From: Nanobdellati archaeon
GTDB lineage: Archaea > Nanobdellota > Nanobdellia > Woesearchaeales > GCA-2686295
DNA: 41,552 bases
Assembly (NCBI GenBank): GCA_014384375.1
Contig: JACNFY010000018.1
Location: forward strand, 1 to 41,552
Direction of reading: 5' to 3'
A model generated the notes under the pieces. The model made no database searches and had not been told where the DNA came from. It saw nothing but the letters and a program-made list of their open reading frames with translations. The position numbers and the translations under genes are program-made. This document shows positions 1 to 41,552 of the stretch, piece after piece. Within the stretch, counting starts at the first letter, position 1; the number at the start of each line of letters is the position of its first letter.

Positions 1-1
1 C

Positions 2-58
2 GAGTTGACGAAGAGGTACGGCGAGTTTACCGCGCTGGATTCTCTGTCCATCCAACTT
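2..58 (+). pseudogene. Fragment of an ABC transporter ATP-binding subunit N-terminus (ELTKRYGEFTALDSLSIQL) at the contig edge, probably chimeric
   Basis: Frame starting at nt 2 reads E-L-T-K-R-Y-G-E-F-T-A-L-D-S-L-S-I-Q-L, typical of the first strands of ABC ATPases; it then runs into a perfect inverted repeat. Confidence 0.5.
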
Positions 59-109
59 GACTACACGGTGTGTGGACATAACAGATCCCACACCGTGTAG
101 TCAAGTTGG
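52..109. repeat. Perfect 21-bp inverted repeat (52-72 / 89-109) with 16-nt loop
   Basis: ccaacttgactacacggtgtg vs cacaccgtgtagtcaagttgg, exact reverse complements. Confidence 0.95.
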
Positions 110-3100
110 TGGTTGTACGTGGAATGGTTCTGCATGTAACGCCACCCCGAGCATAACAGGCACATGTTTCAACATAACAGCCTCGACTAATTGTGCTTAT
201 AACACTTCTAATGTGTGTGAATGGGATATCCTCCCCTCTGTGAATTTGATGATTCCCTCTAATGATTCCATAAACACAACAGGAAACGTCACCTTCTATT
301 GTAATGCGACAGATGATTACGACCTAGACAACCTCTCCCTTGCAGTATGGAACTCTTCTGGAGCAAATTATTATTTCAGCACAACACCATTTTCCGGCAT
401 GGATGACATGGCTAATCAATCAAGCTGGCCTCTGACAAACATGCCTTCAGATATATATTCATGGAACTGTCTAGCTTCTGATGATGTTGACCAAACTGCG
501 TGGGCAGCAGCTAATTACACCTTAAATGTTTCTACTGGCGGAGCTTCAACTTCTATGTCCGTGACAAAAACCCTTCTATCCTCATCAACTCCTTCTATTG
601 GAGAAACTGTTAGGTTTCAAATAACCATAACAAATACAGGCGGAAGCACTATCTCAGAAGTGTGGATGCATGATGACTATGAAAACCTCGACTTGAGCTT
701 TGATAATGTATCTAGTAGCTGTCCAATTAAGTCCAATGAAAATGATGGACCTAATGTTAATTCGATTGTTATTAATGTAACTCCATGCATTACAGGAACT
801 TTTGACTCTGGAAATACTACTGTTGTTAGGCTAAACTTCACAGCTCTAAGTGCGGGTGTAACAACCAATACTGTTGAAATATCGTTTACTGAACATGGCA
901 CAAATGAAGATAATGACTCAGCGAGTGTTAATATACAAGCAGGCGGTGGCAGCAATGAGAGCGCTAGTGCGATAAATGTTACTCTAATATCCCCATCTAA
1001 TGGATTAATGCTGAGTTCAAACAGCTTTACACTGAATTTCACTGTCAATACGACTTCTGAATGTATGGCATACTGGGATTTTAATCCTGAAGGAATTCCT
1101 CCTGATTACGCTGATGTGCCTACAGGTTGGGGTCCTGTTGTTCCGGATCTTACTTATATCGCGACGGGCATGAGTGATCATTTCTTTTCAGCATTTGCTC
1201 CAAATAGAAACTTTACTTGGAATGTTAGATGTAATACAACAGACTATTCATGGGCAGCTGCTAACTGGACTTTCACTGTTAATGGAAGCATGCCTGAGTG
1301 TCTTGAATTGGATATGAGTACTTGTGACTCCACTGCTAATTGTACTTGGGAAGACTATGATGCTATGTGTTTAGTTGATTGCATGCGATTTGATTATATA
1401 GACAACGAAACTTGTGAAAGTGCCTTTGGCGGAGGAATCTGTGAGTGGGAATCTTTTTCAAATCTCTGTGACCCAATAGGTGAGTTCTTTGAAGAAGGAT
1501 TCGAAGGTTTCTCATTTTGCTTTGAGTATGATGGTAATAAGACAGGTTGTGATTCTTTCTCAGAGGACTGTGCGTGGTTCTCAGAGCCTAATTGTCAGAG
1601 CTGGGATGATTGCTATGACGCTACAGAGCCTGGATGGTGTGACCCGACCAATTTCAACTGGGGCGGTGACTTTAGCTGTTGGGATTATGACGGAAACCAG
1701 ACTGGATGTAATGATGCTTCGGTAACTCTAGCCTGGCCTTGCGAGTGGCATGATGACGATTGGTGTAATGATCCGACTTGGGACTGCTGGGATGCTATAA
1801 ACGGGACCCATGGCTGGTGTGATATGTCTTTCGGTGGTGGTGTAGAAGGTGGCTGCTGGGATTCCTTTGACCAGGCTAATTGTGAAGCAATAACCGGATT
1901 GCCCTGTACCTGGCAGACAGGTGGCGGCGCTGGCAGTGGCTGGTGTGAAGATAAGGGTTGCTGGGATTACTGGGATGAATCGTCATGTACTAGCGCTCCT
2001 GCAGAGGAAGGTTGTGCGTGGAATTCTCAATACTACTATTGTTATGAGGAAGGTTGCTGGGATTTCATCAATGAAACTAATTGTATAACTGCAGGTCTCA
2101 ATTGTTCATGGACTAATGACAGTTATAACCCAAACGGCGGCTGGTGTGATAAGGACGGCTGCTGGGATTATGATTGGACTAATGTATCTGATTGTGAAAA
2201 CGCTTTTGGAGGAGGAAAATGTAGGTGGAACTCTCCTTGGTGTGAAGAAAAGGGTTGCTGGGATTTCCAAAGCAATTCTACCTGTACTGATTCAAGCCTG
2301 AACTGTGAGTGGATGTCAGACACTTGGGGCTGGTGTGAGCAGCAGGGATGTTGGTATTATGATGGAACAAATGAAAGCGCTTGTGTAAACGCAACTGGAT
2401 TGAGTTGTACATGGGATGCTGGCAGCAATCTTTGTTTCGAAAACTTCCTTGAGTGTTATGAGATTGACAGCATGAATGATTGTTTCGATACTGGATGGTG
2501 CTTCTGGGACTTTGCCGGTAACGGAGGTAATGGAAGTTGTGAGTCGCCTGTCTTCCAGCCTACAGACTTCTTTAATCCAGGTTGCTGGGGTTTTAGCCAA
2601 GCAGGAGAAGGTGCGTGTACTAATATAACTACCTGTGCATGGAATTCAAGTGAAGGAACTTGTGATGATAATGGCACTGCTAATACTGGAGTCCAATGTG
2701 GAAACATAAGCAATTCTGTGATGTGTAATAGTATTCCTATGTTGTCAAGCTGTTGTTCTTGGAATGGATCTGTGTGTCTAGATGCTCCATTCACAACTTC
2801 TTGTTGGGATAACATGCAGGAACCTCCTGAAGGAGGACATTTCTGTGATGACTACATTGCAACAAGCAATGAAGCTATATGTAACCAGATTGCAGGAGAT
2901 CCTTGGTACATGCCATGTGAGTGGAATAATCAGACTGCTAAGTGTAACTTCCAGTTTGATGACATGTTTGGTGGAGACGCTCATGGATTCGGATTCGATG
3001 ATGTCGGTTCACAGTCCAACTGTGAAGCTATGGGTGGAGTCTGGATACAGGAGCAATGGACTGATGCATCTGGTAATGTACACTGGGATAACTGGTGTGA

Positions 3101-6100
3101 GATGAACTTCGGCTTTGGAAGTGAAATCTGCTCTGATTCATGCTGGGCTTGTGAATTCCAGGATAATGGAAGTGCTTGGAGTAATAATGCTTCAGCACGA
3201 TCTGCCTGTGAAGAATCAGCTGCAGGTTGTGTATTCTATCAGGATTCATACGCATTCAACGGATTTGGATGGTGTGATATGAACTGGGGACAACAAGGTA
3301 ATTGTGACCAGAACTGTTGGGACTGTTGGGAAGAAGACCAATGTGCTGACAGCGTAACAGGTTGTAAATGGTTCACTGACCAATGGAATGCTAACATGGG
3401 CTGGTGTGATGACAAGAACATCAAGACCTGTGATGATGAATGCTATAATTGCTGGGACCAGAATAACTGTGGAGCCAGCGATGCAGGATGTACATGGGAC
3501 TCAGACTACTGGTTCTGCAAGCCACAGGGAACAGGAGAAGGCGGAGAATCTTCTGAGATATGCTTCGATGGTATAGATAATGATGCAGATACATTCGTTG
3601 ATTGTGGAGACCCAGAATGTATGTTCGATTCATTCTGTGGTGGCTCGGATGTGTTTGGCTCAAACTGTCCATCAATCCCGAATAACGTTACTTGCCTTTC
3701 AGAGGGTTGTGTGTGGATAACTGATAATTGGAACAACTCATGGTGTGACATGAACGGTTCACAGTGTTGGTTGTTCGATGATAATGAAACAGCCTGTAAC
3801 CTTGAAGGCGGATGTAATTACATGAACATGAGCGGATTTGGAAGTACTACTGATTCGTTCTGTGACATCAACTTCACATTCGTGGACTCTGCACAGTGTT
3901 GGAACTACGGACAGAATGCGTCTACATGTGATTCTGCTCCAGAAGACTGTGTGTGGGTATATGATGAATGGTGTCAAAATAACCCATCAGATTCATGGTG
4001 CTGGGATGGAAATAATACAGGATGGTGTGATCATGTTTTATGGTCATGTCACAACTATGATAACAACCAGACTGCATGTAATGAGCAATCACAATGTGGA
4101 TGGATAACTGACTGGTTCAACCCTGCTTGGGGTTGGTGTGATCCGGTCTGTTTCAGCAGGAATGGAACTACATGTGATAATGATGTGAATATCTCAGGAA
4201 CAATGACTGCTGGCATATGTTTAAACATCAGTGCTGATAACATGGGCTGGTGTGAGCCAGAGAACATGTTCAAGGGATGCTGGGATTACGGTGGTGATAG
4301 TGGATCCTGTGATGGCGACGATGCATGTACTTGGATAGACGATCCGTTTACTGGCGGCTTCTGTGGAGACAAGTTCATGGTTGACATGGTTGGAGACATG
4401 GATCAGAGTCCTCCATTAGTGCTTGAGACAGAAAGTTGTATTAATGGAAGTAACGAGTATGTTGATATCTGTGGCTTGGGAATCAAGGACATGGCAGAAA
4501 ACTTTGGTGTTGGAACAGCTGTGTATAGCATGGCTAACACAGCAATCTGTAATGACAGGTTCCCAGAGTTTAATGGAACCAACATGACGACCAAGTATTA
4601 CTGGTACTTCGACACAGACGGCAACCAGTCAGGTGGCTGTAACGCAACTGACAATTCAAGTCTTGTAGGCTTTGACCTTAAGTTCAAGTATGAAGCCCTT
4701 AAACAGGGTGATGAATTGGTTGAGACAAAGGTCTCTTACAAGTGTCTAAGTGGACAATGGTCGCCTTCAAAGATCAAGGTTAGTGCATGGGCTGATAAGA
4801 TGTGCTACATGGTTATTGGTGGAGTTATATCTATCAGTAAGGAAGACTTGACCAAACTCAGTGTACTCGGTATCTATGATGAGACTGCTGATATGAGAAT
4901 CTACGCAACAACAGCTAATGACAGTGGCAGTGATTCGTCTGTCTTTGATGCTATTGGTCCTGTATGGTATTCGCATGGAGCAGCAGACTTCAGGTTCGAG
5001 GACTGTGAAGGATTCGTAGACATGGATGGTGACGGATTAGAGCCAAGCGATGACCCTGACTGTGTGGACTTCCTCAAGTACGGATTCATAGACATCGAGA
5101 AGGGCTGGCAGTGTGATGATAATATAGACAACGATGGAAACAATCTCGTTGACTGTAACGACCCAGGTTGTATGTATGATACGTTCTACTGTACTGCAAG
5201 CGACTACGCTAATGATGTATCAGCACCAACGATTACTTGGTTGGAGGTTGAGGAGTTCAGTAACGGTGCGTTCATAGGCGTTGACACTGATGAGCCGACA
5301 AACGGTACATTGTTGTTCTATCACACAGATCCATACTGTGCAAATATAAGTGCACTGAATAGTTCAACAATACTTGATTGGAAGCTTGAGAACGCATTTG
5401 ACTTGGATGACTTTGACTTATGGCACGACTTCCCTGTCGATCAGTTCATCTTCGACGAGAAGAACATATCTACTAACTTCATCACAAACACAACTTATCA
5501 CTACAAGTTGAGACTTTGTGATAAGTCTGACAACTGTGCTTTGAGTGCGTGTTTGAACTTCACTACATCGACAGAGGTAAGTGAGTACGTGGTTGGCTTT
5601 GACCTGCCGCCTCCAGCAGATGATGTAACAGAGCATCTTGGTAATGTTTTTGTGCACTTCGACTGGGAGGGTACTGGTGATTTCAATGACACTATTGATA
5701 GTGGTAGTGGATTCATGATTAATGACACGCAGGGAAGAGATGTCGACTTGAGGTTCAATAATCCAAACTCGACAGACAAGTGGGGTATTGACTTCATAGG
5801 AGTTGACTTTGTCAAGGCGCAGTCACTAAACATAACAGATGCGTTCATAGTGAATGAGACCGCTGGCGGACAGACAATGGTTGGTATGGACAGTGACAAG
5901 TGGAGTGAGATAGCTCAGAAGCTTGGAGTTGACCAGGTAAAGATAGAGATACCTGACGGCGGCAATAGCGAGAACTCATCGTTGATGCACTGCCCAGATA
6001 ACGCAACAAGCTTGAGCGATCCAGCCTGTGTGGAGATTAGTTTAAGTGATGTCAACTGTACCTTTAACACCACAACAACTATTTGTTGGATACCTTCATC

Positions 6101-7064
6101 GATAGGATTCTCATTGTTTGGAATCGTCACCTCAGGCGGTGATGAGGACACTACTACAGATGATGATGGTCCTGGAGGTGGTGGTCCTAGTGGCACTCCT
6201 ACAGCTAGTGTTGTCTCTTACACAAAGACGTGGACAACGATAACCTCTGGCGAGACCAAGACAGTGACGATTAATGAGGATACTTATGGTGGCGTTCCTT
6301 TCACAAGCTTGGAGTTTGATGCGCTTAACGACTTAACAAGCGCACAAGTACAGGTTAGAGCTCTTACAAGCGCTCCTTCAAGCACAGGAACCATAACCCA
6401 CAAGGCTTACAAGTACCTGCAGCTGGTTGAGACCAACATAGGAGATGACGACGTGGCTAATACAAAGATTGGTTTCAGGGTGCCTGTTGAGTGGTTGACT
6501 AACAATTCTGTCAGCAGGGAGAATGTGGCTTTGTTCAGGTATACCAGCGATGCGTGGGACGAGCAGGAAACAACCTTCCTGTATGAGAATAACACAAACG
6601 CCTACTACGAGGCAACCACGACTGGCTTCAGTTATTTTGCGATAGGTCAGAGAACAGAAGAGGTTGCGCCTCCTCCTGAAGAAGAGGAAGAGGAAGAAAA
6701 GGAAGAAGTCATTCCAACTGGTGAAGTAGTGGGTGAACCTGAACCTGAAGCTGAAGAGGAAGAAGAGGAAGAAGCAGGACCAGGATTCAGCAGGGCTTCG
6801 GTTATCTGGAGTATCATTGTCATAGTGGTGGTCATAATTGTGATGTACCTCTTTATGAAAGAGGGCAAGCTCCAGAAGATGTTGCATCCTAGCAAGTTAA
6901 AGGAGCATGGTGTTGACAGGCCTGGCGATCTTGGAAAGCTTGACAGCTTTGTCAGCAAGCACTTGGAAGCAGGTCATTCCAAGGAAGAGATTAAAAAATC
7001 TCTCTTGGATGCCGATTGGTCTGAGGACAAGGTTGATGCATCACTAGAGAAGTACGCTAAATAA
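57..7064 (+). CDS. Giant Cys/Trp-rich repeat surface protein with DUF11-like domain, DxDNDxD-type motifs, PGF-pre-PGF domain, TM helix and cytosolic helical tail; true N-terminus probably missing
   Basis: 2335-aa ORF; repeated C-x-W ... W-C-D ... G-C-W-D units; PGF-pre-PGF-like segment ending TTGFSYFAIGQ; acidic linker; hydrophobic segment VIWSIIVIVVVIIVMYLF; start is a TTG inside the terminal inverted repeat. Confidence 0.85.
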   Translation: MTTRCVDITDPTPCSQVGGCTWNGSACNATPSITGTCFNITASTNCAYNTSNVCEWDILPSVNLMIPSNDSINTTGNVTFYCNATDDYDLDNLSLAVWNSSGANYYFSTTPFSGMDDMANQSSWPLTNMPSDIYSWNCLASDDVDQTAWAAANYTLNVSTGGASTSMSVTKTLLSSSTPSIGETVRFQITITNTGGSTISEVWMHDDYENLDLSFDNVSSSCPIKSNENDGPNVNSIVINVTPCITGTFDSGNTTVVRLNFTALSAGVTTNTVEISFTEHGTNEDNDSASVNIQAGGGSNESASAINVTLISPSNGLMLSSNSFTLNFTVNTTSECMAYWDFNPEGIPPDYADVPTGWGPVVPDLTYIATGMSDHFFSAFAPNRNFTWNVRCNTTDYSWAAANWTFTVNGSMPECLELDMSTCDSTANCTWEDYDAMCLVDCMRFDYIDNETCESAFGGGICEWESFSNLCDPIGEFFEEGFEGFSFCFEYDGNKTGCDSFSEDCAWFSEPNCQSWDDCYDATEPGWCDPTNFNWGGDFSCWDYDGNQTGCNDASVTLAWPCEWHDDDWCNDPTWDCWDAINGTHGWCDMSFGGGVEGGCWDSFDQANCEAITGLPCTWQTGGGAGSGWCEDKGCWDYWDESSCTSAPAEEGCAWNSQYYYCYEEGCWDFINETNCITAGLNCSWTNDSYNPNGGWCDKDGCWDYDWTNVSDCENAFGGGKCRWNSPWCEEKGCWDFQSNSTCTDSSLNCEWMSDTWGWCEQQGCWYYDGTNESACVNATGLSCTWDAGSNLCFENFLECYEIDSMNDCFDTGWCFWDFAGNGGNGSCESPVFQPTDFFNPGCWGFSQAGEGACTNITTCAWNSSEGTCDDNGTANTGVQCGNISNSVMCNSIPMLSSCCSWNGSVCLDAPFTTSCWDNMQEPPEGGHFCDDYIATSNEAICNQIAGDPWYMPCEWNNQTAKCNFQFDDMFGGDAHGFGFDDVGSQSNCEAMGGVWIQEQWTDASGNVHWDNWCEMNFGFGSEICSDSCWACEFQDNGSAWSNNASARSACEESAAGCVFYQDSYAFNGFGWCDMNWGQQGNCDQNCWDCWEEDQCADSVTGCKWFTDQWNANMGWCDDKNIKTCDDECYNCWDQNNCGASDAGCTWDSDYWFCKPQGTGEGGESSEICFDGIDNDADTFVDCGDPECMFDSFCGGSDVFGSNCPSIPNNVTCLSEGCVWITDNWNNSWCDMNGSQCWLFDDNETACNLEGGCNYMNMSGFGSTTDSFCDINFTFVDSAQCWNYGQNASTCDSAPEDCVWVYDEWCQNNPSDSWCWDGNNTGWCDHVLWSCHNYDNNQTACNEQSQCGWITDWFNPAWGWCDPVCFSRNGTTCDNDVNISGTMTAGICLNISADNMGWCEPENMFKGCWDYGGDSGSCDGDDACTWIDDPFTGGFCGDKFMVDMVGDMDQSPPLVLETESCINGSNEYVDICGLGIKDMAENFGVGTAVYSMANTAICNDRFPEFNGTNMTTKYYWYFDTDGNQSGGCNATDNSSLVGFDLKFKYEALKQGDELVETKVSYKCLSGQWSPSKIKVSAWADKMCYMVIGGVISISKEDLTKLSVLGIYDETADMRIYATTANDSGSDSSVFDAIGPVWYSHGAADFRFEDCEGFVDMDGDGLEPSDDPDCVDFLKYGFIDIEKGWQCDDNIDNDGNNLVDCNDPGCMYDTFYCTASDYANDVSAPTITWLEVEEFSNGAFIGVDTDEPTNGTLLFYHTDPYCANISALNSSTILDWKLENAFDLDDFDLWHDFPVDQFIFDEKNISTNFITNTTYHYKLRLCDKSDNCALSACLNFTTSTEVSEYVVGFDLPPPADDVTEHLGNVFVHFDWEGTGDFNDTIDSGSGFMINDTQGRDVDLRFNNPNSTDKWGIDFIGVDFVKAQSLNITDAFIVNETAGGQTMVGMDSDKWSEIAQKLGVDQVKIEIPDGGNSENSSLMHCPDNATSLSDPACVEISLSDVNCTFNTTTTICWIPSSIGFSLFGIVTSGGDEDTTTDDDGPGGGGPSGTPTASVVSYTKTWTTITSGETKTVTINEDTYGGVPFTSLEFDALNDLTSAQVQVRALTSAPSSTGTITHKAYKYLQLVETNIGDDDVANTKIGFRVPVEWLTNNSVSRENVALFRYTSDAWDEQETTFLYENNTNAYYEATTTGFSYFAIGQRTEEVAPPPEEEEEEEKEEVIPTGEVVGEPEPEAEEEEEEEAGPGFSRASVIWSIIVIVVVIIVMYLFMKEGKLQKMLHPSKLKEHGVDRPGDLGKLDSFVSKHLEAGHSKEEIKKSLLDADWSEDKVDASLEKYAK

Positions 7065-7129
7065 TTTTTTTTTCTTAGTTCTCTTTTTTTTTCACAAAAT
7101 TTAAATAATAATCTCTTCTTGACAATTTT

Positions 7130-7432
7130 ATGAGGGTTGGTCTGTTGTTCTTGTCCTTGGTAATGCTGTTGTCAGCTTGCACTTCTCCTGAGGTTTCTCT
7201 AGAAGATAGGATTAAGGAATCCTTGATTGGTTATGAGTTGACATATTATACTATCGCTGGACTTCCTGAAACTTTTGTCATATCAGAATTCGATATAATC
7301 TCTATTGAGGAAGCAACCTATCAGAAGGAAGAGTTTTACAAGGTTAGAGTTGGTGAAGGCTTGTCATGGAATCTGTATCTTGACAAAGAAACATTTGAAG
7401 TGGTTCATACAGAACAATTATTTGTAACATGA
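7130..7432 (+). CDS. Small putative lipoprotein
   Basis: Signal peptide with lipobox-like LLSAC; TATA-like aatttaaataat about 25-30 nt upstream; ATGA overlap with next gene. Confidence 0.7.
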   Translation: MRVGLLFLSLVMLLSACTSPEVSLEDRIKESLIGYELTYYTIAGLPETFVISEFDIISIEEATYQKEEFYKVRVGEGLSWNLYLDKETFEVVHTEQLFVT

Positions 7433-10400
7433 AAAAGACAATATTTCTATTCTTGGTATTGTTGTTAGTAAGCGCGACGCTGGTTTCTGGAGAGGTGAGA
7501 GTGCTGAATGGAGAGAAAAGTTTTATTGTAAAAGAGAATAATAAGGAGAAATTATTGGAGAAATTAGATATTAAAAAAAATAAAATTGTTTTGCAGAAAG
7601 AACTTGTTGGTGATGACATAAAATATACTTTCTACAAGCAGAAACACAAGGGGTTGGAGGTTTATGGGAGCTGGGTCGGCTTTATAGAGAAGAAAGGGAG
7701 GATTGTTTCTGTAAAGTCTAACTATGAAGAGTTAGATATTGATACTGATCCTTTGATAACTGCGAAAGAAGCAAGCACGATAGTTTCTGATGATATCGGT
7801 GAAGATGTTAAGTCTGAACCCGAGCTGATAATCTACAAGAATCCTTTCAAAGGACCTGATTATCTATTGGCTTACAAGGTGAAAACCCCTTTTCTAGAGG
7901 ACAAAGTGGAGAAATGGCTTTACTTTGTGGATGCCAAGACAGGGAAGATAATCTTTAGGGAAACTTTATTGATATTCATCTCTGGCAATGTGACTGCACA
8001 GGTATTTCCTGAGACGCCTGCACAGTCTCAGATGATAGTTAATCTGACAAACAGTACTGTGACTGTCTGGCAGAACAGCAGCATGATAGCATCAGTTCTT
8101 ACTAATAACGGTTTTTACAATGTATCCAATGTCACCGGCAATATAACTATCAAGGCAAATCTCGAAGGTCCTTATGCAAGGATATTGAATGCTGACCAGT
8201 CAAGAGCTTATCACGAGTTCAACACAACTGGAAACTCAACACATAACTGGAACTGGAATGAATCTGACAGCTCTGACAGGGATGAGGAATCAAACGTGTT
8301 CTACCACATGAATATAATTCATGATTATTTCACATCAGGAGACCCTTTTAATATCACGCAGATGAATTTCCAGATGAACGCGACAGTGCAGTACGGAGGC
8401 GCTTCATGTAATGCGTTCTACGATACAGATTTGGATAGTCTGTCTTTCTATGGAGGTGCTGCTGGATGTGACAATCCTGCTCTGAGCGCAGATGTTGTTT
8501 ATCATGAATACACACACGCAGTGACTTCTCATATTTATGGCAATATTCCCTATTATAAGATAACAGGCGCTATGAGCGAGGCGTTTTCTGACTATTTCGC
8601 AGCGACGATAACAAATAATCCTGCGATTGGAGAGGATAACTGGAACTCACCTATCAGGAACCTGAGCAACACAAAGAGCTACTTGAACAGTTCTCACTAC
8701 CAGACATGCCCAGCAGGAGAAACACCAAACAGTGAAAATGACTACTGCTACATACATGACAACTCAGAAGTCCTTGGAGGAGCGTTATGGGATTTCAGGG
8801 AGCTGGTTGGCAATGAGACTGCAGACGCCCTTGTAATAAAGACTATAAAGGCACGGTCTCATTCTTTTTCAGAGTTCCTGGAAGATATGCTAGTAATAGA
8901 TGATGACAACGCAAACTTGTCAGACGGTACGCCGAACAGCACGTATATCTGCCAGGCATTTGCAAACCATGACATATACTCATATTACTGCAACCAGACA
9001 AAGCACTCGTTTACAATAGAAGAAGCCAGTGTTTCATGGTATAACGCTTCTAATAATGGTAGTATAATATCTGCTGCTGAGTCAACAGATGGTGTTCAGG
9101 GCTTAGGAGATGATGACATCACGAATCCTATCAATTTAAGTTTCGAATTCCCGTTCCACGGTCAGAAGTACACTCAAGTGTTTATAGGATCGAACGGTTT
9201 GGTGACGTTGCAGAACTATTCAGTGGATATCTTTAGGTATGACTGCTTCATTCCAGACAGCAACCTTCCAAACACAGTCATAGCGCCTTTATGCACAGAC
9301 CTCGACCCTTTTGCAGGTGGGGATGTTTATTACTGGTCACAATCTGACAAGTTCATAGTGGAGTGGAAGGATGTAGTGCTATACGGGAAGTCTGACCAAG
9401 AGAATTTTGAGGTGGTGCTTTTTGATAACGGAAAGATACTGATGCAGTACCTGAACACGACAAATATAACAACCGTGACAAAGGTAGGGGTTGAGGATGA
9501 GCTAGGTGTTGCTGCTGACATCCTGAACTTCTCTGATGTTAATTCATTGGCTCCATCTGCCTTCCTGTTTGTGCCGACAAACGACGCTCCGAACATAACA
9601 TCCTCCTATCCCAGCAGCACAAACATATCGATTGTCGAGCCGAACAACCAGACATTCAATATCAGCTATAGCGATTCGGAGAATGACTCTTTGACTGCAA
9701 GCTGGTATCTTGATGGAGTGTGGGTTGTGAATGGCTCTGAGTATAATTTCACAGGGAACTACACCAACAACGGAACTTACAACATAACTGTACAAGTTAG
9801 CGACTATCTGAACACGACTGTGAATACTTGGGTTCTTACTGTCAACAATACAGACACAATACCTGTAATTGACAGTTTCTCTCCTAATTTCTCAAATATC
9901 TCTGTCTATGAGAACTCAACACAGCTATTTAACCATACCTCAAGCGACGCGGATGGAGATGCTTTGAGCTATAGTTGGCTCTTGAACAGCTCTGAACAGG
10001 CCAATACCAGCTACTGGAGCTACAGCCCTAACTTCACAGCCTCTGGCAACTGGAATGTTACTTTGATTGTCTCCGATACCCAGAACAACACAGTTATCAA
10101 CTATTGGAACGTAACTGTTGTTAATCTCAACAGGGCGCCTGTGTGGAACTCTATAGAGAACCAGTCTATAACGACAAACCAGACAGTTAATTACACCTTG
10201 AATGCAAGCGATGCAGATGGTGACAACCTGACTTTCTGGGTGAACAACAGCGATGTGAACATAACAGGCAGCAATCTAACATATGAGCCTGGAAATTTCA
10301 CAGGAGAATTCACTATAACTATCGCAGCTCTTGATAACGAGACTAACACAACTGTCTTTATGACCATAACAGTCAATGACCCCCCTGTCCATAACGTCAC

Positions 10401-11430
10401 AATACCAAACCAGGCGTGGAACGAGGACTCTAGCAAGAACAACGCATTTGACCTTGATAACTACTTCTATGATAACCAGGACAACCTGAGTTACGGCTAT
10501 GTGAATAACAGCAACATCGTGATAAGCATATCAGCAGGGAACGTTGTCAGCTTTTCTCAGCCAAGCACGTGGTTTGGTTCTGAGATAGTGAGATTCTACG
10601 CTAATGACAGCTATATTGTGACTTATTCGAACTCTGTGAGCCTTACTGTGAACGAAGTCGAGGATGATGGCAATGGAGGTAGCAGTAGAAGCAGCGGCCC
10701 GGGAGTATCTCTTCCTCCATCATCTCTTGACACCGTATCAAGGACATGGGCTGTAGTCTCTGCAGGAACTGTGAAGACGCTTGTTGTTGAAAGCAAGGAG
10801 ATTCCTGTTACTGGCATAACCTTCGAGGCAAAGAACGATCTTTTGCAGGCCAAGATTAGCGTTAAGAAGCTCGATGATGAGCCAGAGACAGAGAAAAAGA
10901 TTTCAAAGTCCAAGAAAGTCTATAAGTATCTCCAGATAAGCAAGACTAATATTGAGAACAGGGACATAGAAGAAGCAACAATTAGCTTTGAGGTGGAGAA
11001 GGAATGGCTGAGAAACAGTTCCTTGGAGAGAGATGATGTTGCTCTATTTAGGTATGCTGCTGGCTGGGATGAGTTGCCTACTAATATTATGAGGGAGAAT
11101 CTTACGACTGTGTTCTATAACGCCACCACCCCTGGTTTCAGCTACTTTGCAATCGGAGAAAAGGAAAGAGAGGAAATAAGTGTTGTTCAAGAGAATGTAA
11201 CTGTGAATGAGAGTGCTGACTTAAACTTCTCAATCCCCTTTGAAGAGATAAACGAGTCAGAAGAAGAGACAAATATGACTTCTGAGGAGGTAATAAAGAA
11301 AAAGCCTTCAGAAATGCCACAGTCTCTGAAGTTTCTTATTGCGGTATTGATTCTGTATTTACTGCTTGGAAGACCAAAATTAAAGTGGAAGTTTCGAAAA
11401 AAGAAAGGTTCTCATAAGAAAGAAGATTGA
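7429..11430 (+). CDS. Secreted thermolysin-like (M4/M36-type) zinc metalloprotease with propeptide, Ig/cadherin-like repeats, PGF-pre-PGF domain and C-terminal TM
   Basis: Signal peptide; VVYHEYTHAVTSH (HExxH), GAMSEAFSDYFAA third zinc ligand motif, YIHDNSEVLGGALWDF; FTP/PepSY-like propeptide; PGF-pre-PGF (TTPGFSYFAIGE); TM then basic tail. Confidence 0.88.
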   Translation: MKKTIFLFLVLLLVSATLVSGEVRVLNGEKSFIVKENNKEKLLEKLDIKKNKIVLQKELVGDDIKYTFYKQKHKGLEVYGSWVGFIEKKGRIVSVKSNYEELDIDTDPLITAKEASTIVSDDIGEDVKSEPELIIYKNPFKGPDYLLAYKVKTPFLEDKVEKWLYFVDAKTGKIIFRETLLIFISGNVTAQVFPETPAQSQMIVNLTNSTVTVWQNSSMIASVLTNNGFYNVSNVTGNITIKANLEGPYARILNADQSRAYHEFNTTGNSTHNWNWNESDSSDRDEESNVFYHMNIIHDYFTSGDPFNITQMNFQMNATVQYGGASCNAFYDTDLDSLSFYGGAAGCDNPALSADVVYHEYTHAVTSHIYGNIPYYKITGAMSEAFSDYFAATITNNPAIGEDNWNSPIRNLSNTKSYLNSSHYQTCPAGETPNSENDYCYIHDNSEVLGGALWDFRELVGNETADALVIKTIKARSHSFSEFLEDMLVIDDDNANLSDGTPNSTYICQAFANHDIYSYYCNQTKHSFTIEEASVSWYNASNNGSIISAAESTDGVQGLGDDDITNPINLSFEFPFHGQKYTQVFIGSNGLVTLQNYSVDIFRYDCFIPDSNLPNTVIAPLCTDLDPFAGGDVYYWSQSDKFIVEWKDVVLYGKSDQENFEVVLFDNGKILMQYLNTTNITTVTKVGVEDELGVAADILNFSDVNSLAPSAFLFVPTNDAPNITSSYPSSTNISIVEPNNQTFNISYSDSENDSLTASWYLDGVWVVNGSEYNFTGNYTNNGTYNITVQVSDYLNTTVNTWVLTVNNTDTIPVIDSFSPNFSNISVYENSTQLFNHTSSDADGDALSYSWLLNSSEQANTSYWSYSPNFTASGNWNVTLIVSDTQNNTVINYWNVTVVNLNRAPVWNSIENQSITTNQTVNYTLNASDADGDNLTFWVNNSDVNITGSNLTYEPGNFTGEFTITIAALDNETNTTVFMTITVNDPPVHNVTIPNQAWNEDSSKNNAFDLDNYFYDNQDNLSYGYVNNSNIVISISAGNVVSFSQPSTWFGSEIVRFYANDSYIVTYSNSVSLTVNEVEDDGNGGSSRSSGPGVSLPPSSLDTVSRTWAVVSAGTVKTLVVESKEIPVTGITFEAKNDLLQAKISVKKLDDEPETEKKISKSKKVYKYLQISKTNIENRDIEEATISFEVEKEWLRNSSLERDDVALFRYAAGWDELPTNIMRENLTTVFYNATTPGFSYFAIGEKEREEISVVQENVTVNESADLNFSIPFEEINESEEETNMTSEEVIKKKPSEMPQSLKFLIAVLILYLLLGRPKLKWKFRKKKGSHKKED

Positions 11431-11441
11431 AGAGAACAGCT

Positions 11442-11822
11442 CTAATCAACTATTTTTTCTAATTCGGCTTGTTTTCTATAATTGATTGAGTCTTTTAGTG
11501 CGCTTTTGAATAATGCAATGCTGGTTCCTGCAGCACTTGACATCATACCAGAGCTGTAGACTGGGTTTTCAGTCGTCACTTCAGGATTAAATAATTTGTA
11601 ACCTAAAGGAACTGCCATCACGACTGCGCCAGCAGCCGCTTTAACAGCCGTTCTTGCTCTCAGACTCATTTTGTTCATGACTTTGTCAGCCAGAGGCATT
11701 AACTCATTAGTTATTATGTAAGAACCTGTTATTGCGAGATAAGACGCTGTTCTTGCAGGGTCATCTGCAATAGAATGATACAAGTCATTCACCAAATCCC
11801 ATAATGGTCTATCAGTGTTCAT
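11442..11822 (-). CDS. Hypothetical membrane-associated protein
   Basis: 126-aa ORF, hydrophobic AAAGAVVMAVPLGY segment; TATA-like stretch upstream. Confidence 0.5.
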   Translation of the reverse strand: MNTDRPLWDLVNDLYHSIADDPARTASYLAITGSYIITNELMPLADKVMNKMSLRARTAVKAAAGAVVMAVPLGYKLFNPEVTTENPVYSSGMMSSAAGTSIALFKSALKDSINYRKQAELEKIVD

Positions 11823-11921
11823 TTTATAATAGGTTTATTTAATCATATATAAATTTTTCTATTGTCATCATCTTGTAGTGGTGAAGAGATTAAAAACTCT
11901 GCTGCAAAGCTTTTGAAGAAA

Positions 11922-13253
11922 TTAGGTTCTTGGTATATTTATTTTCTGTCTTGGGAGTATTTTGTTATAATCTCTTATCTCCGGGTTTAATTCTTGTATG
12001 TCTTTGAAGCTTACTCTGTATTTTCTTTTTATCTTTAAGATGTGTTCTCCTCTTGCAACTTTGTGTTTGTGGGCTTTTTTTATTCTTTCTGTGAATAATG
12101 GTTTTTCTTCATATGCAAAGTTGTATTTCTCAGCGTTGTCTAATATTTGTTTTCTGCTGAATATCCTTACCACGTAATCCCTTGTCTCTTGTGGTATGTG
12201 CCACTTTATGTTTTCCCATTTTGTTCCGTATCTTTCTATTAGTTTGTGTGTTCTTCCTGCACCCCAGTTATATGCGATTGTCGCTAGTAGTTCGCTTCCG
12301 AATTCTCTTTTTAGGGCTGCTAGGTATTTCGCTCCTTCTATGATTGATGATGGGTGGTATCTGTAGTCTACCACATTGTTTATTGTGATACCTCTTTCTC
12401 TAGCTGTTGAGTATGTGAATTGTGCAATTCCTTCTGCTCCTGCTTTTGATTTTGCTCTTAAGTCTCCGTTTGATTCTGAGCCGAATACGCTCATCAAGTA
12501 GTTTTTTGTTAGCCCTGTTAGCGTTGCTTTATTCAGATAGTCGTCGTATTGGCTAATGTTTGAGAAGTGTCTTTCGATATTTACACGTATCGCTGGTTTT
12601 AGTAATATTTCAACATTTCTTTCTATATCTATTTCTAGTAAGCTTTTTTTAGTTATTGTCTTATCTGTTTCTGCATGTTTTGTTTGTTCTATTGTTGTTG
12701 GTTTTACGTCTTTCACTATGTTTTCTAATCTTGGCTTTGTTTCTTTGTATGTGTTCTCTATATCTGCAGATGTTATTTCTGGCGCTTCTGTGAAGTTTAG
12801 TGAGAATAATGCTGCAATTGCTGGTATTCCTAAATAGTTCCAATAGCTTTTTCTGCTTGGTGTTTCGTTGTCTTCTATTCTTTCTTTGGCTCTTTTGTGT
12901 AGTTTTTTGAATTCATTCCTGAAGTGATAAGTTGCTGTTGCTGCTACTGAGGATCCTAGGCCTATTAGGACAGCTTCTTTTGTTGATAATTCTTGGAAGT
13001 TTTTTATTAGGTATTCTAGTGATTTGTATATTATCGCTGCTTCTATTCCAGCTAGCATTAGGGGGTCTAATATCTTGTCAACTTTGTTTTTCCAGGAAGT
13101 CCTATATCGAACGTCGAGCTTGCGTAATGATTTCTTTAATTTCTTTCTAAAAACGCGTTTTTGCCTTGTCGGATAGTAAACTAGTTCCGTGCTGCCGTCT
13201 CGGTTTACTTCTAATAGCCAACCTTCCATAATTGTTGTTTTCTCATTAATCAT
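11922..13253 (-). CDS. SLT-type lytic transglycosylase-like protein with C-terminal LysM domain and internal TM
   Basis: GSESNGDLRAKSKAGAEGIAQFTYSTARERGI...AALKREFGSELLATIAYNWGAG (SLT motifs ES, GxxQ, AYNxG); HKVARGEHILKIKRKYRVSFKDIQELNPEI...LPRQKINIP (LysM). Confidence 0.85.
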   Translation of the reverse strand: MINEKTTIMEGWLLEVNRDGSTELVYYPTRQKRVFRKKLKKSLRKLDVRYRTSWKNKVDKILDPLMLAGIEAAIIYKSLEYLIKNFQELSTKEAVLIGLGSSVAATATYHFRNEFKKLHKRAKERIEDNETPSRKSYWNYLGIPAIAALFSLNFTEAPEITSADIENTYKETKPRLENIVKDVKPTTIEQTKHAETDKTITKKSLLEIDIERNVEILLKPAIRVNIERHFSNISQYDDYLNKATLTGLTKNYLMSVFGSESNGDLRAKSKAGAEGIAQFTYSTARERGITINNVVDYRYHPSSIIEGAKYLAALKREFGSELLATIAYNWGAGRTHKLIERYGTKWENIKWHIPQETRDYVVRIFSRKQILDNAEKYNFAYEEKPLFTERIKKAHKHKVARGEHILKIKRKYRVSFKDIQELNPEIRDYNKILPRQKINIPRT

Positions 13254-13304
13254 ATATAAATGTTTTGATTTTAATCATTTATTAGTGGTGACAAAACAGA
13301 AAGA

Positions 13305-13314
13305 TTTATATATT
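13305..13314 (+). promoter_or_regulatory. Archaeal TATA box for leaderless transcript of the 13337 gene
   Basis: tttatatatt centred about 28 nt upstream of ATG. Confidence 0.55.
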
Positions 13315-13336
13315 ATAAGTATTGAACTTTTTTTAT

Positions 13337-13837
13337 ATGGCAACAATATTTTATCAGCCAGTATTTCCTTTGTCTACGCTCCCGCGAATATTAGATATAG
13401 TTATTGATGACAATATAGATGCTTTAGTTCTTGGCGCTTTTGGAACGGGTTCTACACCTTCCAGTATTCTACCGCAGATTGAAAGAGCTACAAAAAAGAA
13501 GATTCCTGTATTCTCAATTAGACAAACAACAGTAGATCAATGGTATACAGAATGGTCTGATTATAAAGAACAATTATTACCCGGGGCTTACCAAGTTGAG
13601 GTAAATGCAATAGCTCTTGGTTTGATACCACTACAAAAAGATCTTGTCAGATTGAATGAAGTACTTGAAGGGGTACAGGAAATCTGTGAAAGCACTCATG
13701 ATTATAATCAAAAGATTTCACTTGCTACAAAAAGATATTCAAGTCCTGAATGGAATGAAAGATTAAACCACATTAGATTAGAAGCAGACCTTCCTGCTAT
13801 TGAATATGGTTTAACAGGAAAACAGGCATTTTTATAA
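13337..13837 (+). CDS. Asparaginase-like C-terminal domain protein (orphan domain)
   Basis: ALVLGAFGTGSTPSSILPQIERATKKKIPVFSIRQTT and GAYQVEVNAIALGLIPLQKDL resemble the C-terminal domain of type I L-asparaginase/GatD; TATA tttatatatt at 13305-13314 supports ATG at 13337 rather than the track start at 13322. Confidence 0.6.
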   Translation: MATIFYQPVFPLSTLPRILDIVIDDNIDALVLGAFGTGSTPSSILPQIERATKKKIPVFSIRQTTVDQWYTEWSDYKEQLLPGAYQVEVNAIALGLIPLQKDLVRLNEVLEGVQEICESTHDYNQKISLATKRYSSPEWNERLNHIRLEADLPAIEYGLTGKQAFL

Positions 13838-13850
13838 CTCTTCTGTCTGT

Positions 13851-15647
13851 TTATATTTGATAATTCAAGATTATGTCTCTAGGAATATTTTGTGCATCAA
13901 GTCTTTTCAGAACCCCTTTAACTTGCCCATCAAATTTGCTACCATCTTTAATGCTAAACTCTTTAACAAATGCTTCAGCAGCGCTGGTATCTCCCTCTTG
14001 TGTTATTTGTAGATGGAGTTTGTAAAGATTCTCATTTGCTTGAAGTAGTTTGTCATCATTTATTTGAACTTTTAAATCATTTCCAATAGTAACTGCGCCT
14101 TGTCCTTCGTTTATGAAATAATTAAGTCTCATCATTGCACTGAGGCCATAAGGGTTTTCTTTACCAAATCTTATGTGCCTAAAAACTTCACTAAAGTATG
14201 CTTGCCTGAAGAATGCTTGCAGTTCATCAGCGCTCAGACCTTTATGTGCACTAGTTATTAGTTCGCCAAAAGAGTATAATCTGCCAATCTCTGCTTTTCC
14301 CTCATTTATAGCATTAAAATTTTTTCCAAGAGCTATGGTTAATTCTGGTCTAGGCATTTGTTCACCTATAAAATGTCTTTGTTCATGCGACATGGTTCCT
14401 ATAGCAAAAGACATTGATAGTAAATCATCAAAAACTTTTGAGTATTCACTAACGAATTCTTCTGGAAGTATTGCTCTAGCAATCGGGTTGAGTATGTGTC
14501 TTCCCTTTGCATCAAGTACATTTCTCCAACCAGCTATGACTGTTCCTTCCTTGTCAATAACTTTTTGGTCTTCTGATAAATACGTGACTGCAATCCCCTG
14601 TGATCCGACAAATGTGCCTCCTGCTCTGAAAACTATGTCTTGGATTAACACTGGAACAGTTGCAATGTTCTCTCTCCTTGCTGGGGCGAAAGGTATATTA
14701 TCTTCTAGAATCTGCATGTTTTCAAATCCTGAGATCATACTTGCTAACTCTCTACATTCTTTTGTTTCTATTCCTATCTCTCCACTTAGCATGTTCTTTA
14801 CGCCAAATTTATCAGAGTAACCGTCACCAAAGCCTATGTATGCAAAAAAGGGAATCCCTCCTTCTTTGTAAGCCCTGACCATTGCAATATCTCCGGGTGT
14901 GTACGGAAACTTTCCCTTAAGTGTGGTATTTGCTTCGCTGAATTTTCTTAGATAATCCGCAAACATCACCAGTCCTTTATTGGAATTATTCTCTCCTAAA
15001 TCCTCAAGTAAATCTGCTGAGTTATGCATTAGCTGATCTATTTGTTCAAGTTCTGTTTTAAAGAGCCTGCTAAAGTTCATAGTTTTAATCTTTCCATCAG
15101 GCAATACATACGGAGAAGTGTAAGCTAATTTACCTTGTTGATGTTTTTTAATTTGTGAAAGAAGCATTTCGCCTGCATCAAAAGCAGGGTTGACTTCTGC
15201 AGGATAAACCCCTCTTTGTTCTGGAAGATTAGGCATAACTTGATCGTTAAACAGAAAATCTGCAACTACTTCTAGAGGCAGGGTTGTATCGTTTTTGTGC
15301 TGCTCAAACATCAACTGTAAATATTCTTGGCTGAAATCAGGTTCGATCTTTTTCTCGGAGTAGAATTCATGTGTTCCACAACTAACTTCTGCAGCATCTA
15401 AGAATCTGCTGAAGATACTTCTATTGCCCTGCACTTCTTTTAATGTTTGGACAACCTTTCCTGCTAGAGGACTGTATTGTCTTTGAAAAATCTCGCCTCC
15501 TATTATCATAGCTTGTACTAATTCATCGATTGCTCGAATTAAATTATTAGGTTCATCAAACTGGTCTGCTAACTCAGAAATAATTTTATGTGTCGGCACA
15601 TCTATTTGAACATATTGTCCAAGGACATTCTCTACACTCATAGTCAT
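13851..15647 (-). CDS. M49-like (dipeptidyl-peptidase III-like) zinc metallopeptidase
   Basis: GTMSHEQRHFIGE (HExxH) followed by INEGKAEIGRLYSF (E..AE metal-ligand motif of the M49-like/Nudix-hydrolase-3 C-terminal type); upstream DIVFRAGG...GIAVTYL segment also fits. Confidence 0.6.
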   Translation of the reverse strand: MTMSVENVLGQYVQIDVPTHKIISELADQFDEPNNLIRAIDELVQAMIIGGEIFQRQYSPLAGKVVQTLKEVQGNRSIFSRFLDAAEVSCGTHEFYSEKKIEPDFSQEYLQLMFEQHKNDTTLPLEVVADFLFNDQVMPNLPEQRGVYPAEVNPAFDAGEMLLSQIKKHQQGKLAYTSPYVLPDGKIKTMNFSRLFKTELEQIDQLMHNSADLLEDLGENNSNKGLVMFADYLRKFSEANTTLKGKFPYTPGDIAMVRAYKEGGIPFFAYIGFGDGYSDKFGVKNMLSGEIGIETKECRELASMISGFENMQILEDNIPFAPARRENIATVPVLIQDIVFRAGGTFVGSQGIAVTYLSEDQKVIDKEGTVIAGWRNVLDAKGRHILNPIARAILPEEFVSEYSKVFDDLLSMSFAIGTMSHEQRHFIGEQMPRPELTIALGKNFNAINEGKAEIGRLYSFGELITSAHKGLSADELQAFFRQAYFSEVFRHIRFGKENPYGLSAMMRLNYFINEGQGAVTIGNDLKVQINDDKLLQANENLYKLHLQITQEGDTSAAEAFVKEFSIKDGSKFDGQVKGVLKRLDAQNIPRDIILNYQI

Positions 15648-15750
15648 ATCTGATGGGATTCTTGAGATGTATATAAATCTTTTTGAAGTTTCTATTCAGG
15701 AATGGTTACAAGAAGGTTATTTTATGTGCAAAGCCCTAAAAACCGAAAAG

Positions 15751-15800
15751 TATTTAAATAACCTCTTCTTCGTTGATTTAACATCAACAGAAAAGGGGTG
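15751..15800 (+). promoter_or_regulatory. grpE-dnaK promoter: TATA (tatttaaata), inverted repeat gttgat-ttaac-atcaac, SD-like ggggtg
   Basis: Direct reading; elements at 15751-15760, 15772-15788 and 15795-15800, ATG at 15812. Confidence 0.6.
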
Positions 15801-15811
15801 TAATCAACAAA

Positions 15812-16288
15812 ATGGTGAAAGCAACTAAAAAGAAGGTAAAAAAAGACGACAAGCAGAAAAAAATCAAGGAGTTGACAGAGACACTTCAAAGATTGCAGGC
15901 AGAGTTCGAGAACTACAAGAAGAGAACAGAGAGAGACCAGGTAGAGTTTGTTAAGTTTGCAGAGAAGGACTTCATAAAATCAATGTTACCAGTGCTGGAC
16001 AATTTCGAGCTGGCACTACAAAACCAAAAATCCCCCAAGGAATTCTTGAAAGGCGTTGAGCTGATATACGCTCAACTCTTTCAGCTTTTAGAAGAGCGCG
16101 GATTGAAGATTATAGAAGCTAAGGGGGAGAAGTTCGATCCGTACAAGCACGAAGCACTGTTGACAGAGAAATCCAACAAGGAAGAGAACATCGTGCTTGA
16201 AGAGCTACAAAGAGGCTATATGTTGCATGACAAAGTGTTAAGACATACTAAAGTAAAGGTTTCAAAGAAGAAATCTGGAGGTAAATAA
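15812..16288 (+). CDS. grpE: GrpE nucleotide exchange factor
   Basis: [19 protein letters not shown], ...[12 protein letters not shown]..., [31 protein letters not shown]; immediately upstream of dnaK. Confidence 0.95.
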
Positions 16289-16290
16289 AA

Positions 16291-18171
16291 ATGGGAAAGA
16301 TAATCGGAATTGATTTAGGAACAACATTCTCAGCAGCAGCGGTATTGGAAGGTGGAAAACCTGTTATTATACCGAATGCTGAAGGACAAAGAACAACACC
16401 ATCAGTTGTAAGCATAACAGAGGATGGTGAAAGACTGGTTGGCCAAGTGGCAAAGAACCAGGCGATAACCAATCCAGAGCACACTGTCTCGAGCATAAAG
16501 AGAGATATGGGATCTGACAGGAAAGTCAAGATAGGAGACAAGGAATACACGCCACAAGAGGTATCGGCAATGGTGTTGCAGAAGCTGAAGACAGACGCAG
16601 AAGCTTACCTTGGCCAGGAAGTAAAGCAGGCTGTAATCACAACCCCTGCATACTTCGAGGACAGCCAGAGACAGGCAACAAAAGACGCCGGTAAAATCGC
16701 AGGCTTGGAAGTGTTAAGGATTATAAACGAGCCGACAGCTGCATCACTTGCTTATGGATTGGACAAGGGACACGATCACACGATACTGGTGTTTGACTTC
16801 GGAGGAGGAACCTTCGACGTCTCGATATTAGAGCTAGGAGAGGGTGTTTTCGAAGTCAAAGCCACGAATGGAGATAACCGTTTAGGAGGAGATGACATAG
16901 ATGAAATGTTGGTTGACTGGATGGCCAAAGAGTTCAAGAAAGAGCAAGGTATAGACTTATTGGAAGACAAGACAGCCCACCAAAGACTGAAAGAAGCAGC
17001 TGAGAAGGCAAAGATAGAATTGTCAACAAAGATGAAGGCAGATATCAACATACCATTCGTGACAGCTAACAAGGCAGGTCCAAAGCACTTGAAGATGGAG
17101 CTCTCAAGGTCAGAGTTTGAGAAGATGCTCGACCCAATAATCGAGAAGCTAAAAGTGCCTACACAGCTAGCTTTGAAAGACGCGAAGATGAAGTCAGAGG
17201 ATATCAACAAGGTAATATTTGTTGGTGGAAGCACTCGTATTCCGGTTGTTCAGAAACTTGTCAAGGAGCTGACAGGTAAGGAAGGTGACAAATCAGTTAA
17301 TCCTGATGAGGCAGTTGCTATGGGAGCAGCTATACAAGCAGGAATACTAGGTGGAGATGTGAAAGATGTGTTGCTATTGGATGTAACACCTCTGAGCCTT
17401 GGAATCGAAACCTTGGGAGGAGTGCTCACACACCTTATTGAAAGAAACACAACCATTCCGACAAAGAAGAGCCAGGTGTTTAGCACAGCAGCTGACAACC
17501 AGACAGCAGTCACAATCAGGGTGTTCCAGGGAGAGAGGAGCATGGCAGTTGACAACAAGCTTTTAGGACAGTTTGACTTGATAGGGTTGCCACCTGCACC
17601 GAGGGGAATACCACAGATAGAGGTAACTTTCGACATAGACGCAAACGGCATTGTCCATGTAAATGCAAAAGATCTTGGAACAGGCAAGGAGCAGAGCATA
17701 AAGATAACTGCAAGCACTAACCTGAGTGAGGAAGAAATGGAGAAGATGAGAAAAGACGCTGAGCAGTTCGCTGAACAGGACAAGAAGAAGAAAGATGAGG
17801 TTGAGACTATCAATCAGGCAGATACGATAGTGTATACAACCGAGAAGCTCTTGAAAGACTTGGAGGGAAAGATTGGCAAGAAAGAGGTGAAAGAGATAGA
17901 ATCCAAGGTCAAAGAGCTTAAGAAGTTGTTAGAGTCTGAGAAGGACATCGAGAAGCTGAAAAAGGTCATGGAAGAGCTCAACCAGATCGTCCAGAAGGCA
18001 AGCACAGAGATGTATCAGAAAGTGGCAGAGGAGCAGGCAAAAGCTCAGCAGCAGCAGGCTCCTGAAACAGAGAAGAAAGAGAAGAAGAAAGACGACGAAA
18101 AAGTGGTTGATGCTGACTACGAGGAAGTCAAAGACGACAAGAAGAAGAAAAAGAAAGGCAAGAAGAAATAA
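16291..18171 (+). CDS. dnaK: Chaperone DnaK (Hsp70)
   Basis: [60 protein letters not shown], substrate domain [15 protein letters not shown]. Confidence 0.98.
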
Positions 18172-18191
18172 TTCTTTTTTATTTTTTTAAG

Positions 18192-19586
18192 ATGAAACCG
18201 GTTAAGAATTTCAAGTGGGTGAAGAATTTTGGAATACGGCTTAGTGTATTCACTATCGATGCTGTTGGCAAAGGCAATGCAGAATATATTTCCAAACTAA
18301 ATGGATTGGTTGACATCCCTCATTATATCTACATCAATGCAGAGGAAGTCAGGGCAGAAGAGGATATAGAAAGACTGAAGAAAGCCATGGCAGAAGACCC
18401 TGTGAGAAATGCAACTAATTCTGTCAAGGTTCTCAAGAAATACTCTGATGAGCTGAATGACTTCACAAGAAAGATTGCAGGGGAATACAAATCCTATTCC
18501 AAGGAGGAATCTCTTAAGAAATTCTTAGAGTTTTTTCATATCTGCGTTGAATGGTTCGGAATAGCTGATGTACAGGTTCTTACTGAGGATGTTTTTGGTG
18601 ACAAGATAAAGGAAGAAGCCGGAGACGATGTAGAAGCCCTTTTAACATATGTTGGCGAGTCAGATCCTACAAGGCAGAAGAGATTACTGACAGAGATAGC
18701 TTTTGATATGAAAAAAGGGATTGATATCGAAGCGAAGATAAAGGATTTCCTGAAAGAATATGCATGGTCTGGCATGAGAGTGTTCTTCGGCGAGCCGAAA
18801 ACAAGAGAGGATGTTCTCAATGCTATCAAGGAAATTAACGACCCTGAAAAGGAACTGGAAATGCTGAAGGAAAGAAGCGAACATGCAAAGAAGGAATTTG
18901 ACAAGGCATTCGCAAAGATAAAGGACGATGAAGTGAAGGATTATGTCAAGGTGTTGCAGGACTTCATGCATATAAGGGATTACCGCTATATCAAGATATG
19001 CCATGGATACTATCTGATAAAGCCATTCATGGAAAGATTTGCAAAGGAATTAGGATTGACATTCATGGAACTCGTGCATTTGTTCCCGAAAGACGAGATA
19101 GAAAAATTATATCATGATCCAAGCTTACTTGAAGAATACAAGAAAAGAGCCCGGGAAAGACTGAAAGGATATGCATATGTCTATATGGATGGAGATTATG
19201 AGATAATCACAGGCAATGAGATGGAGAAATTGAATGAGGAGATATTCGGAAAGGCAGGGGACATCAATGAAGTTAAAGGAAATGTTGCTCACAAGGGAAA
19301 AGTCAATGGAAAGGTTAGGTTAGTATTGGATAAGCCGGATTTGGTTCATTTCAGGAAAGGAGAGATACTCGTTACAAACATGACAACCCCTGACTACATA
19401 TCAGCGATGGAGAAAGCAGCTGCAATCGTAACCGACATCGGAGGCGTAACAAGCCACGCTGCAATAGTCAGCAGAGAATTAGGAATCCCATGCATAATCA
19501 ACACCAAGAATGCATCGAAAGCTTTCAAGACAGGGGATTATATAGAAGTCGATGCGGACAAAGGGGTTGTGAGGAAGATAAAATGA
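18192..19586 (+). CDS. PEP-utilising enzyme mobile (phosphohistidine swivelling) domain protein, paralog 1
   Basis: C-terminal GEILVTNMTTPDYISAMEKAAAIVTDIGGVTSHAAIVSRELGIPCIINTKNASKAFKTGDYIEVDADKGVV; no ATP-grasp or PEP-binding domain seen. Confidence 0.85.
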   Translation: MKPVKNFKWVKNFGIRLSVFTIDAVGKGNAEYISKLNGLVDIPHYIYINAEEVRAEEDIERLKKAMAEDPVRNATNSVKVLKKYSDELNDFTRKIAGEYKSYSKEESLKKFLEFFHICVEWFGIADVQVLTEDVFGDKIKEEAGDDVEALLTYVGESDPTRQKRLLTEIAFDMKKGIDIEAKIKDFLKEYAWSGMRVFFGEPKTREDVLNAIKEINDPEKELEMLKERSEHAKKEFDKAFAKIKDDEVKDYVKVLQDFMHIRDYRYIKICHGYYLIKPFMERFAKELGLTFMELVHLFPKDEIEKLYHDPSLLEEYKKRARERLKGYAYVYMDGDYEIITGNEMEKLNEEIFGKAGDINEVKGNVAHKGKVNGKVRLVLDKPDLVHFRKGEILVTNMTTPDYISAMEKAAAIVTDIGGVTSHAAIVSRELGIPCIINTKNASKAFKTGDYIEVDADKGVVRKIK

Positions 19587-20974
19587 AAGACTACTCAGAT
19601 TACTCATTATCTTCTGAAGGTGGAAGAGCTTCGTATTTTGCCTTTAATTATTTGATTATCAAAACTTATATGTACCGGACAAAATTTCCAATTTTTCCAA
19701 GAGTCTTTTCCATCTCTAATAACAATATTGCAAGATGGTTCTACATTGTTAAGAAAGGTGAAGCATTTGAGAAGGAACTGGATGGTTATGTCAACAATAT
19801 AGCACTATTGGATGAAGCTGAGACTATAATGAAAAACTTGGCAAGAGAAGCGAAGAACAAACTTGATTGTAAGCTTTCTGATCTGACAACTGAAGACTTT
19901 ATTGATCATTATCAATTATTTTGCAAACATTTCATGGACTTAGTATATTTCGCAGGATCTATCAGATCTGCAGACAAGGGTCTTATGCCAAGACTTAAGA
20001 AGATTTTAACACCTGAAGAAATTGGAATTGTTTCACTACCTCCTAAAAACTTGTTTATCGTTAGGGAAGAATTAGCGCTCAGAGAATTAGCTGTTAAACT
20101 TTTCAAAGAAGAAAGAGAGCCTGGAAAGAATGATGTTTTAGATGTTCATTCAAGATTTTTGTGGTCATCTTTAGGTTATTATAATGAGAAACCCAAAACA
20201 AAAGAAGAGTATGTTCAAGTTTTGAAAAATATGATTGAAGATGATCCTGTTGGTAAAATAAATTACTTGAAAAATCGTTTGGAAAAAGAAAAAGAAACTC
20301 AGCAAAAATTGCTTGAAAAGTATGATGAACCGGTTCTAAAGGTCGCGTCCGCTTTTGTTTATCTGAAAGATTTGTATAAAGAATCAATCAACAAAGCAAT
20401 ACTCTACTCTGATGATTTATTCAAAGAGATTGCTAGAAGAACAGATAAATCAGAGGAATTTATCAAGAAACTGACTCAGGAAGAGACTGTAGATCTGCTC
20501 AAAGGAATTCAGCCTAATGAGAATCTTATCAAGGAAAGAATACAGCACAGCGTTATAATATGTGATCATCAAAGATTAACAATCTTATCTGGAAAAGATG
20601 CAAATAAATTTGAAAAAGATTATCTTGTGAAATTATATGCAAAAGAAAAAGAGTTCAAAGGCAGAACTGCATCAAGGGGTTATGGTAAAGGAAGAGTAAA
20701 GGTTGTGTTGTCAGTAGATGACTTTGGAAAAGTAGAGCAAGGAGACATTCTAACAGTTATGAATACAAGCCCTGAATTTGTTCCGATAATGAAGAAAGCT
20801 TCTGCAATTATAGCAGAAGATGGTGCTCTTTCATCCCATGTTTCTGTCATTAGTAGAGAGTTTGGGATTCCATGCGTTGTAGGTATAGATGTTATTACCA
20901 GCATTTTGAAGGACGGCGATCTTGTTGAGGTCGATGCGGACAAAGGGGTTATTAAAAAACTATTTAAAGAATAA
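19583..20974 (+). CDS. PEP-utilising enzyme mobile domain protein, paralog 2
   Basis: GDILTVMNTSPEFVPIMKKASAIIAEDGALSSHVSVISREFGIPCVVGIDVITSILKDGDLVEVDADKGVIKKL; ATG at 19583 overlaps the previous stop, so the track start at 19490 is likely too long. Confidence 0.82.
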   Translation: MKDYSDYSLSSEGGRASYFAFNYLIIKTYMYRTKFPIFPRVFSISNNNIARWFYIVKKGEAFEKELDGYVNNIALLDEAETIMKNLAREAKNKLDCKLSDLTTEDFIDHYQLFCKHFMDLVYFAGSIRSADKGLMPRLKKILTPEEIGIVSLPPKNLFIVREELALRELAVKLFKEEREPGKNDVLDVHSRFLWSSLGYYNEKPKTKEEYVQVLKNMIEDDPVGKINYLKNRLEKEKETQQKLLEKYDEPVLKVASAFVYLKDLYKESINKAILYSDDLFKEIARRTDKSEEFIKKLTQEETVDLLKGIQPNENLIKERIQHSVIICDHQRLTILSGKDANKFEKDYLVKLYAKEKEFKGRTASRGYGKGRVKVVLSVDDFGKVEQGDILTVMNTSPEFVPIMKKASAIIAEDGALSSHVSVISREFGIPCVVGIDVITSILKDGDLVEVDADKGVIKKLFKE

Positions 20975-20990
20975 GAGGTGTTTTCGTTAA

Positions 20991-22586
20991 ATGAAGATAA
21001 AGAAGTTAGTCATAAAGAACTACAAGAGCATCAAGTTTTTGGAGATCTCTGATTTTCGTAGTTTAAACATCTTTATTGGTAAGAACGACGCTGGTAAGTC
21101 TAACATTATCGGCGCCTTGGATATACTGTTTAATTCTAATCTTCAGGATTATAATGGAATTCTGAAGTTGATTGACGAGAATGTTTTGGAGAGTGTTTTC
21201 GGCACTTCTTCAAAGTATAACTTCTTTGACAAGAAGAATCCTGTGGCTGAGATAACCGTTTACATCGATATCAGTTCTCGTGAACTTAAGAAGCACGAGT
21301 TGAAGCCAGAAAAGGAAGTAAATAAGCTGGTGATATCAAAGAAGGTTATCGGCGGGAAGAAGACCACTGTTGTTTCATTGGATTTCTTAAGGGTTAACAA
21401 GAACGTGATTATAAAGACTCCTGAAGAGAAGAAGAGATTCCTGATAAAAAATGGCAGTTATTCTGAGAAGTTTGACGATTGTGTTGGTAAGGGTCTGTTG
21501 GAGAGCTTGAGTAACGAGTTTATCTTGATACCTGCTGACAGGAATATAATTAGAGACCCTCATCCAGGCTCTGAAAAGGTGAGGGTTGAGAAGTACATCA
21601 AGGATTCTCTTATTAGTCTGGCTAACAGCCCTGATGAGGATAAGAAGAAGCTCTTTTCACAGTTCATTGACTTCATAGATGACATCTCGCCGTTGATAGA
21701 GAAGGTTGAGCCGGTTGTTGAGAACAAGAGAGTTGTTGACCTGGAGTTCAAGACTGGTTCGGGTGAGAACATTCCTCTTTCTACGATTGGCGGCGGTAAT
21801 AATGAACTTCTTTTATTGTTGCATGAGATGATTGTTTCTGGCGGCTTGATCATGGCTATTGAGGAGCCTGAGATTCACCTGCATCCGCAGGCTGAGAGGA
21901 AGCTTTATAGGTTTATGGAGGAGTTTTCGCAAACGACCCAGATGTTTGTGGTTACTCATTCACCTGTTTTTGTCGAGCCTGGTAATCTAAGAGGGTTGTT
22001 CAGGGTTGCGAAGGATAACTCTGGAACCCTGATGTATGCAATGGATGAGAAGGATTACATTGACAGGGATAGACTGGAGCAGGAGTTGAACACTGAGAAC
22101 TGCGAGATGTTCTTTGCAGACAGGGTGTTGTTGGTTGAGGGAATCTCTGACAAGATATTTATGGAGGGCCTGATTGATAGGTATTGCAAGTCGACCGATG
22201 AGATTAAGGTTGTTAGCTCTTTTAGCAAGGATAACTTTGATGTGTATGTTGATTTGCTTAGGATTTTTAAGATTCCTTACTTGGTCATGACTGACTTGGA
22301 TGCTCTTAAGGGTCGTTTTCAGACAAAGATTGTCTGGAGAGAATTGAAAAAGCACAGGAATATAAAAGGGCGTGATGAGAGGATTGCTTTTTTGAAAACT
22401 CACGGTATACATGTATTATCCAAAGGAGCGCTTGAGAGTTGCTATCCGCGGGAGTACAGGCGCGGTATCTCAAAGCCTCTGGATGCCTTGCATGCTATTC
22501 ATAACTTGACTGATGAGGATTATTACTCTAATCGTATGACTGATTTGAAAGGGGTTATAGAAGTTTTAGAGAAGAAAAATGGGTAA
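20991..22586 (+). CDS. OLD-family ATP-dependent endonuclease (AAA ATPase + TOPRIM)
   Basis: [16 protein letters not shown] Walker [20 protein letters not shown] Walker [13 protein letters not shown]-terminal [18 protein letters not shown]...[18 protein letters not shown] motifs. Confidence 0.9.
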
Positions 22587-23706
22587 AGATTACTACAAGA
22601 TATTGGGTGTGGACAGGAACGCTTCGAAAAAAGAGATTAAGAAGGCTTATAAGGGGTTGGCTAAGAAGTATCACCCTGACCTGAACAAGGAGGAAGGCGC
22701 TACTGAGAAGTTCAAGGAGATCAACGAGGCAGCTGCTATACTGGGTGATGATGAGAAGAGGAGGCAGTATGACCAGTTCGGAAGCGACAGCTTTAAGCAC
22801 GGCGCAGGCCCAAGTGGGTTTAACTTTTCTGACTTTGATTTCTCATCATTTGGAGGCGATTTCGGGGATATCTTTGATCATTTGGGTGATATATTTGGCG
22901 GTAGTTTTGGATTTGGCACTGGTGGTCGCAGGAGAAGCTCTAAGAGAAGAGGTGCTGATTTAAGGGCTGATGTCGAGATCACTCTTGATGAGGCTTATAC
23001 AGGGACTAAGAAGACCTTGAAGATCAGGAAGAACGAAGCATGTGACAAATGTGACGGTAAAGGAGGTTCTGGCTTGGAGCAGTGTTCTACCTGCCATGGT
23101 ACAGGTTATGTTCGTGATTCTAAGAGGACTCCTTTTGGTATATTCCAGACTACTAGCACTTGTCGCGCTTGCGGCGGTTCTGGGGAGACAATTAGTAATG
23201 TTTGCTCGAATTGTGATGGTTCAGGCACTGTTCGTAAGGAGAAAAAGCTGGAGATTGACGTGCCTGAAGGTATTGAGCATGGTTCCCACTTGAGATTGAG
23301 CGGCGAAGGCGAGGCTGGTTATCGTGGCGGTAGCACTGGTGATTTGTTTGTTGTCGTACATGTGAATGAGCACGACGTGTTTGAGAGAGATGGCAATGAT
23401 ATCTTGTTGGAGGTTCCTATCAGCATCATACAGGCTGCTCTTGGCGCCACTATAGAGGTACCTACTTTGGAGGGTAAGGCTAAGTTGAAGATTCCTTCTG
23501 GCACGCAGAGTGGCACTGTTTTCAAGATGAAAGATAAGGGGATGCCTTTCTTACATAGTTATGGTAGCGGTGACCAGTTGGTGAAGGTTGTTGTGAAAAC
23601 TCCTGAGAACTTGACCAGAAAGCAGGAGAAAGCAATGAAGGAGCTTGCTAAGGAGTTAGGTGAAGAGGGTAGTCCTGAGAAGAGTTTCTTTAAGAAGTTT
23701 TTTTAG
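22579..23706 (+). CDS. dnaJ: Chaperone DnaJ (Hsp40)
   Basis: J domain with HPD ([10 protein letters not shown]), Gly/Phe region, four CxxC(x)GxG zinc motifs, C-terminal substrate domain; overlaps OLD gene by 8 nt. Confidence 0.97.
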
Positions 23707-24035
23707 TATCTAAATCTTTTCTTGTATTCTTTGTGAGGAAGCCATTCAAGAATGATTGATAATATTACTATTTCTTCTTTTTTTATTGTATAGATTAGTC
23801 TCCAAGCGTTTGGCAGATTGTATTTCCATAGATTGTCTATTCTTCCGAATTTCTTTTCATAATCTTTTGGAATCAATCTTTTAGCGATTTGGAATCCACA
23901 AAAAGCGTTTTCTTCGATGTGATCCATCGCAGTATTTATCCATTTATACAACTCTTTTTCTTCTGTTTTAGAATTTTTTAGTTTTGTAAGGGCTTTCTTA
24001 AGTTTCTTTTCTGCAAATTTTATTTGTGATTTCAT
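23703..24035 (-). CDS. RelE/ParE-like toxin
   Basis: [61 protein letters not shown], typical of RelE-fold toxins. Confidence 0.65.
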
Positions 24036-24292
24036 CTCGAGAGGTCTGGTCTGTTCAAGTATTTTTTTACTCCTTCAGGGTCCCATATCCAACCTATGGT
24101 TCCATGTCTGTCCATGGCTATCTTCTCTGATGCTAGCAAGTAGTCTATTATTACGCTGAATGTCTGGTACATCATCTTTTTTGGAAGATTCTGCCAAAGG
24201 CTCTTTCTTTTGAACTCTCCAGAGTGCTCTCTTATGAAGTCTTCTACCATTAACACAGTATCTAATTGTGGGTAGTGTAGAATTTTCTTCAT
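24032..24292 (-). CDS. Winged-helix-like partner (putative antitoxin) of the RelE-like toxin
   Basis: ATGA overlap with downstream toxin; TATA-like tttaaatag about 27 nt upstream of ATG at 24292 argues against the track start at 24346. Confidence 0.5.
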   Translation of the reverse strand: MKKILHYPQLDTVLMVEDFIREHSGEFKRKSLWQNLPKKMMYQTFSVIIDYLLASEKIAMDRHGTIGWIWDPEGVKKYLNRPDLSR

Positions 24293-24457
24293 GAAGTTAT
24301 ATAAGTGTATATAACTATTTAAAGCTTTCGGAAGAGTATTTGTCATTAAAAAGATTTTAGATTTAGTGTTTATATGCTTTGTTCATGTTTTCTCGAAGAA
24401 ATTTCAAAGAAGTCGAAAATAAATTCTTCTAATAGCTTATCTTCTGCTTTTATCTAT

Positions 24458-24556
24458 TTAGGTTTCTAGGTTCTCACAGTTCTCTTTAATTTCATCTAAG
24501 CTGGTTTTTAGTTCGTTAGTTGTTGTTTCTAAATTCTTTCTAATTCTTTTACTCAT
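24458..24556 (-). CDS. Possible 32-aa coiled-coil microprotein (MSKRIRKNLETTTNELKTSLDEIKENCENLET)
   Basis: Short ORF not in the track; helical heptad-like composition. Confidence 0.25.
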   Translation of the reverse strand: MSKRIRKNLETTTNELKTSLDEIKENCENLET

Positions 24557-24672
24557 TTTTTGAAGGAAAATAAGAGAAATATATACATCTTAGTTAAAAT
24601 ATTCTAAAAAAGAACTGGATAAACGTTGTTTAAATAATTATATTTAAAAGTCACTAACTATTTCTGCTAATT

Positions 24673-25008
24673 ATGATAGATGATTATTCTTTCGGACGCA
24701 TGGTTATTGACGGCAAGGTTTTTGATTCTGACTTGAAGATATTCCCTGATGGTGTTCGGCCAAACTGGCGGCGTAAGAGTGGTCATGTGCTTCAGTTAGA
24801 GGATATTTCTGATGTCTTTGCTTTTAGGCCTAAACTTTTTATTATTGGTAAGGGTTATTCTGGTATGATGGATGTAAGTGAAAAAGTAAAGACGAGGTTA
24901 GATGAGGAGAACATAGCTTATTTTGCGACTGATACTAGTACAGCTGTAGATGCGTATAATAAGAACTGTGACGGAAAAACTGTCTGTGTTTTTCACTTGA
25001 CTTGTTAA
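24673..25008 (+). CDS. Mth938-like (DUF498 / NDUFAF3-type) domain protein
   Basis: SFGRMVIDGKVFDSDLKIFPDGVRPNWRRKSGHVLQLEDI...LFIIGKGYSGMM. Confidence 0.8.
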   Translation: MIDDYSFGRMVIDGKVFDSDLKIFPDGVRPNWRRKSGHVLQLEDISDVFAFRPKLFIIGKGYSGMMDVSEKVKTRLDEENIAYFATDTSTAVDAYNKNCDGKTVCVFHLTC

Positions 25009-25067
25009 AAACATATACATTATATACTGATTAAGTTTATATATGACATTGTATTACCTTTTATGCA

Positions 25068-25256
25068 ATGTTAAATAAGAAAGGTTATGGGTCATTGGTA
25101 CCCTTCACAGTCTTCTTACTTGGTTTGGCATTATTGATTGGTGGATTGCTTGAGTTACCTGCGTTGTTGTCTTGGCTTGGTGTTGTTCTTGTCCTGCTTT
25201 CCCTGGCCTTGTGGATAAGAACACACGTTGTAGAGGATAAAAGCAGAATATACTAA
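25068..25256 (+). CDS. Small two-TM membrane protein
   Basis: 62-aa ORF with two hydrophobic segments; similar pattern to the 25292 ORF. Confidence 0.55.
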   Translation: MLNKKGYGSLVPFTVFLLGLALLIGGLLELPALLSWLGVVLVLLSLALWIRTHVVEDKSRIY

Positions 25257-25291
25257 AAATTTAAAAACTATAGATTCTTTTTTGCCCAGTC

Positions 25292-25453
25292 ATGGCCAAA
25301 TACAAGGGGAGCTTGACTGAATTTCTCATTTTCTTAGTAGGCCTAACCCTATTCATAGGTTCTTGGTTTGAATTGAATTTTTTCTGGGAAGGTTTTGCAG
25401 GACTAGTTCTTATTTTCTTTGCCTTAGTATTATGGGCGAGAAGAAACGGTTAA
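25292..25453 (+). CDS. Small two-TM membrane protein, paralog of 25068 (MAKYKGSLTEFLIFLVGLTLFIGSWFELNFFWEGFAGLVLIFFALVLWARRNG)
   Basis: 53-aa ORF not in the track; shared layout K-G-S-L...FL.GL.L.IG...EL...W.G..L...ALW.R. Confidence 0.55.
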   Translation: MAKYKGSLTEFLIFLVGLTLFIGSWFELNFFWEGFAGLVLIFFALVLWARRNG

Positions 25454-25507
25454 ATGGAAAAAAATAAATAGTTTAGATTAAAGTATTCTTTAAAAAGAGG
25501 TGTTTAG

Positions 25508-26572
25508 TTGAACATAAGGGAGTATAAGCGTCGAAGGCTGAAGTGGTATAACCATTTGTTTAATTTCTTTCTTGCGCTGGTTATGAGCTTGGTTATGATA
25601 TCCTTTCTTGTTATCGCTATGGCAGAGGAGACCTTTAATTATTTTGAGGATAAGGGTGATGAGATAACAGATAATATTGTTGGGGTGATAGCCTCAAGTG
25701 CACAGGAGTTCTTTTCAGGGATTGAACTGCAGCAGTTGGTAGGAGATGAGATTATGCCTGAGGGTATGCCTGAAAGCAGTGATATGTGTGGTTCTCTCGA
25801 TACAATGGAATTTCCTGATGAAGAGATACGTGCTATGATAGAACAGAGATGCATGGAGGGTGAGGCTAAGGGAATGTCTTTTGTGGGAGTGATGCCTGAT
25901 ACTGAAGGTTTAATACAGGAAGCTGTTGATGTTCGTATTGCAGAGTTTGAAGAATCGCTTAAAGAGAGTATCAAGGAAGGGTTTGATATCGGGATAATGG
26001 AAGGTCGTGGTTTTATTAAGGAATATACTAGCCAGTTTTTTTTCTTGGAACTGAGAATATTGGCATTGGCTTTTGCATTTTTATTGCTGTTATATTTCCT
26101 TAATAATGACTTGGTTATTTTTATCAATTATTTAGCCAAGGAATTGGTTGCTGTGCTTACGATAATCTTTTTATTTCCTTATATTGTGTTTAAAACAAAT
26201 GTTTTCGGGTGGTTTCTTGAGAAGGTTGATATTCTAGGAATGCTGGAATTTCCTCTGCCAGTGAATCCTCAGCTGGTGATTGCTAAGATAGTTGAGGCTA
26301 TATCTGCTGAATTCACGAGTTTTTATGGACAGTATGTTCAATATGCTGGTGTTGCAGTGCTGGCCGGTATTATACTGATGATAGGAAACAAGTTCATTCT
26401 GATGCCTTTGTTCTTGAAGAGAATGGTAGAGAAAAAAGAAGAAAAGATTGAGGAAAAGAAGGAAGAGTTGAAAGAGAAAAAAGAAGAGAAAAAGGAGAAA
26501 CCAAGGAAAAAGGTTAAGAAGAAAACAACTAAAAAGAAAGGAAAAAAGAAAAGAAATAAAAAGAAGAAATGA
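25508..26572 (+). CDS. Multi-pass membrane protein with Lys/Glu-rich C-terminal tail
   Basis: 354-aa ORF, several hydrophobic helices, last ~55 aa almost all K/E/R; SD-like gaggtg before TTG start. Confidence 0.65.
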   Translation: MNIREYKRRRLKWYNHLFNFFLALVMSLVMISFLVIAMAEETFNYFEDKGDEITDNIVGVIASSAQEFFSGIELQQLVGDEIMPEGMPESSDMCGSLDTMEFPDEEIRAMIEQRCMEGEAKGMSFVGVMPDTEGLIQEAVDVRIAEFEESLKESIKEGFDIGIMEGRGFIKEYTSQFFFLELRILALAFAFLLLLYFLNNDLVIFINYLAKELVAVLTIIFLFPYIVFKTNVFGWFLEKVDILGMLEFPLPVNPQLVIAKIVEAISAEFTSFYGQYVQYAGVAVLAGIILMIGNKFILMPLFLKRMVEKKEEKIEEKKEELKEKKEEKKEKPRKKVKKKTTKKKGKKKRNKKKK

Positions 26573-26584
26573 TTAGAGTCTATT

Positions 26585-27148
26585 ATGGGGGTTTATGATT
26601 TAATCTGTAATCGAAGGACGATTCGTAAGTTCTTGCAAGAGAGGATTCCTAAAAATGATTTATTGGCTTGTCTGAACGCTGCCAGACTGGCTCCTTCTTC
26701 TCGTAACAGGCAGCCTTTGGAGTATATATTGATTGTTAAGAACCTGGATTTAGTTTTTAATCATGTGTCTATCGCCGGCTATAATTCTGCAGTTGGTCCA
26801 TTAGATGACGAGAAGCCGGTTGCTTACATTGTTGTAATCTCCAATAAGGATATAAATGACCATCCAAGATATGATGTAGGGCTGGCTGTAGAGAACATTG
26901 TTTTGACAGCCTTGGAGAGAGGGATAGGAAGCTGTATAATGGGTTCGGTGGAAAGAGAAGAACTGAAGCCGAAACTGAAGATACCTGAGAACTACAATAT
27001 AGAACTAGCTATAGGACTAGGATACCCGAAGCAGAAATCCCAAGAAGCAAAATACAAAGGGGATGTAAAGTATTATCTAAATGAAGATGGAGTTCTGAAC
27101 GTTCCAAAGAGAAGCCTGAAGGACATAATGCATGAAGAGGTTTTCTAA
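26585..27148 (+). CDS. Nitroreductase family protein
   Basis: ICNRRTIRKFLQERIPKNDLLACLNAARLAPSSRNRQPLEYILI; ALERGIGSCIMGS; AIGLGYP. Confidence 0.85.
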   Translation: MGVYDLICNRRTIRKFLQERIPKNDLLACLNAARLAPSSRNRQPLEYILIVKNLDLVFNHVSIAGYNSAVGPLDDEKPVAYIVVISNKDINDHPRYDVGLAVENIVLTALERGIGSCIMGSVEREELKPKLKIPENYNIELAIGLGYPKQKSQEAKYKGDVKYYLNEDGVLNVPKRSLKDIMHEEVF

Positions 27149-27229
27149 ATTAGCAAGGCGATTAGCACAGTTCTTATCTTGTATGATTTTAGCAAAATTT
27201 ATATATGATAAACATCAGAGTATGAATAT

Positions 27230-29443
27230 ATGAATAAAAGCCTCGTCGTATTAACACTTACATTTGTTATATTTCTATCTTCTGTTTTTGCCCAGGGTTA
27301 CGTCACTGGCATGGTGGCTGTCGACGAGGAAGAGCTTTACGACGACATAGGAGATGTTGAGATATCAGAAGATGCAGGCTTAACACCTGATAGTGCGTTC
27401 TACTTCATAGACGGGCTTGTAGAAGGGATTCTAGTAGGCAACAACCCGGAAAAAGCCTTGAAGGCCAAGGAAGAAAAAATCATAGAAGCAAAATTAATGA
27501 TTAAAGAGGGAAAAGTAGAAGCTGCTAAGAAAGCATTCGAGAAAGCAAAAAAATACGGGAAGATAGTGCAGGAAGAGATATCGCCTGATATGGAGAAAAA
27601 AGCAAGAGAAAGCTCAAAAGCAGTAAAAGAAGTGTTTGAAGAGCTAAAAGATGACATACAGGGAGAAGAATGGGAAGAGGTAAAAGAGCTGGTGGAAGAA
27701 CAGGAGGAACGGGAAGACAACATAGCAAAAGCAGCCAGGATATCGACCCAGATAAAACAATTATGTGAGCAACTATCAGAACTAGACCCTGTACAATACT
27801 CAAGGATATGCAAAACAGATGAAGACGCGCCAGAATGGCAGAAGAAGCTAGACAAAAAACTGACTAAAGAACAGGAAAAAGAGGCAAAAGAATTCTTCAA
27901 GATCATGTCAAATTGTTTCGAGAACCCAAGAGAATGCGAATGCGGAAAGATAACAATAAACTCATTCTCACAAAAATGCGATGAGATAATACCGCTTGTG
28001 GTAGCATGCGATGAAGGCGATGAAGAAGCATGCATGGAAATGGACGAGATGGAAGACCCGATAGACTTACTGCCGCCGCACTTACAGATGGCAATGGAAA
28101 AAGTGGAAGACAAGTTCAGAAAGGCAGAATTCGACCACCACATGCCAGAAGAATGCGAGGAAGCAGGAGCGACAACAAGAGAAGAATGTGAAGAGGTAAT
28201 GTTCAAGAAATTCGCGCCGGAAGAATGCGCAGCAATATATGAAAAAAAGACATTCAAAAATGAAAAGGAAGCAAGGGAAGAATGCGACAAACTAATGTTC
28301 AAGCTAAACGCGCCAGAAGAATGTCTGGAAGCAGACCTAACAGACCATAAAGAATGTGAAAAGCTGATGTTCAGTCTTGATGCTCCTCAGGAATGCCTTG
28401 ATGAAGGTCTTGACGGCTCTGGAAGGAATGACTGGAAGAAATGCGACCTGATAAAATTCAAGTTAGATGCTCCTCAGGAATGCCTTGATAAAGGCCTGTC
28501 AGGAGAGCGCAGGGATGACTGGAAGAAGTGCGAGAAGATAAGATTCAGATTAGACGCTCCACAGGAGTGCTTAGAAGAAGGTATTTCTGATCATAAAGAG
28601 TGTAATGCCTTGATGTTCAGTCTTGATGCTCCTCAGGAATGCCTTGATGAAGGTCTTGACGGCTCTGGCAGGGATGACTGGAAGAAATGTGACCTGATAA
28701 GATTTAAGCTGGATTCCCCGCAGGAATGCTTGGATGCTGGCCTGACTGGAAGTGGACGAAATGACTGGCAAAAATGCAATGCAATACAATTCAGACTTGA
28801 TGCTCCAAAAGAATGCATCGATGCAGGCTTCGATGGTACTGGCAGAGATGACTGGAAAGAATGTGATATTATCAAGTTTAAGCTGGATTCTCCTCAGGAA
28901 TGCTTGGATGCTGGCCTGACTGGAAGAGATCGTAATGACTGGGAAGAATGCAATGCGATAAGATTCAGATTAGACGCTCCTCAGGAATGCTTGGATGCAG
29001 GCATTGATGGTACAGGCAGGGATGACTGGAGAGAGTGTGACGTTATAAGGTTCAAACTGGAATCTCCACAGGAATGCTTAGACGCCGGATTGACAGGAAG
29101 AGGCCGAAATGACTGGAAAGAATGCGGAGTTATAAGATTCAAGCTTGAAGCACCTGAAGAATGCTTGGATGAAGGTCTTGATGGCACTGGAAGGAAGGAC
29201 TGGGACGAATGCAACAAGATAATGGACGAGATACGGGAAGAGGAAGAAGAAGAGAGAAGAAGAGAGGAAAAGAAGAGACAAGAAGAAGAGGAAGAGAAAA
29301 GACAGGAAGAAGAGAAATGGAGACAGGAACAAGAAGATAACGAGTGCAAAGACGGCTGCGAGGATGAATGCGGAGACCTTAACTCAAGATGTGTTAACGG
29401 CAATAGATGTGAATGTATTGAACCAGAACCACCAGCACCTTAA
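27230..29443 (+). CDS. Secreted DUF5667-like protein with 13 tandem ~29-aa Cys-containing repeats, E/R-rich segment and Cys-rich C-terminus
   Basis: Signal peptide; DAGLTPDSAFYFIDGLVEGI...KALKAKEEKIIEAKLMIKEGKVEAAKKAFEKAKKY; repeats of APQECLDAGLTGSGRNDWKECNAIRFRLD. Confidence 0.8.
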   Translation: MNKSLVVLTLTFVIFLSSVFAQGYVTGMVAVDEEELYDDIGDVEISEDAGLTPDSAFYFIDGLVEGILVGNNPEKALKAKEEKIIEAKLMIKEGKVEAAKKAFEKAKKYGKIVQEEISPDMEKKARESSKAVKEVFEELKDDIQGEEWEEVKELVEEQEEREDNIAKAARISTQIKQLCEQLSELDPVQYSRICKTDEDAPEWQKKLDKKLTKEQEKEAKEFFKIMSNCFENPRECECGKITINSFSQKCDEIIPLVVACDEGDEEACMEMDEMEDPIDLLPPHLQMAMEKVEDKFRKAEFDHHMPEECEEAGATTREECEEVMFKKFAPEECAAIYEKKTFKNEKEAREECDKLMFKLNAPEECLEADLTDHKECEKLMFSLDAPQECLDEGLDGSGRNDWKKCDLIKFKLDAPQECLDKGLSGERRDDWKKCEKIRFRLDAPQECLEEGISDHKECNALMFSLDAPQECLDEGLDGSGRDDWKKCDLIRFKLDSPQECLDAGLTGSGRNDWQKCNAIQFRLDAPKECIDAGFDGTGRDDWKECDIIKFKLDSPQECLDAGLTGRDRNDWEECNAIRFRLDAPQECLDAGIDGTGRDDWRECDVIRFKLESPQECLDAGLTGRGRNDWKECGVIRFKLEAPEECLDEGLDGTGRKDWDECNKIMDEIREEEEEERRREEKKRQEEEEEKRQEEEKWRQEQEDNECKDGCEDECGDLNSRCVNGNRCECIEPEPPAP
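28137..29230 (+). repeat. Protein-coding tandem repeat, unit 29 aa (87 nt) with 24-aa variants, about 13 copies
   Basis: Listed from translation: (A/S)P(Q/E)ECLD.G(L/I)(D/T)G.GR.DW.(K/E)C..I.F.L(D/E). Confidence 0.9.
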
Positions 29444-29535
29444 ATAAAAGGAAAACAAGCATTGTTAGATATTGAAGTTCTAAAGGTTGTTATAGAAAGC
29501 TTTGGTGGTGGAGAGAAAGGGTTAATGTGCAATTG

Positions 29536-29961
29536 TTAGTTTTCCAATAATCTTTTTAGCAACTCAATTATGTGTTCGAATTCTAACCTGTTACTTTGTA
29601 TGTATTCTTTTTTCACGAAGACTCCATCGTATGAAACCCTGTTTCTTACATCTTTTAGTTGATGTATTATATTTGTTTCGTATTCGTAGTTTGGGAATTC
29701 TTTTTTGAAGAAGGAGATTAGGCATTCGTGGTTGTCAGATTTTAATCCGTTTTTTAGCAGTATTGCTGTTAGTAGTTCTTTTATCACTTCATAATAATCT
29801 GTCGCTATTATTGACGCTGTTTCTTCATCTAGTTTGATGTTTTTTAAGACTTTTAGTCTTATATCGCACATCTTTATTATTGATCTGATTTTTTCTTTGT
29901 CTGGTTTTATTTTTTTGATGTGTTCTTCTTGACATTCTCTCCAGTTCATTATTTCTTTCAT
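29536..29961 (-). CDS. HEPN-domain-like protein (partner of MNT protein)
   Basis: All-helical 141 aa with QLKDVRNRVSYDG; ATGA overlap with upstream MNT gene. Confidence 0.65.
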   Translation of the reverse strand: MKEIMNWRECQEEHIKKIKPDKEKIRSIIKMCDIRLKVLKNIKLDEETASIIATDYYEVIKELLTAILLKNGLKSDNHECLISFFKKEFPNYEYETNIIHQLKDVRNRVSYDGVFVKKEYIQSNRLEFEHIIELLKRLLEN

Positions 29962-30464
29962 CGTATCTTTAGGAATCCTCTTAGTTTTATTCCGTTTATG
30001 ATGTTGTTTAACAGTTCTGGTGATAGGTTTTTTGGGTTTTCTTCGAATAAGATGTTTATTTTATGTTTTAGGTGTTTTTCGAATTTTTTCAGGTCTATTT
30101 TTGTTTCTTTTGCTTGTATGAATAGGTCTATGTCGCTGTTTTGGTTGTGTTCTGCTTTTGCGAATGAACCAAAGAGGATTATGCATTTAGGGGTTGTTTG
30201 TGCTTCTAAGTGGTCTAATAGTTTTGATTGTATTATCTTTTTTAGAAATGCTTGTCTTTTGTAGAACCTGTAAAGTTCGCTTGTTTCATTTGCTTTGAAA
30301 CTTGTGAAGGTACCTTTTTTCTGTTTTATTACAATTTCTTTTTTGAGTAAGTCGTTTATATGGTAACTCACGGTTGTTTTTGGAATATTTAGTATTCTTG
30401 ATAGTTCTCTTATGTGGAAGTTTCTTGTTGGTTGTTCGAAAAACATGTTTAAGATTTGTCCCAT
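29958..30464 (-). CDS. Winged-helix + minimal nucleotidyltransferase (MNT) protein
   Basis: FHIRELSRILNIPKTTVSYHINDL wHTH; ILFGSFAKAEHNQNSDIDLFI matches GSx10DxD. Confidence 0.85.
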   Translation of the reverse strand: MGQILNMFFEQPTRNFHIRELSRILNIPKTTVSYHINDLLKKEIVIKQKKGTFTSFKANETSELYRFYKRQAFLKKIIQSKLLDHLEAQTTPKCIILFGSFAKAEHNQNSDIDLFIQAKETKIDLKKFEKHLKHKINILFEENPKNLSPELLNNIINGIKLRGFLKIR

Positions 30465-30466
30465 TT

Positions 30467-30486
30467 TCTAGTCCAATTGTCCTAGA
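30467..30486. promoter_or_regulatory. Palindromic operator-like element TCTAG-tc-CAATTG-tc-CTAGA upstream of MNT/HEPN
   Basis: 16 of 20 positions palindromic; lies between TATA-like tttataaag and ATG (30464). Confidence 0.55.
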
Positions 30487-30758
30487 TGTTGGGACGTTTA
30501 TAAAGTTTTTGTTTTTTAATTGTTATTTTAGAAAATTGTTTATAAAATTTGTTGAAGAATATTCGGAAGTTACAAAATCTGCAGGATTTTGAACTTCAGA
30601 ATTGTTTTACAATTCTGTAAGAATTACGAGAAAAGAATTCTTTAGGGTTGGTTATTTGAGCAATAGTCAAATCATCCAGAAACTTTCCGTAAAATGTCAG
30701 TAAAGATTTATTAAGCATTTTTTCTCAAGACTTTTTGTATGAATCGAAAAATTTATAA

Positions 30759-30782
30759 ATATCTATTTGTTAATATAGATAT
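30759..30782. promoter_or_regulatory. 8-bp inverted repeat atatctat-ttgttaat-atagatat just upstream of the 30790 gene
   Basis: Perfect arms 30759-30766 / 30775-30782; TATA-like atttataaat immediately upstream; further agatatct at 30797-30804. Confidence 0.6.
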
Positions 30783-30789
30783 CTGCTAG

Positions 30790-31065
30790 GTGATAAAGAT
30801 ATCTCTTGCAGATTTGCGTTGGAATGGAAGGTTATTGGTGTTCACCTGGCATTTTAAAAAGGAGTTTGAGAAGCTAAACAAACCGATTGAATTTGTTTTG
30901 GACATATTAAATAAAGGAGAACATTTTTTGGTATCCAAGAAACAGAATAAGTACAATGTGTTTTATCCCTTCAAAAGAAAATATTTATGTTTGTCTTATG
31001 TAGAATATGAAAACATAATATTGATTCATATAAAACCAACTAAAAAAATAGGTGTGAAAAAATGA
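30790..31065 (+). CDS. Putative small toxin of a TA pair
   Basis: 91-aa ORF with RelE/DUF4258-like size and pattern, ATGA overlap with downstream YgiT/AbrB-like gene. Confidence 0.45.
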   Translation: MIKISLADLRWNGRLLVFTWHFKKEFEKLNKPIEFVLDILNKGEHFLVSKKQNKYNVFYPFKRKYLCLSYVEYENIILIHIKPTKKIGVKK

Positions 31066-31388
31066 AAAAATTCATGGAGAAATGCTATAAATGCGGAACA
31101 AATGTTAAGGTTGACAAGTCTATTAAAGAAGGCGTTGCTTTAGACTGCTTAAAATGTCCAAAATGTGGTGAAGAATATTTTACTTCTTCTGAACTGGTGA
31201 AGTTTGACATAATGACTGGTAAAAGAAAGCTGGTTAGGAAATTCGGTGTTCTTGGAGACTCTACAGTGATGAGATTCCCGTCTAAAGTGCTGAAAAATTA
31301 TGATATCAAACCAGGAGATTATGGAGTGTTTGAGAATAGGCCTGAAGGGATATTGATTAAGCCGATCCACGCAAAAGATATAAGTTGA
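31062..31388 (+). CDS. YgiT-type zinc finger + AbrB-like antitoxin
   Basis: CYKCGTNV...CLKCPKCGEEYF zinc ribbon; VLGDSTVMRFPSKVLKNYDIKPGDYGVFE AbrB-like. Confidence 0.65.
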   Translation: MKKFMEKCYKCGTNVKVDKSIKEGVALDCLKCPKCGEEYFTSSELVKFDIMTGKRKLVRKFGVLGDSTVMRFPSKVLKNYDIKPGDYGVFENRPEGILIKPIHAKDIS

Positions 31389-31461
31389 TTGAAATAGTTC
31401 TTTAGGGTAATGATAGAGGGATAAGGAAAGGTTTTGGATAAACTTAGAAAAAAATAATTTT

Positions 31462-31743
31462 TTATTTTTTTATATATGATTTAAAATCACTGGCTAATGT
31501 TTTAAATTGGTTTTTGAGATGGTTCTGGTCTGATTTTAGTTGTGCAACCATCATCCCTATTGTGAATATTGATCCCAGATTAAAGATTAGTAATGCAAGA
31601 ATTATATCTTCTGTGCTCCAAGAAGCACCGAATATTTTTCTTAGTATTTGGATTAAAAGGTAAATCCCGAATAAAACAAGAAGTATTTCAATCGTTTTTT
31701 CTACCTTCTCGTTTAATAATAATTTGTTACGTATTTTAACCAC
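31462..31743 (-). CDS. Small membrane protein
   Basis: 93 aa with two TM-like segments and helical C-terminus. Confidence 0.5.
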   Translation of the reverse strand: MVKIRNKLLLNEKVEKTIEILLVLFGIYLLIQILRKIFGASWSTEDIILALLIFNLGSIFTIGMMVAQLKSDQNHLKNQFKTLASDFKSYIKK

Positions 31744-31834
31744 CTAATTGTCTAGTAATAAACCATATAATCAGAACTATCAAGACGACTAATATCGCCC
31801 ATAGAAGATAATTCTGCCCTTTGTTATTCATCAT
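31736..31834 (-). CDS. Single-TM microprotein (MMNNKGQNYLLWAILVVLIVLIIWFITRQLGG)
   Basis: 32-aa ORF not in track; stop overlaps the GTG start of the 31462-31743 gene by 8 nt. Confidence 0.45.
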   Translation of the reverse strand: MMNNKGQNYLLWAILVVLIVLIIWFITRQLGG

Positions 31835-31945
31835 TTGTTTTTTCAAGTAATTATCATTTATAAGTTTTATGCAATATTTTTCGGAAAAATTATGAGAAAG
31901 AAATAGTAGAAATTATTTGAGAAATAGTTCTTTAGAGTTATTATG

Positions 31946-32302
31946 TTAAGCAATCGCAAAATTAGTTCTTTTTGATGTTACAGATCCATGTCCTAAATCT
32001 ACTGTTAAGGGTATTGTGATGTTTTTCTCTTTTTCTTTAAACGTCATTACTAAATAGATATATACATACTTTGGCTTATAAGTGACAACCATGCTGGCTT
32101 TTCGTAGTTCTTTCAGCTGTTTTTCTTTTAAATTTAGGTTTTTAGAAGCGTTTAGTATTTCAATCCCTGATACAAAGCTTTTATGATCTATATCTATTAT
32201 AAAATCTCCTATATCGATAGATGCTCTTACTTTCCTTCCTTTTGAAAGGTAGAGTATGTCTTCTTCTTTGTCGTAAATTATTTTTGTATTGACTTTTGCC
32301 AT
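31946..32302 (-). CDS. DUF2283-like protein (putative antitoxin)
   Basis: IIYDKEEDILYLSKGRKVRASIDIGDFIIDIDHKSFVSGIEILNAS. Confidence 0.65.
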   Translation of the reverse strand: MAKVNTKIIYDKEEDILYLSKGRKVRASIDIGDFIIDIDHKSFVSGIEILNASKNLNLKEKQLKELRKASMVVTYKPKYVYIYLVMTFKEKEKNITIPLTVDLGHGSVTSKRTNFAIA

Positions 32303-32598
32303 TTTCTAACAGTATTCCAAGATGTTATTATATATAAATCTTTCTTTGATATTGCGGCAATAACAACTAGATAGTATTTATTGCTAAGTTTTATCCATAA
32401 CTTATACTTTTTCTCTCCTGCTTTTTTTGTTAATTGTTCTTCAACCTTCAATAAATTTTCTGTTTTTTTCAAATGTTTTCTTACTAGTTCTTCTGAGATA
32501 GGTCTTTCCTTTACTTTGTTATGAAAATGCTTTTTGAAATGTATATTCTCATTTTTTAGTTGTTCTAAAAATTTCTTAACCTTTTCAAAAGATGACAT
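32278..32598 (-). CDS. DUF4258-like putative toxin
   Basis: HFHNKVKERPISEELVRKHLKK...KYYLVVIAAISKKDLYIITSW; overlaps DUF2283-like gene by 25 nt. Confidence 0.5.
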   Translation of the reverse strand: MSSFEKVKKFLEQLKNENIHFKKHFHNKVKERPISEELVRKHLKKTENLLKVEEQLTKKAGEKKYKLWIKLSNKYYLVVIAAISKKDLYIITSWNTVRKWQKSIQK

Positions 32599-32695
32599 GC
32601 TTAAAATATAATTGTTCTTAAGTGTTTATAAACATTATCTGAGAGTTTTCGGAGGATTTTCAGAGTTATTGAGAAAATAATTCTTTAGTATGATC

Positions 32696-33256
32696 TTATA
32701 GTTTTTTTAATTCTTTTAACGCAACCACTAAGCTTAGAACATCTCCTAATGCGTCGTGAGTGTGGTATTTTGAGGTTTTATTGAAGTATTCACACATGGT
32801 CCCGCTGGTGTAACCCTCTATGTTGATACCTTTTTCTATGAAGAAAGGTTTTAGATTATAGAATTTGTTTTTGAAAGGGTTTTTTAGCTTGTTAATTTTC
32901 AGGTTTTCTTTTAAAACTTCGTAATCTTTTCCAAAAGCATAGACATTATAATCCTTAATGAAAATTTTTAATTTTTTTAAAACTATACTGAAAGGCTCTG
33001 CATTGTCGATACTTTCTTGTTTGATATTGGTTAATTTTTTACAATATTCAGAAAGCTGAAAGTTGAGTTTTGGCTTTACAAAGATTTCGAGTTTGTCGAC
33101 GACAGTAAAATTTTTTGCGACGAGCTTAAGAAGAGCAATTTGTATTAGTTCCCTAAAGCGGCCGCGGGAACGATCCCAACCGTGTTCGTTGCAGCCTTTC
33201 CAGCAAGTATATTCAGTATCCCAAATGATGCAGGTTTTTTCGTTGAAGATAGGCAT
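32696..33256 (-). CDS. DEDDh 3'-5' exonuclease (ERI-1/KapD-like)
   Basis: IIWDTEYTCW (Exo I), NVYAFGKDYEVL (Exo II), YHTHDALGDVLSLV (HxxxxD Exo III). Confidence 0.82.
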   Translation of the reverse strand: MPIFNEKTCIIWDTEYTCWKGCNEHGWDRSRGRFRELIQIALLKLVAKNFTVVDKLEIFVKPKLNFQLSEYCKKLTNIKQESIDNAEPFSIVLKKLKIFIKDYNVYAFGKDYEVLKENLKINKLKNPFKNKFYNLKPFFIEKGINIEGYTSGTMCEYFNKTSKYHTHDALGDVLSLVVALKELKKL

Positions 33257-33297
33257 GGGAGAGAAAATTAGAGAATAGTATATAATTATTTCTTTTT
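33151..33297. repeat. Direct repeat copy 1 (exonuclease promoter + first ~35 codons)
   Basis: Ungapped similarity to 34804-34950 at a constant offset of 1653 nt, about a dozen mismatches over 147 nt. Confidence 0.93.
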
Positions 33298-33331
33298 TAT
33301 TTTCATCATAAAAAACTTCTTGTTCTGTTTT

Positions 33332-34012
33332 TTAGTCTGATTTTCCTAAATAAAGGATTGCTTTTTTATGTTTTTCAAAAACTGTTGGTTCTATGTATCC
33401 GTATACTCCTTGCAGATTATCTTTGAATTTCTTTGATAGGACTTTCTTTTTTATTATAGACATTCTATTTTCAAAATTATGTCTAGAGGAAATTTCTTTT
33501 TTTATCCATTCTTTATCCTTTGCTTTCGGCATCAGCATGAAAACATCTCTTATATCTGTGTTTCTGCAGCTAATAGATTTCATTACAATCAGAGCGTCTA
33601 TATTTATTATATTGAGTTTTAATTTTTCAGTTATTGTCTTTCCTTTGAGGGTTTTAACAGAGGAATTTTCTGAGATCCAATCCGCTGTGAAAGTGGTGTT
33701 TGTTTGTCTGTCCAATACTTCTCTGATGAGTATGTCCGTGCTGACCTTGAATCCTTTCTGGATCTTCTTTTCATATCGCATGAATTCTCCTTTGTAAGGG
33801 GTGTTTATCTTGTCTGCTTCTGTTACTTTGTATCCCTGTTCTTTCAATGATTTGTGGAATGCTTTGTTTTTTTCAGTTATAACTATGTCGCAGTCAACAG
33901 AAAACCTTGGTAGTGTGTAAGCGTTTACTGCATATCCCCCTATGATTACGAAGTTAAACTTTTTGATGTTCTTCAGTGTTTTGAATATCTCTTCTTCTCT
34001 AAGCTGCAGCAT
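33332..34012 (-). CDS. AbiEii-like nucleotidyltransferase toxin
   Basis: NFVIIGGYAVNAYTLPRFSVDCDIVI NTase motif; paired with wHTH gene, 14-nt overlap. Confidence 0.72.
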   Translation of the reverse strand: MLQLREEEIFKTLKNIKKFNFVIIGGYAVNAYTLPRFSVDCDIVITEKNKAFHKSLKEQGYKVTEADKINTPYKGEFMRYEKKIQKGFKVSTDILIREVLDRQTNTTFTADWISENSSVKTLKGKTITEKLKLNIINIDALIVMKSISCRNTDIRDVFMLMPKAKDKEWIKKEISSRHNFENRMSIIKKKVLSKKFKDNLQGVYGYIEPTVFEKHKKAILYLGKSD

Positions 34013-34592
34013 ATTTATCCCTCATATATTTATAGGCGTATGAATACATCTCATTATCTTCTGCAATCTTTAAAGTTTTCTTTAAAGTTTCTGTTCTGAA
34101 ACCATCTTTTTTTTCAGATGTTATTCTTTCTACAGGTATTAATATGATGTATTCTCCTATTGTTGATCCTTTGTTTACGTAGTTTGGGATGTTGTTCTTG
34201 TTAAATAATTCTTTCCAGTATTTTATGTCTTTTTTTAATATCTTTATGAAGTAAGGGGATCTTTCTATTCCTCTCTGGATATATACGTAATCAGACCATA
34301 TCTCTATTGCTGACATGTTTGTGAAAGCGTAAGGTTTCTTTGCTTGTTTTATTATTTCAGGAACTCTGAAGTCCAATAAACCTTTTATTATCTTTTCAGG
34401 GGAGTTGCACTTGTAAGAGTTTCTTGTTTCTTTTCTTATCCAGCCAGCTCTCAACAACAAGGCGAATATTTTCTTTTTCATACTCTGGCTCATACTCCAC
34501 TCTAACTCGCTCTGTTTAAAGCTTTCTTCTGTGCCGTGCCTTGAAAAAAACAAGGCGTAAGCCCTTAAACCATATTGAGGAATTTCTAACAT
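33999..34592 (-). CDS. AbiEi-like winged-helix antitoxin
   Basis: N-terminal HTH followed by YAFTNMSAIEIWSDYVYIQRGIERSPYFIKI; operon with NTase. Confidence 0.6.
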   Translation of the reverse strand: MLEIPQYGLRAYALFFSRHGTEESFKQSELEWSMSQSMKKKIFALLLRAGWIRKETRNSYKCNSPEKIIKGLLDFRVPEIIKQAKKPYAFTNMSAIEIWSDYVYIQRGIERSPYFIKILKKDIKYWKELFNKNNIPNYVNKGSTIGEYIILIPVERITSEKKDGFRTETLKKTLKIAEDNEMYSYAYKYMRDKYAAA

Positions 34593-34612
34593 AGTTACTT
34601 ATTTGGTAACTA
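34592..34612. promoter_or_regulatory. 7-bp inverted repeat tagttac-ttatttg-gtaacta at AbiE-like start codon
   Basis: Perfect arms abutting ATG (34590-34592) and TATA-like tttataaatatta (34613-34622 region). Confidence 0.6.
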
Positions 34613-34798
34613 ATATTTATAAAGTTTTTGTTTTTTTGTTTTTTTATAGAGAATTTTGGAGTTATTGAAGTTTTATCCCTCGGAGATAATATACAGTTTA
34701 TCCTTCGAGTTTCGAATGGATATTAAAGGTTTTTTGATAGTTTGTCGACTGGGTATCCTGCGGAGATTGGATGCGGATAAAATAAATAATTAATAGGG

Positions 34799-34909
34799 TT
34801 AATCCCAAAAGCGGCCGCGGGAACGATCCCAACCGTGTTCGTTGCAGCCTTTCCAGCAAGTATATTCAGTATCCCAAAGAATGAAGGTTTGTTCGTTGAA
34901 GATGGACAT
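34799..34909 (-). pseudogene. Truncated duplicate of exonuclease 5' end: MSIFNEQTFILWDTEYTCWKGCNEHGWDRSRGRFWD*
   Basis: Translation parallels MPIFNEKTCIIWDTEYTCWKGCNEHGWDRSRGRFRE of the intact gene, then hits a stop. Confidence 0.88.
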
Positions 34910-34950
34910 GAAGGAGAAGATTAGAGAATAGTATATAATTATTTCTTTTT
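34804..34950. repeat. Direct repeat copy 2 of the exonuclease promoter/5' end
   Basis: See 33151-33297. Confidence 0.93.
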
Positions 34951-35052
34951 AGGGTTAGTTATGAAGAATTATAGAGGAATAGATGTTGATGTTCTGAAAA
35001 GTGAAAATATTTATAAAGTTGTGTATATGTTTCTAAGAAATGGGGGTAAATA

Positions 35053-37197
35053 ATGAGCCTAAAAGATTTGAGTCTTAAAGGGCTGTACGACTCCGATAAA
35101 GATGATCTTCTAAATGATTTTTATATTCCTGTTTTATCTGAGTCTATAATATATAAACGAGTAGCAGGTTTTTTCTCTTCAAATGCCTTAGCAATAGCTG
35201 CAAAAGGTATTGTTAAGTTTATTGAGAATGGAGGGACAATTCAATTAATTGCTAACGTGATATTATCAGAAAAAGACCAAGAAGAAATAAAAAAAGCTAT
35301 TAAAGAGAAAGAGTCCGAGATAATAAATGAAATAGAGAATCTAGAAGATACTTTAAAGAAAGGACAAATAAGTTTACTTGGTTGGATGATAAAAAATGAC
35401 AAATTAGAGATAAAAATTGCAGTTGTTCAAAAAGGTATTGAACATAAAAAGAAAGGTGTTTTGGAGGATAAAGAAGGTAACAAGATTTCTTTCAGTGGTT
35501 CCGATAATGAAACGTTAAAAGGTTGGATAGAAAATGATGAAGAATTTCATGTTTTTTGCAGTTGGAGAGAGGAAGAAGCTAATAGACATTTAAACCCTGA
35601 TATTAAAGGTTTTGATTATTTATGGAATGATGAGGCAAAAAAAGTAAAAGTCTATCCTGTATCAGAAGCATTTAGAAGAGGATTAGTAAAAACAGCCCCT
35701 AAAAATGATGAAAAATTTAAAGAATTATCAAAAGAAGTTACAGAAAAGTTACTCAAGAAAAATAAAGAAATTATTGAGAATAAAAAAGAGATCCAAGAAG
35801 TAGAAGAGAAGCAAAAAGAACAAACTGAAGAACTTATTCTTAGAGGCTATCAATCTCAAGCAGTTGATGATTGGTTCAAAAATAAGGAAAAAGGTTTTTT
35901 TAGGATGGCAACAGGTACAGGAAAAACTGAAACAGCAATAGGAGTGATTAAACAATTGCTTGAAAAAGATAAGTCTTTTTTTGTAATTATAGTTGTTCAT
36001 GGTCAGTCTTTGTTGAATCAATGGATAAACAAATTGAAAAAATACGGTTTTAGCAGTAGAGGAGCTTCTTCAACTTTCCCAAATTGGAGAAAAGAGTTTA
36101 GAAAAGAGGCTATGGGAGTCTCTTTGGGTTATGAAAAGCTTTCTATCTTTGTAACAACTTATCAAACCTTTTCTTCCGAAGATTTTGTGACAATTGTAAA
36201 AACACTTGAATGTAACACGCTACTAACTTGTGATGAAGTTCATCATGCAGGGGCACCAAAATTTAGAAAAGGTCTAATTAGAAATTATTTATACAGATTG
36301 GGTTTAAGTGCCACTCCTGAAAGATGGTTTGATGAAGAAGGTACATCCTTTCTTGAAAATTATTTTGGAAAAACGGCGTATTCGTTTTCTATGAAGCGAG
36401 CAATGAGTGAGATAAATCCAGCCACAAAAAAAACTTATTTGTGTCAATATAGGTACCATCCAATATTAGTTAATTTGACTATTGAAGAAAATGAAGAATT
36501 CATTGAACTTAGTAAAAAAATTGGTAGAAGGTATCATCTGCTTGGAGAATATGACAGGAAAGACTCTCAATTACTTAGACTTGCATTAAAACGCTCTGAC
36601 ATTAAAAAAAATGCTAGGTTAAAAATTCATGAATTAGAGAAACTTTTTGTGGAGTTAGGGGATTCTTTAGAATACTGTATAATTTATTGTACTGGAAAGC
36701 AAATGAATGATGTAAAGGACTTGCTACAGAAATATAATAGAATATATTGTGAGTTTACTCAGCATCAAAAACCTGCTGAGAGGGAGAAAATATTGAAGGA
36801 GTTTAAACTAGGAAGAGAAAAGGGAGGTTATAATGTAATATTAGCTATTGACTGTCTAAATGAAGGTATAGACATACCATCTGCAAAAATAGGAATATTT
36901 TTAGAAAATAGCTTAAATCCAATAGAATTTATTCAAAGAAGAGGTAGATTATTGAGACAGAGTAATAATAAAAAGGAAGCTATCATGTATGATTTTATTG
37001 TCGAACCTTCTTTTGAGGGCTTAGATGATAAAGACTATTGGGAAAAGGAAAGAAAAGAAATACAAAAAGAATTTGATCGCTTTATTGAATTTTCTCACCT
37101 TTCTTTGAATACACAAGAGTCACTAGAAAAAATGAAAAATATTATAAAGAAGTATAGCTTGGTTATAAGAGTAAGAGAAGAGAATGATGTTCTATGA
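35053..37197 (+). CDS. SF2 helicase with N-terminal PLD-like nuclease domain
   Basis: N-term EHKKKGVLEDKEGNKISFSGSDNET (PLD-like HxK...GSxN); helicase MATGTGKTETA, TCDEVHHAG, LGLSATPE, QRRGRLLRQ. Confidence 0.88.
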   Translation: MSLKDLSLKGLYDSDKDDLLNDFYIPVLSESIIYKRVAGFFSSNALAIAAKGIVKFIENGGTIQLIANVILSEKDQEEIKKAIKEKESEIINEIENLEDTLKKGQISLLGWMIKNDKLEIKIAVVQKGIEHKKKGVLEDKEGNKISFSGSDNETLKGWIENDEEFHVFCSWREEEANRHLNPDIKGFDYLWNDEAKKVKVYPVSEAFRRGLVKTAPKNDEKFKELSKEVTEKLLKKNKEIIENKKEIQEVEEKQKEQTEELILRGYQSQAVDDWFKNKEKGFFRMATGTGKTETAIGVIKQLLEKDKSFFVIIVVHGQSLLNQWINKLKKYGFSSRGASSTFPNWRKEFRKEAMGVSLGYEKLSIFVTTYQTFSSEDFVTIVKTLECNTLLTCDEVHHAGAPKFRKGLIRNYLYRLGLSATPERWFDEEGTSFLENYFGKTAYSFSMKRAMSEINPATKKTYLCQYRYHPILVNLTIEENEEFIELSKKIGRRYHLLGEYDRKDSQLLRLALKRSDIKKNARLKIHELEKLFVELGDSLEYCIIYCTGKQMNDVKDLLQKYNRIYCEFTQHQKPAEREKILKEFKLGREKGGYNVILAIDCLNEGIDIPSAKIGIFLENSLNPIEFIQRRGRLLRQSNNKKEAIMYDFIVEPSFEGLDDKDYWEKERKEIQKEFDRFIEFSHLSLNTQESLEKMKNIIKKYSLVIRVREENDVL

Positions 37198-37382
37198 TTG
37201 AAGAGTTTAAAATCAATGAAAGGATTAGGAAGAAAATAGAAAACTCACAAGTTGAAGAACCAATAAAAGAATTTCTTTTAAAAATTTTGGAGATTGAATT
37301 CAAGGAAGGTAAGTCTAGCCAATATTCACGCGTTTATAAAAAAGAAATAGATAATACATATATTTTACTCAAGAGGAATTGA
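37194..37382 (+). CDS. Small conserved-looking protein in helicase/SMC operon
   Basis: 62-aa ORF, ATGA overlap with helicase stop, immediately before the ATPase gene. Confidence 0.55.
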   Translation: MIEEFKINERIRKKIENSQVEEPIKEFLLKILEIEFKEGKSSQYSRVYKKEIDNTYILLKRN

Positions 37383-37383
37383 T

Positions 37384-39366
37384 ATGACTCGATTAATTAG
37401 TTTGAAGATGGTTAATTATAGGCCGTTTTATGGGAAAGATAATATTATCTCTTTTAGTACGAACCCTAAAAAACCTTTTAATATAGTCTTTGCGGGGACT
37501 GGAGGCGGAAAAACTACTATTTTAGATGCGATGGCCTGGTGCATGTATGGTAAAGAGATTCATAAGCCAGATCCCTACCCGATGTTAAATGATAGAAAGA
37601 GAGATGAATTAAAAAAAGGAGAGACTGCTGGTGTTCAAATTGAAATAATCATGGGAAAAAGTGAAAAGGAAATAGATTGTGTTTTATCAAGAACTGTTAC
37701 TTTCATTAAAGATGAGAGGGGTGTAAAGCCAATTGATGTTAGTGAACAAACTAAAGCAAAAGTTAAGGGACCACGCAACAATCTAATAGGGGCCAGCTTT
37801 GATGTTGTAGTAGATAGAATTTTTCCAGAAGATATACAACATCTGTTCATGTTCGATGGAGAAGCGTTACAAAAATTTTTTGATGAAGATAACATAGAAA
37901 ATACAAAAAATGCAATTATAGACATTACACAAATAGATTTTCTGAAGTCTACTATTAAACATTTAAAAGAGGTTAGTAAAAGCTACAAACAAGATGAAGA
38001 AGAGAACCCTAAAATCCAAGAGTATAAAACTTTAATAAGAAGTGTAGATAAAGAAATAGATCGTCATAACATAGAAAAGAAAAAAACACAAGAAAACCTA
38101 GATTCTGCTAAAAAAAACTACGCCTCCGCATTAGAAAAACTAAAAAAAATTGGTGCAGGTGATAAAGATATTAAAAAATTGATAGAAGAAGAAAAAAAAA
38201 TCTTAGAGAAACTAAAAGAAACTAAAAAAGAGTTAGATGATTTAGAGGAGGAAAGTTTCAAACACCTTTTAAATTCAGTTCCCACTCTTTTTTGTAAAAA
38301 AGAACTTAAAAAAGCAATAAAAATTATTGATGAACAATATGGTTCTGGAGAACTGCCACCAGACCCAATAAAAATTGATTTCTTGAATAAATTATTAAAT
38401 GAAAAAAAGGAGTGTATTTGTGGAACGCCTTTAAAAAAAGGTAGCAAAGAAAGAAAAAAAGTTGAAGAATATAGAGATAGAGCGCCTCTTTCAAAATACG
38501 AACCAGAAATAAGGCATGGACAAGGTGCAATGAAAGTAATTCTAAGTAAAACTTCAAATTTTTTAGATGAAAGGAAAAAATACTATGAAACAATTAAAAA
38601 AAAGACAGCCATCATTAATGATTTAAATAATCAACATAAATTAAAGAAAAAAGAAAGAAAAGGCTTGAATGAGCAAGAACTAAATTCTTTATCCTCTGAA
38701 AGAGATTTTCAATTTGCTGAAATAGAACGATATAATAAGCGAATAGGGGAACTAAACCACGAAATAGTTGACAACAATAAGCAAAAAACGCGTTGGGATG
38801 ATGAAAAAAGAAAATTAGAAAAGGAACAGATTAAGAATAAGGAGCAGAGAAAAAAGTTTGAAATTTGTGATATCGCAATAACTTTCTTTCAAAAAATAAA
38901 GGACGAACTCATAGTTGAAGTGAAAGATGAGATTGAGAAAAAAACAAACGAACTTTTTAAGAAAGGTGTAGATGAACCTAGAGTATCAGAAGTTCAAATA
39001 ACAGATGATTTTGAATGCCGAGTTTTAAACAAACGTGGTGAATCTATATACGGAGGTCTTTCCTCTGGACAGAAGGAAATTTTGGCTGTTTCGTTTATGA
39101 TTGCCTTACGTAAGGAATCTGGTTTTGATTCCCCGATATTATTTGATTATCCTTGGGGAAGAATAGACCCCGAAAAAACCGTGGAACTCATAAACTCTCT
39201 GAAAGAAGTCCTTAAAAATGTACAAGTTAACTTCTTTTTGATTCGAGGGAGAGAATTTACAGATTCAGTAAAGCATCACATGAAAGATTATACTGGGGCG
39301 TTGTACGAGATAAGAAAGGAAAAAAACAAGCCTGAAAGCAAGGTGAAAAAACATGAAAGAAAGTGA
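37384..39366 (+). CDS. SMC/Rad50/DndD-like AAA ATPase with coiled coil and partial zinc-hook-like CxC
   Basis: FAGTGGGKTTILDAMAWCMYG Walker A; FMFDGEAL; long coiled coil with ECICGTPL; YGGLSSGQKEILAVSF signature; SPILFDYPWGRID Walker B region. Confidence 0.85.
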   Translation: MTRLISLKMVNYRPFYGKDNIISFSTNPKKPFNIVFAGTGGGKTTILDAMAWCMYGKEIHKPDPYPMLNDRKRDELKKGETAGVQIEIIMGKSEKEIDCVLSRTVTFIKDERGVKPIDVSEQTKAKVKGPRNNLIGASFDVVVDRIFPEDIQHLFMFDGEALQKFFDEDNIENTKNAIIDITQIDFLKSTIKHLKEVSKSYKQDEEENPKIQEYKTLIRSVDKEIDRHNIEKKKTQENLDSAKKNYASALEKLKKIGAGDKDIKKLIEEEKKILEKLKETKKELDDLEEESFKHLLNSVPTLFCKKELKKAIKIIDEQYGSGELPPDPIKIDFLNKLLNEKKECICGTPLKKGSKERKKVEEYRDRAPLSKYEPEIRHGQGAMKVILSKTSNFLDERKKYYETIKKKTAIINDLNNQHKLKKKERKGLNEQELNSLSSERDFQFAEIERYNKRIGELNHEIVDNNKQKTRWDDEKRKLEKEQIKNKEQRKKFEICDIAITFFQKIKDELIVEVKDEIEKKTNELFKKGVDEPRVSEVQITDDFECRVLNKRGESIYGGLSSGQKEILAVSFMIALRKESGFDSPILFDYPWGRIDPEKTVELINSLKEVLKNVQVNFFLIRGREFTDSVKHHMKDYTGALYEIRKEKNKPESKVKKHERK

Positions 39367-39775
39367 GGCTCCTAGAGAATTAGCAATAGAAGAATCAAAA
39401 CATTCCTTTTATGAAGATTTAAAAGCAGGAAAAATTTTTCCTGAGTTAAAAGGATATGAAATGGCATATCTCTTCATTATTGCAATGGCATATGGAGTTT
39501 ATTTCAAAAGCTGGGAACCAATAAAAAACGCAAAACGTTCAATCTCCAGGTCTTTTATAGAAAAAGATTTTGAATGGTTAATTAAAGCAGTTGCAATTAC
39601 TTCCTCTAAAGAAAGGGTTAATATTATTCCAGACAAAGCAGAAATTTATAAGATCGCTGAAGAATATGCCAATGGAGGAATTGGAATAATAGAAAAGATT
39701 CTTAAAAAGAGTAAGCCTGGGGAATTTGAGACAACTATGGAGAAAGAATTGAGCAAAATTCAAAAGGAGAAATGA
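39353..39775 (+). CDS. Small protein resembling Dnd-system-associated small proteins (dnd_assoc_4-like pattern)
   Basis: ELKGYEMAYLFIIAMAYGVYFKSW...IAEEYANGGIGIIEKIL; 14-nt overlap with ATPase gene. Confidence 0.4.
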   Translation: MKESEAPRELAIEESKHSFYEDLKAGKIFPELKGYEMAYLFIIAMAYGVYFKSWEPIKNAKRSISRSFIEKDFEWLIKAVAITSSKERVNIIPDKAEIYKIAEEYANGGIGIIEKILKKSKPGEFETTMEKELSKIQKEK

Positions 39776-40191
39776 CATGGGGAACATACTATCTTATCAA
39801 ACATTCTTCAAAAAAAGAAGATCCAGAATTTGGCCAGAGACAAGAACATATTCATTTTAAAATCCATTTAGATAATCAAAAAACATTGACTTCTTATGTT
39901 TTGCCTCAGAAAAAGTTTGATCCTAAAAAGAAAACTAATCTCATTTATATGGGCAGATTTGATGTTGATTCTGCTTTAAGCTATGGGAAAATAATAGAAA
40001 AAGGAATCATAGATAAAATAGGTCCACACCAATTTACTATCAGTGATAAGTTTATTATTAGCATATATCAACCTCCAAAGATGAAAGAACAAAAAAGTAA
40101 GATGTTTTTTGTTTCTTATAAACCTCTAGAAAGACCTAAAAGATGGTGGGAAAAATATAAAAAAATAGCAGAGTTATCTAAGAGAGGTTAA
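39772..40191 (+). CDS. Unknown 139-aa protein, last gene of helicase/SMC operon
   Basis: ATGA overlap with the preceding gene. Confidence 0.55.
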   Translation: MTWGTYYLIKHSSKKEDPEFGQRQEHIHFKIHLDNQKTLTSYVLPQKKFDPKKKTNLIYMGRFDVDSALSYGKIIEKGIIDKIGPHQFTISDKFIISIYQPPKMKEQKSKMFFVSYKPLERPKRWWEKYKKIAELSKRG

Positions 40192-40199
40192 TATTTCTT

Positions 40200-41432
40200 T
40201 TAATTCTGAAATTTAAGTTTGAATAAATTTTCAAGAACTTTTTTTACTACTTTCATATAATCTTCAATTTGATGATCTGTTATGCCTCCTGTAGCACGTC
40301 TATGGATAAGATCACAACGAAGTTTATAATAGTAAGCTATTTTTTTCCAGAGAGTTTTTGTTAACTTTATATACTTTTTAACTTCTTTATGTACATCTAT
40401 TCGATTCTCAAAAAGATTATTTATGCTTTGTTGACTGTATGTGATATTTGAGTCGTTAACTAAGAATTCCTTAAAAGCAATTTCAAGCGTGCTATCTAGA
40501 ATAATAAGACCTATACGATTTTTTTGTTCTAGTTTTTTCTTTTTGAAGATTATATCAACAGCGACCACACCTTCGTATAATCCTATAGTCCAAGGTTTCT
40601 TTTCCGCTATTTTTTTATTCAAATCTCCCAAATCACTATATCTTGGTTTTGATTTTGGTAAAGGTGGGAGATATGATTTCTTTTCTGTTCGAAAATCATC
40701 AATTTTCACAGATTTTATTTTTCCTTCTGAGTACTTGAAAACTTTTTGTGGCCAATCACCACTTAATCTGCGTGAGAGAGATGCATAATCTTTGACAACT
40801 TTTACCAACCAGCTTCGAAAAGCTAAGAATACAGGGTGTTTTGTATCAACTTCGGATTTGCTACTGTTCCAAGGCATTGATTGAGATTCTCCTTTAAGAA
40901 ATACAAAAACCTTAACTAGAGAAATAGTATCATGAGGTTTGCCCGCTAATCCTGTAGTAAAACCGACAGTATAACTTTTTAGTGCTCTCGAAATCAAACG
41001 ATCATTACAATAAAAATAAACCCCGTATTCTCCTCCTGCAGGATTTAATTTGCTAATGGGTCGAGATAATCCAGCAATAACTTCAACTTCAACAGGATTA
41101 AAATCTGGAGTGATTATTCTTCCATGATATCTATGAGGAAGAAAATCTGGTGGATATGACCAGTTTTCAAAAGTTAGTGATTTCAAGTTTTCAAGACCGA
41201 GTTTAATAGTTAACAGTTTGGATTTTAAAAATTTTGCATATGTACTTTGAAGATGATTTTTAAGGATTGATAAGTTTTCATCTGTTATAGTTAATCTAAG
41301 CCTTTGTAATTGAATAATCGTAGAGTCTTCATCTATAGGATTAACTTCATAATATGGCAAAGACCAATTGTCTTGATCTTGAAGCCAGTCTTCATCAAAT
41401 TCTATTCTATAGGTTTTCTTTTTTTTATTTTT
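40200..41432 (-). CDS. C-terminal part of a GHKL/MORC-like ATPase (S5/transducer-like region) with C-terminal HEPN-like domain
   Basis: GEYGVYFYCNDRLISRAL...MPWNSSKSEVDTKHPVF resembles the GHKL transducer region; C-term KLRCDLIHRRATGG (Rx4H). Frame stays open to 41432 beyond the track start at 41360. Confidence 0.55.
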   Translation of the reverse strand, partial: KNKKKKTYRIEFDEDWLQDQDNWSLPYYEVNPIDEDSTIIQLQRLRLTITDENLSILKNHLQSTYAKFLKSKLLTIKLGLENLKSLTFENWSYPPDFLPHRYHGRIITPDFNPVEVEVIAGLSRPISKLNPAGGEYGVYFYCNDRLISRALKSYTVGFTTGLAGKPHDTISLVKVFVFLKGESQSMPWNSSKSEVDTKHPVFLAFRSWLVKVVKDYASLSRRLSGDWPQKVFKYSEGKIKSVKIDDFRTEKKSYLPPLPKSKPRYSDLGDLNKKIAEKKPWTIGLYEGVVAVDIIFKKKKLEQKNRIGLIILDSTLEIAFKEFLVNDSNITYSQQSINNLFENRIDVHKEVKKYIKLTKTLWKKIAYYYKLRCDLIHRRATGGITDHQIEDYMKVVKKVLENLFKLKFQN

Positions 41433-41453
41433 TTAAAAAATTTTAAATTTTTA

Positions 41454-41552
41454 ATCAAAGCAAAAAATTGCTCTTTTTGTTCCACGGCCAAAGTAACAAT
41501 TAATATCTTCTGTTGTTAATTTACTTGTTTGTCAAGGACTTATAGCAAAATA
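41454..41552 (-). pseudogene. N-terminal portion of the same GHKL ATPase, separated by two in-frame TAA codons; continues off the window
   Basis: Same reading frame gives QTSKLTTEDINCYFGRGTKRAIFCFD* then an A/T-only stretch with a second stop before KKKKTYRIEFDEDWL. Confidence 0.45.

Follow-up and report, generated by a model that had tools for sequence, protein, structure and literature searches.

The PbeABCD system is known from haloarchaea, where it was described in 2019 (PMC6459918); a 2024 reanalysis treats it under the name of "CxC ABC-ATPase-DndE" system (PMC10853773). Together with dndCDEA, pbeABCD lowers SNJ1 plaquing about 10^4-fold, and every pbe gene is required for full protection; deletion of pbeB, pbeC or pbeD abolishes protection and deletion of pbeA nearly does so (PMC6459918). 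It is disputed if Pbe cuts DNA: the haloarchaeal system inhibits viral DNA replication with no visible cleavage (PMC6459918), whereas cleavage of viral or self DNA was predicted in the reanalysis, since the conserved HKD nuclease implies it (PMC10853773). PbeB may be a negative regulator (PMC10853773). Modification genes are missing from the vicinity of 165 of 553 PbeAC pairs (PMC6459918).

The locus examined here is very probably a PbeABCD defence cassette, which probably arrived laterally in an island of low GC content within a small archaeal genome and is accompanied by one orphan accessory gene. The window (the whole stretch of DNA that was analysed) is an entire contig of 41552 bases, part of a 1.27 Mb assembly in 39 contigs with a completeness score of 95.5%. 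Proteasome- and exosome-like genes on other parts of the assembly indicate that the host is an archaeon. Five ORFs, all on the + strand, fill positions 35053-40191, and their adjoining ends overlap by 4-14 bases or leave a 1-base gap (Table 1). The order pbeA-pbeB-pbeC-pbeD with overlaps is that of a putative single transcription unit. All five ORFs were confirmed where an earlier note on this DNA had placed five tightly packed genes, and the TATA (35009-35017) and the GGGGG run that it reported are both present in the sequence, the latter immediately 5' of the pbeA ATG at 35053. Scans for sigma-70 promoters and for terminators gave no excess over shuffles.

Table 1. Features of the candidate Pbe operon, in window coordinates
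Feature	Position	Strand	Basis
TATA-like TTTATAAAG, archaeal promoter candidate	about 35009..35017	+	read directly in sequence
pbeA: HKD (PLD-type) nuclease fused to SF2 helicase, 714 aa	35053..37197	+	PADLOC, NCBIfam, motifs
pbeB: small fast-evolving protein, 62 aa	37194..37382	+	position between pbeA and pbeC; leave-window-out HMM
pbeC: CxC-hook coiled-coil ABC-ATPase related to DndD, 660 aa	37384..39366	+	PADLOC, NCBIfam, motifs
pbeD: DndE cognate (DNA phosphorothioation-associated protein 4 family), 140 aa	39353..39775	+	NCBIfam, leave-window-out HMM, motif
orf5: orphan 139-aa protein	39772..40191	+	start overlaps pbeD stop (ATGA)

The assignment of the two large genes is based on matches over the full length of the PADLOC models, with E values of 7.8e-208 for PbeA and 1.7e-82 for PbeC. 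The first gene also matches TIGR04095 dnd_restrict_1 in NCBIfam (1.8e-116, under the 600-bit cut-off), contains ResIII and Helicase_C domains, and carries an HKD motif (H131xK133...GSDN) that aligns with that of other PbeA proteins; the N-terminal PLD nuclease and SF2 helicase that had been read from the sequence earlier are therefore both found. Similarly, the third gene matches TIGR03185 DndD (2e-36, under cut-off) and has a CICG hook at residue 344 in its coiled-coil part as well as an LSSGQ signature, and family matches and motif thus agree with its previous description as a DndD/Rad50-like ATPase. The HKD and CxC motifs of the locus fit the published definition of CxC ABC-ATPase systems (PMC10853773). 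The fourth gene matches TIGR04062 dnd_assoc_4 (8.5e-6, under the 74-bit cut-off), and its EYANGGI motif, already likened to Dnd-associated small proteins in the earlier note, aligns with that of other PbeD proteins. The NCBIfam scores of these three genes are thus all below the curated cut-offs, and the same is true of the first and fourth genes of the nearest archaeal relative.

With HMMs made from ten other Pbe loci, the window being excluded, the first, third and fourth genes each rank first in the window (E values of 9e-215 for PbeA, 3e-114 for PbeC and 7.6e-27 for PbeD). PbeB is short and weakly conserved; among 296 ORFs of the window, the second gene is the top match to a PbeB HMM made without the window, with an E value of 6.4e-6 when six closer sequences are used and of 0.0027 when all ten loci are used. 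This 62-aa protein also matches KTSC, but the match is weak, falls under the cut-off and was discounted.

All ten other loci, which come from both archaea and bacteria, share the order A-B-C-D, and nine of them lie near dnd or DNA methyltransferase genes. Both gene order and gene sizes are shared by six loci from the same archaeal order, obtained from PbeA and PbeC searches of same-phylum and same-order genomes, and by haloarchaeal, Ruegeria and Lactiplantibacillus plasmids. Based on reading of translations, three of the archaeal loci (L018, L020 and L027) adjoin dnd modification genes, and the other three (L017, L019 and L028) have C5-methyltransferase-like genes nearby; methyltransferases are annotated downstream in the haloarchaeal plasmids (L044 and L048). 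On the Ruegeria plasmid pTHAF33_d (L045), the four-gene set lies downstream of dndC, dndD, dndE and a cysteine desulfurase, and its first and last genes are annotated as "DNA phosphorothioation system restriction enzyme" and "DNA phosphorothioation-associated protein 4", with a hypothetical protein second and an AAA family ATPase third. We did not find the CxC hook in the PbeC of L019 and L020.

Several other arrangements were seen among these relatives. In L017, L018, L019 and L027, the region upstream of pbeA contains a DUF1232-like (YkvA-like) gene, which is directly adjacent to pbeA in L017, L018 and L027; the assignment is a Pfam match in L018 and similarity of sequence in the other three. 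The window has no such gene. Neither DUF1232 nor YkvA is a term in the text of the 2024 reappraisal (PMC10853773), and the gene is possibly an unlisted recurrent component of Pbe. In L028 (7052-7963), PbeD has a C-terminal extension that resembles an AlbA-type domain, for a total of 303 aa, and in L027 pbeD is followed, after a 10-base gap, by a DUF262-like (GmrSD-type) gene of the same strand (6594-8420). The Lactiplantibacillus plasmid (L046) has two tandem Pbe cassettes (415-5222 and 7980-12787) with identical protein accessions.

The surroundings of the operon differ in composition from the rest of the contig. GC content is ~30% from about 29.5 kb to the contig end, compared to roughly 35-45% across the remainder, which suggests that the low-GC stretch is an acquired island. 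The setting had been called rich in TA and Abi genes, and family matches bear this out upstream of the operon, although several of the matches to TA-like genes are below curated cut-offs. The island holds an AbiEii-like nucleotidyltransferase, a polymerase-beta nucleotidyltransferase with a HEPN-like neighbour, and DUF2283 and DUF4258 proteins. Two TA-like pairs lie on the - strand: an HTH-nucleotidyltransferase with a HEPN-like partner (29536-30464), and the AbiEii-like nucleotidyltransferase, which overlaps an unassigned 197-aa gene (33332-34592). On the other side of the operon, also on the - strand, a 386-aa gene (40200-41552) encodes a C-terminal R-x4-H (HEPN-like) motif; close to the contig end, the reading frame ahead of its start contains stops and a GRGTK-like stretch, which suggests either that a GHKL-ATPase/HEPN gene has been broken or that the assembly is wrong there.

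By analogy, we infer that the locus would encode the same machine as haloarchaeal Pbe. The ABC-ATPase PbeC and the DndE-like DNA binder PbeD would scan DNA for a site and recognise it when it is unmodified; PbeA, with its helicase and HKD nuclease, would then be engaged, translocate on invading DNA and block replication by cutting or otherwise, while PbeB might couple or restrain the complex. Self DNA would normally be spared by phosphorothioation or methylation. The earlier proposal of a nucleolytic, Dnd-related antiviral machine that lacks the Dnd modification genes is in our judgement a good functional reading.

No DndC-type enzyme was found by family searches of this ~95%-complete genome, in which the best DndC match has an E value of 0.18, in line with the earlier view that the locus is not standard phosphorothioation. 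The PAPS_reduct matches in the genome include a CysD that neighbours CysN, as well as a 334-aa protein not matched by the DndC model, and the only strong DndD-like match in the assembly is PbeC itself. The DNA methyltransferases of the genome adjoin their own apparent restriction partners (a TdeIII-type enzyme in C25 and a PD-(D/E)XK protein in C27), so none is an evident partner of Pbe; the C18 DNA methyltransferase is an Eco57I-type fusion. A C5-methyltransferase match elsewhere in the genome proved to be PrmA/MTS-like rather than a DNA methyltransferase. Because the 95%-complete genome yielded no DndC-type enzyme, the cassette is, judged by gene content, solitary here, a state that is already known. 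No phosphorothioation genes were found, so the dependence on phosphorothioation that was shown for the studied system cannot apply to this locus in the form in which it was published. The contig breaks 1.36 kb downstream of the end of the operon, and this break could hide a partner.

Because no modification partner is linked to the cassette, four options have to be considered: a methyltransferase elsewhere in the genome might protect self sites, the partner might lie beyond the contig break, PbeB or orf5 might hold the cassette in check, or the cassette might be inactive. The last option corresponds to the view that the locus is a genomic leftover, a Pbe cassette that remains after its modification partner is gone. 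Its solitary state would fit such a remnant, inactivity is one reading of solitary PbeAC offered by Xiong et al. (PMC6459918), and the reading frame of the 386-aa neighbour is interrupted by stops ahead of its start, close to the contig end. However, none of the four pbe genes is truncated or interrupted, their catalytic motifs are intact and their overlaps are tight, and we consider the inactive remnant unlikely, although it is the most serious of the alternatives.

The fifth gene offers another answer, in which orf5 is an added working subunit of a functional Pbe variant (for self-recognition, as an inhibitor or as a reader of targets) that replaces the DNA modification partner. orf5 is probably a real gene, since its codon score is similar to that of its neighbours, a measure that is weak here, and 0 of 2000 shuffles gave an equally long open frame. 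It belongs to the same operon, with a start inside the pbeD stop and a Shine-Dalgarno-like AAGGAG before it, and the cassette that carries it has no linked modification genes. Moreover, the slot after pbeD takes other additions in relatives, namely the DUF262-like gene in L027 and the extra domain fused to PbeD in L028. Yet orf5 has no credible relative in the genomes and collections searched, nor in the ten other Pbe loci, even unrelated genes may share an operon, and the modification partner may be out of view beyond the contig end. A working five-gene variant is therefore improbable in our estimation, and we give slightly less credence still to the proposal that a five-component Pbe works without DNA modification, with orf5 instead telling self from non-self or controlling the PbeA nuclease.

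Searches of Pfam, NCBIfam, PADLOC and PDB returned no usable match for orf5, and an AlphaFold model made without an alignment has a mean pLDDT of 39.6. Three candidate relatives were rejected: the L009 match is antisense inside a DNA polymerase I gene, the G058 match sits among pilin-like genes, and the G262 match falls within a 213-aa protein that is unrelated and has a hydrophobic N-terminus. The two other small genes differ from orf5 in this respect; those of 62 and 140 aa recur with the helicase and ATPase genes in all ten other loci, and the co-conservation on which the earlier note had staked its case thus holds for them but not for the 139-aa gene.

The same note had proposed an undescribed defence system, one that a match of all five proteins to a single named operon would contradict. 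Four of the five genes match one experimentally tested cassette by PADLOC, NCBIfam, motifs, HMMs and order, which comes close to that outcome; only orf5 is unassigned, and the claim of novelty applies at most to orf5. A system unrelated to Pbe, for which one could cite the unassigned orf5 and the weak model scores of the small proteins, is refuted for the first four genes by their sequence, motifs and order, and is scarcely tenable for the locus as a whole. We keep to the reading of the locus as a known antiviral cassette, carried by an archaeon with a small genome. It provides a clean example for the question raised by Xiong et al., namely how self DNA is protected from Pbe that has no phosphorothioation partner, and orf5 is one specific candidate for the answer.

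Compared to other described systems, the locus resembles DndFGH, SspE and DISARM as Dnd-related or helicase-nuclease defence, but none of its five proteins is assigned by NCBIfam or PADLOC to DndF, DndG, DndH, SspE or full-length DISARM. It is like the solitary PbeAC loci (PMC6459918, Fig. 6) in that modification genes are missing nearby, although its 10-kb neighbourhood is incomplete on the side of the contig break. With the CxC ABC-ATPase-DndE systems (PMC10853773) it shares the CxC hook in PbeC, a DndE-like PbeD, an HKD-SF2 PbeA and the small protein, but no linked cytosine methyltransferase or MTaX1 gene was seen in the contig. Finally, it differs from the DndCDEA-PbeABCD system of Haloterrigena jeotgali A29 (PMC6459918) in the lack of an adjoining dndCDEA, in the lack of a DndC found in the genome and in the additional fifth gene. 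Nevertheless, the likeness to that system, drawn via the PADLOC models and the other loci, extends to all four proteins, including an AAA_23/ABC-ATPase that is the counterpart of PbeC here, to their order and to similar sizes, with a small protein of 66 aa and a PbeD of 152 aa in H. jeotgali A29 versus 62 aa and 140 aa at this locus.
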